The position numbers and the translations under genes were made by a program. The notes below the pieces were generated by a model. The model had not been told where the DNA came from and did not search any database. It was given only the letters and a program-made list of their open reading frames with translations. DNA of 64,000 nucleotides from NCBI GenBank assembly GCA_030527325.1, contig JAUNBA010000003.1, positions 1 through 64,000 of the forward strand, read 5' to 3'. Numbering within the stretch: the first letter of the stretch is position 1; each line of letters begins with the position of its first letter. The DNA is from Slackia sp. (GTDB lineage Bacteria > Actinomycetota > Coriobacteriia > Coriobacteriales > Eggerthellaceae). Of the stretch, positions 1-64,000 are shown piece after piece.

Positions 1-69
1 TGGCTCAGTTGGTAGAGCACAACCTTGCCAAGGTTGGGGTCGCGGGTTCGAGCCACGTTGTCCGCTCCA
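1..69 (+). tRNA. tRNA-Gly (GCC), 5' end outside window
   Basis: The window opens inside a tRNA. The anticodon stem CAACC/GGTTG (20-24, 32-36) encloses a loop with anticodon GCC at 27-29, which reads glycine codons GGC/GGU. The T arm carries the GTTCGAG loop, and the encoded CCA ends at 69. The first few acceptor-stem bases lie upstream of the window. The T stem seems to hold one C-A mismatch. Confidence 0.93.
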
Positions 70-78
70 GCGTATTCG

Positions 79-110
79 GCCGGATGGGTTTCCATCCGGC
101 TTTTTGTTTT
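79..110 (+). terminator. Rho-independent terminator of tRNA-Gly
   Basis: A perfect 9-bp stem (GCCGGATGG 79-87, CCATCCGGC 92-100) with a 4-base loop is followed by TTTTTGTTTT. It lies 10 bases after the tRNA CCA end. Confidence 0.9.
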
Positions 111-167
111 AGCGGGCTTCGGCGCCAAGCGTCGCTCGGGGGCCCGCGCGGCGGCGCGCCTATCTTT

Positions 168-173
168 TATAAT
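168..173 (+). promoter_or_regulatory. -10 element of the dnaX promoter
   Basis: A perfect TATAAT hexamer in an otherwise GC-rich spacer, 45 bases before the dnaX start. No good -35 hexamer is visible at the usual distance. Confidence 0.5.
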
Positions 174-218
174 GACGGAAACGCAAGACGCATATCATGG
201 AAAGCGGAGATCAGCCTT

Positions 219-2951
219 ATGTCCGAATCGCTTTACAGGAAGTATCGCCCGCAGACGTTCGACGACGTGGTGGGGCAGACCCATATCGAACGCACGCTGA
301 AAAACGCGATCGAATCCGACAAGGTGAGTCACGCCTACCTTTTCTGCGGCCCGCGCGGAACGGGCAAGACCACCACGGCGCGCCTGCTTTCCAAGGCGTT
401 GCTATGCGAATGCGGCCCCACGCCGTCTCCCGATGGAACGTGCGAGCAGTGCCGCGCGATCGCCCAGGGAACGCACCCCGATGTCAATGAGCTCGACGCC
501 GCAAGCCGTACGGGCGTCGATAACGTGCGCGAGGAAATCATCAGCCGCGTGCATTACGCGCCGACGCTCGGTCGATACAAGGTGTACATCATCGACGAGG
601 TGCATATGCTCTCGACGGCGGCATTCAACGCCTTGCTGAAAACGCTCGAAGAGCCGCCCGATCACGTGGTGTTCATCTTATGCACCACCGATCCCCAGCG
701 GGTTCCCGACACCATTTTGTCGCGATGCCAGCGTTTCGACTTCCATAGCATCTCGAACGAGGAGATCGTCTCGCGTCTGAGCGCGGTATGCACGTCGGAG
801 GGCGTCGAATTCGACCCCGACGCGCTTTCTTTGATAGCGTTGCGTGCCCAGGGCGGCATGCGCGATGCGCTGACATCGCTCGAACAGCTGATCGCGTTCG
901 GCGAGGGGCGCGTGACGCTCGAAGTGGCGCAAAGCGTGCTGGGGTCGGTCGATGCCGATGATATGGGGGCGGTCGTACGCGCGTTGTGCGATCGCGACGC
1001 CGCAGCGTGTTTCGCTTGGGTCGCCCGCTATGTCGAGACGGGCGCCGATCTGGCGCGATTCGCGCGCGATTTGGCGTCGTATGTACGGGATTTGTACGTG
1101 CTGGCGGCGACGGGCGGCGCGGTTGCCGTCTCGGCTCCCGAATCCGCGCGTCCCGCCATGGCCGAGCAGGCGTCGGCTTTCGGCGTCGACAGGCTTGCGT
1201 ATGCGCTGCGCGTTTTGGGCGATACGATCACCGAATTGCGCACGGCGGCCAATCCCCGTCTTTGCTTCGAGATAGCTCTGACGCGCATGGTTCGTCCGGA
1301 AAGCGAATTGACGCTCGAGTCGCTGGCGGCGCGCGTTGCCGCGCTTGAATCGGCCGTGGCGTCGGGTGTCTCATGCGTTTCCACGCCCGGCGGCGCAGGT
1401 CGTCCCGAAGGCGCATCGGGCGAGATGACGGCTGCGCCCCGCTCTTTCGCGCCCGCTGCCGAGGCGGTTTCGATTGCACAGGATCCTGCCGGGGTTTCGA
1501 GTGCTGCCGCTGCGCCCGCCAGGCCGTCCGCGCCTGTTCGGCCCGAAGCGCCCGCCGCTGCGGACGGCTCGGGACGGAGCGCTTCGTTTACTCCTCCTGC
1601 TGCGGTTTCGCAGGCGGTCGCGGCCATGGATAAGGCCCAGGCGTTTCGCGAGCAGCTCGCCCGCCGCCGCGCGGCATCCCCTCAGGGCGTGCGCGCATCC
1701 GCGCCCGCTCCTGCTTCCGATGCGCGACCTTTGCGCGCGCCGCAGTCTGCGCGCGACGAACCCCGTGCCGCGATGTCCGATGCGCACGAGGCGCCGGAGG
1801 CGTCCGAGGACGTGCGCGCGAAGATAGCCGACGAATCGCTCCTTCAGCGGGGGTGGCAGGCGGCGCTTGCCGATCTTAAGCAGCGCCGTGCCGCATACGG
1901 GGCTTTGATGCTGTCGGCTCGCATCGCGGCGGCGCCCGATGCTGCAGGCGTCGTCATCGAGTTCGCGCGCGAGAACACCTTCGCGTTTGCCGCGGCCCGC
2001 AAGCCCGATATCGCCGCTGCGATCGCCGATGCATTGCACGCCGCGTTCGGGGGAGCCGTTCCGTTCGAGATAACGCAGGCGACGGACGCATCGTCTTCCG
2101 CGTCTGTTCCCGTTTCCGCCGCCGTTGTCGCCTCTGCCGCCGTTGCGCGTTCTGCGCGCGCGGCCGAGCCTGCGGTCAAGCGGGGGGAGGATGACGCCTT
2201 CGCGCGTCGTTCGGTGCGGCCGCCGCAGGCACCGTGCGTCTGCGATGACGACGTCGTGCCGTATTCCGATGCCGACGCGGTTCCGTATTCCGACGCCGAT
2301 GCCGCATCGTATGCCCCGTGGGACGACTCGTTCGCCGAGCCCGTTTCGCAGCCGCCCGCCGTATCGGCGCCGGCCGTGCAGGCGGAAGTCGTCGCGGCGG
2401 ATGCGCCCGCGCCTGACGGGTCGAAGGGTTCCGAGATGCGCCCCGCTTCTCCTGCGTCGGACGAAGCGGACCTCGCCGTTTCATCCGACGGCGCGCCTGC
2501 GCCTTGCGTGCTCACGGTGGACGGCCCCGATCCCGTCGATCCGTACGAGGTGGGCAAGCGTCTCGGATTCGATTCGATGCCCGATCCGCGCAAGAAAACG
2601 AAAGGCCTGCTCAAGCCAGTAGGATGGCCGGGCTTTATCGACGGCGGCGCGCCTACGCCGTCGCCCGCTTCCGCGGGTGCCTCGGCGTCCGACGAGTCGC
2701 CTCGCACGAAGCCCGCGCCCCCCGCTCGCGACGTCGCGGCTTCTGCGTCCCCTGATCTTGAGGCGGAAGCTCTGCGTGCAGCCCCCTCGCAGGATAATCC
2801 GTTCGCAAGCCGTCGCACGCCCGCGTCATCCGATGCGTCGTTCGATCGCCATTCGGCAAAGACGGATCCTCCTGCGCAAGACGCCATGAGCGCGGCCGAT
2901 ATTTTCGCGTCGTTCGGCGTGGCGCCCGATCGCGTGCGCGAAGAGCGGTAG
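219..2951 (+). CDS. dnaX: DNA polymerase III subunit gamma/tau
   Basis: Clamp-loader ATPase of the replicative polymerase, 910 aa. The frame is open further upstream, but the start at 219 follows GCGGAGA and gives the family's usual N-terminus (MSESLYRKYRPQTFDDVVGQ). The AAA+ module shows Walker A GPRGTGKT (residues 44-51), a four-Cys zinc knuckle (C63, C65, C75, C78), Walker B IIDEVHML (about 125-131) and sensor CTTDP. After about residue 400 the protein becomes a long Ala/Pro-rich low-complexity tail, with a short tau-like segment near 540-620 and a small tandem PYSDADA repeat near 683-697. I found no A AAA AAG slippery heptamer, so a frameshifted gamma form like that of E. coli is not suggested. 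It begins the dnaX-ybaB-recR cluster common in bacteria. Confidence 0.96.
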   Translation: MSESLYRKYRPQTFDDVVGQTHIERTLKNAIESDKVSHAYLFCGPRGTGKTTTARLLSKALLCECGPTPSPDGTCEQCRAIAQGTHPDVNELDAASRTGVDNVREEIISRVHYAPTLGRYKVYIIDEVHMLSTAAFNALLKTLEEPPDHVVFILCTTDPQRVPDTILSRCQRFDFHSISNEEIVSRLSAVCTSEGVEFDPDALSLIALRAQGGMRDALTSLEQLIAFGEGRVTLEVAQSVLGSVDADDMGAVVRALCDRDAAACFAWVARYVETGADLARFARDLASYVRDLYVLAATGGAVAVSAPESARPAMAEQASAFGVDRLAYALRVLGDTITELRTAANPRLCFEIALTRMVRPESELTLESLAARVAALESAVASGVSCVSTPGGAGRPEGASGEMTAAPRSFAPAAEAVSIAQDPAGVSSAAAAPARPSAPVRPEAPAAADGSGRSASFTPPAAVSQAVAAMDKAQAFREQLARRRAASPQGVRASAPAPASDARPLRAPQSARDEPRAAMSDAHEAPEASEDVRAKIADESLLQRGWQAALADLKQRRAAYGALMLSARIAAAPDAAGVVIEFARENTFAFAAARKPDIAAAIADALHAAFGGAVPFEITQATDASSSASVPVSAAVVASAAVARSARAAEPAVKRGEDDAFARRSVRPPQAPCVCDDDVVPYSDADAVPYSDADAASYAPWDDSFAEPVSQPPAVSAPAVQAEVVAADAPAPDGSKGSEMRPASPASDEADLAVSSDGAPAPCVLTVDGPDPVDPYEVGKRLGFDSMPDPRKKTKGLLKPVGWPGFIDGGAPTPSPASAGASASDESPRTKPAPPARDVAASASPDLEAEALRAAPSQDNPFASRRTPASSDASFDRHSAKTDPPAQDAMSAADIFASFGVAPDRVREER

Positions 2952-3068
2952 AGGCCTTTCGGTTCCTCCTGTCGCGTTGCGTGCATCGTGTTCCAGCGGC
3001 GGGTGTGCGCCGGCGCGTGCGCGCTCGGCGGTGCTGCTTTCATGATGCGCCGCGGCCGCACATGAGGT

Positions 3069-3074
3069 TATGGT
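3069..3074 (+). promoter_or_regulatory. Candidate -10 element for ybaB-recR
   Basis: TATGGT in the context GGTTATGGTAGGCT. Nearly the same 12-mer precedes uvrB (49185-49190), and a TATGGTAGG also precedes the small gene at 24118, so this looks like a real promoter type here. It lies about 75 bases before the ybaB start. Confidence 0.45.
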
Positions 3075-3149
3075 AGGCTTTTCCGATATGCATACAGTCC
3101 GCCGCGCGGCGTCTTTACGTGTCGCGCGGCGCAAGAAAAGGAGATTCAC

Positions 3150-3458
3150 ATGGATATGAAAGCTATGATGCGCCAGGCGCAGAAGATGCAGGCGGAGCTC
3201 GCCAAGGCTCAGGAGGAGATCAAGACCATGACGGCCGAGGCCACGGCGGGAGGCGGCATGGTGAAGGTCGTCGCCCAGGGCGATATGACCATCCAGTCCA
3301 TCGCCATCGACCCTGCGGCTGTCGATCCCGACGATGTCGATATGCTGCAGGATATCGTGACGGCTGCTGTCAACGAGGCGTTGCGTGCCGTTTCCGCGCA
3401 GGGTTCCCAGCGCATCAGCGCCGCTACCGGCGGTATGAACATTCCCGGTTTGATGTAG
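3150..3458 (+). CDS. YbaB/EbfC family nucleoid-associated protein
   Basis: A 102-aa protein beginning MDMKAMMRQAQKMQAELAKA, the heptad-like N-terminal helix of the YbaB/EbfC family, followed by the conserved GGGMVKV strand. Family members are small dimeric DNA-binding proteins coating the nucleoid. AAAAGGAG lies 6 bases before the ATG. It sits between dnaX and recR, the standard location, and its stop is only 3 bases from the recR start, which points to co-transcription. Confidence 0.94.
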   Translation: MDMKAMMRQAQKMQAELAKAQEEIKTMTAEATAGGGMVKVVAQGDMTIQSIAIDPAAVDPDDVDMLQDIVTAAVNEALRAVSAQGSQRISAATGGMNIPGLM

Positions 3459-3461
3459 CGC

Positions 3462-4058
3462 ATGGATTCGGCGCCCGCTATACAAAGTCTCCTCGACGAG
3501 CTGGAGCGCATGCCGGGCATCGGCCCGAAAAGCGCCCAGCGTATCGCGTATTGGATTCTCAATTCCGACTGGGAAACCGCGATGCGTCTTTCCGATGCGA
3601 TCGTCGGCGTGAAGGATACGGTGCATTTTTGCCCCCGCTGCTTCAACTATGCGCAAGGGGAGCTGTGCGACATATGCGCATCGCGTCGCCGCGATGAGTC
3701 GAAGATATGCGTGGTGGCCGAACCGCGCGACGTGTCGGCTATCGAACGCACGGCGGCGTATGCGGGACTGTATCACGTGCTCGGAGGCGTTATTTCTCCT
3801 TTGGACGGCGTCGGTCCCGACGATCTGCGCGTGGCCGAATTGCTCGCTCGTCTTGCCGACGAGCCGGTTGCCGAGGTCGTTTTGGCCACGAATCCCAATA
3901 TCGAGGGAGAAACGACGGCTGCGTATCTTGCGCGTCTGATTAAACCGCTCGGTATCGAGGTGACGCGCTTGGCCAGCGGGCTTCCCGTCGGCGGCGATCT
4001 CGAATTCGCCGACGAAGTGACGCTCGGTCGTTCGATCGAACAGCGTCGTACGCTGTGA
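3462..4058 (+). CDS. recR: Recombination mediator protein RecR
   Basis: A 198-aa protein of standard length that acts with RecO/RecF to load RecA at gapped DNA. Visible parts: helix-hairpin-helix [17 protein letters not shown] (residues 17-33), a four-Cys zinc finger (C57, C60, C69, C72), and a Toprim domain from CVVAEPRDV to about residue 175. It follows ybaB closely and is the last gene before a strong terminator. Confidence 0.97.
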
Positions 4059-4079
4059 AACGCAGCGCGCTTCACCTGC

Positions 4080-4121
4080 GAAGGCCGGCTTTCCGGGAAG
4101 GGAGGCCGGCCTTCGTCGTTT
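4080..4121 (+). terminator. Terminator after recR
   Basis: A perfect 10-bp stem GAAGGCCGGC (4080-4089) with GCCGGCCTTC (4105-4114), followed by GTCGTTT. The loop can extend the stem slightly. It closes the dnaX-ybaB-recR unit. Confidence 0.75.
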
Positions 4122-4290
4122 CCGAGCGTCAGGGCGCCGTCGCGATCGCCGTCGTGCATTTCAGCGACGATGGGAGAGTGGTGTTTTTCGTTGCTGCCCG
4201 CGCTATCGCCTGCGGTTTGAGAGGCGGCTTCTCGTACGCGTCCATGCTCCTGGTTTTGGAGAAATGGTATCTTTTTCGTGATGGAAGCGC

Positions 4291-4296
4291 TACAAT
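4291..4296 (+). promoter_or_regulatory. -10 element upstream of a possible small RNA
   Basis: TACAAT, the same hexamer used before the S1 gene (36293) and the cobalamin riboswitch (54409). It lies about 40 bases before a terminator-like hairpin and has no gene behind it. No convincing -35 is seen. The 170 bases between the recR terminator and this site hold nothing I can recognise. Confidence 0.4.
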
Positions 4297-4302
4297 GGCC
4301 GT

Positions 4303-4372
4303 GTTACAGAGGCGACAAGCTTCGGTAAGGATAAGGGCTCTGTCAATAGGAGGGGAACAGGGCCCTTTCTTT
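4303..4372 (+). ncRNA. Candidate small RNA between recR and arcA
   Basis: A TACAAT box (4291-4296) is followed about 70 bases later by a terminator hairpin, with no plausible reading frame between. The recR transcript ends upstream at 4121 and the arc promoter lies downstream, so this would be an independent short transcript. It matches no RNA family I know; it lacks the conserved motifs of SRP RNA, 6S RNA and T-box leaders. It could also be a decayed or attenuated leader. Confidence 0.3.
4334..4372 (+). terminator. Terminator-like hairpin of the candidate small RNA
   Basis: Stem AGGGCTCTGT (4334-4343) pairs with ACAGGGCCCT (4357-4366) with one wobble pair, then TTCTTT. The loop contains AGGAGGGG, which looks like a ribosome binding site but has no start codon behind it. 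Confidence 0.55.
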
Positions 4373-5016
4373 ATGCCGGAGCTTTTTTTTCATGCCTGCT
4401 TTTCTTCGCTTCGAGTTCTTTCGCGGCCGTTTCTCGCACGTTTCCGTATTATTTTCGAGAGCGTAGGGCGCTTTCGGGCGTTTTATGCGTGCGCTTCGTT
4501 GCGGTGATACCGTTCGCTGTTTACTGCGCACCGCTTACAATATGTTATTGAAATAATAGCAATTATTCGATTCGAGACGGTGAAATCAGGGTATTTTTCA
4601 GTGCATATTTATGAATAGGTATTCTGAAATATGAAGATAATTAGTTTATAAATGCATAAATTCTTATTTTTACGGCAAATAGGGTAATATCGAGGAAAAG
4701 TAACGCGATTAGATATGCATATATTCATATAGAGGGCTTCTCTATGCATGAAGCGATCGATATCGCGGCGATTTTCTTGCGAAATGGGGGCGTATTTCGG
4801 CTGATATAAAAAAGCTGATTCAAATTTCCGCGATTTAATGCAGTATCTCCAACGAAACAGAGTTGCTTTTGGATAAATGGAAACGAAGATGCAATAAATT
4901 GAGTTTATCCAGGTAATAGGCTTAAAAAAACATCTTGCATTTTTCTTTCAAGGCGGGGATGATGGGCGTGTCGGATTTGGGAAGACCGACACGAGAGAGG
5001 AAAAAAGGAGGCTCAC
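4373..5016 (+). other. Long AT-rich leader of the arginine deiminase operon
   Basis: This 640-base stretch has no convincing gene. From about 4540 to 4935 it is far richer in A and T than anything else in the window. It contains the ARG-box-like elements annotated separately and a 21-codon mini-ORF (4744-4809) behind a weak GAGGG. The 5' part (4373-4535) holds nothing recognisable. AGGAAAAAAGGAGG (about 4998-5011) is the arcA ribosome binding site. Low GC and length suggest a promoter with several regulator sites. Confidence 0.6.
4600..4730 (+). promoter_or_regulatory. Candidate ArgR (ARG-box) cluster upstream of arcA
   Basis: The ArgR/AhrC consensus is TGAAT, four A/T-rich bases, then ATTCA. 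The best match is TATGAATAGGTATTCTGA at 4610-4627, differing only in the last core base. A second overlapping element, AGTGCATATTTATGAATA (4600-4617), fits more loosely. ATATGCATATATTCATAT at 4713-4730 is 16/18 palindromic but has a spacer 2 bases shorter than the ArgR consensus. Arginine induction of arc operons through ArgR-type activators is known in other bacteria; here it is inference. Confidence 0.45.
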
Positions 5017-6264
5017 ATGAAGGGTATTCATGTAACGAGCGAAATCGGTAAGCTGAAGAAGGTTTGCCTGCACCGTCCTGGCGACGAGCTGCTGAACCTT
5101 CCTCCCGACGAGCTCGAGCGTCTGCTGTTCGACGACGTGCCGTTCCTGGAAGTTGCCCAGGCAGAGCACGATCGCTTCGCTGAAATCCTGCGCGAGCAGG
5201 GCGTCGAGGTTCTTTACCTCGAGCAGCTCGTCGCGGAGGCTTTCAAGGCCAACCCGGGTGCTCGCGAGGAATTCCTCGATGAGTACATCCAGGAGGCCGG
5301 TATCAAGGGCCAGGCTATGCCCGGCATCGTTCGCGATTACCTCAACTCCATCGAGGACGACCTGGAGTTCGTGAAGAAGACCATGGCCGGTGTCGCCAAG
5401 AGCGAAATCGACGTTCCCCATGCATCTTCCGCGACTCTGGACGATCTCGTGAGCGCACATAGCGACAAGGAGAGCGACCTCATCATCGACCCGATGCCCA
5501 ACCTGTACTTCACGCGCGATCCCTTCGCGACGGTCGGCACCGGTGTCAGCTTGAATCGTATGTACTCCGTCACGCGTAATCGCGAGACCCTGTACGGCAA
5601 GTACGTCTTCAAGTATCACCCTGATTACGCTGAGACCCCGTTGTGGTTCCGTCGCGATGCGGCGTCTCACATCGAGGGCGGCGACATCCTGAACCTGAGC
5701 AACAAGGCTTTGGCTGTCGGCATCTCCCAGCGTACCCAGGCTGCTGCCATCGATATCCTCGCCCAGAACATTTTCTGGAAGACCGAGGGCTGCGAGATCG
5801 AGAAGATCTTCGCGTTCGATATCCCGAACTGCCGTGCATTCATGCATCTTGACACGGTGTTCACCCAGATCGATGTCGATAAGTTCACCATTCACCCGGC
5901 CATCATGGGCACCCTGCGCGTCTTCGAGATGACCAAGGGCGCTACCGAGGGCGAAGTCGACATCAAGGAGCACACCGACTCCCTCGAGAAGATTCTCGAG
6001 TACGCAACCGGCGTCGACGGCATCAAGCTCATTCCCTGCGGCGGCGGCGATCCCATCGCTGCAGCTCGCGAGCAGTGGAATGACGGCTCCAACACGCTGT
6101 GCGTCGAGCCTGGCACCATCGTGGTGTACCAGCGCAACAACGTCACCAATGACGTTCTTTACAAAGAAGGCCTCAATCTCCTGGTCATGCCTTCTGCCGA
6201 GCTGTCCCGTGGTCGTGGCGGCCCGCGTTGCATGAGCATGCCCTTCCAGCGCGAGGATCTCTAA
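5017..6264 (+). CDS. arcA: Arginine deiminase
   Basis: Hydrolyses L-arginine to citrulline and ammonia, first step of the arginine dihydrolase pathway. At 415 aa it is a normal length. Visible signatures: FTRDPF (165-170), HIEGGD (218-223), MHLDTVFT (276-283) with the catalytic His, and the nucleophile C405 in GGPRCMSMPF near the C-terminus. AAAAAAGGAGG precedes the ATG. Like the rest of the arc operon, it prefers codons such as GGC, CGT and GAG and has a less extreme third-position GC than its neighbours, which suggests high expression. Confidence 0.98.
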   Translation: MKGIHVTSEIGKLKKVCLHRPGDELLNLPPDELERLLFDDVPFLEVAQAEHDRFAEILREQGVEVLYLEQLVAEAFKANPGAREEFLDEYIQEAGIKGQAMPGIVRDYLNSIEDDLEFVKKTMAGVAKSEIDVPHASSATLDDLVSAHSDKESDLIIDPMPNLYFTRDPFATVGTGVSLNRMYSVTRNRETLYGKYVFKYHPDYAETPLWFRRDAASHIEGGDILNLSNKALAVGISQRTQAAAIDILAQNIFWKTEGCEIEKIFAFDIPNCRAFMHLDTVFTQIDVDKFTIHPAIMGTLRVFEMTKGATEGEVDIKEHTDSLEKILEYATGVDGIKLIPCGGGDPIAAAREQWNDGSNTLCVEPGTIVVYQRNNVTNDVLYKEGLNLLVMPSAELSRGRGGPRCMSMPFQREDL

Positions 6265-6274
6265 GCTTTTTCTC

Positions 6275-6310
6275 GCGGCCCCGCCCGTTTCAAGCGGGGC
6301 CGCCCGTTTC
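6275..6310 (+). terminator. Hairpin between arcA and arcB
   Basis: A perfect 10-bp stem GCGGCCCCGC (6275-6284) / GCGGGGCCGC (6294-6303) is followed by CCGTTTCTATTCTT. It may end part of the arcA transcripts so that arcA is made in excess of arcBC, or protect the arcA 3' end. Confidence 0.65.
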
Positions 6311-6375
6311 TATTCTTCATTGCCATTATGGGAATCGATGTATGGGTTCGATTCCTAGGAAGAAAGGATAACAAC

Positions 6376-7371
6376 ATGGGTGTCAATCTCAGCGGTCGCA
6401 ACTTCCTGAGGCTCCTCGACTTCTCCACCGAGGAGATCGAGTACCTGCTCAAGCTCTCCAAGAACTTCAAGGATATGAAGCGCGCAGGTGTGCCCCACCG
6501 TTACCTCGAGGGCAAGAACATCGTTCTGCTCTTCCAGAAGACTTCCACCCGTACCCGTTGCGCATTCGAGGTCGGCGCCATGGATCTCGGCATGGGCGTG
6601 ACCTACCTCGATCCGGGCAGCTCCCAGATGGGCAAGAAGGAGTCCATCGAGGACACCGCTCGCGTTCTCGGCCGCTTCTATGATGGCATCGAGTTCCGCG
6701 GCTTCGCTCAGACCGACGTCGAGGACCTCGGCGCGAATGCGGGCGTTCCTGTGTGGAACGGCCTGACCACCGAGTGGCATCCCACCCAGATGCTCGCTGA
6801 CATCCTGACCGTTCAGGAGAACTTCAACTACGACATCAAGGGCCGCACCCTGGTCTTCATGGGCGACTGCAAGAACAACGTTGCTCGCTCCCTGATGGTC
6901 GTGTGCGCCAAGCTCGGCATGAACTTCGTGGCTTGCGGTCCTAAGGACGACATGCCCGCCGACGACGTGCTGGACGCTTGCAAGCCCATCGCTGCCGAGA
7001 ACGGCTGCACCATCACGCTGACCGAGGACGTCAAGGAGGCCTGCACCGGCGCCGACGTCATCTACACCGACGTTTGGGTTTCCATGGGCGAGCCCGACGA
7101 GGTCTGGGCTGAGCGCATCGAGCGCCTGAAGGCCTACCGCGTCACCAAGGAAGTCATGGCTATGGCGAAGCCCGAGGCTATCTTCCTGCACTGCCTGCCC
7201 GCCTTCCACGATACCAACACCACCATCGGCGCAGAGAAGGCCGAGCAGTTCGGCATCACCGAGATGGAGGTCGAGGACGAGGTCTTCGAGTCCAAGCAGT
7301 CCAAGGTCTTCGACGAGGCCGAGAACCGCATGCACACCATCAAGGCCGTCATGTACGCAACCTTGAAGTAA
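6376..7371 (+). CDS. arcB: Ornithine carbamoyltransferase (catabolic)
   Basis: Phosphorolysis of citrulline to ornithine and carbamoyl phosphate, second step of arginine fermentation; 331 aa. The frame extends upstream to 6328, but the ATG at 6376 follows GAAAGGA and gives a normal N-terminus. It shows the carbamoyl-phosphate loop STRTR (57-61), [11 protein letters not shown], and HCLPAFHD (about 271-278) with the active-site Cys. Position between arcA and arcC supports the catabolic role. The anabolic name argF is used for the same fold. Confidence 0.97.
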
Positions 7372-7390
7372 GTAGACGGGGGTATTTGAA

Positions 7391-8329
7391 ATGGCTAACA
7401 AGCGTCTCGTGATTGCCCTGGGCGGCAACGCCCTGGGCAATACCCCCGAAGAGCAGCTCGAGTTGGTTCACAACACGGCTGCCCCCATCGTCGACCTTAT
7501 CGAAGAGGGCTACGACGTCATCGTTACCCACGGCAATGGCCCCCAGGTCGGTATGATCAAGGTTGCCACCGACAACTCTGCAACGAAGGTCGGCGGCACC
7601 CCTTCCATCCCGTTCCCTGAGTGCGGCGCCATGAGCCAGGGTTACATCGGCTACCATCTGCAGCAGGCCATGCAGCGTGAGTTCGCTCGCCGCGGCATGG
7701 ACAAGGCATGCGCTTCCATCGTCACCCAGACGGTTGTCGACGCGGCCGATCCTGCGTTCGAGAATCCCACGAAGCCTGTCGGCGCATTCTTCACCGAAGA
7801 AGAGGCCGCCAAGCTCATGGAGGAGACGGGCAACAAGTACGTCGAGGATGCGGGCCGTGGTTGGCGTTGGGTCGTCGCTTCTCCCGCTCCGAAGCGCATC
7901 GTCGAGCTTCCTCTGATCAGCAATCTGGTCGATGCGGGCATGTGCGTCATCTCCACTGGTGGCGGCGGCATTCCCGTGGTCGAGGAAGACGGCGGCTACA
8001 AGGGCGTTCCTGCCGTTATCGACAAGGACCGTTCCGCCGCGCTGCTCGCCGGCGAGGCAGGTGCCGACATGCTGGTCATCTTGACCGCCGTCGATCGCGT
8101 CTGCATCAACTTCAACAAGCCTGATCAGGAAGAACTTGCTTCCATGACCATCGCTGAGGCTGAGAAGTACATGGAGGAAGGCCAGTTCGCCAAGGGTTCT
8201 ATGCTTCCCAAGGTCGAGGCTTGCCTCACCTTCGTGAAGGCCAACCCGAACGGCAAGGCCCTCATCACTTCTCTCGAGCGCGCCAAAGAAGCGCTCGCTG
8301 GTGAGACCGGCACGGTCATCACTGCATAG
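7391..8329 (+). CDS. arcC: Carbamate kinase
   Basis: Transfers phosphate from carbamoyl phosphate to ADP, the ATP-yielding last step; 312 aa, usual length. Starts MANKRLVIALGGNALG, the family's N-terminal glycine-rich strand, and contains NPTKPVGAFF and ISTGGGGIPVV. It lies 19 bases after arcB, with GGGGGTATTTGAA before the ATG. Confidence 0.97.
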   Translation: MANKRLVIALGGNALGNTPEEQLELVHNTAAPIVDLIEEGYDVIVTHGNGPQVGMIKVATDNSATKVGGTPSIPFPECGAMSQGYIGYHLQQAMQREFARRGMDKACASIVTQTVVDAADPAFENPTKPVGAFFTEEEAAKLMEETGNKYVEDAGRGWRWVVASPAPKRIVELPLISNLVDAGMCVISTGGGGIPVVEEDGGYKGVPAVIDKDRSAALLAGEAGADMLVILTAVDRVCINFNKPDQEELASMTIAEAEKYMEEGQFAKGSMLPKVEACLTFVKANPNGKALITSLERAKEALAGETGTVITA

Positions 8330-8341
8330 TTTTGGGTACAA

Positions 8342-8377
8342 AGTCCCGTCGGGGGTAGGGGTGCCTCCGGCGGGACT
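8342..8377 (+). terminator. Long hairpin after arcC
   Basis: A 14-bp stem (8342-8355 with 8364-8377, two wobble pairs) with an 8-base loop. No T-run follows, so it is more likely an RNA-stabilising or partial stop structure than a simple terminator. A second hairpin follows after two bases. Confidence 0.45.
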
Positions 8378-8379
8378 CT

Positions 8380-8409
8380 ATGCGTTATAGGGGAAGAGCT
8401 ATAACGCAT
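8380..8409 (+). repeat. Perfect 11-bp inverted repeat between arcC and the exchanger gene
   Basis: ATGCGTTATAG (8380-8390) and CTATAACGCAT (8399-8409) around the loop GGGAAGAG. The purine-rich loop and location 28 bases before the next ribosome binding region suggest an RNA hairpin for processing or translation control, though a DNA-binding site is possible. Confidence 0.6.
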
Positions 8410-8437
8410 GGGGAGACCCGTTGAAAGGGGAATAATC

Positions 8438-9913
8438 ATGGCTGACAAAGCGAAAAAGAAGAAGGAGCCGATCAGTTCTTTCAGCATCCTTCTTATCTTG
8501 CTGGTCGTGCTGGCTGCGGTCTCGTGGGTCGCATCCATGGCAACCGGCGGCACTGTAACCGGTGCATCTCTCTCCAACATCTTGACCGCTCCCGTCTATG
8601 GCTTTACCGGTGCGCCTGACGGCATCGTCGAATCTGCGGCGAATCCGGATACCTTCCCGGGCGGTGCGCTCGAAGTTTGCTTCTTCGTTATGATTCTGGG
8701 CGGATTCTTGGGCGTTATGACCAAGACCGGCGCGCTCGATAACGGCATCGCCGTTCTGGTGAAGAAGCTTCATGGCAATGAGCTTGTCCTCATTCCCATT
8801 CTGATGATTCTGTTCTCCATCGGCGGTACCACGTACGGCATGTGCGAGGAGACCGTTCCCTTCTACGTTCTGCTTGCCGCTACCATGTATGCGGCAGGTT
8901 TCGATGCGATGGTCGGTTCTGCCGTCGTGCTGCTGGGTGCAGGCTGCGGCGTTCTCGGTTCTACCGTCAATCCCTTCGCGGTCGGTGCGGCGGTGTCCTC
9001 TTTGGTGGACGCCGGCATCCAGGTGAACCAGGGTACGATTATCGCGATCGGCGCCATTCTGTGGGTCGTTACGCTCGCTATTTCCATCGTGTATGTCATG
9101 AAGTATGCCGCCAAGGTCAAAAAAGACCATGGCTCCACGATCCTCTCCCTCCAGGAGCAGCAGGATGAGCAGGAGCACTTCGGCAAAGACGAGGCTGAGG
9201 GCGAGGTCGTGCTGACGGGTCGTCAGAAGGGCGCTCTGGTCGTTTTCGCGCTCGCATTCGTCATCATGGTTATCAGCTTCATTCCTTGGGAGGATTTCGG
9301 AATCACGATTTTCCTCGGTTGGTCCGAGGTCATTACCGGCCTTCCGCTTGGGCAGTGGTACTTCGTCGAGGCTGCCTGCTGGTTCTTCGTACTCGCTCTT
9401 ATCATCGCGTTCGTGGGCGGCTTGTCTGAGTCCGAGACGGTGAAGGCGTTCATCGACGGCTGCGCCGACATGATGAGCGTTGTCATGATCATCGCATTGG
9501 CGCGCGGTATCTCCATTCTCATGGCTGAGACCGGCATGTCTGACTGGATTCTGCTGAACGCTTCCAACGCGCTGCAGGGCGTGTCCGCATTCATCTTCGC
9601 GCCTGCATCGTGGCTGCTGTACGTGGTCCTGTCGTTCTTGATTCCTTCGAGCTCGGGTATGGCTACGGTCTCTATGCCCATCATGGGTCCTCTGGCTGCG
9701 AATCTCGGCTTCTCCGTCGAGACCATGGTCATGATCTTCAGCTCCGCCAATGGTTTGGTGAATATGTTCACGCCTACCTGCGGCGCCATCATGGGTGGTC
9801 TTGCGGTTGCTCACGTTCAGTATGGAACGTGGCTGAAATGGGTTTGGAAGCTCATTCTTATTCTCGCGGTGGTCTGCCTTGTGGTGGTCACGGCGGCTAT
9901 GATGATCTTGTAG
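8438..9913 (+). CDS. YfcC-family arginine/ornithine exchanger (predicted)
   Basis: A 491-aa polytopic membrane protein of the YfcC/DcuC-like family. The start at 8438 follows GAAAGGGG; an earlier in-frame ATG at 8408 lies inside an inverted repeat and lacks a ribosome binding site. About 11-12 hydrophobic segments are seen, with a charged cytoplasmic loop around residues 220-265 (rich in K, Q, E) and a family-typical PSSSGMATVSMPIMGPLA stretch. YfcC members occur with arginine deiminase genes in several anaerobes and are thought to swap arginine for ornithine. It takes the arcD position but is not an ArcD/APC protein by sequence. Substrate is inferred from context. Confidence 0.85.
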   Translation: MADKAKKKKEPISSFSILLILLVVLAAVSWVASMATGGTVTGASLSNILTAPVYGFTGAPDGIVESAANPDTFPGGALEVCFFVMILGGFLGVMTKTGALDNGIAVLVKKLHGNELVLIPILMILFSIGGTTYGMCEETVPFYVLLAATMYAAGFDAMVGSAVVLLGAGCGVLGSTVNPFAVGAAVSSLVDAGIQVNQGTIIAIGAILWVVTLAISIVYVMKYAAKVKKDHGSTILSLQEQQDEQEHFGKDEAEGEVVLTGRQKGALVVFALAFVIMVISFIPWEDFGITIFLGWSEVITGLPLGQWYFVEAACWFFVLALIIAFVGGLSESETVKAFIDGCADMMSVVMIIALARGISILMAETGMSDWILLNASNALQGVSAFIFAPASWLLYVVLSFLIPSSSGMATVSMPIMGPLAANLGFSVETMVMIFSSANGLVNMFTPTCGAIMGGLAVAHVQYGTWLKWVWKLILILAVVCLVVVTAAMMIL

Positions 9914-9929
9914 GCTGGCGCATATTGTC

Positions 9930-9957
9930 CGAAGAGCCCGTCTTAAGGCGGGCTCTT
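9930..9957 (+). terminator. Hairpin ending the arc operon
   Basis: GAAGAGCCCG (9930-9939) pairs perfectly with CGGGCTCTTC (9948-9957); loop of 8. The T-run is poor (GTGCATGC follows). Confidence 0.55.
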
Positions 9958-10104
9958 CGTGCATGCAGGGTCGATTCGCTTTGCGCGATGCATACGTTGC
10001 GGGACCGTCTGTCATGCGGGCGGGATGCATCATGGGATTTTGCATCTCCTATTCCGAAAAAGCTCGTGACAAATCGCTTGCGATGTGTAAAATAAATAAC
10101 TCAT

Positions 10105-10179
10105 GGGCGATTGGCGCAGCGGGAGCGCAGGTGCCTTACAAGCACAAGGTCGGGGGTTCAAATCCCTCATCGCCCACCA
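10105..10179 (+). tRNA. tRNA-Val (TAC)
   Basis: Acceptor GGGCGAT (10105-10111) pairs with ATCGCCC (10169-10175), followed by A and encoded CCA to 10179. D stem GCGC/GCGC; anticodon TAC at 10137-10139; T arm GGGGGTTCAAATCCC. The TAC anticodon reads valine codons GTA/GTG. It is alone, with its own terminator. Confidence 0.95.
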
Positions 10180-10190
10180 TATGAATTCAA

Positions 10191-10222
10191 AAGCCGAAGG
10201 CATGCGCCTTCGGCTTTTTCTT
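10191..10222 (+). terminator. Terminator of tRNA-Val
   Basis: Perfect 11-bp stem AAGCCGAAGGC (10191-10201) / GCCTTCGGCTT (10206-10216) and a T-rich tail TTTTTCTTTT. Confidence 0.92.
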
Positions 10223-10348
10223 TTCCCTGTCGCATTGTTTGTGCCGCCTGTTTCGGGGTCAAAGCCGGATGAAGGCTTGATTCGGTCAAGGTTTCCCATG
10301 GCGATCTTCCGGATAAGGGAAAGATACGCCGTGCATGATGGTGCCTGT

Positions 10349-10410
10349 CTTCGAGGCGATTCGATTCGATGCCTTCGCTGTCCACGGTTTTTGTTTCCAT
10401 CGCCTCGAAG
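10349..10410 (+). repeat. 12-bp perfect inverted repeat in front of the Tad operon
   Basis: CTTCGAGGCGAT (10349-10360) and ATCGCCTCGAAG (10399-10410) flank 38 bases and end 24 bases before the cpaB start. It could be a leader hairpin acting on the pilus operon or a regulator binding site. The region has no known riboswitch signature that I can see. Confidence 0.55.
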
Positions 10411-10434
10411 GGTCAATGCTCGAGAGAGGAAATC

Positions 10435-11211
10435 ATGCGTCAGAGAGCGAATTTGATTGCGGGAGCGATTTGCGGCGTCGTGTGCGTGGCATGTGTGCTC
10501 TCATATGCCTCCGATCTGCGGGCTGATGTCGAGGAGGAGCGTTCTGCCGCGCTTGCTCGCTATGGCGGCGAGCAGGTCGAGGTGTTCGTAGCGACCGACG
10601 ATATCGCCCCAGGGGACATGCTGGATGCATCGAATTCTGAAAAACGACTATGGCTGAGCGAACTTATTCCCGAAGGCGCGCTTTTTGATGCGGCCGATTT
10701 GGAATCAACGCCCGCAACGAGCCCCATTTATGCGGGCGAGGTCATTTTGAAAAGTCGATTCGACGAGGAGGAGGACGTCGCCCTGCAGGTTCCTGACGGT
10801 AAGTGCGCGGTCAGCCTGCCGGCGGAGTCGGTATCGGCGGTCGGCGGATCGGTCGCTCCTGGATCGAGCGTGGATGTGTATGCGACATCGGGAGCGGCGA
10901 CCGATCTGATTGCGGCGCGCGTTCTGGTTCTTTCGACGAGCACGACGGCGCTCGAGGAGGGCTCCAGCAAGAAAGACGTGACGTGGATAACGGTTGCGGT
11001 CAATCCTGAAGCGGTCGCGGAGCTGATTACCGCCTCGCAGAAAAGCGAGCTGTATTTCGCTCTTCCCTCCGAAGTTGCCGTTTCATCTGATGAAGCGGGC
11101 CGCACTGACGCCCAGGAGGCATCCGACGTCGATGGGGCATTCGAGGAAAACGAGAATCGCGACAGCGACAAGGACGATGCAGCTGAAGTATCCGGCGAGC
11201 CTGCTGCATAG
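10435..11211 (+). CDS. cpaB: CpaB/RcpC-like pilus assembly protein (SAF domain)
   Basis: First gene of the Tad pilus operon, 258 aa. The start at 10435 follows GAGAGAGGA. An N-terminal membrane helix (about residues 6-24) precedes a SAF-like domain (VEVFVATDDIAPGDMLDASN, about 43-62, and PIYAGEVILKSRF), the CpaB/RcpC arrangement. The C-terminal 40 residues are acidic and disordered-looking. In Tad systems CpaB-type proteins act at the cell envelope; this one would face outward in a single-membrane cell. Confidence 0.85.
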   Translation: MRQRANLIAGAICGVVCVACVLSYASDLRADVEEERSAALARYGGEQVEVFVATDDIAPGDMLDASNSEKRLWLSELIPEGALFDAADLESTPATSPIYAGEVILKSRFDEEEDVALQVPDGKCAVSLPAESVSAVGGSVAPGSSVDVYATSGAATDLIAARVLVLSTSTTALEEGSSKKDVTWITVAVNPEAVAELITASQKSELYFALPSEVAVSSDEAGRTDAQEASDVDGAFEENENRDSDKDDAAEVSGEPAA

Positions 11212-11269
11212 AAGCATCACGAGCCGTGTGCGGCTTGAGGCCGAATGAGGCGTTGAAAGAGGTTTGACG

Positions 11270-12655
11270 ATGAAAAAGGGCACCGTGCTGTTGTGCGCCG
11301 ACGAACAATCGCTTCGCAACCCTGCATGTCTCGGGTTCGAGGAGGTCGATCCCTTCTCGCTTTCCTGGATCGCATGCGAAAGTTCTGCGGAAAAGGCGCG
11401 CGCTCGTGCTTTGGCCGATCAGGGGGTAGGCGAGGTGTGGGTCGTATCGTGCGATGACATGGAAGCGATCAATCTTGCTGCTGCAATCAAGAGCGACGAT
11501 GCGAGCAAGCGGGTCTTTCTCGTGGCGGATAGGCAGAGCGGCTCATTTGCGAGTCGGGCGGCAACGGCGGGCGTGGATGCGCTGCTGTCTCAGGCATCCT
11601 TTTTGCGCCGTTTCGCGCAGGAACGTGCGAAACGGGCGCATGGCGCCGCCGCAAACGTGCGGCATTGCGCGGATTTCGATTCGGTCGTGCGTGCCTCTTG
11701 GGACGGCGACGATGCTTGCGCGGGTGGCGCGCAAGCGGACCTGAAGTCGTTTCGAGGCGATCTAGCGCCCGTTTTCTCCGGCGATTGCACCGATGCTTTG
11801 GATGATTCGTTCATCGGCGTCGATCGTGCTTATCAGGCTAAAGGCTCGCCGACGAAGGAGGGTCGCGGAACGCTGGTCGTGATGGCGGGCGGCAGCGGAG
11901 GATGCGGGAAAAGCACGATAGCGGCCCTGGCCGCATTGATCGCCGCGCGTGCGGGATTGCGCACGGCGGTGCTCGATGCCGACCTCCAGTTCGGTGACAT
12001 GGACTATTTGCTCGGCGCGCAAGACCCGCTCCATATAGAAGAGGTGGTCGACGAGCCCGAAAGGCTTTCCGAACTCGATATGCGCGATAAGGGAAAGCTG
12101 CCTGCGTTGCTGGCTGCTCCGCGCAGGATCGAGGTTTCGGAGCTGGTGGCGCGCGAGGCGCCGTATATCGCCGCAGCTATGAGGGATGCGTTCGATGTCG
12201 TCGTGGTCAACACCGGCGCTTTATGGGCCGATGTGCATGCGGGCATGATCGAGGCTGCCGATACGGTGTGCTTCGTCATGGACAGCAGGCCGTCATCGCT
12301 GCGCGCGACCGTCCACGCGGTCGAGCTGTGTGCTCGGTTGGGTGCGGCGACGACGTCGTTTTCATTCGTTGTGAACAGGCATACGAAGACGAGTTTGCTC
12401 TCGGCGGTCGATGTGTCGTGTGCTTTGCGCGGTTCGCATGCATTCGAGTTTCCCGATGGCGGCCGCGACGTCGATGAGCTTATGGGCGCGGGGTATCCGG
12501 GGGAGCTGATCGAGTCGGGCAACGCGTTCGTTTCAGCCGTACGCGATGCTTTGTGCGAGATGCTGCCGCCGCAACGATGCGAGACGCTTCGTTCGCGAAA
12601 CGACGAGACGCGCAAGAAGCGGGGTCTTTTCTTCGGCAGAGGAGGTAGACGATGA
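11270..12655 (+). CDS. tadZ: TadZ/CpaE-like pilus localisation ATPase
   Basis: A 461-aa protein with a receiver-like N-terminal half lacking clear phosphorylation residues and a ParA/MinD-type ATPase in the C-terminal half. The deviant Walker A reads GGSGGCGKST (about 206-215), followed by VLDADLQFGDMDYLLG. The ATG at 11270 is 8 bases after GAAAGAGG; a TTG two codons earlier is less likely. TadZ places the Tad machine in the cell. The TGA stop overlaps the next ATG. Confidence 0.9.
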   Translation: MKKGTVLLCADEQSLRNPACLGFEEVDPFSLSWIACESSAEKARARALADQGVGEVWVVSCDDMEAINLAAAIKSDDASKRVFLVADRQSGSFASRAATAGVDALLSQASFLRRFAQERAKRAHGAAANVRHCADFDSVVRASWDGDDACAGGAQADLKSFRGDLAPVFSGDCTDALDDSFIGVDRAYQAKGSPTKEGRGTLVVMAGGSGGCGKSTIAALAALIAARAGLRTAVLDADLQFGDMDYLLGAQDPLHIEEVVDEPERLSELDMRDKGKLPALLAAPRRIEVSELVAREAPYIAAAMRDAFDVVVVNTGALWADVHAGMIEAADTVCFVMDSRPSSLRATVHAVELCARLGAATTSFSFVVNRHTKTSLLSAVDVSCALRGSHAFEFPDGGRDVDELMGAGYPGELIESGNAFVSAVRDALCEMLPPQRCETLRSRNDETRKKRGLFFGRGGRR

Positions 12656-13968
12656 CATTGATGGGTCGGGTGAAAACGGTTGAAGCCGAAAGCGGCGGCG
12701 CGACGCTCGACGCCGATGCCTGGATGCTCGATGAGTTGAAAGACGAAGTAGGGGCCATCATAGCGGGAGATGAGCTCGCATTGCTCGCCGTGGATAATCC
12801 GCGCCGCGCGCGCAGCGAATTGAGAAGCGCCATGCGTGCGGTGTTCGCCGAATCGAAATGGGCTGCCCGGTCGGGTGAGGCCAAGGAGCGTCTCGCGCGC
12901 GACCTGATGGATACGGTATTCGGCCTCGGTCCTTTGCAGGCCTTGGTCGAAGACCCCTCGATCACCGAAATCATGGTCAATGGGATCGACGCCGTATTCG
13001 TTGAACGTGAGGGAGTCGTCGAGGCGTATGGGGCTCTTTTCGCCAATGCGGCCCAGGTGCGTTCGTTGATCGATAGAATCCTCGCTCCTTTGGGACGCCG
13101 CGTCGATGAAAGCAGCCCGATGGTGGACGCCCGCCTTCCGAGCGGGCATCGCGTGAATGTGGTCATTCCTCCCATTGCGCTTGACGGACCTGTTGTGACT
13201 ATTAGGAAATTCACGGAACGCGCCATGACGCTCGAGCAGATGGTGCGCGTCGGCTCGCTTGATGCGCGTGGCGCGATGCTTTTGCGGTGGGCCGTTGCAG
13301 CCCGTAAGAACGTGGCGGTATGCGGAGGCACGGGAAGCGGAAAGACCACCATGCTGAATGCGCTTTCGTGCTCGATTCCTTTCGACGAGCGCATTGTGAC
13401 CATAGAAGATTCGGCTGAGCTGCGTTTTACCGAGCACCCCCATGTAGTGAGGATGGAATCGCGCGCCCGCAATGCCGAGGGCGTGGGGGAAGTGTCCATT
13501 CGGGATCTTGTTCGCAATGCGCTCCGCATGAGGCCCGATCGGATCATCGTTGGCGAATGCCGCGGGGCCGAGGCGCTCGATATGCTCGCGGCCATGAACA
13601 CGGGCCATGACGGCTCGTTGACGACGCTGCACGCGAATTCTCCGCGCGATATGGTCATGCGTTTGGTGACCATGGTCCGATACGGCATGGATCTGCCGGT
13701 CGAGGTCATAGAGGGCAATATCGCCTCTGCGCTCGATGTGGTGGTCCAGGTCGAGCGCGGGCGCGACGGACGTCGTTTCGTGAGCGGCATCGCGTCGGTC
13801 GAACGCGGCGGGCGGCATGAGGCGTGCCGCATCGACGAGGTGTTCCGGCGTTCGGGATTCGACGAGCAGGGCGTGTGGGAAACGGTTCCGCCGTGGCTCG
13901 AAGAGGCTGTGGCGCATGGTGCGATAGACGGAGGGGAGGTGGCGGCGTGGAAGGCGGAGTGTTTCTAG
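12652..13968 (+). CDS. tadA: TadA/CpaF secretion ATPase
   Basis: Motor ATPase of the Flp pilus system (type II/IV secretion family), 438 aa. It shows ITEIMVNGIDAVFVER, Walker A GGTGSGKTTM (about 225-234), EDSAELR, RMRPDRIIVGECRGAEALDML and TGHDGSLTTLHANSPRD, all typical. It starts with an ATGA overlap with tadZ, so the two are translationally coupled. Confidence 0.96.
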   Translation: MTLMGRVKTVEAESGGATLDADAWMLDELKDEVGAIIAGDELALLAVDNPRRARSELRSAMRAVFAESKWAARSGEAKERLARDLMDTVFGLGPLQALVEDPSITEIMVNGIDAVFVEREGVVEAYGALFANAAQVRSLIDRILAPLGRRVDESSPMVDARLPSGHRVNVVIPPIALDGPVVTIRKFTERAMTLEQMVRVGSLDARGAMLLRWAVAARKNVAVCGGTGSGKTTMLNALSCSIPFDERIVTIEDSAELRFTEHPHVVRMESRARNAEGVGEVSIRDLVRNALRMRPDRIIVGECRGAEALDMLAAMNTGHDGSLTTLHANSPRDMVMRLVTMVRYGMDLPVEVIEGNIASALDVVVQVERGRDGRRFVSGIASVERGGRHEACRIDEVFRRSGFDEQGVWETVPPWLEEAVAHGAIDGGEVAAWKAECF

Positions 13969-14945
13969 CCGCTTCTTGTGCGGCGGGGTTCGCATGCGCC
14001 TTTTCCGCGGGATGTGCGCTGTGCGCCGATATGGCGCGCGTCTATGCCGCCGTTGTCGCGCAGGAGGAGCTTTCCGATGATGCGCGCTCGTTCGGTGTCG
14101 GGGGAATTATCGAATCTATGGCGCGTTATTACGCGAGAAACGGGGTGCCTGCGTGTTCCGCCGCTGCTCGCGCGATGGTTCGGGCGAGCAGATTTCGGCG
14201 CCTGTTCGATGACGCGGCGGGGATCATGCGCCGCCGCGGGTGGGATGCCACGGGCGAAAGCGTCGCGTCTCTTGTTTCGTTTGCGACGTGCTGCTCGTTC
14301 GTGGTGACGCTTGTCACGTCCAGGACGCTTATCGCGGCTTGCTTGGTTCCTCTCTGCGTCGTTTCCGCGGCAGTCGTCGCCGTATCGCAGGTGAAGGCGA
14401 AAGAGCAGGACCTTTTGCGCGATCAGGTTCCCGACGCGCTGCGATGCATGGAAGCATGCTTGCATGCGGGTCTTTCGCTGCCGCAGGCGTTCGCCGAGGT
14501 CGCATCCGAGGCCCGCGATCCGCTCAAAGAACTGTTCTTGCAGGTGACGCGCGATATCGATTTGGGGTTTTCGGTACAAGACGCCCTGTCGAGGTTTCGC
14601 CGCAATGCGGGCTTGGACGAATTGAAATTCGTCGCGATGGCGCTCGATGTCCAATATGCCTGCGGAGGCAGTGCGACGCCCGTGCTTCGCTCCGCCTTGC
14701 GCTCGTTGTCGGCGGGTGTCGATTTGAGACGCTCCCTTCGCGTCCAGACCGCTCAAGCGCGTCTGTCGGCGCAGGTGGTCAGCGTAATGCCTGTTTTTCT
14801 GCCTGCGATCTTATCGCTGGTAAGCCCCGGGTTTCTGGAGCCGTTTTTCGAGAGTTCCTATGGCATGGCGATGCTATGCGCGGCTTTGTGCATGCAGGTG
14901 GCGGGGGTCGTCATCGTGCGTCGCATGCTCGACGTCGGGATATAG
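13947..14945 (+). CDS. tadB: TadB-like pilus inner membrane protein
   Basis: 332-aa T2SSF (type II secretion F) domain protein, a membrane platform subunit. The chosen GTG at 13947 is 7 bases after GAGGGGAGG and overlaps tadA by 22 bases. Hydrophobic helices lie near the N-terminus, around residues 110-140 and at the C-terminus. The F-domain core includes DQVPDALRCMEACLHAGLSLPQAFAEVA. Confidence 0.9.
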   Translation: MEGGVFLAASCAAGFACAFSAGCALCADMARVYAAVVAQEELSDDARSFGVGGIIESMARYYARNGVPACSAAARAMVRASRFRRLFDDAAGIMRRRGWDATGESVASLVSFATCCSFVVTLVTSRTLIAACLVPLCVVSAAVVAVSQVKAKEQDLLRDQVPDALRCMEACLHAGLSLPQAFAEVASEARDPLKELFLQVTRDIDLGFSVQDALSRFRRNAGLDELKFVAMALDVQYACGGSATPVLRSALRSLSAGVDLRRSLRVQTAQARLSAQVVSVMPVFLPAILSLVSPGFLEPFFESSYGMAMLCAALCMQVAGVVIVRRMLDVGI

Positions 14946-14981
14946 GGCGTTCGGGGTCATCGATCGGAAGGTGCGTGGGTC

Positions 14982-15620
14982 ATGGCGGTGGTTGCCGTAT
15001 TGTGCGCCGGGTTGGCGGGGTCGTTCTTGTTTCGTGCGGCGACTTTGTGGGTCAAAGGTAAGAAGAACGAGCGTCGGGCGCGAGAGAGCGTGTTGGCGGC
15101 AGGAGACGCGTCCGAATTCTTGCGTTCGTCCGATGTTCCCCGCAAGAAAGGCGCTCGCCGGCGCGTTAAGGCGCAGCGGCGCCTGGCAGTGGAGCGCCAT
15201 GTGCCCGAGATGGTGGATGCGATTGCATTAGGCATGCGGGCCGGGTTGTCGTTCGAGCATGCGTTCGGCCTGTATTGCGAGCGCTTCGACGATGAGCTCG
15301 CGCTTGCCTGTCGCAAAGCATGCAGGTCGTGGGAAAGCGGGCTTGTCTCGCGAGACGAAGCGCTTCGCTTGATGGCGGCATCCGAGAACGTCGCCTCCTT
15401 GACGAGCTTCGTGAACAACGCGACGAGATGTCTGCGTTTCGGAAGTCCCATGACGCATGTGCTCGACGTCATGGCCGATGAGGCTCGCAGTTGTTATCGG
15501 GCGAAGATGGAGGAGCTGGTGGCTAAAGCTCCCGTGAAGATGCTCATGCCTACGGCGGCATTGATTTTGCCGGCGATGCTGATCGTGGTTATGGGGCCCG
15601 TGCTGCTTGAATTTCTTTAG
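14982..15620 (+). CDS. tadC: TadC-like pilus inner membrane protein
   Basis: 212-aa partner of TadB with a T2SSF domain (HVPEMVDAIALGMRAGLSFEHAFGLYC, about 67-93) between an N-terminal and a C-terminal membrane helix. It is short for the family, which often reaches about 300 residues. It lies 36 bases after tadB. Confidence 0.85.
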   Translation: MAVVAVLCAGLAGSFLFRAATLWVKGKKNERRARESVLAAGDASEFLRSSDVPRKKGARRRVKAQRRLAVERHVPEMVDAIALGMRAGLSFEHAFGLYCERFDDELALACRKACRSWESGLVSRDEALRLMAASENVASLTSFVNNATRCLRFGSPMTHVLDVMADEARSCYRAKMEELVAKAPVKMLMPTAALILPAMLIVVMGPVLLEFL

Positions 15621-15659
15621 GGCGCGGGCGTGTGTGCAACGGCAAGGAGAGGAGTGCAT

Positions 15660-15956
15660 ATGGAAACGAAGACGATGCTGACGGTGGGCGACAAGGGCGT
15701 GACGGTTTACGAGACAGCGCATAAGGCGCCACGAAGCAAGGGCTTCCGAAAGACCGTGGAGGCTTTGCGCCGCAGGTCCCGCATGCGCATGGCGGCGTTT
15801 CATGCGAAGGCTTTATGCCGCAGCGGACAGGGAACGACGGAGTACGCGATTCTCGTGGGAGTCTTGGTCGTGATAGCGATTCTCGCCATCACGATGTTTC
15901 GTCCGAAGGTGGAGGAGCTGTGGAATGCCATTGCCAACGGAATCAACGGCCTGTGA
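15660..15956 (+). CDS. flp: Flp-type pilin with a long leader
   Basis: A 98-aa class IVb prepilin. The processing site is RSG|QGTTEYAILVGVLVV: after cleavage the mature protein has Glu5-Tyr6, the Flp signature, and is 42 aa, mostly one hydrophobic helix. The leader would be 56 aa, rich in Lys/Arg, longer than usual for Flp. AAGGAGAGGAG supports the ATG at 15660; internal Met42/Met44 would give a normal leader but have no ribosome binding site. Confidence 0.88.
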   Translation: METKTMLTVGDKGVTVYETAHKAPRSKGFRKTVEALRRRSRMRMAAFHAKALCRSGQGTTEYAILVGVLVVIAILAITMFRPKVEELWNAIANGINGL

Positions 15957-16194
15957 CGGGAAGCCGTCGCACGGCGCGGGGACATTCCGACGAATCTTCG
16001 TTCGCAGGGATTCCTCGACAGGGTCGGGGCAGGGAACGCTTGAATACGCGTTGCTGATCGTTGCCTTCATGGCTCTTGCAGCGGGTTGTTTCGCCTTGTG
16101 GAAGTGCGCTTCTTCGGGCGTATTCGCCGATCGTGCGACAGAAGGGTTGGCGTATAGGCTCGCTAAAGGAGTTATCGATGCGGCGCTGTTTTGA
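15925..16194 (+). CDS. Second Flp-like pilin or pseudopilin
   Basis: An 89-aa protein whose start overlaps the previous gene by 32 bases, with GGAGG 9 bases upstream. It has the same processing motif, GSG|QGTLEYALLIVAFMALAAG, a 35-aa leader and a 54-aa mature form, so it is probably cut by the same peptidase. It may be a minor pilin. Confidence 0.75.
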   Translation: MPLPTESTACDGKPSHGAGTFRRIFVRRDSSTGSGQGTLEYALLIVAFMALAAGCFALWKCASSGVFADRATEGLAYRLAKGVIDAALF

Positions 16195-16786
16195 TGCATC
16201 GGCGCATGCGAATCCGCCCGCGCGAAGCGTGTCGTCGAAGCCCTGTTCCGTACGCCGTTCGCGGGGTCTGCGTTCGCATGCGATGTCGTTCGAAAAATCG
16301 CGCCCCGTCGTTGCGCGGGGGCGATCGGGGCAGGCGACGCTTGAAGCGGCGCTCATGATGCCCGTGCTGTTGACGGGTTTTCTCTTGCTGCTGCAGCCCT
16401 GCATCTTGCTCTACGACCGCGCTGTCATGCAGGCGGCGGCATCGCATGCGTGCCGCCTTGCGGAGACGTCGCTTGCAAGCGAGCGCGAGGTTGCGGCATT
16501 CGTGGAGCGCAGGCTCTCTTCCATTCCCGAAACGGATGCGTTTCATACGGGAGCGTGGGAAGTGCACGTTCAAGGCGGGGAGGGCAGCGAGCGCGTGTCC
16601 GTGGAAATCGCGCATACGGTCACGCCGTTGCCGGTAGTCGGCGCGTTCGTGCGGGCCCTCGGTTCGGGCGGGCGGTATAGACAGGAGGTGTCATGCAGCG
16701 CGTCTCCGCATGACGAATGGCTTACGGCTTCGGAAGAAGGACCCGATCCCGAGGCCTGGATGCGCCGCTGGGAAGAACGGGCCTGA
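16178..16786 (+). CDS. TadE-like pseudopilin
   Basis: A 202-aa protein with GRSG|QATLEAALMMPVLLTGFLLLLQP, the TadE-type N-terminal helix after a 51-aa leader, and an extracytoplasmic domain of about 120 residues. AAAGGA precedes the ATG at 16178, which lies inside the end of the preceding gene. A later Met36 is an alternative start. TadE/TadF proteins help Flp pilus assembly. Confidence 0.8.
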   Translation: MRRCFDASAHANPPARSVSSKPCSVRRSRGLRSHAMSFEKSRPVVARGRSGQATLEAALMMPVLLTGFLLLLQPCILLYDRAVMQAAASHACRLAETSLASEREVAAFVERRLSSIPETDAFHTGAWEVHVQGGEGSERVSVEIAHTVTPLPVVGAFVRALGSGGRYRQEVSCSASPHDEWLTASEEGPDPEAWMRRWEERA

Positions 16787-16807
16787 TGCGGGAGGAAGGA
16801 GGATCGC

Positions 16808-18739
16808 ATGGGCGCGAAGGAGTCGCGTAAGAGCGTGCGCTCGGTTCGACGGATGGTCGCGGACAGGTTTCGTACGCGTTTTCCCCATGCGCCGCGGTAT
16901 GCGACCGAGGTATTTTCCAGAAACGGCGGATTCACGACGGTCGGAACGGCGTGTGCCCTGCTTGCCGCATGCGGCTTGGTTTTCGCGGGCGCGTTCGCGT
17001 TGCGTTCGCAATCGCGCGCCGCAGGCGTGCAGGCGGTCGCCGATACTGCCGCGCTTGCCGCCCAAAACGAGGTGGCTGAATTCGTCATCGCGGCGCGCGT
17101 GGCCGACGCTTCCTTGCTTAGCATGTCGTTGACGGGGCTTTCGTTGGTGGGCGCGGGAACGGTGTGCTGTTGCGTTCCTCCTGCCGCGGCGGCGGGCAAG
17201 ACTATGATCGAGACGGGTCGCGCGCTCATCGCGAAGCGCGATGAGATGGCGAAGACGGCGACGCGCCTTTTATCGGGTCTGCAAGACGCTCTTCCTGCGG
17301 CGGCGGCTTTGCAGGCGCAGGGCGTGATATCGGAAAACGCGGACGCATTGCATGGGGCTGCGATAGGCCATGTCGAATTGGTCCCTCGAGAGGGCGAGCC
17401 GCTGGAATGCGCCCCCTCGAAGGCGTCGCAGGAGGCGGCGGATGCCGCTGCGAGCGCAAGCGATGAAATAGCGGCCGCAGCGCAGGAGGCGGCGCGGGCG
17501 CGCGAGGATGCCGATGCCGCTTTGCGCGAGGGATTCCTCCATGATTGCGGCAACGCTCCCGGGTATTGCATGTACGAGCGCGCCGACGTCCTCGCCTCTC
17601 TCCCTGCTTCGCAAAATCCGCTGTATCACAGTGCGGGCGCCTGGTCGTTCTCGGTCGCGTTGAAGCGTGCGCAGGCGTATTACCCTGCACGCGCGGCCGT
17701 CGAGTCTCCGCAGGATGCCAGCGTCGAAGAGCAGGCGCGAAGCGCCTTGCGCAAGCGCTTTTACGAATACGCCTCCCGCGAGGTGGCGAAGGGGTATGCG
17801 CACGACGACGGGAAGACGGCGCCCGATATATCGCTTCCGATGCTTCCGCGCAATACCGAGGAGATGAAGAAAACGACCCTGTATACCGACGCGTGCTTTC
17901 CCGTTGCAGGCGGCGTATTGCATGCCTGGGAGGGATGCCCCGGCGCATCTTCGGGCGCGAGCGGGACAGGGTCTTTGGCCGAGCAGGATGCGGGAGCGTA
18001 CGGGACATGTGCCGAGTGCGGGCTCGATGCCGTCGCCATGGGCAAAGTGGCGGCCGCATCGTCTTCCATAGAGAACGGGTTCGAATACCACTACCGCATC
18101 GTCGCCCAGGCGGCGCGCACCTATTGCGATGCCATGGCTCGCGCCCTTCCTGCCGAGGAGGGTGCCAAGGAGGCGTCCCAGGGCGTTTTCGACGGAATCG
18201 TCGCGGCGCTCGAAGAGGTCGGTTCGAGCCGAATCGAGGCGTTTCCGCCTGGCAGGTACGGTTCGCTCTGCGCCGTCGCTTTCGACGCCGAGGGCGAAGG
18301 CGATGTTTCGTTCGCGCGCACGCCGCAGCAGCTTGGGTCGTTCGCGTCGGTTTCGTCGGCCGTGCTTGCCGAAGATGCTCAAGAGGATGTCTTATCGTCT
18401 CTGCTCGATGGCGTGGTCGATCGCATCGGCCCGCCGCTTTCCGATGCGGGACCTGCGGTTCTCGGCGTGTGGTCTTCCATGGTGAAAGCGTATTCGTCGG
18501 GAGCGGAGGGGCTGTGCGAGGGACTGGAGGGATTGTTGTCGTCGGTGCCGCTGCTCGGATCGGACCGTTTGGGCTCGTGGGCGTCGGATACGTTGATGGA
18601 GATGATGGAAGCGGCTGGATTGGAACCTGCGGACGTCGATGCGCCGAAGCCGTTCATCGCGAACAGCGAGCATGTCGCCCGTCGTGGAGACGGCCCTGTG
18701 GCCGAGGCGGTGTGCGCGTTGAAAGGAAAGCTGCGATGA
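16808..18739 (+). CDS. TadG-like large pilus-associated protein
   Basis: A 643-aa protein with one N-terminal membrane helix (RNGGFTTVGTACALLAACGLVFAGAFAL) followed by VQAVADTAALAAQNEVAE, the hallmark of TadG-like proteins. The rest is a large, Ala-rich outside domain with a CxxC-containing insert (CPGA...CAECG, about residues 378-402) and no family that I recognise. GGAGGAAGGAGG precedes the ATG. Its stop overlaps the next ATG. Confidence 0.72.
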   Translation: MGAKESRKSVRSVRRMVADRFRTRFPHAPRYATEVFSRNGGFTTVGTACALLAACGLVFAGAFALRSQSRAAGVQAVADTAALAAQNEVAEFVIAARVADASLLSMSLTGLSLVGAGTVCCCVPPAAAAGKTMIETGRALIAKRDEMAKTATRLLSGLQDALPAAAALQAQGVISENADALHGAAIGHVELVPREGEPLECAPSKASQEAADAAASASDEIAAAAQEAARAREDADAALREGFLHDCGNAPGYCMYERADVLASLPASQNPLYHSAGAWSFSVALKRAQAYYPARAAVESPQDASVEEQARSALRKRFYEYASREVAKGYAHDDGKTAPDISLPMLPRNTEEMKKTTLYTDACFPVAGGVLHAWEGCPGASSGASGTGSLAEQDAGAYGTCAECGLDAVAMGKVAAASSSIENGFEYHYRIVAQAARTYCDAMARALPAEEGAKEASQGVFDGIVAALEEVGSSRIEAFPPGRYGSLCAVAFDAEGEGDVSFARTPQQLGSFASVSSAVLAEDAQEDVLSSLLDGVVDRIGPPLSDAGPAVLGVWSSMVKAYSSGAEGLCEGLEGLLSSVPLLGSDRLGSWASDTLMEMMEAAGLEPADVDAPKPFIANSEHVARRGDGPVAEAVCALKGKLR

Positions 18740-19218
18740 ATAATCGTCTCAAGCGGCATGCGCCGCGTGTCGGATGTGGCGCATGCCTGCGACGTTCCGA
18801 ATCGTCGCAATCGGGCCGTCGAGCACAGGCGGGTCAGATGACGGTCGAGCTCGCGGTTCTTCTGCCCGTCATCGCGGCGGTCGCCTTCATAGCGACGATG
18901 GGCATGACGTTCGCGGGTGAGTGCACGGCATTCGATATCGCCTTTCGCGAATCCGTGCGCCTTCAAGCCGATGACGGATGGGAGAGCGATTCGGCTCTGC
19001 AAGTCGAGACCGAACTCGCAGAGCGCCTCCCCTCGTTGCACGGGTCGGTGTCGGTTTCGTGTGAACGTGCAGGCGTCGGACATGCGCGCTACAAGGGCGT
19101 TTTGACATTCGAGCCGCCTTTCTTGCGTGGCGTGAGCGTCTTCGGCGTCGCCGTGCCCGCGTTGCGCCACGAGGTCGAATTCACAGTGAGTCCCTATAGG
19201 AAGGGAGTGTTGGTATGA
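18736..19218 (+). CDS. TadE-like pseudopilin
   Basis: A 160-aa protein with QAG|QMTVELAVLLPVIAAVAFIATM after a 33-aa leader containing CGAC. It starts in an ATGA overlap with the TadG-like gene and ends in an ATGA overlap with the next gene, so it belongs to the same tightly coupled operon. Confidence 0.8.
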   Translation: MNNRLKRHAPRVGCGACLRRSESSQSGRRAQAGQMTVELAVLLPVIAAVAFIATMGMTFAGECTAFDIAFRESVRLQADDGWESDSALQVETELAERLPSLHGSVSVSCERAGVGHARYKGVLTFEPPFLRGVSVFGVAVPALRHEVEFTVSPYRKGVLV

Positions 19219-19682
19219 GCGCGAATGTGTTGGAGGACAAGCCGCTTTTGCAATCCGTCTGCGAGTTGGATTCGAATTCTCCGTCATCTACGCCTGCTGG
19301 CGCAGACGCCTCGCCGCATGACAGATCGGTTTTATTGCGTCCCGTCGAACGCGGCGAGGCCGATCCGCCGCGCATGGTGGTGTTGTCGGGGGTTTGCGAG
19401 CGATTGAGAGGATTGAAGCGCCGCGATCTGATGGGCACGCGGGATTGCGTCGTGCTCGTGCCTTGCCGCGATGTGCACACATTCGGCATGGACGAGGCGA
19501 TCGATGTGGCCTTCGTCGATGCGAACGGATCGGTCGTGCGGGTGCATCGCGGCGTGGCCGCAGGGCGTCGTTTGCGTTGTCCTCTCGCCCGTATGGCAGT
19601 GGAGCGCTTTGCTCGGGAAGGGCGGTGGCTCGAGGTGGGGGACGGCATTTTCGCGGTTCCTCCCTCCGAAGGGCGGGATTGA
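19215..19682 (+). CDS. DUF192 family protein
   Basis: A 155-aa protein. The stretch VPCRDVHTFGMDEAIDVAFVDANG is the DUF192 core (compare the family's CxxxHTFGMRxxIDVxFLD). The function of the family is not known. Here it lacks a signal peptide and is translationally coupled to the TadE-like gene, so it may serve the pilus, but that is inference. Confidence 0.78.
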   Translation: MSANVLEDKPLLQSVCELDSNSPSSTPAGADASPHDRSVLLRPVERGEADPPRMVVLSGVCERLRGLKRRDLMGTRDCVVLVPCRDVHTFGMDEAIDVAFVDANGSVVRVHRGVAAGRRLRCPLARMAVERFAREGRWLEVGDGIFAVPPSEGRD

Positions 19683-19794
19683 GCCGCTGCACGCCCGGTC
19701 GCGGCGTCGGCGATCGAACGCTGTATGCGTGCGCGCCGCGTGAACTGCGCGGTTGTGCGATGCCGTTTATTCGAATGCGAAAGGAAAGAGGTCG

Positions 19795-20316
19795 ATGGCC
19801 ATGAAGGTATGTCCCGTATGCTCCGCTCGCTGCTTCGACGATATGTCGGTGTGCTACGGATGCTTGCATGATTTTTCGCGAGAGCCCGAAGAGTCGCCGG
19901 CTTGCGTGCTCGACTCTGCCGCGGTGCCGACATGCGGCGACCCATGTATCGAGGACGATGCCGCATCGATCGGCTTCGATGAGTCGATCGATCCCGATGA
20001 GCCGCCTGATCGTATGACGGTGCAGAAAGCGCCGTCGCGCGTGTCGGACGATCCGCCGTGGTTCGATCTGCCGTGCCCCTTCGCCGATGACGTGCGGGAG
20101 GATTCGCTCGATTCGAGGGAGTGCTCGAAGGCGGATTGTTCGTTCGAAGGACAAGGGCGTAGCGCTGCGCCTGAGTCGATGGCCATTCCCATGCTGACGG
20201 TCGTGCGGTCACCGCGCGCAAACGCGCGGGTTTCGTCTGATGTCGACGGAGGGCAGGCGTCGTTCGTCGTGCGCATTCCTGCGGGAACCAGGCTCGTCGT
20301 GCAGGCTGTGCCGTGA
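19795..20316 (+). CDS. Zinc-ribbon protein of unknown function
   Basis: A 173-aa protein beginning MAMKVCPVCSARCFDDMSVCYGC, a two-CxxC zinc ribbon, then an acidic disordered middle and a short C-terminal strand-rich piece (SFVVRIPAGTRLVVQAVP). AAGGAAAGAGG is upstream; 19801 is an alternative start. It is the last gene of the Tad cluster. I do not recognise a family beyond the ribbon; the tail resembles a small FHA/Ig-like strand pair only loosely. Confidence 0.65.
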   Translation: MAMKVCPVCSARCFDDMSVCYGCLHDFSREPEESPACVLDSAAVPTCGDPCIEDDAASIGFDESIDPDEPPDRMTVQKAPSRVSDDPPWFDLPCPFADDVREDSLDSRECSKADCSFEGQGRSAAPESMAIPMLTVVRSPRANARVSSDVDGGQASFVVRIPAGTRLVVQAVP

Positions 20317-20346
20317 TGCCTCTTTGCTGCCTGTGCTCCCCCATTA

Positions 20347-20364
20347 AAAGTTACCTTTGACTTT
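20347..20364 (+). promoter_or_regulatory. Candidate iron-regulator operator A (feoA)
   Basis: AAAGTTACCTTTGACTTT, with symmetric ends AAAGT/ACTTT, overlaps a -35-like TTGACT (20357-20362). Related sequences recur at 20396-20415 and, inverted, at 21154-21173. A DtxR-family regulator gene lies at the end of the cluster, so these are likely its sites. Confidence 0.5.
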
Positions 20365-20395
20365 CTTTTGCCGCATATACGTGATATGGTACCTG

Positions 20396-20415
20396 AAGTT
20401 ATCTTTGGGTTACTT
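20396..20415 (+). promoter_or_regulatory. Candidate iron-regulator operator B (feoA)
   Basis: AAGTTATCTTTGGGTTACTT shares AAGTTA-CTTTG with site A and has the same AAGT/ACTT symmetric ends. It lies 15-34 bases before the feoA start, directly upstream of its ribosome binding site. Confidence 0.45.
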
Positions 20416-20429
20416 GAAAGGCGGTTCGT

Positions 20430-20807
20430 ATGGGCATGGCTGTCGCGCTGCGTGGGATTTTCGACAGAGGTTCGCGTCGCGTGTGCGATTGCGATCGGAA
20501 TACGGGTCTTTCGCGGAACGACGAGTCTTTCGAGGATGCCGGTCGCGAGGTTGCCGCGCGCGATGGCGAGCGTGCGTCCTGCGGGCCATGCGCGCCGTTG
20601 ATGTGTCTCGACGAAGGTGCCGAAGGCGTTGTCGCTTCCGTGCGCGGCGCGGCCGAGATGCGCCGTCATCTGGAAACCCTCGGCTTTGTCGAAGGCGCTC
20701 GCATACGTATGGCAAACGTGGCGGCGGGCAGTCTGGTGGTCGAGGTGAAAGGCGCCAGGATCGCGCTCGACCAGCGCGCGGCGGCGAAAGTGTCGGTATA
20801 TAGGTAG
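20430..20807 (+). CDS. FeoA-domain protein with Cys-rich N-terminal extension
   Basis: A 125-aa protein. The C-terminal 75 residues form a FeoA (SH3-like) domain: EGVVASVRGAAEMRRHLETLGFVEGARIRM ... GSLVVEVKGARIALDQRAAAKVSV. The N-terminal 50 residues are unusual, with CDCD and CGPC...MC Cys pairs that could bind iron or zinc. FeoA is the cytosolic partner of FeoB. GAAAGG is 8 bases before the ATG. Confidence 0.85.
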   Translation: MGMAVALRGIFDRGSRRVCDCDRNTGLSRNDESFEDAGREVAARDGERASCGPCAPLMCLDEGAEGVVASVRGAAEMRRHLETLGFVEGARIRMANVAAGSLVVEVKGARIALDQRAAAKVSVYR

Positions 20808-20856
20808 GATCGATATGCGGCGCGCTTCGTGCGCCGCATGCGGCAAGGAGGAGAGC

Positions 20857-21108
20857 ATGGAGCAGGTCGAAAAACCGATGACGCTCAAAGACGTTCCTGT
20901 GGGAAAAAGCGCCGTCGTGCGCCGCCTTCGGGGCGAAGGGGCCGTGAAGCGCCACATCATGGATATGGGCATCACCAAAGGCGTCGATGTGTTCGTGCGC
21001 AAGGTGGCGCCTTTAGGCGATCCGATCGAGGTGACGGTGCGCGGCTACGAGCTTTCGCTTCGGAAAAGCGAAGCCGAAAGCGTTCTGGTCGACGCGTGCC
21101 ATCGATAG
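20857..21108 (+). CDS. feoA: FeoA family ferrous iron transport protein
   Basis: An 83-aa standard FeoA: TLKDVPVGKSAVVRRLRGEGAVKRHIMDMGITKGVDVFVRKVAPLGDPIEVTVRGYELSLRKSEA. AAGGAGGAG before the ATG at 20857 rules out the earlier start at 20815. It follows the first feoA by about 50 bases. Confidence 0.94.
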   Translation: MEQVEKPMTLKDVPVGKSAVVRRLRGEGAVKRHIMDMGITKGVDVFVRKVAPLGDPIEVTVRGYELSLRKSEAESVLVDACHR

Positions 21109-21118
21109 CGTTTCGGTC

Positions 21119-21143
21119 GAAACCGCGGAAGCGGTTCTTTTTT
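21119..21143 (+). terminator. Short terminator between feoA and feoB
   Basis: AACCGC/GCGGTT stem with a GGAA loop followed by CTTTTTT. Because an operator-like site follows, feoB may have its own regulated promoter. Confidence 0.6.
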
Positions 21144-21153
21144 CGTCGATGGG

Positions 21154-21173
21154 TTAGTCAAGGTAAACTTTAA
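21154..21173 (+). promoter_or_regulatory. Candidate iron-regulator operator C (feoB)
   Basis: TTAGTCAAGGTAAACTTTAA; its reverse complement contains AAAGTTTACCTTGACT, the same 16-base pattern as site A with one base shifted. It abuts the feoB ribosome binding site GAAAGGA. Confidence 0.5.
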
Positions 21174-21185
21174 GAAAGGACGATG

Positions 21186-23756
21186 ATGGCGATTCGCATT
21201 GCGCTTGCGGGCAATCCCAATTGCGGCAAGACGACCCTGTTCAATGGTTTGACGGGGTCGTCTCAGTACGTCGGCAATTGGCCCGGCGTCACGGTCGAGA
21301 AAAAAGAGGGCGCATACACGCGCGACGCAGAGGTGACGATTACCGACCTGCCGGGCATCTACTCGCTCTCTCCGTATTCCCCCGAAGAAATCGTGACGAG
21401 GGATTATCTGATAACGGAACGGCCCGATGTCGTGGTGAATATCGTCGATGCGACCAACCTCGAACGCAATCTTTATCTGACGACGCAGATTCTCGACCTG
21501 GGTCTTCCCGTGACAGTCGCCTTGAACATGGCCGACATCCTCGAGAAAAACGGCGACGCCATCGACCTCGACGGCCTCTCGAAAAAACTGGGCTGCCCCG
21601 TCGTCGCTATAAGCGCGCTGAAGGGGTCGGGCATCGACGAGCTGATGCGCGTTGCGATCGATGCCGCCGCCACGGGCGCCGCTCCGCATTCCTCGGTGCG
21701 TTTCGATGCCGCGGTCGAACGAGGCGTCGATCGGATCGAGCGTGCGTTGGCGGGGTCGGCTCCGCCTGCGTTGTCTCGTTGGTACGCCATCAAGATGCTC
21801 GAGGGGGAGCGACGCTCGATCGACGAGATTTCCGCGCCCGCCGCGGCTTCTTCGTGCGCCGACGAGGTGCGCGATGAGCTCGAATCCATGATGGACGACG
21901 ATGCAGAAAGCATCGTCACGTCCGAGCGCTACGACGCCATAGCCCATGTGGTCGCCGACACCGTCCGCCGCTCGAGCAAGGGCATGACGCTTACGCAGAA
22001 GATCGACCGCGTGGTCACGAACCGCTGGCTGGGCCTTCCCCTGTTCGCGCTGGTCATGACGCTCGTCTATTTCGTTTCCGTATCGACGGTCGGCACGGTG
22101 GCGACCGATTGGGCCAACGACGGCGTGTTCGGCGACGGATGGCTGTATACGGGCACCGAGGAGTTCAAGCAGGCCGAGGCCGATTATCAGGACGAGCAGG
22201 CGAAGCTCGAAGCGTATGTCACAGGGCTGTATGGCGCGGATTCCGCGGGCGTTGCAAGCGATCGCGCGCAGCAGGTGCTCGACGCGCTCGCGGTCGCGCC
22301 TCCCGAAGATGCCGCCGATGAGCAGGCGGCCGCCGATTACGCCGCGTCGCAGGAAATCGTCGCGGCATTCGACGCCGACGCGCGCGCCGCGGGATTCGTG
22401 GCATCGCACGAGGCCGCCGAGTCCGATGGGTCGACGGCTCAAGAAGACGTGACGTTCGCCGATTACGAGCACGCCAGGGCCGCCGCCGCGCCCGATCCTG
22501 CCGATTTCGGCCTCTATATCCCGGGTATTCCGACGTATATCGATGCATGGCTGACCTCCATCGGATGCGCCTCGTGGCTGCATTCGCTGATCGTCGACGG
22601 CATCGTGGCGGGCGTCGGCGCGGTCTTGGGCTTCATCCCGCAGATGATCGTGCTGTTTTTGATGCTGTCGTTTCTCGAGGCGTGCGGATACATGGCCCGC
22701 GTCGCTTTCATCATGGACCGCGTGTTCCGCAAATTCGGCCTTTCGGGCAAAAGCTTCATTCCCATGCTGATAGCGTCGGGTTGCGGCGTTCCCGCCATCA
22801 TGGCGACGAAGACCATCGAAAACGAACGCGACCGTCGCATGACGGTCATGACCGCCACGATGATTCCCTGCGGCGCGAAGCTTCCGATCATCGCTTTGGT
22901 GTTCGGCGCGCTTGCGGGCCAGACGACCGAAGGCGTATGGTGGGTGGCGCCGTTGTTCTACTTCCTGGGCGTGGCCGCCGTCGTGATCTCGGGCATCATG
23001 CTGCGTAAAACGCGGATGTTTGCAGGAGAGGCGACGCCGTTCATCATGGAGCTGCCGCAGTACCGCATGCCCGCCGCGCGCACGGTGCTCATGGCCGCCT
23101 TCGAGCGCGTCAAGGGCTTCGTCGTCAAGGCGGGAACCGTGATCTTCTTGGCGTCGATCGTCATCTGGGCCCTGTTGAACCTCGGGTTCCACGACGGGAC
23201 CTTCGGCCTGCTCGATACCGAGGCGCCGGGGTATCTCGACCAGAGCCTCATGGCGATGCTCGCGGGCGCGATCGCTCCGCTGTTCGCGCCGTTGGGCTTC
23301 GGCGACTGGCAGTCGGTCGCCACGTCCGTCACGGGGCTGGTCGCCAAAGAGAACGTGGTCTCGACGGTCGGCATCATCACGAGTCTGGGCGATGCGGGCG
23401 AGACCGACGCTTCCATGTGGCAGGCATTCTCCGCGATGTTCGCGGGAAGCGCGCCGGCGATCATGGCGTTTTGCGCGTTCAACTTGCTGTGCGCTCCGTG
23501 TTTCGCCGCTATCGGCACCATTCGCCGGCAGATGGCCTCGGCGAAATGGACGTGGTTCGCCATCGGGTACATGACGGCGTTCGCCTATGCGGTGGCGTTG
23601 GTGATCTATCAGTTCGGCACGTTGCTTGCAGGCGGCGGCTTCGGTCCGGGGACGATCGCGGCCTGTCTGGTGCTTGCGGCCTTGCTGTTCCAGCTCGTGC
23701 GCCCCATGCCCGATTTTTCCAAGAAATCGTCCGATGGAACTCGCGCGTCGGCGTAG
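21186..23756 (+). CDS. feoB: Ferrous iron transporter FeoB
   Basis: 856-aa Fe(II) transporter with a cytosolic GTPase domain (G1 GNPNCGKTTLF, about 8-18; DLPGIYSL; NMAD) and a polytopic membrane domain with the Gate motifs (SGCGVPAIMATKT, ENVVSTVG). Between the first and second membrane helices it carries an Ala/Asp/Glu-rich insert of about 130 residues (about 321-451) predicted outside the cell, making it longer than E. coli FeoB (773 aa). ATG 21186 is spaced better from GAAAGGA than ATG 21183. Confidence 0.96.
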   Translation: MAIRIALAGNPNCGKTTLFNGLTGSSQYVGNWPGVTVEKKEGAYTRDAEVTITDLPGIYSLSPYSPEEIVTRDYLITERPDVVVNIVDATNLERNLYLTTQILDLGLPVTVALNMADILEKNGDAIDLDGLSKKLGCPVVAISALKGSGIDELMRVAIDAAATGAAPHSSVRFDAAVERGVDRIERALAGSAPPALSRWYAIKMLEGERRSIDEISAPAAASSCADEVRDELESMMDDDAESIVTSERYDAIAHVVADTVRRSSKGMTLTQKIDRVVTNRWLGLPLFALVMTLVYFVSVSTVGTVATDWANDGVFGDGWLYTGTEEFKQAEADYQDEQAKLEAYVTGLYGADSAGVASDRAQQVLDALAVAPPEDAADEQAAADYAASQEIVAAFDADARAAGFVASHEAAESDGSTAQEDVTFADYEHARAAAAPDPADFGLYIPGIPTYIDAWLTSIGCASWLHSLIVDGIVAGVGAVLGFIPQMIVLFLMLSFLEACGYMARVAFIMDRVFRKFGLSGKSFIPMLIASGCGVPAIMATKTIENERDRRMTVMTATMIPCGAKLPIIALVFGALAGQTTEGVWWVAPLFYFLGVAAVVISGIMLRKTRMFAGEATPFIMELPQYRMPAARTVLMAAFERVKGFVVKAGTVIFLASIVIWALLNLGFHDGTFGLLDTEAPGYLDQSLMAMLAGAIAPLFAPLGFGDWQSVATSVTGLVAKENVVSTVGIITSLGDAGETDASMWQAFSAMFAGSAPAIMAFCAFNLLCAPCFAAIGTIRRQMASAKWTWFAIGYMTAFAYAVALVIYQFGTLLAGGGFGPGTIAACLVLAALLFQLVRPMPDFSKKSSDGTRASA

Positions 23757-23824
23757 GCGCGCCGACACGCACCGCCCGGTCGGGGCGCCCGCGCCGGTGC
23801 GGCGTGCGAAGAAAGGGGTTCGGT

Positions 23825-24034
23825 ATGAATGCTGCAACGATCGTCGTGCTTGCGGCGGTGATCGCGTGCGTCTGTCTCGCGATACGCTCGTTTCGAAAAA
23901 AAGGCATGTGCGGATGCAAGGAGGGATGCTCGGGCTGTTCGCATTCGTCGGGATGCCCGTCGTGCTCTGCTGCCGTCGATATGAGCGAGGCCGCCGCGCG
24001 CGCCGCAGAGCGGGAGATGCCGCCGCGCTCGTGA
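23825..24034 (+). CDS. FeoB-associated Cys-rich membrane protein
   Basis: A 69-aa protein with an N-terminal membrane helix and the Cys-rich segment MCGCKEGCSGCSHSSGCPSC, as in the FeoB-associated Cys-rich family (often beside feoB in Gram-positives). AAGAAAGGGG supports ATG 23825. It probably handles iron at the cytoplasmic face, but its action is unknown. Confidence 0.85.
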   Translation: MNAATIVVLAAVIACVCLAIRSFRKKGMCGCKEGCSGCSHSSGCPSCSAAVDMSEAAARAAEREMPPRS

Positions 24035-24050
24035 TCTTCGCCGTCCGCCG

Positions 24051-24082
24051 CGCCCGCCTGCGTTTTTCGACGCGGGCGGGCG
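24051..24082 (+). terminator. Hairpin between the two Cys-rich protein genes
   Basis: A 12-bp GC-rich stem (24051-24062 with 24071-24082, one wobble) with loop TTTTTCGA. A -10-like TATGGTAGGG (24089-24098) follows, so the next gene may be transcribed separately. Confidence 0.5.
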
Positions 24083-24117
24083 TTGTGGTATGGTAGGGGC
24101 GAAATGAGGTGCATCGC

Positions 24118-24312
24118 ATGAATATCGCCGCCTTGGGCATACTCGTTCTGGCTATCGTATCCGTCGCGCTCGTCATCGTCCGCATCGTGCGCAAGGGGAC
24201 CGACAGCGGCCTGCCGCGTTGTTCGACATGCTCGACGGGGTATACGGGATGCCCGTGCGATAGGCCTGCGACTCGCGCGCCCGATACCGACGAGGAGGAC
24301 GAAGATGCCTGA
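24118..24312 (+). CDS. Second FeoB-associated-like Cys-rich small membrane protein
   Basis: A 64-aa protein: membrane helix (about 4-24), then CSTCSTGYTGCPC and an acidic tail. It resembles the preceding protein in layout with fewer cysteines. TGAGGTG precedes the ATG at 24118, and its end overlaps the regulator gene by 8 bases. Confidence 0.75.
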   Translation: MNIAALGILVLAIVSVALVIVRIVRKGTDSGLPRCSTCSTGYTGCPCDRPATRAPDTDEEDEDA

Positions 24313-24739
24313 CCTTCGAACCGAGACCATGCTCGAATCGCGCTCCCACGAGGCGCTGAGCCATTCGCTCGAGGATTACCTCGAGGCCATCGCCGATCTG
24401 GCGGGCGAGCGCAATGAACCCGTGCGTGCGGTGGACGTCGCTTCCAAGCTGGGGGTTTCCAAGGCGTCGGTATCCAAGGCCGTGTCCAATCTCAAAGAAA
24501 AAGGCTATGTCGAGCAGCCGTATTACGGCGATATCACCATGACCGACGAAGGGTTCGCTTACGGCATGGATATCTGGATGCGCCACAATCTGCTGTTCCG
24601 CTTTCTGACCGAGAAGATCGGCATCGACGAGGAAACGGCCAACTACGAGGCCTGCCAGCTCGAGCACGGCATCAGCCGCGCGTCGTTTCGGCTTTGGAAG
24701 GCGTACTTCGCTTCGATCGGTATCGAGGCCCGTCGCTGA
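24305..24739 (+). CDS. DtxR/MntR-family metal-dependent regulator
   Basis: A 144-aa protein with a winged helix (SHSLEDYLEAIADL ... VRAVDVASKLGVSKASVSKAVSNLKEKGYVEQPYYG) and the start of the metal/dimerisation domain (LTEKIGIDEETANYEACQLEHGIS). It has metal-ligand-like residues (C, E, H) in EACQLEH. It lacks the SH3-like third domain, as in MntR. Co-location with feo genes makes an Fe(II)-dependent repressor of the operators at 20347, 20396 and 21154 likely. GAGGAGGACGAAG precedes the ATG. Confidence 0.92.
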   Translation: MPDLRTETMLESRSHEALSHSLEDYLEAIADLAGERNEPVRAVDVASKLGVSKASVSKAVSNLKEKGYVEQPYYGDITMTDEGFAYGMDIWMRHNLLFRFLTEKIGIDEETANYEACQLEHGISRASFRLWKAYFASIGIEARR

Positions 24740-24837
24740 TCGAAGCGTTGGTTCGGTCGAATCGGCCGAATTCGCCTGGGCGGCCCCTTTCTTTCCACTA
24801 TGATGAAGCGATGTCTGCGAAAAGAAAGGGGGAGCCG

Positions 24838-25518
24838 ATGCAAGTCGAGCTTCTGTATCATACGCCCGATCCCGAGCGCGCCATCGCTACGGCGGCGCGC
24901 CTGTGCTATGCCCCGGTGGGGGCTTCCGAACTGATGGAGACCATGCCGCCCGAGCGTGTCGAAAGCGTGCTGTCCACCATCATGAAAAGCGGCCACTTCT
25001 CGACTCTCGAGCATGCGAGCTACACGTTCGCGGTCGACGGCGTCTCGCGCGCGTTGACCCATCAGCTGGTGCGTCATCGTCTGGCCAGCTTCAACCAGCA
25101 GTCGCAGCGCTACGTCAAGTTCGAAGACGGCCTCGCCACGGTTAAGCCCGCCACCGTAGCGGACGGCGCGGACGCCGAGCGCATCTTCGACGAGGCGGTG
25201 CAGGCGGCCTACGATGCCTACTGCAAGCTTTTGGAGGCGGGGGTTCCCGCCGAAGACGCGCGCTATCTTCTGCCCAACGCGGCGGAAACGAAAATCGTGA
25301 TCACGATGAATGTGCGCGAGCTGCTTCATTTCTTCGAGCTGCGTTGCTGCAATCGCGCGCAATGGGAAATCCGCGACCTCGCGTGGAAGATGCTCGAACT
25401 GGTGCGGCCCACTGCGCCGTACGTCTTCATGGACGCCGGCCCCTCATGCGTGCGCGGTCGCTGCAGCGAAGGTAAGATGACCTGCGGAAATCCCTATCCG
25501 AAAGCGGTGCGTTCCTAG
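24838..25518 (+). CDS. thyX: Flavin-dependent thymidylate synthase
   Basis: Makes dTMP from dUMP with FAD and methylene-tetrahydrofolate; 226 aa. The ThyX motif RHRLASFNQQSQRY is present, together with LLPNAAETKIVITMNVRELLHFF. An ATG at 24811 is possible, but ATG 24838 is closest to the purine-rich AAAGAAAGGGGGAG and gives the usual N-terminus. Confidence 0.97.
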   Translation: MQVELLYHTPDPERAIATAARLCYAPVGASELMETMPPERVESVLSTIMKSGHFSTLEHASYTFAVDGVSRALTHQLVRHRLASFNQQSQRYVKFEDGLATVKPATVADGADAERIFDEAVQAAYDAYCKLLEAGVPAEDARYLLPNAAETKIVITMNVRELLHFFELRCCNRAQWEIRDLAWKMLELVRPTAPYVFMDAGPSCVRGRCSEGKMTCGNPYPKAVRS

Positions 25519-26633
25519 TGGGCGCCAAGCAAAGCGAACTCAAGCGCGCATTCGCCGAGGACGGCGCGCATAAAACCCATGTGGGCGGCCAGGCCTTGAT
25601 CGAGGGCGTCATGATGCGCGGCAAGTACAACTGGGCCGCGGCGGTGCGCGAACCTTCGGGCGCGGTGTACGTCGAGGAACATGAACTGGCCAGCGGGCGC
25701 GCCCGCCATGCCTGGCTGTATTGGCCTATCGTGCGCGGATGCCGCGCTTTCGTGGAAAGCCTCGTGCTCGGCTATAAGGCGCTCGAGGTCGCCGCCCTGC
25801 ATGCGTTCGGCGACGAGGAATCCCAGGCGGAGAAAAACGACGTCGACGTCGCGCGTGCAGCCGCCGGCAACGCGTCCGCTGCATCGTGCGAAGTCGATGC
25901 CGCCGCCGAGACGGCGAGCTCGCCCGACGCTTCGGCGGATGAGAATGCGTCGTCGGGGTTCGGCAAAAAGGAGATGGCCTTCTCTATGGCGCTCGGCCTC
26001 GCCCTCGGCGTCGTGCTGTTCATCGTGGCTCCCGCCCTGATCGCGAATCTGCTGGTGGGCGAGTACGACGAGCATACGTTGGCGTGGAACATCGTGGACG
26101 GTCTCGTACGCGTGGCCGTATTCGTCTTCTATATCTGGCTGATAGGCCGCATGGAGGACATCAAGCGCATGTTCGGCTACCACGGAGCCGAACACAAGAC
26201 CATCCATTGCTTCGAACACGGTTTGCCGCTCACGCCCGATAACGCCCGCGCGTTTCCCCGCTTGCACGTGCGCTGCGGCACGGCGTTTCTCATCATGGTG
26301 ATGCTGATCGCCATCATGGTGTATACCGTGACGCCCTTGAACGCGCTGATCGCCGCATGGGGCGTGCCCGACGGCCCGGCGAAGCTCGCCTTGGTCATCG
26401 CCGCGCGCATCCTCCTGATGCCTCTCATCGCAGGCATCAGTTACGAGATCACGGTGAAGTGGGCTGGAAGCCATCCGGAAAATCCCCTGGTCAAGGTAAT
26501 CTTGTGGCCGGGTATGCAAATGCAGAAGCTGACGACGCGCGAGCCCGACGACGGGCAGATCGAGTGCGCCATAGCCGCTATGCAGAAGGTGCTCGAGCGC
26601 GAACGGGCGCAAGCGCAGGCGGCCGAAGCGTAG
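25518..26633 (+). CDS. YqhQ-type DUF1385 membrane protein
   Basis: A 371-aa protein starting at GTG 25518, which overlaps the thyX stop by one base. It has the DUF1385 hallmark HVGGQALIEGVMMRGKYNWA near the N-terminus, EHKTIHCFEHG, and about 4-5 membrane helices. An acidic insert (about residues 105-150) varies between relatives. Function is unknown; in several phyla it neighbours prfA/prmC, which is not the case here. Confidence 0.88.
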   Translation: MGAKQSELKRAFAEDGAHKTHVGGQALIEGVMMRGKYNWAAAVREPSGAVYVEEHELASGRARHAWLYWPIVRGCRAFVESLVLGYKALEVAALHAFGDEESQAEKNDVDVARAAAGNASAASCEVDAAAETASSPDASADENASSGFGKKEMAFSMALGLALGVVLFIVAPALIANLLVGEYDEHTLAWNIVDGLVRVAVFVFYIWLIGRMEDIKRMFGYHGAEHKTIHCFEHGLPLTPDNARAFPRLHVRCGTAFLIMVMLIAIMVYTVTPLNALIAAWGVPDGPAKLALVIAARILLMPLIAGISYEITVKWAGSHPENPLVKVILWPGMQMQKLTTREPDDGQIECAIAAMQKVLERERAQAQAAEA

Positions 26634-26662
26634 CGTCGCCGCAGCCATACGGACGTCTTGAG

Positions 26663-26694
26663 GAAGGCGGCTCTTCGTTAGAAGGGCCGCCTTC
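26663..26694 (+). terminator. Terminator after the DUF1385 gene
   Basis: GAAGGCGGC (26663-26671) / GCCGCCTTC (26686-26694), 9 bp perfect; the tail is weak in T. Confidence 0.6.
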
Positions 26695-26700
26695 GTGCAT

Positions 26701-26722
26701 CTTAATGCAATCTTAATGCGGC
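26701..26722 (+). promoter_or_regulatory. 11-bp direct repeats, candidate KdpE site
   Basis: CTTAATGCAAT (26701-26711) is followed directly by CTTAATGCGGC (26712-26722). Tandem 11-bp repeats are the usual target layout for OmpR/PhoB-family regulators such as KdpE, encoded at the end of this operon. A weaker third copy may be CCTAACATCGC (26733-26743). Confidence 0.5.
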
Positions 26723-26772
26723 GGGCGCTTTCCCTAACATCGCGTTAACGGGAACTTCCATATCGTATGCAG

Positions 26773-26899
26773 GCGAGCCGAGGGGCGCATGCGCGCATCA
26801 CTCGGCTCGCTTGCGCGAGGCGGGCTTTCCCTTGGCCGCCTCGCCGCCCGAAGGCGGATCGATGCGCAAGCGGGCTCTACCGCGACGGGCGAACCCGTC
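26773..26899 (+). ncRNA. Strongly folded leader of the kdp operon
   Basis: Four nested or consecutive perfect stems can be drawn: 26773-26782 with 26801-26810 (10 bp); an outer stem 26810-26816 with 26864-26870 (7 bp) enclosing 26816-26823/26836-26843 (8 bp) and 26844-26848/26853-26857 (5 bp, CGAA loop), a three-way junction; then 26884-26889/26894-26899 (6 bp, CGAA loop). The last is 22 bases before kdpF. No ydaO-type c-di-AMP riboswitch motif is visible. It may be an unrecognised regulatory RNA, or simply GC-rich DNA that folds easily. Confidence 0.4.
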
Positions 26900-26921
26900 A
26901 TGCGAAGAAAGGACGATATCC

Positions 26922-27014
26922 ATGGAAGTCGTAACGGGATGCGTCGGCGCTTTAGGCGTCGTCGCAGCTCTTTACTTGTTCTACGTGCTGCTTCAGGGAG
27001 GGGATGAAAGGTGA
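26922..27014 (+). CDS. kdpF: KdpF small subunit of the K+-ATPase
   Basis: A 30-aa single-helix protein (MEVVTGCVGALGVVAALYLF then a short tail), the normal KdpF size. GAAGAAAGGA precedes the ATG. It stabilises the KdpABC complex. Its stop overlaps the kdpA GTG start. Confidence 0.85.
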   Translation: MEVVTGCVGALGVVAALYLFYVLLQGGDER

Positions 27015-28786
27015 TCGATGAAATCACTGAATATGCCGTATATGTGGCTTTTCTTGTTGCATGCGCGATACCTCTTTCAGCGTACATCAACAAGGTGATG
27101 GCGGGCGAGAAGCATCTTTTGAGCTGCATTGTCGCGCCTGTCGAGCGTTTCGCATGCCGCATCATGGGCATCGACGCTTCCGAGCAGATGAATTGGAAGA
27201 CCTATCTGGCGACCGCGCTCATCTTCTCGATCATTTCCTTCGTGGCCTTGATGGCCATACTGATGCTTCAGGGCGTGCTTCCTTTCAACCCCGAGGGCCT
27301 CGCGGGCCTTTCGTGGGATCTCGCGTTCAATACCACGGCGAGCTTCGTGACCAACACGAACTGGCAGTCGTATTCGGGCGAATCCGCGCTGAGCTACTTC
27401 TCTCAGGCCATCGGTTTGACCGTCCAGAATTTCGTGACGCCCGCCGTGGGCATGGCGGTGCTGTTCGCGCTGTTCCGCGGCCTGGTCGCGCAGAATAGCG
27501 AAGGTCTCGGCTCGTTTTGGACCGATGTCGTCCGCGCGCTTTTGGGCGTCTTGCTCCCGTTGTCGCTCGTGCTCGCGGTCGTCGATGTGTGGCAGGGGTC
27601 TCCCCAGAACGTCGATGAGTATCAGACCACGCAGCTCGTCGAGCCGGTCGGCTTGACGGCCGACGGCGATATCGTCGATGCCGACGACCCCGAGGCCGTC
27701 AGCGTGGTCGATGAAATGGCTGTGCCTATGGGGCCGCAGGCGAGCCAGGTCGCCATCAAGCAGCTCGGCACCAACGGCGGCGGCTACAACGGCGTGAATT
27801 CGGCGAGCCCGCTGGAGAACCCGACGCCTTTGACCAACCTGCTGCAGTGCGTGAGCCTGCTGCTGATCCCCGTCGCTTTGGTGTTCTCGTTCGGCCGCTT
27901 CGTCAACGACCGCCGACAGGGCCGCGCGATCTTCTTCTCGATGTTCGCGGTGTTTTTGGTCGCGCTGTTCACGGTCGGCTATTTCGAGCTGGCGGGCACG
28001 CCGCAGCTCGCGCAAAACGGCGCCGTCTATATGGGCCAGGAGGGCCAGTCGGGCGGCAATATGGAAGGCAAGGAAGTGCGCTTCGGCGTGACCGATTCGG
28101 CGCTGTGGGCAACGTTCACCACGGCCGCGTCCAACGGCTCGGTCAACTCCATGCATGACTCCTACACGCCGATCGGCGGCATGGTTCCCATGATCCTCAT
28201 GCAGCTCGGCGAGATCATCTTCGGCGGCATCGGCTGCGGTCTGTATTCCATGATCGGATTCGTCATCCTGACCGTGTTCATCGCAGGCTTGATGGTGGGT
28301 CGCACGCCCGAGTATCTGGGTAAGAAGATCGGACCCAAGGAGATGCGCATGGCGGTCGTGCTGGCCATCTGCACGCCGGTGGTCATTTTGGTGGGCGCGG
28401 CGGCTTTGTGCCTCGACCCCGCGACGCAGGCCAGTTTGAACAACGGCGGCCCGCACGGATTCTCCGAGGTCTTGTATGTGGCGACGTCCGCGGGCGGCAA
28501 TAACGGCTCGGCTTTCGCGGGTATGAACTGCAACACGCCGTTTATCAACACGGTGCTCGGCCTTGAGATGCTGGCGAATCGCTTCGTTCCTATGGCGGCC
28601 GCCTTGTGTTTGGCGGGAAGCCTGGCGTCGCGTCAGAAGGTCGCGGCCTCGGCCGGCACGCTTTCCACGTCGAACGGCATGTTCGTGTTCCTGCTCATTC
28701 TGATCGTGGTGCTGGTCGCTGCGCTGTCCATGTTCCCGGCGTTGGCTCTCGGTCCTATCGCCGAGCAGCTCCAGATGGTTTTGTAA
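27011..28786 (+). CDS. kdpA: Potassium-transporting ATPase subunit A
   Basis: The K+-binding channel-like subunit, 591 aa, with about 10 membrane helices. Selectivity segments are visible: [27 protein letters not shown] and [15 protein letters not shown]. The GTG start at 27011 (GTGATCGATGAA) overlaps the kdpF stop by 4 bases. Confidence 0.97.
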
Positions 28787-28806
28787 AGAAAGGGTGTGAC
28801 GTAAAG

Positions 28807-30915
28807 GTGCAATCCGTTTCCAAGACGGCCGACGACCCGCGCGCTCAGGCGAAGCGCGCCATCTCGGGAGCCTTCGCCAAGCTCGCGTTTCGCGAACAGG
28901 CGAAAAACCCTGTCATGCTGATGGTGTACATCTCGGCCATTTTGACTACGGTCCTGTTCGGCCTGAGCCTGTTCGGCGTGGCCGATTCGAAGCCCGGCTA
29001 CATTTGCGCGATCGCCGTCGTCTTGTGGCTGACCGTGCTGTTCGCGAATTTCGCCGAGTCGCTGGCCGAAGGCCGCGGCAAGGCGCAGGCCGACAGCCTG
29101 CGCGCGGCTAAAAAGGACGTCGTGGCCCGCAAGCTCAACGACGGCCTTGCCGCCCGCGGCAGCCACGAGGCCGACCCCGCCGCGTTCTACGAGCGCGAGG
29201 CCGTGGAGATGGCGTCGAGCGAGCTGGGCCGCGAGGACGTGGTGTTCGTGCGCGCCGGCGACCAGATTCCCGCTGACGGCGAGGTTATCGTAGGCGCCGC
29301 ATCGGTCGACGAATCGGCTATCACGGGCGAGTCGGCTCCGGTCATCCGCGAATCGGGCGGAGACCGCTCCAGCGTCACGGGCGGCACCACGGTGCTTTCC
29401 GACTGGCTGGTCGTGCGCGTGACCCAGGAGCGCGGCAAAAGCTTCCTCGACCAGATGATATCCATGGTCGAGGCGGCTTCCCGCAAGCGTACCCCCAACG
29501 AGATCGCCTTGCAGATCCTGCTGGTGGCGCTGACCATCGTGTTTCTGCTGGTCACCATGTCTTTGTTCACGTTCAGCGATTTCGGCGCCCAGTTGGCCGA
29601 TATGTCCAACCCGACCACGATCACCAGCCTGGTCGCCCTGTTCGTCTGCCTTGCTCCCACCACCATCGGCGCGCTGCTGTCCGCCATCGGCATCGCAGGC
29701 ATGAGCCGCCTCAACCGCGCCAACGTGCTTGCGATGAGCGGTCGCGCCGTCGAGGCCGCAGGCGACGTCGACATTCTGATGCTCGACAAGACCGGCACCA
29801 TCACCTTGGGCAATCGCCAGGCGTGCGAGTTCGTTGCGGTGGACGGCGCGACCGAGGAAGAGCTGGCCGACGCGGCGCAGCTCGCCAGCTTGACCGACGA
29901 GACTCCCGAAGGCCGCTCGGTCGTGGTGCTCGCCAAGGAGCGTTTCGGCATCCGCGGCCGCGATCTTGCCGGTGCGGGCATGGAGAGCATTCCGTTCACG
30001 GCCCAGACGCGCATGAGCGGCGTGAACTTCGACGGCCATGAGATCCGCAAGGGCGCGGCCGACGCCGTCTGCGCCTACGTGGAATCCTACGGCGGCACCT
30101 ACAGCGAAGAATGCCGCCGCGCCGTCGAGGAGATATCGCGTGCGGGCGGCACGCCGCTTCTGGTGGCGCGCGACCATGTGATCTTGGGCGTGATCTACCT
30201 CAAGGACATCGTGAAGCAGGGCATCAAGGAGAATTTCGCCAGCCTGCGCAAGATGGGCATCAAGACCATCATGATCACGGGCGACAATCCCATGACGGCC
30301 GCCGCGATCGCCGCGGAGGCGGGCGTGGACGACTTTTTGGCCGAAGCGACGCCCGAAAGCAAGCTCGCGGCCATCCGCCAGTACCAGGCCGAGGGCCATA
30401 TGGTGGCCATGACCGGCGACGGCACCAACGATGCGCCGGCGCTTGCGCAGGCCGACGTGGCCGTGGCGATGAACTCCGGCACCCAGGCCGCCAAAGAGGC
30501 GGGCAACATGGTGGACTTGGATTCCAATCCCACCAAGCTGATCGACGTGGTGCGCATCGGCAAGCAGCTGCTCATGACGCGCGGCAGCCTGACGACGTTT
30601 TCCATCGCCAACGACTTGGCCAAGTACTTCGCCATCATCCCGGCGCTGTTCGTGGGCCTGTATCCGCAGCTCGACGTGCTCAACATCATGCATCTGGCGA
30701 GCCCTGAATCGGCCATCTTGTCCGCGATCATCTATAACGCCCTCATCATCGTGGTCTTGATCCCGCTGGCACTGAAGGGCGTGAAGTACCGCGAGGTGTC
30801 CTCCGGCAAGCTGCTTTCGCACAATTTGCTGGTGTACGGCTTGGGCGGCATCATTCTTCCCTTTATCGCCATCAAGGTCATCGACGTGATCCTCGTGGCA
30901 TTGGGTTTGGCGTAG
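28807..30915 (+). CDS. kdpB: Potassium-transporting P-type ATPase subunit B
   Basis: Catalytic P-type ATPase, 702 aa. The phosphorylated Asp lies in [11 protein letters not shown]; also [12 protein letters not shown] and [19 protein letters not shown]. The frame is open far upstream into kdpA; GTG 28807 was chosen because it follows AAAGAAAGGG and gives the expected length. Confidence 0.97.
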
Positions 30916-30934
30916 GCGAAAGGACGTGCGTATC

Positions 30935-31534
30935 ATGAAAAGCATGGCTCATTGGGCGAAGGGTCTGGCGCTGTTCGCGGCCGCTACGTTGGTGTGCGGC
31001 GTCGCCTACACCGCGGCGGTCACCGTGGTGGCGCAGGTCGCCTTCCCGTATCAGGCCAACGGCAGCTTCGTCGAAGGGTCCGACGGCAACCGCTACAGCA
31101 TGCTGATCGGCCAGTCGTATGCCGACGACGACCATATGTGGGGCCGCGTGCAGAACTACAACGCCGAGACGTTCGTCGACGAAGACGGCTCCGTGCGTCT
31201 GTGGGCCGGTCCCTCCAACATCAGCCCTGCCAGCGAGGACTTCGAGGCATCGGTGGCCGAGCGCGTCGCCGCAGTGCGCGCCGCGCATCCCGAGCACGCT
31301 TCCGACCCCGTGCCGAGCGATCTGGTGACCTGCTCGGGTTCGGGCCTCGATCCCCACATTTCCCCTGCGGCGGCCGAGTATCAGGTCGAGCGTCTCGCGG
31401 CTCATACCGGCAAGTCGGAAGGCGAGATTCGCGCCATCATCGACGAATGCACCGAGCGTCCCCAGTTCGGAATCCTGGGCGACGAAGCGGTGAACGTCCT
31501 GAAGGTCAACCTTATGTTGGATGGCGTTCTGTAA
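30935..31534 (+). CDS. kdpC: Potassium-transporting ATPase subunit C
   Basis: 199-aa KdpC: one N-terminal membrane helix and an extracytoplasmic domain with GPSNISPASEDF, DLVTCSGSGLDPHISPAAAEYQVERLA and LNVLMLDGVL-like end. ATG 30935 has better spacing from AAAGGA than GTG 30926. Confidence 0.96.
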   Translation: MKSMAHWAKGLALFAAATLVCGVAYTAAVTVVAQVAFPYQANGSFVEGSDGNRYSMLIGQSYADDDHMWGRVQNYNAETFVDEDGSVRLWAGPSNISPASEDFEASVAERVAAVRAAHPEHASDPVPSDLVTCSGSGLDPHISPAAAEYQVERLAAHTGKSEGEIRAIIDECTERPQFGILGDEAVNVLKVNLMLDGVL

Positions 31535-31553
31535 TATTCGCAAGAGCGGATGT

Positions 31554-31585
31554 CGAAGCGGGCAGGCACGGCGCCTGCCCCTTCG
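31554..31585 (+). terminator. Hairpin between kdpC and kdpD
   Basis: A 13-bp stem (CGAAG and GGGCAGGC paired with GCCTGCCC and CTTCG, one bulged C) followed by CGTTT. It probably lowers kdpDE expression relative to the pump genes. Confidence 0.6.
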
Positions 31586-31610
31586 CGTTTCACGATGAAA
31601 GCGAGGTCCG

Positions 31611-34340
31611 GTGGAATTGGACGGCTTGCGGCGCAACCCCGACGACCTGTTGCGGCGCATCAAGCAGGACGAGGAAAGCGAGAACGCGACGTTCGCGCGC
31701 CTCAAGATCTTTTTCGGTTACGCGGCGGGCGTGGGTAAGACGTACGCCATGCTGGAGGCGGCCCATGACGCGCTCGCCCAGGGCTTCGACGTGACGGTGG
31801 GCTACGTCGAGCCGCATCAGCGTCCGGCGACGCTGGCACTGCTCGACGGGCTCGAAAGCGTCGCGCCCATGCAGGTGCGCCATAAGGGCATCGTGCTCAA
31901 CGAATTCGACTTGGATGCCACGCTTGCGCGCCATCCTCAGATCGTGCTGGTCGACGAGCTGGCGCACACCAACGCCGAGGAATGCCGCCATAAGAAGCGC
32001 TACCAAGATGTCGAAGAACTGCTGCGCGCGGGCATCAACGTCTACACCACGATGAACGTGCAACACCTCGAAAGCCTGAACGACAAGGTTGCGGCCATCA
32101 CGCAGGTGATGGTGCGCGAGCGCGTGCCCGATCGCATTTTCGACCAGGCTTCGTCGGTCGAGTTGATCGATATCGAGCCCGAGGACCTGATCGATCGCCT
32201 GAATGCGGGCAAGATCTACCGCGACGAGCAGGCGTCGCGCGCTCTGTCGAACTTCTTCACGAAGAAGAACCTCGCCGCCTTGCGCGAAATCGCGTTGCGT
32301 CGCACGGCGGACAGGCTCAACAGGAATCCGCGTGCCGCGGGTCTCGACGTGGGCGATAGGGCGGCGGGCGCGGGCGAGGACGTGCTGCTGTATGTGACCG
32401 ATCGCGCGGGAGACGTGCGCGCCATCCGGGCGGCGGCCAATATGGCGCAGGCCTACCATGGTGACCTGGTGGCGCTCGTGGTGGAGTCCTCGTCGGCGCA
32501 GCGCGCCATGAACGCCAAGGACAAGGAGGCCTTGCGTTCGAACGTGTCTCTCGCCGAGGAATTGGGCGCGAAAACCGTGGTGGTGCAAGGTGACGATCCT
32601 GCGGTGCAGATAGCCCAATACGCGCCTGCCGCGGGCATCGGCCGCGTGGTCATGGGGTCGGCGGGCAACGAGGGCCGGTATTTCGGCTTCGGCGAAAGCT
32701 TGGTGAGCAGGCTCATGAAGCTTTCGCCCGGGCTTTCGGTGTCGCTCGTGCCCGAGCGCAACGTGCCGCGTAAGATGACGCGTCGCCTGCAATCGTCGGT
32801 GCTGCGTTTCTCGCTGCCCGACGTGTGGCTTGCGATGGGCGCCACGGCCGCTTCGTGCGTGATCGGCATGTTCGCGTTCGAAACGGGATTCGGCGCGTCG
32901 GTCGTGCCGATGGTGTTCCTGTTGTCCATCATCGTGGCGGCGCGGTTCGCGGGCACGGTCACGTACAGCCTGGCCGCCGCGTTGGCGGGTATGCTGGCGT
33001 ACAACTTCTTTTTCACCTATCCGCGTTTCACGTTCATGGCGAACGGATTGAGCTATCCGCTCATTTTCGTCTGTCTGGCTTTGGGCGGCTTTGTCATCTC
33101 GTTTCTGACGGTGCGCATGAAGACGCAGTCGGCCCAGGTGGCGCGTCGCGCTTACCGCACGGAGGTCCTTATCGAATCAAGCAGGAGCCTGCGGCGCGCC
33201 ACGACGGCCGATGAATGCCTCGCGATCGCGGCGGGCCAGGCGATGAAACTTTTGAACCGCCCAATCGTGATGTACGCGGTGGACGGGTCGGGGCGTATCG
33301 GCGCGCCCGCGCTGTTCGATATTCCCGGCACCGAAGGCAGCGAGACCGCGGCCACGCTGACCTGCGAGCGTGAACGCGGCGTGGCCGCCTGGGTCGCGGC
33401 CAACGACGAACGCGCGGGTGCGACGACGAACACGCTGGTCGATTCGAAATGCCTCTATCTGCCTATTCGCGGCGAGGCGTGCGTGCACGGCGTCGCGGGC
33501 GTGGCGTTGGCGCCCGACGAGGACGAGTTCGGCTCGTTCGAGAAAAACCTCCTCGGCGCCATTCTCGACGAGGCGGGCCAGACGCTCGACCGCATCCGTC
33601 TGTTCCAAGAGACCCAGGCGATGAAGGTGAAGGCCGAAACCGAGTCGTTGCGCTCGAATCTGCTGCGATCGGTGAGCCATGATCTGCGCACGCCGTTGAC
33701 GAGCATTTCGGGCAACGCCGAGGTGCTCATGGAAAGCGGCGCGCGGCTGAGCGACGCCCAGCGCGCCGCGCTCTACCGCGATATCCGCGATGATTCGCTG
33801 TGGCTGGTCGACCTGGTCGAGAACCTTTTGGCGGTCACGCGCGCCGAAGAGGGCAGGCTCGACCTGCATATCCAGCCCGAGGTGGTTTCCGATGTGGTCG
33901 AGGAGGCCGTGCGTCATTGCGAGCGGCACGCCGAAGGCCATACGATCGCGGTCGATTACGCCGACGATTTGATGCTCGCGTCGATGGACGCCCGTCTGGT
34001 GGTTCAGGTTCTGGTGAATCTGGTGGGCAATGCGGTCACGTACACGCCCGAAGGAAGTGCTGTGCGGGTATCGGTTCGCAGGCATGGGGGCCGCATCCGC
34101 ATCGACGTCGCCGACAACGGACCGGGCATCGCCGATGACGAGAAGGCGCATGTGTTCGACATGTTCTACAACGGATCGCAGGAACGCAGCGATCATCGGC
34201 GGGGGATGGGCTTGGGTCTGGCGTTGTGCAAATCGATCGTCGAGGCGCACGGCGGGCGCATCGGCGTGCGCGACGCCAGGCCGCACGGGTGCGTGTTCTG
34301 GTTCACGTTGCCTGCCGTCGATGTGGAGAATGTCGCGTGA
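31611..34340 (+). CDS. kdpD: Sensor histidine kinase KdpD
   Basis: Potassium/turgor sensor, 909 aa. The N-terminal KdpD domain has FGYAAGVGKTYAMLEAA (about 34-51) and DELAHTN, then a Usp-like domain (about 260-370), four membrane helices (about 405-505), a GAF-like region, the H box SHDLRTPLTSISGNAEVL, and the ATPase domain (NLVGNAVTYTP, DNGPGIADDE, GMGLGLALCKSI). GTG 31611 follows GCGAGG. Its stop is about 170 bases before kdpE. Confidence 0.96.
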   Translation: MELDGLRRNPDDLLRRIKQDEESENATFARLKIFFGYAAGVGKTYAMLEAAHDALAQGFDVTVGYVEPHQRPATLALLDGLESVAPMQVRHKGIVLNEFDLDATLARHPQIVLVDELAHTNAEECRHKKRYQDVEELLRAGINVYTTMNVQHLESLNDKVAAITQVMVRERVPDRIFDQASSVELIDIEPEDLIDRLNAGKIYRDEQASRALSNFFTKKNLAALREIALRRTADRLNRNPRAAGLDVGDRAAGAGEDVLLYVTDRAGDVRAIRAAANMAQAYHGDLVALVVESSSAQRAMNAKDKEALRSNVSLAEELGAKTVVVQGDDPAVQIAQYAPAAGIGRVVMGSAGNEGRYFGFGESLVSRLMKLSPGLSVSLVPERNVPRKMTRRLQSSVLRFSLPDVWLAMGATAASCVIGMFAFETGFGASVVPMVFLLSIIVAARFAGTVTYSLAAALAGMLAYNFFFTYPRFTFMANGLSYPLIFVCLALGGFVISFLTVRMKTQSAQVARRAYRTEVLIESSRSLRRATTADECLAIAAGQAMKLLNRPIVMYAVDGSGRIGAPALFDIPGTEGSETAATLTCERERGVAAWVAANDERAGATTNTLVDSKCLYLPIRGEACVHGVAGVALAPDEDEFGSFEKNLLGAILDEAGQTLDRIRLFQETQAMKVKAETESLRSNLLRSVSHDLRTPLTSISGNAEVLMESGARLSDAQRAALYRDIRDDSLWLVDLVENLLAVTRAEEGRLDLHIQPEVVSDVVEEAVRHCERHAEGHTIAVDYADDLMLASMDARLVVQVLVNLVGNAVTYTPEGSAVRVSVRRHGGRIRIDVADNGPGIADDEKAHVFDMFYNGSQERSDHRRGMGLGLALCKSIVEAHGGRIGVRDARPHGCVFWFTLPAVDVENVA

Positions 34341-34513
34341 TGCCCGCTTGACGGACGCGTAGCGTCGGGCACGCGCTCGAAGCGCGCTAAGATACGGTCG
34401 GTGTCTGCCGCATGCGGGCGCCGACCGTTTCGCGTCGTGCGGCGCATTCGCCGCGCTGCAAGACGCATTCGACGGCCCGCCACGGCGCGGGCCCATGGGA
34501 AAGGAAGGGATCT

Positions 34514-35227
34514 GTGGCCGCACCATCGGAAAACGCGCGGTTTTGCGTGCTGGTGATCGAGGACGATGCCGCCGTGCGCAACCTCATGACGATGACCCTC
34601 GATTTGCAGGGGTATCGTGTCGAGCAGGCCGATCGTGGCGCCGTGGGATTGATGGCTGCGGCTTCGGCCCGTCCCGACCTGGTCATTCTCGACCTCGGTC
34701 TGCCCGATATGGACGGGTCGGACGTCATTCGCAAGCTTCGCTCGTGGTCGCAGGTGCCTATTTTGGTGGTGTCCGCGCGTCTCGAGGATTCCGACAAGGT
34801 GGCCGCGCTCGATGCCGGGGCCGACGATTATATCGTCAAGCCGTTTTCCGTCGATGAACTGCTCGCGCGCATCAGGGTCGCGCTGCGCCGCGTCGAACGC
34901 GAACGGGCGAGCGTAAGCGATACGCCGGTCGATTGCTACGACAACGACGGGCTGCATATCGATTACGCGGCGGCCCGCGTCACGCGCGACGGCGAGGAAG
35001 TGCATCTCACGCCTATGGAATACAAGCTGCTGTGCGTGTTGGCGCGCAATGCGGGCAAGGTGCTCACGCACAACTATATATTGAAAGAGGTGTGGGGCAC
35101 GGCGCTGTCGTCCGACATGGCGAGCCTGCGCGTGTTCATGGCCACGTTGCGCAAGAAGATCGAAACCGACCCTTCGCATCCGAAATACATCCAGACGCAC
35201 GTGGGCATCGGGTATCGCATGTCGTAG
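34514..35227 (+). CDS. kdpE: Response regulator KdpE
   Basis: OmpR-family activator, 237 aa. Receiver domain with acidic pair EDD (16-18), phospho-acceptor D60 in VILDLGLPD and KPFSVDELLAR; C-terminal winged helix (LTPMEYKLLCVLARNAGKVLTH...VGIGYRMS). The GTG at 34514 follows GGAAGGGA. It likely binds the 11-bp repeats upstream of kdpF. Confidence 0.95.
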   Translation: MAAPSENARFCVLVIEDDAAVRNLMTMTLDLQGYRVEQADRGAVGLMAAASARPDLVILDLGLPDMDGSDVIRKLRSWSQVPILVVSARLEDSDKVAALDAGADDYIVKPFSVDELLARIRVALRRVERERASVSDTPVDCYDNDGLHIDYAAARVTRDGEEVHLTPMEYKLLCVLARNAGKVLTHNYILKEVWGTALSSDMASLRVFMATLRKKIETDPSHPKYIQTHVGIGYRMS

Positions 35228-35304
35228 CCGGCTGCCGCCTCGAATGCGCTTCGCCGCGCACGCGGGCCGGGCGACGGCGCCATGCTCGCCCGCCGGGCTC
35301 GAGG

Positions 35305-36069
35305 CTATCGCGTCAGCGGGGCGATGGCGCGCACCACCGCATCGATGGCCAGGCCCGTTTTGGACGAGTCCTCGATGCGCATGATGATTTTTCCCCTGAA
35401 TCCGTATTCGGTGACTTCGCCGAAAAACACCTTGGGCTCCTGGGTGACGGGCGATACCTCTTCGGCCGCCGCCTTCGCCACGCGCGCCAGCTCGTCGGCC
35501 ACATCGTCCATCGGGCGCGAATCGTCGGTGATGGCGAACGGCACCGAGATCTGGTTCACGGGAGGCAGATGCACGAGCGCGGTTTTCGAGATGATCGAAT
35601 TGGGGATGATCACGCGTTCGCCGCGATTGTTGGTGATGGTGGTGTGACGCCAGCTGACGTCTTCGACGACGCCGCAATCGCCGCCCACGTTGATGTTGTC
35701 GCCCGGGCGCACGATGCCCATGAAGGTCACCTGGATGCCGCCGATCAGATTGGAAAGCGTGTCCTGGAAGCCCAGCGAGATGGCGATACCGCCGACGCCG
35801 AGGGCGGTGATGAGCGCGTTGGGATTGATGCCGAAGCACGAATCGAGGATGATGCTGCCGCCGATGATCCATATGACGGCGCGGGCTATGTTGACGATGA
35901 TGCTCGACGAAGGCAAAGGGTTGCTGTCGCGGTTGAGAAACGCCCTCAGGCCTTTCACCACGACGTGCGATATGCCGAAGGTGGCGGCTCCGAGCGCGAT
36001 GGTCCAGAAGATGTCGCGCACCCATTCTTGGGATGCTATGTCGATGAGTTGTGAGAGCAAGGCGTCCAT
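35305..36069 (-). CDS. MscS-family mechanosensitive channel
   Basis: A 254-aa small-conductance channel protein. Three membrane helices lead into the pore-lining TM3 (ALGVGGIAISLGFQDTLSNLIGGIQV) and the MscS beta domain (RPGDNINVGGDCGVVEDVSWRHTTITNNRGERVIIPNS). The reading frame extends upstream, but ATG 36069 follows AGGAG on the minus strand. It is convergent with kdpE and divergent from the S1 gene. Confidence 0.93.
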   Translation of the reverse strand: MDALLSQLIDIASQEWVRDIFWTIALGAATFGISHVVVKGLRAFLNRDSNPLPSSSIIVNIARAVIWIIGGSIILDSCFGINPNALITALGVGGIAISLGFQDTLSNLIGGIQVTFMGIVRPGDNINVGGDCGVVEDVSWRHTTITNNRGERVIIPNSIISKTALVHLPPVNQISVPFAITDDSRPMDDVADELARVAKAAAEEVSPVTQEPKVFFGEVTEYGFRGKIIMRIEDSSKTGLAIDAVVRAIAPLTR

Positions 36070-36123
36070 GGGTCTCCTGTTCGCGCGCCGCATCGGCGCA
36101 TCGGGCGGGACGTGTCGCCGACA

Positions 36124-36129
36124 AGCATA
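36124..36129 (-). promoter_or_regulatory. Candidate extended -10 element of the mscS-like gene
   Basis: On the minus strand TGGTATGCT, an extended -10 (TG-N-TATGCT), about 55 bases before the start. The divergent 360-base spacer (36070-36428) also carries the S1 promoter and leader; nothing else is seen between. Confidence 0.4.
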
Positions 36130-36292
36130 CCATGCCCGCCGAGCCGCGCCCTGCCGCCGCGACGTGCCGTTTCTCCATGGCGGAGCGCGTTCGTTCTCGC
36201 ATATGCCGGGGTCTTGGAAGGAATTCTTGCAAAAAGCGTGGAACGACGCGCGCGAAGCAGGCTTCCTCGGGTCTGAAAAAGAGCTGCTGTGA

Positions 36293-36298
36293 TACAAT
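36293..36298 (+). promoter_or_regulatory. Extended -10 of the S1 gene
   Basis: TGATACAAT: an extended -10 with TACAAT, about 130 bases upstream of the TTG start. A weak TCTGAA is near the -35 position. Confidence 0.5.
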
Positions 36299-36399
36299 GC
36301 AACGGCTTATCGGCGACGGCCGGAAGCCCCGTCTCGAATCCGCGAGCGGGTAGATAATTGTAGGCCCCCGAGACATGTTGAATTAACCACCATGACGAA

Positions 36400-36425
36400 G
36401 GGTCCCCCGTGCTTGAAAGGGGTCC
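36400..36425 (+). promoter_or_regulatory. Hairpin covering the S1 ribosome binding site
   Basis: GGGTCCC (36400-36406) can pair with GGGGTCC (36419-36425; two wobble pairs). This would hide the GAAAGGGG ribosome binding site directly before the TTG start, a plausible target for S1 autoregulation as known in other bacteria. Confidence 0.4.
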
Positions 36426-36428
36426 GTT

Positions 36429-37619
36429 TTGACCGAAATCAAGAACACGTCCGTCATCGACTTCGAGGACATCTCCGACGACCTGATGAACGAGATGATC
36501 GATGGCACCCTGACCGACTTCGACGAAGGCGATCTGGTCAAGGGCACTGTCGTGAAGCTCGAGCATGACGAGGTTCTGCTCGACATCGGGTTCAAGAGCG
36601 AAGGCGTTATTCCTTCCCGCGAACTCTCCATCCGCAAGGATGCCGATCCTTCCGATATCGTCGCTCTCGGCGACGAGATCGAGGCCCTGGTGCTTCAGAA
36701 GGAAGATAAAGACGGTCGTCTGATCCTGTCCAAGAAGCGTGCCGAGTACGAGCGCGCCTGGATCCAGGTCGAAGAGAAGTTCAAGGCCGGCGAGGTCGTT
36801 ACCGGCGAGGTCATCGAAGTCGTCAAGGGCGGCCTCATCCTCGACATCGGCCTGCGCGGCTTCTTGCCCGCATCCCTGGTCGACCTTCGTCGCGTCAAGG
36901 ATCTGGATATGTACCTGGGCACCGAGATCGAGGCCCGCGTCATCGAGATGGATCGCAACCGCAACAACGTCGTGCTTTCCCGCCGCGTGCTGCTGGAGGA
37001 GGGCCGCAAGAACGAGCGCGCCGAAATCCTCTCCAAGCTCGCCAAGGGCATGCGCCTCAAGGGCACCGTTTCCTCCATCGTGGACTTCGGCGCCTTCGTC
37101 GACCTGGGCGGTATCGACGGTCTGGTTCACATCTCCGAGCTGTCCTGGAATCACGTCAATCACCCCTCCGAGGTCGTCAAAGTCGGCGACGAGGTGGAGG
37201 TCGAGGTTCTCGACGTCGACCTGCAGCGTGAGCGCATCTCGCTCGGCCTGAAGCAGACCACCGAGGATCCCTGGCTGAAGCTCGTCGAGTCCTATCCCGT
37301 GGGCTCCATCGTCGACGGCAAGGTCACCAAGATCGTTCCGTTCGGCGCCTTCATCGAGCTGGGCAGCAACGTCGAGGGCCTGGTGCACATCTCCGAGATG
37401 GCTGCCAAGCACATCGACACCCCGGCTCAGGTCGTCAAGGTCGGCCAGGAGGTCAAGGTCAAGGTCATGGAGATTAACCCCGACCGTCGTCGCATCAGCC
37501 TGTCCATGAAGGCTGCTGCCGATGAGCTGGGCTTCGAGATCGAAGTCGACGAGACCATCCAGGCTCCCGAGCCCCGTCAGCCCAAGAAGAAGGCTGAGAA
37601 GGCTGCTGACGCCGAATAG
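36429..37619 (+). CDS. rpsA: 30S ribosomal protein S1
   Basis: 396-aa protein with four S1 RNA-binding domains (about residues 34-100, 120-185, 205-273 and 290-358), e.g. GFLPASLVDLRRV, GLVHISELSWNHV and GLVHISEMAAKHI. Actinobacterial S1 has four domains rather than six. The start codon is TTG at 36429 after GAAAGGGG. The Lys/Glu-rich C-terminus is disordered. Confidence 0.95.
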   Translation: MTEIKNTSVIDFEDISDDLMNEMIDGTLTDFDEGDLVKGTVVKLEHDEVLLDIGFKSEGVIPSRELSIRKDADPSDIVALGDEIEALVLQKEDKDGRLILSKKRAEYERAWIQVEEKFKAGEVVTGEVIEVVKGGLILDIGLRGFLPASLVDLRRVKDLDMYLGTEIEARVIEMDRNRNNVVLSRRVLLEEGRKNERAEILSKLAKGMRLKGTVSSIVDFGAFVDLGGIDGLVHISELSWNHVNHPSEVVKVGDEVEVEVLDVDLQRERISLGLKQTTEDPWLKLVESYPVGSIVDGKVTKIVPFGAFIELGSNVEGLVHISEMAAKHIDTPAQVVKVGQEVKVKVMEINPDRRRISLSMKAAADELGFEIEVDETIQAPEPRQPKKKAEKAADAE

Positions 37620-37672
37620 CACGGCGTTCGCGCAACGGAGATAGGCGCTTCATGCGTCCGATGCTTCGCAGG

Positions 37673-37701
37673 AAAGCGACCCCTTCAGGGGTCGCTTTTT
37701 T
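37673..37701 (+). terminator. Terminator after rpsA
   Basis: Perfect 11-bp stem AAAGCGACCCC / GGGGTCGCTTT with a TTCA loop and TTTTTT. Confidence 0.92.
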
Positions 37702-37768
37702 ACGCTCGCAGGCCCTTGCGTCGCGTTCGTCGGATAAATGATACCTATTGTGTAGGAAATAGTGCGCC

Positions 37769-37792
37769 CTCCATGGAGAACGGATTAATCCG
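37769..37792 (+). promoter_or_regulatory. Two palindromes upstream of pyruvate formate-lyase
   Basis: CTCCATGGAG (37769-37778) and CGGATTAATCCG (37781-37792) are perfect palindromes with centres 13 bases apart. A -10-like TATCCT (37823-37828) lies downstream. They may be binding sites for a redox or carbon regulator. FNR (TTGAT-N4-ATCAA) and Rex (TTGTGA...TCACAA) consensus sequences are not matched. Confidence 0.45.
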
Positions 37793-37907
37793 GAGCGCGG
37801 CGCAAAGCCGCGGCGCGCTCTGTGCTATCCTCGTTCTTTCTTTGCCGTATCTCGGCAAACGGTATGAAAACTAGAGCGAACGGAGCTCGTTTTCGAAGGA
37901 GTGTGGC

Positions 37908-40025
37908 ATGGATCAGGCATGGGAAGGCTTCGTCGGGGGAACGTGGCAAGGCGAAGTGGATGTGCGCGATTTCATCCAGCGCAACTACACCCCCTACGAA
38001 GGCGACGAATCGTTTCTCGCGGGGCCGACGCCGCGTACCGAACGCCTTTGGAACAAGGTGCTGAGCCTTTTCAAGGAGGAACGTGCGCGCGGGGGCGTGT
38101 TGAACATGGACACCGATGTGGTGACCGGCATCACGGCGCATGAGCCGGGCTACATCGATCGCGAGGACGAGACCATCGTCGGACTGCAGACCGATGAGCC
38201 GCTCAAGCGCGCACTGCATGTCAACGGCGGCATCCGCATCGCCGTGCAGGCGTGCGAGCAGCACGGCTACCGCGTCGATCCCGCCATCGTCGATACGTAT
38301 GCCACGAAACGCAAGACGCACAACGCGGGCGTTTTCGACGCGTATACGCCCGAGATGCGCGCCTGCCGTTCGGCGCACATCATCACCGGCCTGCCCGACG
38401 GGTATGGGCGCGGCCGCATCATCGGCGACTACCGTCGTGTCGCGCTGTACGGCGTCGATTTCCTTATCCGCGACAAAGAGGCACAGAAGGCCTCGACGCC
38501 CAAGGTGATGACCGAGGGCAATATCCGCGATCGCGAAGAGCTCTCCGAGCAGATTCGCGCGCTGCGCCAGCTTATCGAGCTGGGCCGTCAATACGGCTTC
38601 GACATCGCGCGCCCCGCGCGCAACACCCAAGAGGCCATTCAGTGGATGTATCTGGGGTATCTCGCCGCCGTCAAGGAACAGAACGGCGCGGCGATGTCGA
38701 TGGGCCGCACGTCCTCCTTCATCGATGTGTACGCCGAGCGCGATCTGGCGCGCGGCGTGTTTTCCGAAGAGCAGATCCAGGAGTTCGTCGATCATTTCGT
38801 GATGAAGCTGCGCATGGTGAAGTTCGCGCGCACGCCCGAATACCAAAGCCTGTTCTCGGGCGATCCCCAATGGGTCACCGAGGCGATCGGCGGCATGGGC
38901 GTCGATGGGCGCACGCTGGTGACGAAAACGGCGTTCCGCTACCTGCATACGCTGGAAACCATGGGAACGAGCCCCGAACCCAATCTGACGGTGCTGTGGT
39001 CGACGTCGTTGCCTGCGGCGTTCAAGGAGTTTTGTGCGAAGACCTCCATCGCCAGCTCGTCCATCCAGTACGAGAACGATGATTTGATGCGCGTCTACCA
39101 TGGCGACGATTACGCCATCGCATGCTGTGTGAGCTCGATGCGCATCGGCAAGGAGATGCAGTTCTTCGGCGCCCGCGCCAATCTGGCGAAGTGCCTTCTG
39201 TACGCGATCAACGGCGGCGTCGACGAGGTGACGGGCGTCCAGGTGGGACCGAAATACCGCCCGGCCGAAGGCGACGTGCTCGATTACGACGACGTCATGG
39301 AGAAGTATCTCGCCATGATGGAGTGGCTGGCGGGCGTATACGTCAATTCGCTCAATATCATTCACTATATGCATGACAAGTATTGCTACGAGGCGCTTCA
39401 GATGGCGCTGCATGACAAGCATGTGCACCGCTGGTTCGCCACGGGCATCGCGGGGCTGTCCGTGGTGGCCGATTCGCTTTCGGCGATCAAGTACGCCACG
39501 GTGCGTCCCGTGCGCAACGAGGCGGGCGTCGTCGTCGATTTCGAGATCGACGGGACGTTTCCCGCGTACGGCAACGACGACGATCGGGTCGATTCCATCG
39601 CGCATGACGTGGTGCATCGCTTCATGGAATTCATCCGTATGAACGACACCTATCGCAATTCGGTGCCGACCACGTCGGTTCTGACCATCACGTCGAACGT
39701 GGTCTACGGAAAGAAGACGGGCGCCACGCCCGATGGACGCGCCGCCGGCGTGCCGTTCGCGCCGGGGGCCAATCCCATGCACCATCGCGATACGCGCGGC
39801 GCGGTCGCTTCGCTGGCCAGCGTGTCGAAGCTGCCGTTCCGCGATGCGCAGGACGGCATTTCCAATACGTTTTCCATCGTTCCCGCCGCGCTGGGCAAAG
39901 ACGACGCCTTCGTCGACGGCTTCGATTGGACCGCGGTGGAAGACGACATCTCGATTCACATGAGGGCGTGCGGGGCCTGCTGCGACGATGCAGCGGCGCC
40001 CGATACGGCCATCGACGGACGATAG
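37908..40025 (+). CDS. pflB: Pyruvate formate-lyase catalytic subunit (lacks glycyl-radical domain)
   Basis: Converts pyruvate and CoA to acetyl-CoA and formate under anaerobic conditions. 705 aa. The body aligns by eye with E. coli PflB, including the adjacent catalytic cysteines C406-C407 in [26 protein letters not shown] and [18 protein letters not shown]. The C-terminal glycyl-radical domain is missing: about 45 residues after the shared part there is a Cys-rich tail ([10 protein letters not shown]) and a stop. The radical domain is the next gene. AAGGAG precedes the ATG. Confidence 0.95.
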
Positions 40026-40056
40026 CGGCCCTGTGGGGCCTGCGAAGGAGGATGCT

Positions 40057-40305
40057 ATGAAGGTGAGCGAAGTATCGCGCGCGCAGGCGCGCAATCTGGT
40101 GAGCATGCTGGATGCGTACGCCGAGCAGGGCGGGCATCACTTGAACGTGAACGTGTTCGACAGGGAGACCCTCGTGGACGCCAAGGCGCATCCTGAAAAA
40201 TATCCGCAGCTCACCGTACGTGTTTCGGGCTATGCGGTGAATTTCAACAACCTGACCGCCGAGCAGCAAGACGAGGTCATCGCACGCACCTTCCACGAGC
40301 GATAG
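40057..40305 (+). CDS. Separate glycyl-radical domain of pyruvate formate-lyase (GrcA-like)
   Basis: An 82-aa protein that is the missing C-terminus of Pfl[42 protein letters not shown], with the radical-bearing Gly58 in RVSGYA. It reads in a different frame from pflB, starts 31 bases after its stop and has its own perfect ribosome binding site AAGGAGG (40045-40051). Single-domain homologues (YfiD/GrcA in E. coli) repair oxygen-cut PFL; here it seems obligatory because PflB has no such domain of its own. Confidence 0.92.
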
Positions 40306-40368
40306 GCGGGTTGGCGAAAGGGTTCGGGCGTCGTGCCGCGCGGCGCGACGCGAGGAAGGGAGGCGTGC

Positions 40369-41232
40369 GTGGAAAACGAGTGCGATGCTTGTTCGTGCGG
40401 CGGCCGCCACGCGTTCGATGACGCGCGCGGCGCATCTTCGCGCGTCTGCTCGTCGTCGGCATGGCGCGATGACGGCGGCCGTTCGGGCCGTATTCATTCC
40501 GTCGAGTCTTTCGGCACGGTGGACGGCCCCGGCGTGCGTTTCGTCGTGTTCATGCAGGGCTGCCCGCTGCGTTGCGCGTATTGCCATAATCCTGACACCT
40601 GGGATATGCGCGGCGGATCATGCGTCGAGGTCGACGAGCTGATGGCCGATTTCGAGCGCAATGCGGCTTTCTACCGCACGGGCGGCATCACGGTGTCGGG
40701 CGGCGAACCGCTGATGCAGGCCGCATTCGTGCATCGCTTGTTCGCGGCCGCCCACAGGCGCGAGCAAGGGCGCGTGCATACCTGCCTCGACACGAGCGGA
40801 TTCGGCTTTTCCGGTGCGAAATCCGCGGTTATAGGCGCCATGCTCGACGAATGCGACCTGGTGTTGCTTGACGTGAAGCATCCCGACCCCGACGCGTGCG
40901 AGCGTTTGACGGGCGCGCCCTTGCGCAGCATGCTGGCTTTCGGCGACGAGCTCGCACGTCGAGGCGTCGCCACGGTGATCCGCCACGTCGTCGTGCCCGG
41001 GTCGACCGATTCCGAGGAATCGTGCGAGCGGCTGGGGCGCCTGATCGCGCCGTGGCGCAACGTGGTCGGCCTCGAGTTGCTGCCGTATCATCGCATGGGC
41101 GTGCATAAGTATGCCGAAGCGGGCATCGCGTATCCCCTTGAAGATGTCGCCGCTATGGATGCGACGCGCCTGCCTGCGTTGCGCGCTGCGGTCGCGCGGG
41201 GTGTGCGGGCGGCGCGCGCTTCGTCGTCGTAA
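40369..41232 (+). CDS. pflA: Pyruvate formate-lyase-activating enzyme (radical SAM)
   Basis: 287-aa radical SAM activase that generates the glycyl radical. The cluster motif is C65-x3-C69-x2-C72 (GCPLRCAYCHNPDTW) after RIHSVESFGTVDGPGVRFVVFMQ. GTG 40369 follows GGAAGGGAGG; an earlier GTG at 40333 lacks one. Compared with E. coli PflA (246 aa) it has an extra N-terminal stretch of about 40 residues with cysteines at 5, 8, 10 and 27. Confidence 0.93.
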   Translation: MENECDACSCGGRHAFDDARGASSRVCSSSAWRDDGGRSGRIHSVESFGTVDGPGVRFVVFMQGCPLRCAYCHNPDTWDMRGGSCVEVDELMADFERNAAFYRTGGITVSGGEPLMQAAFVHRLFAAAHRREQGRVHTCLDTSGFGFSGAKSAVIGAMLDECDLVLLDVKHPDPDACERLTGAPLRSMLAFGDELARRGVATVIRHVVVPGSTDSEESCERLGRLIAPWRNVVGLELLPYHRMGVHKYAEAGIAYPLEDVAAMDATRLPALRAAVARGVRAARASSS

Positions 41233-41343
41233 GGGGCCGTCGCGCGTCGTGCCGTTCGCCGACGTTTTCGACCGGGCCCGTGCCGCCCGCCGCTCGCAGA
41301 CGGCCGTCTCCCTGTTGGTTGGCGGCCGTTCGGGCGCGCTCAC

Positions 41344-41349
41344 TATACT
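41344..41349 (+). promoter_or_regulatory. -10 element for the sialidase gene
   Basis: TATACT, about 100 bases before the start. A perfect 12-bp palindrome AGACGGCCGTCT (41298-41309) lies about 40 bases further upstream. Confidence 0.4.
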
Positions 41350-41447
41350 TTCCCCGTTCATTTCTATCGTGTTAACGCCGCCTGTCGGCGCGTGTCGGCT
41401 TATGCCTTCGGCGCGCGACGACGGCTCGGCAGAGGGGAAATCGTTCG

Positions 41448-44400
41448 ATGAATACCAGGAAATTCGGCAACGTCGTCGCGGCATCGCTTTTGGCGACGAC
41501 TATGACGGTGACGGCCGTTCCCGCATTCGCCGTCGAAGAGGCGGCCGCGCCGTCGTCGGCGCAGGTCGAGACGCCCGCCGCCGCGGCATCGGTGCTTTCG
41601 GCGAGCACGCGCGCGTTGCAGGGGCAGACGGTCGCGCAGCCGTTCGTCGCGGGCCAGACGGGCACGAGCCAGCATTTTCGCATTCCTTCCATTTTGACGC
41701 TGGACAACGGATGGCTGCTCGCGGGCGCCGACGCCCGTTGGAATTCGTACGGCGATTCTCCCAACAACCTCGACGGATTGGTGAGCCTGTCCAAAGACGG
41801 CGGCGCTACCTGGGAGTGGCAGCTGGTCAACGAATTCGTGGATTGCGCGAGCTCGAATGCGGGCGGCAACAACAACCAGAGCGCATCGTTTATCGATCCC
41901 ACCTTCATCCAGGATTCCTCGGGCACGATCTACATGGTGGCCGACGCATGGCCTGCCAACGCGGGCATCTGGGGTACGGGCGGCGGACGCTGCGATATCA
42001 CCGGCTTCGATGAGAACGGTAACTTCCTGCTGGCGAAAGGCCAGGCGAACACGATCGCCACGCTGGACGGGTCGGCCTATACGTACTACGCCGACGCCGC
42101 CGCCGCGCGCGAATACACTGTCGACGGCAAGCAGGTGCGCCTGCTGCCGATCAAAGACGCACAAGGCGTCGAGACGGGTTCGTGGATCGACGTCTATTAC
42201 GACCTCTACGAGGTGAAAGACGGCGTGGCGTCCGCCTCGATGACCACGCAGCAGGGAACCGGCGCTCCCATCCAGAACAACGTGTTCTACAAGCAGAGCG
42301 AGTTCAAGGCCTATCCGACGTGCTATCTGTGGCTTGTGACCGGCAAGGTGACCGGCGACGGCATCGCATGGAGCGATCCGACCGTGCTGAACGTGAAGCG
42401 TCCCGACGACCAGCCGTTCACGGGCATCTGCCCGGGCCGCGGCCTGGTGGTGCCGCTTGAAAACGGCGGCGAGCGCGTGATGTTCCAGGTCTACGAGAGC
42501 AAGCAGGGCGGCCACGAGGCGGCGAGCGCCATCTGGACCGACGACGGCGGCGCCACCTGGCAGCGCGGCGGTCGTGCCGACCAGTTCAACGGCGCAGGCA
42601 AGTCGAGCGAATCGCAGACGGTGCTGCTGCCCAACGGCGACGTGCGCATGTACTCGCGCAACGCCGCGGGCTATATCAGCTATTGCGACAGCAAGGACGG
42701 CGGCGCCACGTGGGGTCCCTACACGCTCGATAAGGAGCTCGCCTACACGAGCAACTGCATGGTGTCCTTCATCAACGTGGACGGCGCGCTGATCGGCCCC
42801 GATGGGCGCGTTTACGATAACCTGATCGCCGCGTCGTACCCCAAGACGTCGGGCCGTCAGGACGGTGTGATCCGCATCGGCTCGATCGACGCCGCCACCA
42901 ACAAGGTGACCTGGCTCAATCCCGCCACCGTGAAATACCCGGGCAAGTATCTGTACTCCTGCCTGACGCAGACCGACGAGGGTCTTGCGCTGGTATATGA
43001 GAACCAGAGCGCCAACGACGGCAGCAAGGACGTCGTCTTCGAGCGCTTCGCGATCGCCGATGTGATGGGCGAGGGTTGGACGCATACCGCGGCCGCGCCC
43101 GATGTGCGCCTGTCGGTCGACGATCTGGCTATCGACGCCGGCGAAAGCGCGCCCGTTTCCCTGAATGTCGAGGGCATCGAGAATGCCGCCGTGCGCTGGT
43201 CGCTGAAATCCGACACGCCGGTCGAGGTCGCGCGCCTCGATCGCGAGCAGACCGCGGCCGGCGAGGCCGTGACGGTGACGGGTGTGGCCACGGGCAAGGC
43301 GACGTTGATCGCATCGGTGGACGCCGTCATCGACGGCACCTCGTTCACCCTGACCGATAGCGCGCGCGTGTACGTGTCGGCCGACGGCGTCGTGGTACTG
43401 CCCGACGAGTACGACAAGCCCATCACGGCCGATCCGTTCGATGCCTATGTGGTGCAAGAAGAGCAGATCGCCGACGGCGATTACCTGGTGTACAGCGACA
43501 AGGCGCCCGACGGCGCGGGCCGCATTCTGTACCTGCATACCGGATCGACCACCGATCGTTTGAAGTCTTCCATCGACCAAGGTTGCATTCTGCCCGATCA
43601 GGGCGGCAAGTTCCCGCTCGAGCGCCAGCAGTGGCATTTCCAGAAGACCGATGCGGGCTACACGGTGAAAAACGTGGGCGGCAACGTCTATCTGAACGTG
43701 ACGGGGGCGCATGCGGCCGGCTTGCCGTATAGCGAGACCCCGACGTACTTCTCGCTCGAGAAGGGCCAAAACGGCCGCTGGTTGATGTCCGCCGATGTCG
43801 ACGGCACGCGCTACTACGTGGGCCAGGAGACGGCCAGGGGCAACTTCGTCGCCACGGCCGAGAAAAACGACGGCATCGTCTTGGGCCTGTCTTCGCAGGC
43901 GTATACGGTGCAGGCTCCCGGTCTCGAAGCGCTGTTGCATGATGCGGCCGCGCTGACCGACGAGCAGACGTACACGCCCGAAACCTGGCAGGCGTTCGCG
44001 CAGGCTCGCGACGAGGCGCAGGCCGTCTACGACGAACAGGTCGGACGCCATAATGCCAAGGCCGACGCCGATGCTGCCGTGGCCGCGCTTTCCGACGCGC
44101 GCGAGTCGCTGTATCGCGCCATGCAGGACCTGCTGCCCCGCTCCGAGGTCGAATACACGCTGACGCTGAAGATCGAGGGGTCGTACTTCACGGACGACGT
44201 CTACGAGCCTTTGCACCTGCGCATGGGCGAAAAGATCGAACTGCCCGCCGCCGTGGCGCATGAAGGTTACGAGTTCGACGGCTGGTCCGGCGTGCCCGAA
44301 GACGGCTTGATGCCCGAAGGCGACCTGGTCGTCGTCGGATCGTACTCCAAGGCCGCAGTCGTGCCGCCTGCGGAAAACCCGACCCCGCAGGAGCCCGAGG

Positions 44401-44612
44401 GCACGACGCCCGCGCCGAATCCCGTGCCTGCCGACCCGAACGGATCGTCTGCTGCGCCGACGACGCCTGCGCCTTCCGCATCCGCCCAGCAAGGTGCCGC
44501 ATTCGCCAAGACCGGCGACACCGTCGCCGTGCTGGCGGGATTCGCAGGCGTCATCGCGGCATGCGCCGCGGGGCTTGCATGGGCCGCGCGCCGTTTGTCT
44601 CGCAGGTCTTAA
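41448..44612 (+). CDS. Wall-anchored GH33 sialidase
   Basis: A 1,054-aa secreted exo-sialidase that would release sialic acid from host glycans. Signal peptide with cleavage after AFA (28). The beta-propeller starts with HFRIPSIL (FRIP motif, 77-80) and has Asp boxes SKDGGATWEW (about 115-124), TDDGGATWQR and SKDGGATWGP. A central Ig/lectin-like part, a FIVAR-like helical module (YTPETWQAFAQARDEAQ...) and an InlB B-repeat-like module (YEFDGWSGVPEDG) follow. The C-terminus has a Pro/Thr spacer, a sortase-type signal FAKTGD (1019-1024), a membrane helix and RRLSRRS. GAGGGGAAA precedes the ATG. Confidence 0.93.
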   Translation: MNTRKFGNVVAASLLATTMTVTAVPAFAVEEAAAPSSAQVETPAAAASVLSASTRALQGQTVAQPFVAGQTGTSQHFRIPSILTLDNGWLLAGADARWNSYGDSPNNLDGLVSLSKDGGATWEWQLVNEFVDCASSNAGGNNNQSASFIDPTFIQDSSGTIYMVADAWPANAGIWGTGGGRCDITGFDENGNFLLAKGQANTIATLDGSAYTYYADAAAAREYTVDGKQVRLLPIKDAQGVETGSWIDVYYDLYEVKDGVASASMTTQQGTGAPIQNNVFYKQSEFKAYPTCYLWLVTGKVTGDGIAWSDPTVLNVKRPDDQPFTGICPGRGLVVPLENGGERVMFQVYESKQGGHEAASAIWTDDGGATWQRGGRADQFNGAGKSSESQTVLLPNGDVRMYSRNAAGYISYCDSKDGGATWGPYTLDKELAYTSNCMVSFINVDGALIGPDGRVYDNLIAASYPKTSGRQDGVIRIGSIDAATNKVTWLNPATVKYPGKYLYSCLTQTDEGLALVYENQSANDGSKDVVFERFAIADVMGEGWTHTAAAPDVRLSVDDLAIDAGESAPVSLNVEGIENAAVRWSLKSDTPVEVARLDREQTAAGEAVTVTGVATGKATLIASVDAVIDGTSFTLTDSARVYVSADGVVVLPDEYDKPITADPFDAYVVQEEQIADGDYLVYSDKAPDGAGRILYLHTGSTTDRLKSSIDQGCILPDQGGKFPLERQQWHFQKTDAGYTVKNVGGNVYLNVTGAHAAGLPYSETPTYFSLEKGQNGRWLMSADVDGTRYYVGQETARGNFVATAEKNDGIVLGLSSQAYTVQAPGLEALLHDAAALTDEQTYTPETWQAFAQARDEAQAVYDEQVGRHNAKADADAAVAALSDARESLYRAMQDLLPRSEVEYTLTLKIEGSYFTDDVYEPLHLRMGEKIELPAAVAHEGYEFDGWSGVPEDGLMPEGDLVVVGSYSKAAVVPPAENPTPQEPEGTTPAPNPVPADPNGSSAAPTTPAPSASAQQGAAFAKTGDTVAVLAGFAGVIAACAAGLAWAARRLSRRS

Positions 44613-44653
44613 CCGTCCGTGTCGCATGCGCGGCATGGCGCCATCGCGTATCG

Positions 44654-44678
44654 AGGCGGCCTTCGGGCCGCCTTTTTT
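44654..44678 (+). terminator. Terminator after the sialidase gene
   Basis: AGGCGGCC / GGCCGCCT (8 bp perfect) with TTCG loop and TTTTTT. Confidence 0.93.
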
Positions 44679-44773
44679 CGGTACGAACCGGGCGATATCC
44701 CGCCTTTTCGCATCGCGGTCGCGCGAATTGCCGGGAATATGCGCACGTACGGCCGCGTTCGGCGATCTTGCTT

Positions 44774-44779
44774 TAGAAT
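44774..44779 (+). promoter_or_regulatory. -10 element giving a probably leaderless mnmA mRNA
   Basis: TAGAAT lies 8 bases before the GTG start, so transcription would start at or next to the GTG. There is no ribosome binding site. GH3 has the same TAGAAT box (46663-46668). Confidence 0.5.
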
Positions 44780-44786
44780 AGCGGCC

Positions 44787-45971
44787 GTGATTTCATTCGG
44801 AGAACATATCAACGCCGCGCCCGGTGCGCGGGTGGCCGTCGGCATGAGCGGCGGCGTCGATTCGTCGGTCACGGCGCTCATGCTGATGGAGGCGGGTTTC
44901 GAGGTGTGCGGGGTCACCTGCCTGTTCGCTGACGACGCCCATGCGCATGCCGCCGTGCATGATGCGCGCGCGGTAGCCGCATCGCTGGGCATCGCGCACG
45001 AGACGCGCGATTGCACGCAGGCGTTTTCGTGCAACGTGGTGGACGCGTTCGTCGATTCCTACGCTCGCGGTCTTACGCCGAGTCCGTGCGTCGTCTGCAA
45101 CAAGACGTGCAAGATTCCCTCGCTTATCGCCGCCGCCGATGATCTGGGCTGCGATTTCGTCGCGACGGGCCATTATGCGCGCGTGGTATCGCGCGCGGGC
45201 CGCCTCGCCGCGGCGCGTGCCGCTTATGCGCCCAAAGACCAGTCGTACATGCTCTCCATGCTTGCGCAAGACCAGCTGGCGCGCCTTATGCTTCCGCTCG
45301 GGTCGTTGCGTGAAGGCAAGCCCGAGGTGCGCGCTATCGCGGCCCGTCACGGGCTTGCGGTCGCCTCCAAATCGGACAGCCAGGATATCTGTTTCATCCA
45401 CGGTTCGCATCTCGATTTTCTCGAAGAGCGGGGCGTCGTGGCGCATCCGGGCGATATCGTCGATTTGCAGGGCCGCCGCGTGGGGCGCCATGCGGGGCTG
45501 TTCCGCTATACCATCGGGCAGCGCAAAGGGCTGGATATAGGCGGCGCTCCCGAACCGTACTACGTGGTGGCCAAGCGTCCCGAGGAAAACGAGCTCGTGG
45601 TGGCGTTCGCTCGCGACGCCGCCATCGACGGCGTGGTCGTCGGCGGGGTGCGCTGGCAAGGCGCGTCGCCCGACGCCGCCGCTCGCTTGTGTGCGGACGG
45701 GAACGCGATGCCGTGCGCCGTCAAGCTGCGCTATCGCCAGCAGGCGACGGCATGTTGCATTGCGCCCGCGGATGCGCAGGGCCGCGCCATGCCGTTCGCC
45801 GGCCGATCGGATGTGCGCCGCGAAGCGGGCTTGATCGCGGCGATGCTCGATGCGCCCCAGCCCACGACGGCGCCCGGCCAGTTCGCGGTGTTCTACGACG
45901 ACGACGTCGTCATGTGCGCGGGCGTCATCGAACAGGTCGTGCGGTGTGCAGATCGTTCGCATCGCGCATGA
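44787..45971 (+). CDS. mnmA: tRNA-specific 2-thiouridylase MnmA
   Basis: Thiolates U34 of tRNAs for Lys, Glu and Gln. 394 aa with PP-loop GMSGGVDSSV (about 19-28), catalytic TPSPCVVCNKTCK, the second catalytic Cys in DSQDICFIHG and FRYTIGQRKGL. The GTG at 44787 gives a family-like N-terminus, and a -10 box sits immediately upstream. The stop (45969-45971) lies 14 bases before coaE. Confidence 0.95.
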   Translation: MISFGEHINAAPGARVAVGMSGGVDSSVTALMLMEAGFEVCGVTCLFADDAHAHAAVHDARAVAASLGIAHETRDCTQAFSCNVVDAFVDSYARGLTPSPCVVCNKTCKIPSLIAAADDLGCDFVATGHYARVVSRAGRLAAARAAYAPKDQSYMLSMLAQDQLARLMLPLGSLREGKPEVRAIAARHGLAVASKSDSQDICFIHGSHLDFLEERGVVAHPGDIVDLQGRRVGRHAGLFRYTIGQRKGLDIGGAPEPYYVVAKRPEENELVVAFARDAAIDGVVVGGVRWQGASPDAAARLCADGNAMPCAVKLRYRQQATACCIAPADAQGRAMPFAGRSDVRREAGLIAAMLDAPQPTTAPGQFAVFYDDDVVMCAGVIEQVVRCADRSHRA

Positions 45972-45985
45972 GGAAAGGCGGATCC

Positions 45986-46579
45986 GTGGCGACGTACGCT
46001 TTGATCGGCGGTATAGGATCGGGCAAGTCGACCGTGTGCGAGCTGTTCGCCCGACACGGGGCGGCCATTGTGAAGCTCGACGACATAGGTCATGATATCT
46101 TGGCGTTTCCCGAGGTCGTCGCCCGTTTGCGTGCCGCATTCGGCGACGGTGTCTGCGATGCTGCCGGCCGCGTCGTGCGCGCCCGTCTGGCCGCGGCGGC
46201 CTTCGATTCCGACGAGCACACCGCGATGCTCGACGCCATCACTCATCCCGCCATCATGCAGGAGGCCGCCCGCCGCATCCGCGCCTGCGCCGCATACCCC
46301 GCCGTCATCGTGGAGGTGACGGCGGGCGAGATGACGCGCGCGGCGCTCGCCTGGGCCGACGGCATCATCGCGGTGAGCGCGCCCGAGGAGGTGCGCGTGC
46401 GCCGCGCCCTTGCGCGCGGCGGCCAAAGCGAACAGGACGTACGTGCCCGCATCGCCCGTCAGCCGCGCGATGCGCAGCGCGCGGCCGTGGCCGACTACGT
46501 GATCGACAACGGGGCCGACCTTTCAAGCGTCGCCGCGCACGTCGATGCCGTCTGGCGCGCCATCGCGCGCGGCGCTTGA
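45986..46579 (+). CDS. coaE: Dephospho-CoA kinase
   Basis: Last step of CoA synthesis; 197 aa. P-loop GGIGSGKST (8-16), LDDIGHDIL in place of the usual LDADxxxR, and the C-terminal YVIDNGADL. GTG 45986 follows AGGAAAGG; ATG 45968 overlapping the mnmA stop is the other option. Paired with mnmA. Confidence 0.92.
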   Translation: MATYALIGGIGSGKSTVCELFARHGAAIVKLDDIGHDILAFPEVVARLRAAFGDGVCDAAGRVVRARLAAAAFDSDEHTAMLDAITHPAIMQEAARRIRACAAYPAVIVEVTAGEMTRAALAWADGIIAVSAPEEVRVRRALARGGQSEQDVRARIARQPRDAQRAAVADYVIDNGADLSSVAAHVDAVWRAIARGA

Positions 46580-46662
46580 CGCGTCGTGTGCGCGGCCTGC
46601 GACGAATCGGTGCCGAATCGGTGACATCGCCGCTGGCCGTGCTGCATCCGCGTGTTTGCGGA

Positions 46663-46668
46663 TAGAAT
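46663..46668 (+). promoter_or_regulatory. -10 element of the GH3 gene
   Basis: TAGAAT, about 58 bases before the GH3 start and after coaE. Confidence 0.4.
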
Positions 46669-46726
46669 GCCTCTGTATGCAGCCCGCGATCATGCAGGCG
46701 GGCTCGGATCGATTCGCGGAGGCGTC

Positions 46727-49141
46727 ATGGATATCGATGCGTGTCTTGAAACGATGACCACGGCCGAGAAGGCCCGTCTGCTCGCGGGGGCCGATCATTG
46801 GACGACGTGCGCCGACGAAGCGCACGGCATTTTCGCCACGGTGTTTTCCGACGGGCCGCATGGTCTGCGCAAGCAAGAGGGCGGCTGCGACCATCTGGGG
46901 ATAGAGCGCAGCGTTCCCGCCACCTGCTTTCCCACGGCGAGCGCGCTGGCCTGCTCGTTCGACGAATCGCTGATCGAAGAGGTGGGCGCCGCTATCGGCG
47001 AGGAGGCGCGCGACCAGGGCGTCGACGTGGTGCTCGGTCCCGGCGTCAATATGAAGCGCAGCCCGCTGTGCGGCCGCAATTTCGAGTATTTCAGCGAAGA
47101 TCCGCTGGTGGCGGGCGTATTGGGCGCCGCGATGGTGCGCGGCATCCAAAGCCGCGGCGTCGGCGCGTGCGTGAAGCATTTCGCGGGCAACAATCAGGAG
47201 CATGCGCGCATGGTGTCCGATTCCGTGATCGACGAGCGCGCTTTACGCGAGGTCTATCTTTCCGCTTTCGAGCGCGTGGTGCGCGAGGCGCGCCCCTGGG
47301 CCGTCATGACGGGATACAACAGGCTCAATGGAACGTATTGCTCGGAAAACCTGCTGCTTTTGCGCGACATCCTGCGTGACGAGTGGGGTTTCGACGGGGC
47401 GACGGTGACCGATTGGGGCGCTATGAGCTCGAGCGCGGCCTCGGTGGCGGCGGGGCTCGATATCTGCATGCCGGGGCCGCGTGCCGATCATGCGCGCGCG
47501 ATCGAGCGGGCGGTGGTCGCGGGCACGCTGTCGAGGGAAGCCGTCGATGCCGCGGCGCGCAGGGTGATCGAGCTTTCGCTGCGGGCGCGCCGAGGCCGCT
47601 CGATTCCGTATGCGTGCGATTACGGCCGCCATGCCGATGTGGCGTATCGCGCCGCGTGCGAAAGCGCGGTGCTGCTGGAAAACGACGGGCTGCTTCCGCT
47701 TGCGGGCACCGAACGGATCGCGGTCATCGGTTCGTTCGCGCTGCTGCCTCGCTACCAGGGGGCCGGCTCGTCGCGCATCGAGCCGGTGTGCCTCGACGAT
47801 CCATGGAGCGCGTTTTGCAACGCGGGCGTCGAAGCGACGTATGCGCGCGGATACGACCCCGTTTCGGGCGAAGCCGACGAGGAGGCCCTCGATGAGGCGG
47901 CGCGCGTCGCCGCCGGGGCCGATGTGGCCGTGGTGTTCGCGGGATTGCCCGACAGGTTCGAGTCCGAAGGGTTCGACCGCAAGCTCATGGTGATGCCGCG
48001 CGGGCATCGCGCGCTCATCGAGCGCGTCTGCGCCGCCAATCCCCGCACCGTCGTGGTGCTGCAGGGCGGCTCTCCGATGGAAATGCCCTGGCGCCGCCTT
48101 CCGGCCGCCATCGTGCTGATGCATCTTTCGGGTTGCCAGGGCGGCCGTGCGGCGGTCGATTTGCTCATGGGCCGGGCGAATCCGTGCGGCAAGCTTGCCG
48201 AAACCTGGCCCGAGCGGCTTGAAGACACGGCGCTGGGGCGGCGTTTCCCCGATACCGATCGCGAGGTCCTGTATCGCGAGAGCATCTATGTCGGCTACCG
48301 GTATTTCGACGCGGCCGGCGTGCAGCCCGCCTATCCGTTCGGTTTCGGACGTTCGTATACGACGTTTTCCTATGCCGATCCCGAGGTGCATATCGAAGAC
48401 GGGGGATACGTCGTGTCCTGCGCGGTGACGAATACGGGTGCGCGCGCGGGAAGCGAGACGGTGCAGCTGTATACGGCGCTTCCCGAAAGCCGAGACGTGC
48501 GCGAACCGCGTCGGCTTGCGGCGTTTTCCAAAGTCGCGCTCGATCCGGGGGAAAGCGCGCGTGTTGCGATGCGCATCGACGAACGGGCGTTTCGCGTGTG
48601 GGATCGCGCCTGCGGGTCGTGGCGCGTCGACGAAGGCGACTACGAGCTGGCGATCGGCGCCTCGAGCCGTGACGCGCGCCTGGTGCTTCGTCTGCCCGTG
48701 ACGCGCGGCGCGGCGCCGTTCGCGGTATCCGGCCCGTGCGATCGCGCGTCCGGGATGATCCCCGAAGCCTATCTGCATCCGAGCAGCGCAGGATTCGACG
48801 ATACGGCGTTCGCGGCGTGGTATGGCGGGCCTTTGCCGACTCGCCGTCCCGTACGTCCTTTCACGCCCGATTCTCCAGTGAGCGATATGGGGTCCACGTT
48901 CGTGGGACGCCAGGCGTTTCGCATCGTCGATATGCTGATGGCCAAAACGGTCGCCCGCATGAGCGACGACATGCGGGCCATGATGGACGAGATAGCGGCC
49001 GATATGCCGCTGCGCTCGTTTACCTCGGGAGGGGTCTCGTTCGGCGTGGTCGAGGGACTGGTAGACGTCTTGAACGGGCACGGCGTGCGCGGCATGGCGA
49101 AGATTGCCCGCGGGCTCCCGAAAAGCGACGTGTTCCGGTGA
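46727..49141 (+). CDS. Glycoside hydrolase family 3 protein (beta-glucosidase-like)
   Basis: An 804-aa cytoplasmic enzyme (no signal peptide). GH3 features: SDGPHGLRKQ, GPGVNMKRSPLCGRNFEYFSEDP, KHFAGNNQE, and the nucleophile D229 in VTDWGAM; a second alpha/beta domain with LMGRANPCGKLAETWP; a fibronectin III-like C-terminal part (YPFGFGRSYTTFSY ... VQLYTALPESRDVREPRRLAAFSKV). The last 140 residues resemble the tail of related beta-glucosidases. GCGGAGG precedes the ATG. Substrate not determinable; beta-glucosides or steroid/flavonoid glycosides are possible. Confidence 0.93.
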   Translation: MDIDACLETMTTAEKARLLAGADHWTTCADEAHGIFATVFSDGPHGLRKQEGGCDHLGIERSVPATCFPTASALACSFDESLIEEVGAAIGEEARDQGVDVVLGPGVNMKRSPLCGRNFEYFSEDPLVAGVLGAAMVRGIQSRGVGACVKHFAGNNQEHARMVSDSVIDERALREVYLSAFERVVREARPWAVMTGYNRLNGTYCSENLLLLRDILRDEWGFDGATVTDWGAMSSSAASVAAGLDICMPGPRADHARAIERAVVAGTLSREAVDAAARRVIELSLRARRGRSIPYACDYGRHADVAYRAACESAVLLENDGLLPLAGTERIAVIGSFALLPRYQGAGSSRIEPVCLDDPWSAFCNAGVEATYARGYDPVSGEADEEALDEAARVAAGADVAVVFAGLPDRFESEGFDRKLMVMPRGHRALIERVCAANPRTVVVLQGGSPMEMPWRRLPAAIVLMHLSGCQGGRAAVDLLMGRANPCGKLAETWPERLEDTALGRRFPDTDREVLYRESIYVGYRYFDAAGVQPAYPFGFGRSYTTFSYADPEVHIEDGGYVVSCAVTNTGARAGSETVQLYTALPESRDVREPRRLAAFSKVALDPGESARVAMRIDERAFRVWDRACGSWRVDEGDYELAIGASSRDARLVLRLPVTRGAAPFAVSGPCDRASGMIPEAYLHPSSAGFDDTAFAAWYGGPLPTRRPVRPFTPDSPVSDMGSTFVGRQAFRIVDMLMAKTVARMSDDMRAMMDEIAADMPLRSFTSGGVSFGVVEGLVDVLNGHGVRGMAKIARGLPKSDVFR

Positions 49142-49159
49142 TGGGCGAAGAAATAATAC

Positions 49160-49171
49160 GAACATATGTTC
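49160..49171 (+). promoter_or_regulatory. LexA (SOS) box of uvrB
   Basis: GAACATATGTTC, a perfect 12-bp palindrome in the context CGAACATATGTTCATA, fits the Gram-positive LexA consensus CGAAC-N4-GTTCG up to the last base. A -10 TATGGT (49185-49190) follows, so LexA would cover the promoter. Confidence 0.85.
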
Positions 49172-49257
49172 ATAAAAACCGCGTTATGGTAGGCTGAAGG
49201 CACCGTCGAATAGCCGTGCGGGCGCCGATGGCGCCGCCCGATGCGAAAGGAGAGCCC

Positions 49258-51417
<2,160 letters not shown>

Positions 51418-51680
51418 CGCTCGGCACGATCATCGCCTTTCTGCGCCTGGGCTGCAGGTCTCGGTGTTGCTCGGGTTATGGGCTGTGGGCGAGCCCGTCG
51501 CGCTGTCGCGTCGGAGGATTATTCATCCGGCGCGGCATACCGGTCGCATTTGCCGCACCCGTTGCGAAATGGAGGAAGCCTGGAATCCGCGTCATCCGTC
51601 GCGGGCGGCATGGCTGCAGGCGGCATGCCTTGATACCATCGTGACGAAATCATATCGAGCGAGAAGCGCGGGGAGGGCGT

Positions 51681-53030
51681 ATGAGCATCGACGAAAAACG
51701 CAAGGACGCTGCGGCGCGGGAGGAAGCGGCCGATGCGGGCGCGAACGGCGTCGAGCTGCCGCATAGCTGGAAGCGCATCGTTATCACCATCTGGATAGGC
51801 CAGGCGTTTTCCATCCTCACCGCATATGCGTCCATGTATGCGGGCGTCTGGTATGTCACCGAGACCACCGATTCGGCGTTTATGCTGGCCATCGCTTCGC
51901 TGTGTTCCATGCTGCCGCAGGGCCTGCTTTCTCCGATCGGCGGCGTGGTGGCCGACCGCTTCAATAGGAAATACGTGCTCATGGCGGCCGATGCGTTCGT
52001 CGGCGCCATGGCGCTCATCATGGGCATGATCGTGTTCATGGGGCACGTGTCGGTCGGGCTCGTGCTGGTGATGAGCGCGTTGCGCAGCGTCGGCCAGGCG
52101 TTCCATATGCCCGCTATGGAATCCACCATGCCGCTGCTCGTTCCCAAGCGTCATCTGGTGCGCATCAACACCCTCAACCAAAGCCTGTGGTCGATGGCCC
52201 TTATCGTGGGTCCCGTGTTCGGCATTTTCCTGTATACGACGATCGGCTTCGAGATGGTGCTGTTCCTGAACGCGCTGGGATGCACGTTGGCTGTCTTGAC
52301 GCTCGCCACGGCGAAGATCCCCGATTTCCACGATACGAGCGACGAAGCGCGTCATCCCTTGAAGAGCCTCAAGGCTGGATTCGCCACGCTGAACGCCGAT
52401 CGCGGCTTGCTGGTGATGGCAGGCATCGTCATGCTGGTCATGGCCATGTACGCGGGTATCAACTCGCTGTTTCCCCTGATGACATACGATCAGTTCAATG
52501 GCGACGGCTACATGGCGTCGGTCGTTGAGGCTGCCTATGGCGTCACGTCGCTGGTCGGCATGGGCATCCTGTTCGCATGGGGCGGTGGGCGCAGGCTTTT
52601 GCGTCTCGTGGCGCTTTCCGGTTTCGGCGCCGGCGTCCTGTTGATCCTCACGGGCTTGCTTACGCCGGAGATGTTCGTGTTCTTCGTGGTGCTGACGGGC
52701 ATTTCGGGCGTGGTCGAGGCGTTTTTCAACGGGCCGCTTCTGGCGGTTCTGCAAAAGCGCGTCCCCCCTGAAAAGATGGGTCGCGTCATGGGGCTGTTCA
52801 CGACGGTCACGGCGCTGTCGTCGCCGATCGGCCTTGCGCTGGCAGGCGCGTGCGCCGAGTTCACGGGCGTGGCCAATTGGTTCATCATCGCAGGCGTCGT
52901 GGTGTCGGCGGGCGGCGTGCTTCTGGGCGCGCTGCCCATCCTGCGCACGCTCGATAAGGAAGTGGCGGCCACCTTCGACGAGCCGCATGTGGTTAAGCAC
53001 GCCGCGCGCGGCGGTGCCGACGAGGCGTAG
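51681..53030 (+). CDS. MFS efflux transporter (MefA/MFS_3-like)
   Basis: A 449-aa protein with about 12 membrane helices in two halves. It begins with a charged cytoplasmic N-terminus and has the MFS-type GGVVADRFNRKYVLMAADAF loop. The layout resembles macrolide-type drug exporters; the substrate is unknown. GGGGAGGG precedes the ATG, and an extended -10-like TGATACCAT (51631-51639) is upstream. The 263-base gap before it holds no other gene that I can see. Confidence 0.88.
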   Translation: MSIDEKRKDAAAREEAADAGANGVELPHSWKRIVITIWIGQAFSILTAYASMYAGVWYVTETTDSAFMLAIASLCSMLPQGLLSPIGGVVADRFNRKYVLMAADAFVGAMALIMGMIVFMGHVSVGLVLVMSALRSVGQAFHMPAMESTMPLLVPKRHLVRINTLNQSLWSMALIVGPVFGIFLYTTIGFEMVLFLNALGCTLAVLTLATAKIPDFHDTSDEARHPLKSLKAGFATLNADRGLLVMAGIVMLVMAMYAGINSLFPLMTYDQFNGDGYMASVVEAAYGVTSLVGMGILFAWGGGRRLLRLVALSGFGAGVLLILTGLLTPEMFVFFVVLTGISGVVEAFFNGPLLAVLQKRVPPEKMGRVMGLFTTVTALSSPIGLALAGACAEFTGVANWFIIAGVVVSAGGVLLGALPILRTLDKEVAATFDEPHVVKHAARGGADEA

Positions 53031-53069
53031 GCGCCGCGGTTTTTCGTATCGCGTCGCGAAAGGGGCTGC

Positions 53070-53798
53070 ATGGCGAATCGCATATTCATCACGGGCGACA
53101 CGCACGGCCCGCGCGAGATATCCCGTATCGGCCGCGCATTCAGGTCCGTCGAGGGCCTCGACAAAAGCGACTACCTCATCGTGCTCGGCGATTTCGGCCT
53201 GGTGTGGGCCGATCGTTCCGCATATACCTATTGGCTGCGCTGGTTGGAGAAAAAACCTTTCACCACGCTGTTCATTGACGGCAATCACGAGAATTTCGAT
53301 ATGCTCGACGCCTTGCCGGTCGAATGCTGGCACGGCGGTGCGGTGCATCGGGTGAACGATTCGGTGCTGCATCTCATGCGCGGCCAGGTGTTCGATATCG
53401 CCGGGCGTTCGTTTTTCTGCATGGGCGGCGCGCGCTCGGTCGATCGGGCGCGGCGCACGCCTCACATAAGCTGGTGGCCCCGCGAGATGCCCGATGCCGC
53501 GGAGCGCGAGCGCGCCTATGCGGCTTTGCAGCAGCGCGCATGGCGCGTCGATTACGCGCTGAGCCACTGCGCGCCGGCCGCGGCGCAGCGGCGTTTGAAT
53601 CCCGCGTACGAACAGGACGACCTCACGCTGTTTTTGGACGGCATCGAGCGGCGTCTGGAATATCGCCACTGGTTTTTCGGGCATTATCACGCCGATCGCG
53701 CCGCGGGCGAGGCGCAGACGGCGGTGTTCGAGCGGATGTTCGAGCTGCGCCGTCGCGATGACCGAATCGATGAAATCGTTTGCGCGTTCGAGGCGTGA
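53070..53798 (+). CDS. Calcineurin-like metallophosphoesterase
   Basis: 242 aa with the full metal-site motif set: GDTHG (9-13), GDFGLVWAD, DGNHENFD, SHCAPAAA and GHYHAD. The substrate is not known. GAAAGGGG precedes the ATG. Convergent with the next gene with only 25 bases between. Confidence 0.92.
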   Translation: MANRIFITGDTHGPREISRIGRAFRSVEGLDKSDYLIVLGDFGLVWADRSAYTYWLRWLEKKPFTTLFIDGNHENFDMLDALPVECWHGGAVHRVNDSVLHLMRGQVFDIAGRSFFCMGGARSVDRARRTPHISWWPREMPDAAERERAYAALQQRAWRVDYALSHCAPAAAQRRLNPAYEQDDLTLFLDGIERRLEYRHWFFGHYHADRAAGEAQTAVFERMFELRRRDDRIDEIVCAFEA

Positions 53799-53823
53799 GC
53801 GCCTGTGCCGCCGGCATGCGCGA

Positions 53824-54270
53824 TCAGTACAGCGGAAGCGATCCGGTGAGCGGGTCGATTTGAGCGGGGTAGAGCGGTTCGAACGCGAGGCAGGTGTAGG
53901 TGGGCTCGCCGTGGAATTCGGTGTGTCCCGCATCCTGAATGAGGGCCACGACGAATCCTGCCTCTTTCCCGCGCGCGGCAAGCTCGAGCAGTTCGTCCTC
54001 CGAATCCACGTAGACGCAGATCTTCGCCACGCCATCGGCGAACCACGCGCGCAAAGGCGTGCGTTCGCGTCCCGTTTCGGCGCTTTCGGAATCGGCCGCG
54101 TCGTCGAGCACGACGTTTCCGTCTTGCACCCGTATGGCGTTCAGGCGTTCTTCGCGCGCCAGCGCCGCAAGCACGGCTTCGACGCAGGCGTGCCCCGATT
54201 GGGCTGCTATTTTTCCTTTGCGCATTTTCAAATCGCGTCTGACGACGATGACCTGCTTGGCGGTGTGCAT
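53824..54270 (-). CDS. Pth2-type peptidyl-tRNA hydrolase
   Basis: A 148-aa protein. KQVIVVRRDLKMRKGKIAAQSGHACVEAVLAA is the N-terminal motif of the Pth2 family, and VALIQDAGHTEF matches the conserved IRDAGxTQ-like site. The family releases peptides from peptidyl-tRNA and is usual in archaea and eukaryotes but also found in some bacteria. A stretch around 45-70 looks like an insertion, and the C-terminus is longer than usual. AAAGGAAG precedes the ATG. Confidence 0.87.
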   Translation of the reverse strand: MHTAKQVIVVRRDLKMRKGKIAAQSGHACVEAVLAALAREERLNAIRVQDGNVVLDDAADSESAETGRERTPLRAWFADGVAKICVYVDSEDELLELAARGKEAGFVVALIQDAGHTEFHGEPTYTCLAFEPLYPAQIDPLTGSLPLY

Positions 54271-54408
54271 GGCTTCCTTTCATCGAAATCGTGCGGGCGC
54301 GCCGCGCTCGGCGGCGGCGCTGTTGTGCGGTAGGCAGGGTAGCATGCCGCGCGTGTCCTGAAACGCCGGACGATGGCGCTTCGTCGCTTCTATCGTGCGT
54401 CGCGATGC

Positions 54409-54414
54409 TACAAT
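54409..54414 (+). promoter_or_regulatory. Extended -10 of the cobalamin operon
   Basis: TGCTACAAT, extended -10, just upstream of the riboswitch. The 137 bases before it (54271-54408) hold only upstream sequence for the divergent pth2-like gene. Confidence 0.5.
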
Positions 54415-54420
54415 AGCGCG

Positions 54421-54549
54421 GATTGTCAATGGCCGTGATGGAGGCGTCATGACGCGGCGGGCGTGTGCCCGTCAGGGGAAATCGGGGTGGAAATCCCCGG
54501 CTATGCCAGTAACCGTGAATCGCGCAGCGATAAGTCGGAACACCCGCCA
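54421..54549 (+). promoter_or_regulatory. Cobalamin riboswitch
   Basis: The conserved core is present in order: GGGGAAATCGGGGTGGAAAT (54475-54494), CCCCGGCTATGCCAGTAACC (the GGCTG...CAACTG region), a variable stem ATCGCGCAGCGAT, then AAGTCGGAACACCCGCC (B12-box end, AGTCaGGAtACC-like). It ends about 37 bases before the surface protein start. No terminator T-run follows, so control of translation is more likely than of transcription. Exact 5' boundary is uncertain. Confidence 0.92.
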
Positions 54550-54585
54550 TCGTTTCATAAGGCCCTGGAAAAGAAAGGTGTCCGC

Positions 54586-57500
54586 ATGCACGGAACCGCA
54601 TTACGCGCGCCCGAAACGGACAAGCGGAGCATGGCGCAACGCATAGGCGCGCTTTGCTTGTCGTTCGTTTTGGCCGTATCGCTCACCCCGAGCGCCGCAT
54701 GGGCGTTCGAACCCGAAGAACAGCAAACGCCCCCTGAGGCGCTCGAGCATCAGGATGCCTCCGACGGCGTATCCGATGCCGTCGATGCTTCCTCGCACGG
54801 TGATTCGTCCGATAGCGAGCAGGCGGCCGACGCCGCGCCTGCAGCGCCGTCGGATGCGACCGCGAGCGCTCCCGAAGCGCCCGCCGCTAACGCGGCGATG
54901 CCCGTCGCTTCTGCGCAAACCGTCGCCGCCGCGCCTGCCGCCTCGCAGGCGGCCGATCCTCAGGCGCACGTGGATGCCGCGGTCAAGGCGCTCGAAAGCC
55001 TGTCGTTTTACAAGGTGAAGCCGCGCTACGGCGTCGATAGCAACATCAATGACGTACTCGAAGCCAAGCTCGTCGAGCTGGGATTCGCGGATGTCGATGT
55101 GCGCACGGCGAAGGCCGAGCCCTCGCGCGTCGATGAAAACTTCACCGCGGGTATCTCGACCGCTTCCGACGAGACGAACGGCCGCATCACCTATGCGTCG
55201 TACGATCCGGGCGTGTTCTCGTCGTGGTCGCTTGCGCAGTATTGCTCGTTCGCCATGGAGTTCGACCTGTCCTATCGGGGCGCGTATGCCCGATGGGCGC
55301 AGGACGGCAATACCGTGCTTCCGTGGGATGACGAAGCATGCAAAACGTATCTCGAGCAGTATGCGTCGGGCGTGGCCGTCGGCTTCGCGCAAGGCGATTC
55401 CGCCGATGCGGTGACGGCCGATATGACGCTTCCGTACAAGGCGTGCTCTTCCGATGGGACGAAGCTTTCGTGGTCGGAGGTGCGCTGGTCGTCTTCCGAT
55501 GAAAGCGTCGTAAAGCTCGCCGACGGCGGATACCGCGATTATCGCGGCATCGTCACGCGTCCTTCGTCCGACACGCAGGTCGTTCTGACGGCTTCTTTGC
55601 GCGTCGTCACGTCGGGCGGCCCGTCGGTTGCGGTCGAGCGCTCGTTCCCGATCACGGTGAGCGGCGATGCCGATAAGGTGGAGCAGGCCACCCGCGAGCT
55701 TCAGGAGAAAATCGATGCGGGCTTTTCGGTCGACGCGCTGAAGTACAGCGAGGGCGGCTCGAAGGTCGATGCCTCTGCCCTTACGGGAGACATCCAGCTG
55801 CCGACGCCGCACAAGCTCGGCGTCGACGGCAAATACACCGCTATCGCCTATAGCTGCGATACGGATGCCGTGCAGGTGAACGGATACCGCGGCAACGTGC
55901 ATCGCGGCCTGCCGGGCTCGCAACCTGCGCCCGCCCGCATCACCGTGACGGCCACCGATAAGGCGAACCCCGAGATCACGGCGAGCAAGACCATCGATGT
56001 GGCGGTGGCTCCGCTTTCGGCCGAGGCGGTCGAAGCCGAGCTCAAGCTGATGGATGAAGCCGCGGCAGGTTTCGCTGCGGCCATTCTCGATGGCCAGCAG
56101 GCCGACGCGGTGGCGTCCGATCTGCATGCCTTCCAGAAGGCGTATCGTGCGGAAGACGGCAGTCTGGCCTGGTCGTACAGGGCGTCGGATGCCGTCGGTG
56201 CGGGTATCGTGCCCGTCGAGCTTCCCGGCGCGTCCGAATCGGCGGGATACCGTCTGTTCCGCTCGAGCGATCCGTCGGTGATCGCGCACGAGAACCTGCT
56301 CGTCTCTCAGCCCGAATACAACACGCGCGTCACCGTCACGGCGCGTTTGGCGAGCGAGCAGTTCGCCCGCTATGCCGCCGATTACGCGGACGACCCCGTG
56401 TGGGGCTCCTCGTTCGCGCAGCTCGCGGGTCGCGACGTGTCCGTCGATGTGACGGTCAAGGGCGCCTCCGGCCTCGATAATCCGCGCGTGTCCGCGACGC
56501 TGTCCGTCATAGGCGTCGATGAGGCGGGCGCGGCGCAGGTGTGGGCCGCGGCCGATACGTTCGTGTTCGATGCGGGCGCCACGGCGGCCGATCTGTCCGA
56601 GACCGCATTTGCCGCCGCCGGCCTTACCGCCGATTACGGCGTGGGCGACTACGGCTGGTATCTCAACACCATCGCGTCTCCTTTCGACGGCCGCGTGCTC
56701 GGCTGGGATGACGCGACGCAGAAGTACTGGCAGCTCTTCGTCAACGGCGTCGCCGCCGAATCCGGCGCAAGCGGCATCACGCTGCAGCCTGGCGATTCGG
56801 TGACCTGGTATTACTCGGCATTCGGCGATGCGCTTCCCGAAGAGGGGGCCATGGCGGTCTCGGGCGCGGTCTACGGCGTCAACGCCGCCGGCGCGCGCGA
56901 GCTGTGGGCGCCTTCGACGAAACTTTCCATGCAGGAGGGCGCCACGGCGGCCGACTTCTCCGAGGCGCTCTTCAAGGAGGCGGGCCTTACCGCCGATTAT
57001 TCGACCGGCCAATACGGTTGGTTCCTCAACACCATCACGTCTCCCTTCGACGGTCGCGTGCTCGGCTGGGATGACGCGACCAAGCAGTACTGGCAGCTCT
57101 TCGTCAACGGCGAGTATTCGCAGGTGGGAGCAGGAAGTGTCACGCTGAAGCCCGGCGACCGCGTTGAGTGGCTGTATGCAGCCGACGGCGCGCAGCTCCC
57201 CGATGCGGACGACATTGTGGCGAATCCCGCGGCGCCGCATCCCGACGTCGAAAGCACGTGGCCCGGCTTCATGACGGGCAATTCCGCCATCGAGATCCCC
57301 GGCGGCTCGACCGGCACGGCCACCGATACGACCGAGACGTCGTGGCAGTCCGACTTCTCCCAGGACGGCGGCTACGTCAGCGAGCCGATCATCGTGGGCG
57401 ATGCGGTGTTCGTGGCGGCGGGTTCCATGCTGTACGCGAAAGACGCCAAGACCGGAGCGCAGCTTTCCGCCACGCCGTTGGCCGCTCCGATCGACTCGAT

Positions 57501-58995
57501 CGCGCGCATGGTGTACGTCAAGGGCATGGTGATCGTGCCGCTTTCGGGCGGACGTTTGCAGGCCGTGGCGGCGACCGGTGCACAGGGTGCGCCTCTTGCG
57601 ACGATATGGCTGACTGAGCAGCTGCCTTCGACGACGACCGAGTGGGGGGATCTGACGCAACAGTCTCTTACCACGTTGACGGTCGACGGCGATCGCCTGT
57701 ACTACGGCACGACCGACGGCGAGGCTCCGAATAAGGGCTATCTGCTGTGCATCGACGTGAACACCGGCGCGGTGGTGTGGAAGAACGAATCGGCCGACGC
57801 GGGCTTTTACTGGAGCGGCGTGGGCATCGCGGGCGATTTCGCCGTCATAGGCGATGACGCGGGCGATCTGCATGCGATCTCCAAGGCCGACGGCTCGATC
57901 GTTTCCACGGTGCATCTGTCGAGCGCTCCCATTCGTTCCACCACGGTGATTTCCCCCGACGGGTCGACGGCGTATGTCGCTGCGCGCGACGGCGTGCTGC
58001 ATAAGGTCTCCATCGGGGAGGATGGCGCCTTGACGGCTGCGGGCAGCGTGAAATTCGCGGCTTCCAGTTCGTCGACGCCCACCTTGTCCGACGGCAAGAT
58101 CTTCGTGGGCGGCCAGTCCGAGAAGTTCGATCCCGTCGGCAAGTACATGAAGTACCGCTATGCGGTGCTCGCGGTGATCGATGCCGATACGTTGGCCATC
58201 GAACACGCGATCGATTCGACGCTCGACGGCGCGCATATCGGCGGTGCCGACGGCAACGGCGGCGGAGCCATGGGCGATGTGAAGTCCATGCCGCTCGTGG
58301 TGAAGCAGAACGGCCAGACGTACGTGTACTTCACGAGCAATATGCGCCCGGGCGGCGTGTACTGCTACCGTTTGGGCGATGCGGGCGCGACGCTTCTGTA
58401 CACGCCTGCTTCCGACAAGCAGCAGTACACCATGTCTTCGATCGTCGTGGGGCCTGACGGCATGCTGTACTACATCAATGACTCCAAGACGCTGTTCGCG
58501 CTCGCCGGCGGCGCGCAGACCGCGCCCGAGCCCGAGCCGCAGCCGCAGCCGCAACCTGAACCGCACCCGCAGCCCGAACCCGAGCCTCAGCCTGCGCCGC
58601 AGCCTGATCCTGCGCCGCAGCTGCCCGGTTCTTCTTCCGGCGCCGAGGCGGTCCATCCCGGCGTTCAGGCCGCTCCCGCGGTTCCTGCCGCATCCGCTAT
58701 CGCGCCCGCGAAGCGTCCCGTGGCTCAAGACGGCGAAGCCGCCCGCGGCGTCGCGGCCGATAAGGCGGTCGCATCCGTTGCTTCCGATTCCTCAGTCGAG
58801 GGGGCGCCGGGGGCCGTGGCCATGGCGAAGGCCATGAACGCCGAACCCGCCGCCGAAACCGCGGCGTCGCAGGCGCCCGAGACGTCTTCCCGCTCTTTGC
58901 CCGTCGCGGCTCTGGTCGGCATCGGCATCGGCGCACTCGGCCTGATCGGCGCGCTGGTCTGGGCATTGCTCCTTCGTCGCAAGAACAGGGGGTAG
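54586..58995 (+). CDS. Large surface protein with two DUF4430 (transcobalamin-like) domains and a beta-propeller
   Basis: A 1,469-aa membrane-anchored surface protein, first gene of the riboswitch operon. Signal peptide to about A40 (AAWA|F); Ala-rich spacer; bacterial Ig-like modules (about 130-630); two DUF4430 domains (about 638-748 and 758-868), repeated with a period of 121 codons and sharing NTI-SPFDGRVLGWDDAT-YWQLFVNG; a PQQ/quinoprotein-type beta-propeller (about 915-1311); a Pro-Glu-Gln repeat; and a C-terminal helix with LLLRRKNRG. No LPxTG is seen. DUF4430 resembles the cobalamin-clasping domain of transcobalamin, so it may bind corrinoids outside the cell. GAAAGG precedes ATG 54586. 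Confidence 0.88.
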   Translation: MHGTALRAPETDKRSMAQRIGALCLSFVLAVSLTPSAAWAFEPEEQQTPPEALEHQDASDGVSDAVDASSHGDSSDSEQAADAAPAAPSDATASAPEAPAANAAMPVASAQTVAAAPAASQAADPQAHVDAAVKALESLSFYKVKPRYGVDSNINDVLEAKLVELGFADVDVRTAKAEPSRVDENFTAGISTASDETNGRITYASYDPGVFSSWSLAQYCSFAMEFDLSYRGAYARWAQDGNTVLPWDDEACKTYLEQYASGVAVGFAQGDSADAVTADMTLPYKACSSDGTKLSWSEVRWSSSDESVVKLADGGYRDYRGIVTRPSSDTQVVLTASLRVVTSGGPSVAVERSFPITVSGDADKVEQATRELQEKIDAGFSVDALKYSEGGSKVDASALTGDIQLPTPHKLGVDGKYTAIAYSCDTDAVQVNGYRGNVHRGLPGSQPAPARITVTATDKANPEITASKTIDVAVAPLSAEAVEAELKLMDEAAAGFAAAILDGQQADAVASDLHAFQKAYRAEDGSLAWSYRASDAVGAGIVPVELPGASESAGYRLFRSSDPSVIAHENLLVSQPEYNTRVTVTARLASEQFARYAADYADDPVWGSSFAQLAGRDVSVDVTVKGASGLDNPRVSATLSVIGVDEAGAAQVWAAADTFVFDAGATAADLSETAFAAAGLTADYGVGDYGWYLNTIASPFDGRVLGWDDATQKYWQLFVNGVAAESGASGITLQPGDSVTWYYSAFGDALPEEGAMAVSGAVYGVNAAGARELWAPSTKLSMQEGATAADFSEALFKEAGLTADYSTGQYGWFLNTITSPFDGRVLGWDDATKQYWQLFVNGEYSQVGAGSVTLKPGDRVEWLYAADGAQLPDADDIVANPAAPHPDVESTWPGFMTGNSAIEIPGGSTGTATDTTETSWQSDFSQDGGYVSEPIIVGDAVFVAAGSMLYAKDAKTGAQLSATPLAAPIDSIARMVYVKGMVIVPLSGGRLQAVAATGAQGAPLATIWLTEQLPSTTTEWGDLTQQSLTTLTVDGDRLYYGTTDGEAPNKGYLLCIDVNTGAVVWKNESADAGFYWSGVGIAGDFAVIGDDAGDLHAISKADGSIVSTVHLSSAPIRSTTVISPDGSTAYVAARDGVLHKVSIGEDGALTAAGSVKFAASSSSTPTLSDGKIFVGGQSEKFDPVGKYMKYRYAVLAVIDADTLAIEHAIDSTLDGAHIGGADGNGGGAMGDVKSMPLVVKQNGQTYVYFTSNMRPGGVYCYRLGDAGATLLYTPASDKQQYTMSSIVVGPDGMLYYINDSKTLFALAGGAQTAPEPEPQPQPQPEPHPQPEPEPQPAPQPDPAPQLPGSSSGAEAVHPGVQAAPAVPAASAIAPAKRPVAQDGEAARGVAADKAVASVASDSSVEGAPGAVAMAKAMNAEPAAETAASQAPETSSRSLPVAALVGIGIGALGLIGALVWALLLRRKNRG

Positions 58996-58996
58996 C

Positions 58997-59899
58997 ATGA
59001 TGGAGCCGAAGGATGATCTGCGGCCCGATTCGGCCGCATCCGCAGCGCTCAGAGTCGATTCCGACGGCGGCGCGTCCGATACCCATGCGAAGAAGACCTT
59101 CGCATCGCGCCGGCAGCGCTTCGCCGTCGGCGCGCTGGCGCTCGTTTCGGCGCTTGTGCTGGGCGTGTCCGCATGGGGCCTCGCGTCGTCGGGTGTATTC
59201 GGCACCGGTTCGGCCGATCTGCTGACAACCGTGGTTCCTGCCGAATCGGACGCCGGCGACGAAGCGGCCGAGACCGATGTTCCGTCTGATTCCGCCGCGT
59301 CCGCCGACGAGGCGGCCGGCGAATCGTCCGGCGCTTCGGATGCCGCGAATGCAGACGGCATTGCGGGCGCCGATTCGGCCGGCGCTGCGAACGGCGCTGC
59401 GACGCAGTCTGCCGCGAAGGGCGCCGAAACGGCGCCCGCGGCCGGCGCATCGGGGTCTTCGGCGCAGCCTCAGGCTCAGGCGGGGTCTTCGGCGCCCGGT
59501 TCTTCGGGCGCAGCATCCGCCCCTACGGCGCCGCAGGCTCCCGCGCCGGATGTTCCCGGTCAGAATGAGGCGCCTGCGCCTGCGACGATACGGGTGTCCG
59601 TTTCGCTTACGTCGGCCGCGGTGGGCAACCCCGTATCGGCGGCGGGAACGTACACGTTCGAGCGCGGCGCGACGGCGTACGACGCGCTGTGCGCGCTCGG
59701 TTTGTCGGTGAACGCCCGCCAAAGCCCGATGGGCTTGTACGTGGCCGCTATCGGCGGTTTGGCCGAAAAGCAGCATGGCAGCGGAAGCGGATGGAAGTAT
59801 GCCGTCAACGGCGTCGATCCGCAGGTTTCGTGCGCCGCATACGAACTGCATGACGGCGATACCGTTGCGTGGCGATACGTGACTTCGATCAACGGATAG
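58997..59899 (+). CDS. Membrane-anchored single DUF4430 protein
   Basis: A 300-aa protein: cytoplasmic N-terminus of about 35 residues, membrane helix (FAVGALALVSALVLGVSAWGL), a 110-residue Ala/Gly/Ser/Pro linker, and one DUF4430 domain at the end (TYTFERGATAYDALCALGL ... GWKYAVNGVDPQVSCAAYELHDGDTVAWRYV). It starts one base after the previous stop. It may pass ligand from the large surface protein to the EcfS component. The ligand is inferred from the riboswitch. Confidence 0.86.
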   Translation: MMEPKDDLRPDSAASAALRVDSDGGASDTHAKKTFASRRQRFAVGALALVSALVLGVSAWGLASSGVFGTGSADLLTTVVPAESDAGDEAAETDVPSDSAASADEAAGESSGASDAANADGIAGADSAGAANGAATQSAAKGAETAPAAGASGSSAQPQAQAGSSAPGSSGAASAPTAPQAPAPDVPGQNEAPAPATIRVSVSLTSAAVGNPVSAAGTYTFERGATAYDALCALGLSVNARQSPMGLYVAAIGGLAEKQHGSGSGWKYAVNGVDPQVSCAAYELHDGDTVAWRYVTSING

Positions 59900-60003
59900 C
59901 GCAGAGCGGAAGATGCAATGCAAGACGGGAGGCGCGAGTCTCCCGTCGTTCGTTTCGGGACGCGAAGCGTCCGAAAGGCGATGGAAAGGAGGACGCGGCC
60001 GTC

Positions 60004-60870
60004 ATGGACCATGTGTTCGCTTCGTATCATCCTGCCGTGGCGTTTTCGTTCATCGTGTGCGCCGCCGGGCTGACGATGGCGGCGCAGCATCCCGTCTACG
60101 GGGTGCTTTCGCTCGTCGGCGCGCTTGCGACGTCGGTCGTTGTGCGCGGCGCGCGCCCGACGCTGCATTCGCTTGCCTGGGCGGTGCCGATGTGCGCGAT
60201 CGTGGCGTGCGCCAACCCGTTGTTCTCGGCGTCGGGTTCGACCGAGCTGTTCTGTATCGGCAGTATCGCGGTCTATGCGGAATCGCTCGCATACGGCCTG
60301 TGCTCGGGCGCCATGTTCGCGTCGGTGTTTCTCTGGTTCGCCTCGTATGCCCGCTGTATGGACAGCGAGAATTCCCTGGCGCTGCTCGGCAATGCGGCGC
60401 CGGTGGTCACGTTGATGACGTCGCAGGTGCTGCGTCTGGTCCCACAGTTCGTCGCGCGCGGGCGCACGGTGGCCGCCGCACACGATGCGGCGAGTGCCGC
60501 CGCGCCGCGCGATGCTTCCGAGAAGGCGCGGGGGCGTTTCCGTATCGTTTCGGTGCTGATGGAGTGGGGGATGGAAGACGGCCTCGCCCGCACCGACGCC
60601 ATGCGCGCTCGCGGCTATGACTGCGGTGCGCGCCGCACCACGTATCGGAGGTATCGCTTCGGGCGCGTCGATGCCGCGCTCGTGGGGTCTATCGCGGCGC
60701 TTGCCGCGCTCAATGCGTTTCTCGTGGCGACGGCCTGCGCGCAATACGAGTTTTATCCCGTGATGAGCCGCTTGACGCCGTGGTGGGGCTACGGCGCGTA
60801 TGCGGCGTTTCTGGCTTTGCCCGTCGTGCTGCGGATCAAGGAGTGGTGGCAGTGGCATTCGTTGAAGTAA
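60004..60870 (+). CDS. ECF transporter T component (EcfT/CbiQ family)
   Basis: 288-aa coupling protein with 6-7 membrane helices. The family's coupling signature is seen as LARTDAMRARGYD, and the earlier TSQVLRLVPQFVARGRTVAAAH. AAAGGAGG lies 11 bases before ATG 60004. It joins the S component to the two ATPase domains. Confidence 0.9.
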   Translation: MDHVFASYHPAVAFSFIVCAAGLTMAAQHPVYGVLSLVGALATSVVVRGARPTLHSLAWAVPMCAIVACANPLFSASGSTELFCIGSIAVYAESLAYGLCSGAMFASVFLWFASYARCMDSENSLALLGNAAPVVTLMTSQVLRLVPQFVARGRTVAAAHDAASAAAPRDASEKARGRFRIVSVLMEWGMEDGLARTDAMRARGYDCGARRTTYRRYRFGRVDAALVGSIAALAALNAFLVATACAQYEFYPVMSRLTPWWGYGAYAAFLALPVVLRIKEWWQWHSLK

Positions 60871-62324
60871 GCGGCTATTCGTTCGCATACCCTTGCGCAT
60901 CCGAGGATGCGCGCGCGAACGAAGAGCCTTCGTGGTCGGTGCGCGATGCGAGCCTGTCGGTCGAGGAGGGGGCCTTCTGCGTGGTGGTGGGGCGCACGGG
61001 GTGCGGCAAGACCACGCTGCTGCGCAGCATGAAGCCCGAGCTTGCGCCGGCGGGCCGCCGCATGGGCTCGATTCGCGTCATGGGCCGCGCCGTGGTGCAA
61101 GACGGCGTGCGCGTCGACGACATGTCGCCGCGCGAGAGCGCGGCGGGCATCGGGTACGTGATGCAGGACCCCGGCGCCCAGATCGTATGCGACACCGTAT
61201 GGCACGAATTGGCGTTCGGCCTGGAAAACCTTGGTATTCCGCAAAACGAGATGCGCAGGCGCGTGGCCGAGGTGGCGCACTTTTTCGGCATAGAGCCGTG
61301 GATCCACGCTTCGACCGCATCGCTTTCGGGCGGCCGCCAGCAGATCGTCAACCTCGCCGCGGTGCTGGCGTTGCGCCCGCGCCTTCTGCTCCTCGACGAA
61401 CCCACCGCGCAGCTCGATCCGAACGCGCTCAAGCAGTTTTTGTTCATGCTGGGCCGCGTGAACAGGGAGCTTGGCATCACGGTCATCGTGGCCACGCACG
61501 CTCCCGAGGACATGGTTTCGTACGCCACGCAGACAGTCGAGCTCGATGCGGGATTCGCGCCCGCTTCCTGCGAACAGGCGAAGCACGTCATGGAGCCGCG
61601 CTGGAAGCGGCGTGCCGCGTCGATGGCCGAGCAACCCGACCTCATCGCGGTCGACGAGGCGTTCGTGCGCTACGAGCGAAGCGAGCCGTGGGTGTTGCGC
61701 GGCATCGATGCGCGCGTGCGTCGAGGGAGCGTGCATGCGTTCGTCGGCGGCAACGGCTGCGGCAAGTCGACGCTGCTCAAGGTCATGGCGGGCATCATGA
61801 GCCCGCAGCGGGGCCGCGTGCGCAATGCGTCTTCGTCTTCGCAGGCGTTGCTTCCCCAAGATCCCAAGACGCTGTTCGTGTGCGACACGGTCGCCGACGA
61901 GCTGCACGAGTGGAGCGCTCGGTGCGGATACGGCGCGGCCGAAGAGCGGGAGGCGTTGCGCCGTGCGGGCCTTGCGCCCTGCGGCGATCGGCATCCGTAC
62001 GATCTGTCGGGCGGCCAGCAGCAGAAGCTTGCGCTGGCCAAGCTGCTGCTGACGGGAGCGCGGCTGTTGTTTTTGGACGAGCCCACCAAGGGCCTCGATC
62101 CTCAGGCGTGCGCGGAGGTGTCGGGCATCGTGCGCGCGCTTGCCGACGAGGGGCGCACGGTGGTCATGGTGACTCACGACCTCGATTTCGCGTTGGTCAC
62201 GGCCGACGAGGTCTCCATGCTGTTCGACGGCGAGACGGCCTGCACCGAGCCTGTCGCCGAGTTCTTCGAGAACAATCTGGTGTATCGCCCGAATGCCGCC
62301 TCCCGTTTGTTCGGGGCGATATAG
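60852..62324 (+). CDS. ECF transporter ATPase, two domains fused (EcfA-EcfA')
   Basis: 490 aa with two ABC domains. Domain 1: GRTGCGKTTLL (47-57), LSGGRQQ, LLLLDEPTAQLDPN. Domain 2: GGNGCGKSTLL (about 299-309), LSGGQQQKLALAKLLL, LLFLDEPTKGLDPQ. GTG 60852 has AAGGAG 8 bases upstream and overlaps ecfT by 19 bases. Many ECF systems use two separate ATPases; fusions are known. Confidence 0.95.
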   Translation: MAFVEVSGYSFAYPCASEDARANEEPSWSVRDASLSVEEGAFCVVVGRTGCGKTTLLRSMKPELAPAGRRMGSIRVMGRAVVQDGVRVDDMSPRESAAGIGYVMQDPGAQIVCDTVWHELAFGLENLGIPQNEMRRRVAEVAHFFGIEPWIHASTASLSGGRQQIVNLAAVLALRPRLLLLDEPTAQLDPNALKQFLFMLGRVNRELGITVIVATHAPEDMVSYATQTVELDAGFAPASCEQAKHVMEPRWKRRAASMAEQPDLIAVDEAFVRYERSEPWVLRGIDARVRRGSVHAFVGGNGCGKSTLLKVMAGIMSPQRGRVRNASSSSQALLPQDPKTLFVCDTVADELHEWSARCGYGAAEEREALRRAGLAPCGDRHPYDLSGGQQQKLALAKLLLTGARLLFLDEPTKGLDPQACAEVSGIVRALADEGRTVVMVTHDLDFALVTADEVSMLFDGETACTEPVAEFFENNLVYRPNAASRLFGAI

Positions 62325-63059
62325 ATGGCGCGCGGGTCTTTTTCGCCGTCGCGCGCGGCGGCTTCGGCGGCCGAGTTCGTCGCGGTGTGCGCGGTGCCTG
62401 CGGCGCTCGCGTATTGCGCCGCGATGCAGGTCGAGCAGACCGCCTTGCTGAGCATGGCCGTGGTGGCCTGCGCGCTGCTGGTGTTCTTCATCGGCTACGA
62501 GCGCCATCGCCCGCGCCTGCGCGACATCATGCCCGTCGCGGTTTTGGCCGCGCTGGCGGCGGCGGGGCGCATCCTGTTCGCTCCGTTTCCCAGCTTCAAG
62601 CCGGTGTCGGCCATCGCCATCATCGCGGGCGTGGTCTTCGGGCGCCGTGCGGGATTCATGGTGGGAGCGCTTGCGGCGCTCGCGTCGAATTTCTTCTTCG
62701 GCCAAGGGCCGTGGACGCCGTGGCAGATGTATGCTTGGGGCATGGTCGGCTACGGCGCCGGATTGCTGGCGCAGGCATGCTCGGCCCCGCCGCGTCTGTC
62801 CGTCGTGTGCGCGTACGGGTTCGCGTCGGGCTTCGGCTACGGGTTCATCTTGAACCTTTGGAGCATCGTGGGGTTTTTCCATCCGCAGGATGCCGTGCAG
62901 CTGGCGGCGGTGTATGCGGCCGCGCTGCCCTTCGATGCCATGCATGCGGTCGCGACGGTCGCGTTTCTCGCGGCCTTGTACACGCCGTGGCGCCGCAAGC
63001 TGGCGCGCATACGGCGCAAATACGCCTTGATCGATGGGGGAGAAGAGGGAGTTTCATGA
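62325..63059 (+). CDS. ECF transporter S component, predicted for cobalamin
   Basis: 244-aa substrate-binding membrane subunit with about 6 helices, including SNFFFGQGPWTPWQMYAWGM, a stretch typical of ECF S components. It begins directly after the ATPase stop. Substrate assignment to cobalamin rests on the riboswitch that heads the operon; related S components CbrT/CblT import B12 in other bacteria. Another cobalamin-related compound or a precursor cannot be ruled out. Confidence 0.85.
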   Translation: MARGSFSPSRAAASAAEFVAVCAVPAALAYCAAMQVEQTALLSMAVVACALLVFFIGYERHRPRLRDIMPVAVLAALAAAGRILFAPFPSFKPVSAIAIIAGVVFGRRAGFMVGALAALASNFFFGQGPWTPWQMYAWGMVGYGAGLLAQACSAPPRLSVVCAYGFASGFGYGFILNLWSIVGFFHPQDAVQLAAVYAAALPFDAMHAVATVAFLAALYTPWRRKLARIRRKYALIDGGEEGVS

Positions 63060-63436
63060 CGGAGATCGTTATCGGCGGATTCGTGGCCGCGGCATGCCTG
63101 GTGTCGGCGGTCGTGTTGTTTTCGGGCCGCGGCGTATTCATGGTCGCCACGCTGAATAGGATGGACCCCGATGAACGCGAGCGTCTTTACGACGTGCCCG
63201 AAGCCTGCCGGGCGACGGGCGGGTTCGCGGCTGCGGCCGCCGCGTCGGTGTTCGTGTTCGTCGTGCTGAAATACATCGCGCTCACGCAGGGCCTGCCCGG
63301 TTTCGTGCTGCCCGCCTATACCGTGCTCATGATCGTCGTGATCATCGGGTCGCTGGTCTACAGCACGTCCTATATCGAAAAGCGCTGCAAAAAGGAAGCG
63401 CCGCGCCGCGCATCGGGCAAGGCCCGCGTGAAATAG
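63056..63436 (+). CDS. DUF3784 family small membrane protein
   Basis: A 126-aa protein with three membrane helices; the cytoplasmic loop ATLNRMDPDERERLYDVPEACR matches the DUF3784 pattern. An ATGA overlap with the EcfS stop makes it the last gene of the operon. Function unknown. Confidence 0.82.
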   Translation: MTEIVIGGFVAAACLVSAVVLFSGRGVFMVATLNRMDPDERERLYDVPEACRATGGFAAAAAASVFVFVVLKYIALTQGLPGFVLPAYTVLMIVVIIGSLVYSTSYIEKRCKKEAPRRASGKARVK

Positions 63437-63515
63437 CCTCGCCCGCGCCTTTGAAGACGCGAGGCGCGTCGCGAATCGTACCGATGAATAGAACGACCCT
63501 TGGATGCACGATTGT

Positions 63516-63556
63516 GCGATATTCGCGGGCAATATCGCGCTTTAGTGTGCTAAACT
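63516..63556 (+). promoter_or_regulatory. Two palindromes and a -10 upstream of the NCS1 permease
   Basis: GCGATATT...AATATCGC (63516-63523 and 63531-63538) is a perfect 8-bp inverted repeat; TTAGTGTGCTAA (63542-63553) is a second palindrome overlapping the -10-like TAAACT (63551-63556). Together they suggest a regulated promoter. Confidence 0.45.
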
Positions 63557-63588
63557 ACCGTCGATACAGGGGCGTGTCCGCACGCAAC

Positions 63589-63622
63589 GCATGAAGAATC
63601 GCCTTCGGGCGATTTTTCATGC
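63589..63622 (+). terminator. Hairpin in the permease leader
   Basis: A 15-bp stem (63589-63603 with 63608-63622, one wobble) with TTCG loop. It contains T-rich TTTTT in its 3' arm and may act as an attenuator. No purine riboswitch motif is visible around it. Confidence 0.6.
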
Positions 63623-63700
63623 GCGCATCCGTTATCGACGCGTATGCGGCGCGGCTCCTCGTTTCGTTCATCGTATTCGCCGCGCGAGAAAGGATTTCCC

Positions 63701-64000
63701 GTGTCATCGGAATCGGAAGCCATGAGCTTCGAGGCGGAAAGCCTGCATGTCGACGAATCGCAGCGTAAGGGCATAGGGCCGCTCACCGTCATCTGGATCA
63801 GCAACGCCTTCAACGTCTCCACGTTGATGACCGGCGCCGCGCTCGGCGCCGCATTGACGCTCGGCGACAGCCTTATCGCCGCGTTCACGGGCTTCGGCAT
63901 CATTTCCGCCTATATGGTGCTGGTCGCCATGCAGGCGTGCGACCTGGGTCTTCCCACGTCGGCCATGTCGACGGCCGCGCTCGGCAAGAAAGGCGGACGC
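63701..64000 (+). CDS. NCS1-family permease (cytosine/purine type), 3' end outside window
   Basis: The first 100 residues of a nucleobase:cation symporter-1 protein. After an acidic N-terminus, GIGPLTVIWISNAFNVSTLMTGAALG and GLPTSAMSTAALGKKGG are typical of CodB-like permeases. GTG 63701 follows GAGAAAGGA. The exact substrate cannot be told from this piece. Confidence 0.88.
   Translation, partial: MSSESEAMSFEAESLHVDESQRKGIGPLTVIWISNAFNVSTLMTGAALGAALTLGDSLIAAFTGFGIISAYMVLVAMQACDLGLPTSAMSTAALGKKGGR

Follow-up and report, generated by a model that had tools for sequence, protein, structure and literature searches.

The window, a 64,000-nt stretch of DNA from a Slackia sp., contains an operon which probably encodes a cobalamin-regulated system for capturing and importing (scavenging) corrinoids. 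The same set of genes recurs across many related gut bacteria; therefore, B12 is probably grabbed at the cell surface and passed into the cell. The operon would combine an ECF B12 transporter of a known kind (CbrT/CbrUVT) with a surface-capture module which is apparently undescribed.

In agreement with the initial annotation, the operon runs along the + strand in the order riboswitch, 1,469-aa protein, membrane-anchored DUF4430 protein, EcfT, two-domain EcfA, EcfS and DUF3784 protein, nearly without gaps. The genes for the large protein and the anchored DUF4430 protein are 1 nt apart, and 104 nt separate the latter from the EcfT gene; from EcfT on, the genes overlap or abut (EcfA and EcfS abut; EcfS and DUF3784 share 4 nt). 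This arrangement is not due to chance, since the same gene order recurs in dozens of genera. The interpretation in the initial annotation is supported in part; it does not hold for the last gene. This gene (63056-63436, +; PF12650, 2e-7) encodes a small accessory membrane protein; its only BLAST matches in our survey are in close Slackia relatives (L036, L037 and L092), and it lies outside the conserved module. No cob genes adjoining the operon are seen within the window.

The cobalamin riboswitch proposed ahead of the operon was recovered in a local search. An aptamer of the AdoCbl-II type (RF01689) is located at 54475-54545 (+), 41 nt from the first operon gene, and scores 40.0 bits (E 3e-8), which exceeds the gathering cut-off of 36.5 bits. 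The fuller model RF00174 fits 54425-54565 with 25 bits, which is below its cut-off. Our own covariance model, R1, was trained on the Slackia window leader and 15 related leaders and matches 54473-54547 with 77 bits. This is the only cobalamin riboswitch in the genome bin searched (1.67 Mb, 85% complete). Folded as a single sequence, the leader is no better than shuffles (z 0.63). We infer from the family match that the riboswitch controls the operon. Elsewhere in bacteria, cobalt transport and B12-independent isozymes are also under the control of B12 riboswitches.

The first gene (54586-58995, +) encodes the putative surface capture protein of 1,469 aa. According to Pfam and hydropathy, its N-terminal part contains a signal or transmembrane segment near residue 20 and an aBig_2 domain at 261-358. 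Two DUF4430 domains (about 632-750 and 754-872) and a beta-propeller (about 906-1310) follow; the C-terminus consists of a Pro-rich linker, a transmembrane segment and an RRKNRG tail. The AlphaFold2 model of residues 628-1310 has a pLDDT of 89.9. The propeller (57301-58515, +) is of the BamB/PQQ-like type (PQQ_2, PF13360) and probably has eight blades. When the 628-1310 model is compared with solved structures by VIA-align, the best match is YxaL (7eq5; Z 40.4, 2.1 A over 339 residues), followed by the eight-bladed Cake8 and BamB; the matches listed are taken up by the propeller and none addresses the DUF4430 folds. Neither Pfam nor VIA-align finds an alpha6/alpha6 toroid in this protein, which has the propeller instead. 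Homology of the propeller to BtuG was considered and gained no support: sequence and fold searches lead to BamB, YxaL and PQQ proteins. BtuG is not among the matches listed and is therefore offered as an analogy only.

The tandem DUF4430 domains of the large protein are encoded at 56467-57201 (+; PF14478, 2.8e-22). A third domain, at residues 224-295, is found in the 300-aa product of the next gene (58997-59899, +; PF14478, 3.3e-14), and there are no others in the genome bin. Hydropathy places an N-terminal transmembrane segment near residue 41 of this second protein; several of its relatives have a lipobox-like motif, as judged by a simple pattern and hydropathy only. It is thus predicted to be extracytoplasmic and membrane-anchored, as expected of a BtuF-like binding subunit. 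The resemblance of DUF4430 to the transcobalamin clasp, suggested from the window alone, is supported by comparison with solved structures: a DUF4430 profile matches haptocorrin at 7.7e-5 and transcobalamin-2 at 9.4e-5, with matches from 7.7e-5 to 1.5e-3 (E of about 1e-3 to 1e-5). These matches are weak; they indicate that DUF4430 is probably homologous to the beta (clasp) domain of transcobalamin and haptocorrin. The human transcobalamin beta domain alone has been crystallised with cyanocobalamin (title of PDB 5np4); therefore, one clasp can hold B12. One solved bacterial DUF4430 structure is named 'putative metal binding'.

The EcfT component (60004-60870, +) has no match in Pfam as a single sequence. 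A profile built from 16 family members matches solved EcfT chains (5d3m_D, also 6fnp) at 1.9e-9; six of the 16 relatives match CbiQ, and the protein carries an MRARGY motif. EcfA (60852-62324, +) has a GTG start and two ATPase domains in one chain (ABC_tran, 2.8e-50, in two stretches), each half with Walker A, LSGG and Walker B motifs. Its matches in the PDB include CbiO1 (3e-33) and EcfA1 (3e-32). The substrate-binding component EcfS (62325-63059, +) matches CbrT (6fnp_A) at 7.1e-9 with phmmer. Its assignment to the B12-importing CbrT kind gains support from a 28-member profile, which matches CbrT (6fnp) at 1.3e-14; the next S-components (4hzu, RibU) are at 0.11 and 0.17. Of the characterised S-components whose structure has been solved, CbrT is therefore the closest to EcfS in sequence; the substrates which CbrT binds and transports are cobalamin and cobinamide (PMC5997447). 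With a coupling motif in EcfT, two EcfA ATPase domains and an EcfS, the cluster is predicted to form an ECF transporter.

A survey of Coriobacteriia for the gene order, which the initial annotation had suggested, was run on 111 distinct EcfS loci; the order recurs among them and extends to some Clostridia. A riboswitch is present in 63 of the 81 loci which carry a capture gene, an anchored DUF4430 gene or both and have enough sequence upstream, and in one of 17 with neither gene; these counts are not independent, because R1 was trained on 16 surveyed loci and the loci are related. It is also present at all six propeller and anchored-DUF4430 pairs located away from ECF genes, and all matches at the surveyed EcfS loci are on the operon strand. 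The distribution of the riboswitch mirrors that of the DUF4430/capture genes and not that of the ECF genes. With these models, no riboswitch is found in 11 of the 43 propeller loci having the anchored gene; these are mostly of one family, f2, with Olsenella among the named members. None is found at four more DUF4430 regions away from the main locus (L184, L186, L187 and L188).

The riboswitch is followed first by the large gene, and the two remain together even where the ECF genes are elsewhere. Some loci, including Collinsella, have the riboswitch and the anchored DUF4430 gene without the large one; this indicates that the large protein is dispensable. Large proteins also vary in content: Flg_new repeats occur in relatives, and Clostridial versions (L143, L153 and L169) have about 500-550 aa with little beyond a signal, propeller and anchor.

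In 20 loci, the propeller is replaced by an alpha/alpha toroid, joined with DUF4430. Adlercreutzia agrestimuris (L127) has a protein of this toroid type. On the EcfS tree, which is uncertain, this exchange requires at least 10 changes. Foldseek with one toroid-type protein returns transcobalamin as the top three PDB matches (E 3e-4); intrinsic factor, haptocorrin and the beta domain come lower in the list. A sequence profile of the toroid matches squalene-hopene cyclase relatives and not the transcobalamin alpha domain. In VIA-align of a toroid-type protein, terpene cyclases score Z 21, ahead of intrinsic factor at Z 18 and transcobalamin at Z 17.5. This toroid fold is therefore widely shared, and the putative link to the alpha domain of transcobalamin depends on the Foldseek result. 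The tracking of DUF4430/capture genes by the riboswitch, and an alternative large protein with both transcobalamin halves, make a stronger case than the initial annotation did.

CbiD is absent from 56 of 61 genomes. Eighteen of the 61 have no FecCD/BtuC-family permease; CbiD is found in none of these, and 14 have a MetH-type B12-binding domain. The operon is abutted by metH in L084, L078 and L152. The window's own genome encodes a corrinoid methionine synthase, and its bin contains one FecCD permease; searches of this 85% complete bin gave neither BtuR (PF02572) nor a MetH reactivation domain (PF02965). Gut genomes are reported to have incomplete corrinoid pathways with salvage (PMC6593275).

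In the proposed mechanism, plentiful AdoCbl would cause the riboswitch to lower expression, and the operon would be made when AdoCbl is scarce. On the outside of the cell, corrinoid would be bound by the two DUF4430 clasps and the propeller of the large surface protein. Beside the membrane, the anchored DUF4430 protein would be the binding subunit and pass the corrinoid to the CbrT-type EcfS; import would be powered by EcfT and EcfA.

The large protein could instead be an adhesin or wall-spanning scaffold, with the ECF transporter importing corrinoids and B12 touched by the anchored DUF4430 protein alone or by neither protein. The Ig-like aBig_2 domain and the Flg_new repeats of relatives are typical of adhesins, a BamB/PQQ-like propeller is a common scaffold, and the loci without a large protein fit this view. 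It is nevertheless unlikely, given that the short Clostridial versions are nearly reduced to the propeller and its attachment, the toroid-type form combines both folds of transcobalamin, and the large gene keeps its place behind the riboswitch wherever the ECF genes lie. A variant of surface capture and import, rather than an exclusive alternative, is that the system mainly takes in corrinoid precursors or incomplete corrinoids (cobinamide etc.) and not cobalamin, caught by the same logic. This variant is rather unlikely. In its favour, cobinamide is a substrate of CbrT alongside cobalamin (PMC5997447), and salvage is reported together with incomplete pathways in gut genomes (PMC6593275); against it, no cob genes are seen beside the operon in the window.

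It is very improbable that the operon serves to import something else (cobalt, a different metal or another tetrapyrrole) and that the riboswitch is a mere regulatory link to cobalamin. B12 riboswitches can precede cobalt transporters, and EcfA resembles CbiO. An ECF heme importer also exists (PMC7299338). However, the EcfS profile leads to CbrT, the two other S-components returned from the PDB are at E above 0.1 and no metal S-component of solved structure is matched, and the DUF4430 homology points to B12 carriers; cobalt import makes little sense in genomes which so widely lack CbiD.

Returning to corrinoid capture and import, a tentative extension is possible: the system may represent an ECF class which needs an extracytoplasmic binder, the clasp may close B12 on an interchangeable propeller or toroid, and the DUF4430-toroid forms may have a common origin with intrinsic factor and transcobalamin. 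If corrinoid capture and import take place as proposed, much of the Coriobacteriia and some Clostridia would capture B12 at their surface with kin of the host carriers, ECF transporters could be served by an external binder of their own, and a function would be assigned to DUF4430. This would affect how competition among gut bacteria for B12 is understood. Corrinoid acquisition by Gram-positive gut bacteria is poorly described, and the identification of corrinoid transporters has been called an open problem (Rodionov et al. 2019, PMC6593275). Slackia, Eggerthella, Gordonibacter, Adlercreutzia and Cuneatibacter include cultured species which would allow tests.

In the literature covered on DUF4430, transcobalamin-like proteins and CbrT (subscription papers lay outside this coverage), no description of this operon was found. 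The closest known transporters are the CbrUVT B12 systems predicted by Rodionov et al. (2019, PMC6593275) and ECF-CbrT, which Santos et al. (2018, PMC5997447) studied from Lactobacillus delbrueckii; like these, the operon has a CbrT-type S-component together with EcfT and EcfA and a link to cobalamin genes. CbrT was studied with a shared ECF module and has no described extracellular capture protein; in contrast, the Slackia operon has its own EcfT and two-domain EcfA, and its two DUF4430 proteins go beyond the CbrT system. BtuF of BtuCDF is an extracytoplasmic B12 binder for an ABC-type importer, the role proposed for the anchored DUF4430 protein; however, BtuF serves the BtuCD permease while the operon's transporter is of the ECF type. 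ECF transporters have been described with a membrane S-component replacing binding lipoproteins (PMC7299338).

Transcobalamin, intrinsic factor and haptocorrin have the clasp in common with DUF4430 and the alpha/alpha toroid in common with the toroid-type relatives. In the toroid forms the order is reversed (clasps first); the bacterial clasps are often duplicated and the proteins are wall- or membrane-anchored; the window protein has a propeller where the animal carriers have a toroid. In Bacteroides, surface capture of B12 near a riboswitch-linked transporter, as proposed for the Slackia operon, is the role of BtuG and BtuH (PMC6143338, PMC8941943), and BtuG is a propeller. However, BtuG is seven-bladed and partners BtuB in the outer membrane, whereas the Slackia propeller is BamB/PQQ-like and probably eight-bladed; DUF4430 is not described in the BtuG/BtuH system. 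In Eubacterium siraeum, a BtuH homologue has been noted near an ECF-like cobamide transporter (PMC8941943).

A cobalamin riboswitch (RF01689, 40.0 bits against a cut-off of 36.5) begins at 54475 of the window. Six same-strand genes follow, running from 41 nt past the aptamer to position 63436; the element list of the initial annotation is right in each item. The containing genome bin (1.67 Mb, 85% complete) has Slackia loci as its nearest named relatives by EcfS and is assigned to that genus on this basis. A PTH2 peptidyl-tRNA hydrolase gene (53824-54267, - strand) diverges from the operon. The final gene (63056-63436, + strand) encodes a DUF3784 membrane protein; it is an operon member in the window but lies outside the conserved gene set, with matches in close Slackia relatives only (BLAST, surveyed loci).

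EcfA contains two complete ATPase halves. EcfT alone has no Pfam match, but a profile of its family recovers EcfT chains of solved structure (1.9e-9). For EcfS, the match to L. delbrueckii CbrT (6fnp) has an E-value of 7e-9 with the window protein as single query and 1.3e-14 with the family profile, for which the next S-components score 0.11 and 0.17. CbrT binds cobalamin (~9 nM) and cobinamide (~36 nM) and transports both (PMC5997447); CbrUVT already serves as a signature of B12 uptake (PMC6593275). Because of these matches and precedents, the transporter half is, by homology, of an already known kind (CbrT/CbrUVT). Apparent fusion of EcfA and EcfS in one open frame can be observed in Collinsella-type genomes (L068, L071, L075, L118, L120, L135, L138, L142, L145 and L148).

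DUF4430 (PF14478) occurs three times in the operon and nowhere else in the bin. Its likeness to the transcobalamin clasp has sequence support, since a 35-member profile searched against PDB matches a Ruminococcus DUF4430 protein (5.9e-6), haptocorrin (7.7e-5) and transcobalamin-2 (9.4e-5). Residues 628-1310 of the large protein give a confident AlphaFold2 model (pLDDT 89.9), in which both DUF4430 stretches show an identical run of strands plus one helix. The remainder forms a propeller whose nearest matches are YxaL and BamB (VIA-align); kinship with BtuG has no support among the matches listed. By hydropathy, the large protein ends in a TM segment and basic tail; the anchored protein has a single TM segment at its start.

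The observations behind the capture-and-import reading are confirmed and the reading itself is supported in part, ECF import being its better supported half; capture by the extracellular proteins is suggested by homology and linkage. The large protein would bind corrinoid outside the cell, and the anchored clasp protein would take it over at the membrane and offer it to EcfS; we infer this order of hand-off as the most likely. ECF transporters are described with a membrane S-component replacing binding lipoproteins (PMC7299338); a dedicated external binder, if true, would therefore be a new variation on them.

EcfS relatives are found in 186 of 298 sampled Coriobacteriia genomes. Annotation of 60 regions and 80 named loci by BLAST and local HMMs gave 111 distinct loci, among which the order sought recurs, usually as capture gene, anchored DUF4430 gene, EcfT, EcfA, EcfS. 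Some Clostridia also have the operon, e.g. Cuneatibacter caecimuris DSM 29486 (L164) and Candidatus Soleaferrea massiliensis (L169). One genome (G259) carries a second DUF4430-EcfT-EcfA-EcfS set on a separate contig (L187:1976-6718, - strand), with no riboswitch found within the short stretch covered.

Riboswitch linkage was assessed with R1, a covariance model built from 16 leaders. Riboswitches precede 32/43 propeller operons with the anchored gene, 18/18 toroid operons with it, 13/17 loci with the anchored gene alone and 0/3 propeller loci without it. In total, 63/81 loci with a capture and/or anchored gene have one, against 1/17 with neither; these counts are not independent trials, because the loci are related and some were in R1's training set. 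In seven loci with the same genes (L074, L076, L077, L082, L083, L086, L087), neither R1 nor Rfam at its gathering threshold detects a cobalamin riboswitch. Among 11 further stretches, selected for carrying DUF4430 elsewhere than at the first EcfS locus, a riboswitch starts all six propeller-plus-anchored pairs and one lone DUF4430 gene; none was found in the other four. The Rfam model agrees: on reading its match list for 60 genomes, 26 of the 40 hits lie at capture/DUF4430 operon genes. In L045, tandem B12 riboswitch matches (2198-2277 and 2470-2588, + strand) precede a single capture gene.

The first operon slot holds a propeller type in 49 loci and a toroid type in 20, never both together. 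In toroid types L041, L049 and L089, two DUF4430 domains precede an alpha/alpha toroid; several toroid types end in an LPXTG-like motif. For the L133 toroid-type model (pLDDT 78.7), Foldseek against PDB ranks transcobalamin 1-3, at modest E-values, and also lists intrinsic factor, haptocorrin and the transcobalamin beta domain; VIA-align ranks terpene cyclases ahead of B12 carriers. On the EcfS tree, which was quickly built, has numerous weak forks and misplaces two rows, at least 10 changes between types are needed; this suggests repeated exchange of the capture module. The capture slot of L057 is occupied by an open frame of 2,384 aa (7378-14529, - strand) in which a toroid is joined to ricin-type lectin domains and to a CbiK cobalt-chelatase domain; this genome also carries CbiD.

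Anaerobic corrin synthesis requires CbiD, and BtuC belongs to the FecCD permease family. CbiD is found in 5/61 genomes and a FecCD-family permease is absent from 18/61; these 18 include none with CbiD and 14 with a MetH-type corrinoid-binding domain. In them, the EcfS system is the sole corrinoid-import candidate among the results of these searches. The window's genome encodes a corrinoid methionine synthase; the corresponding gene (metH) adjoins the ECF operon in L078 (1585-4092, + strand), L084 (7056-9581, - strand) and L152 (10690-13269, - strand).
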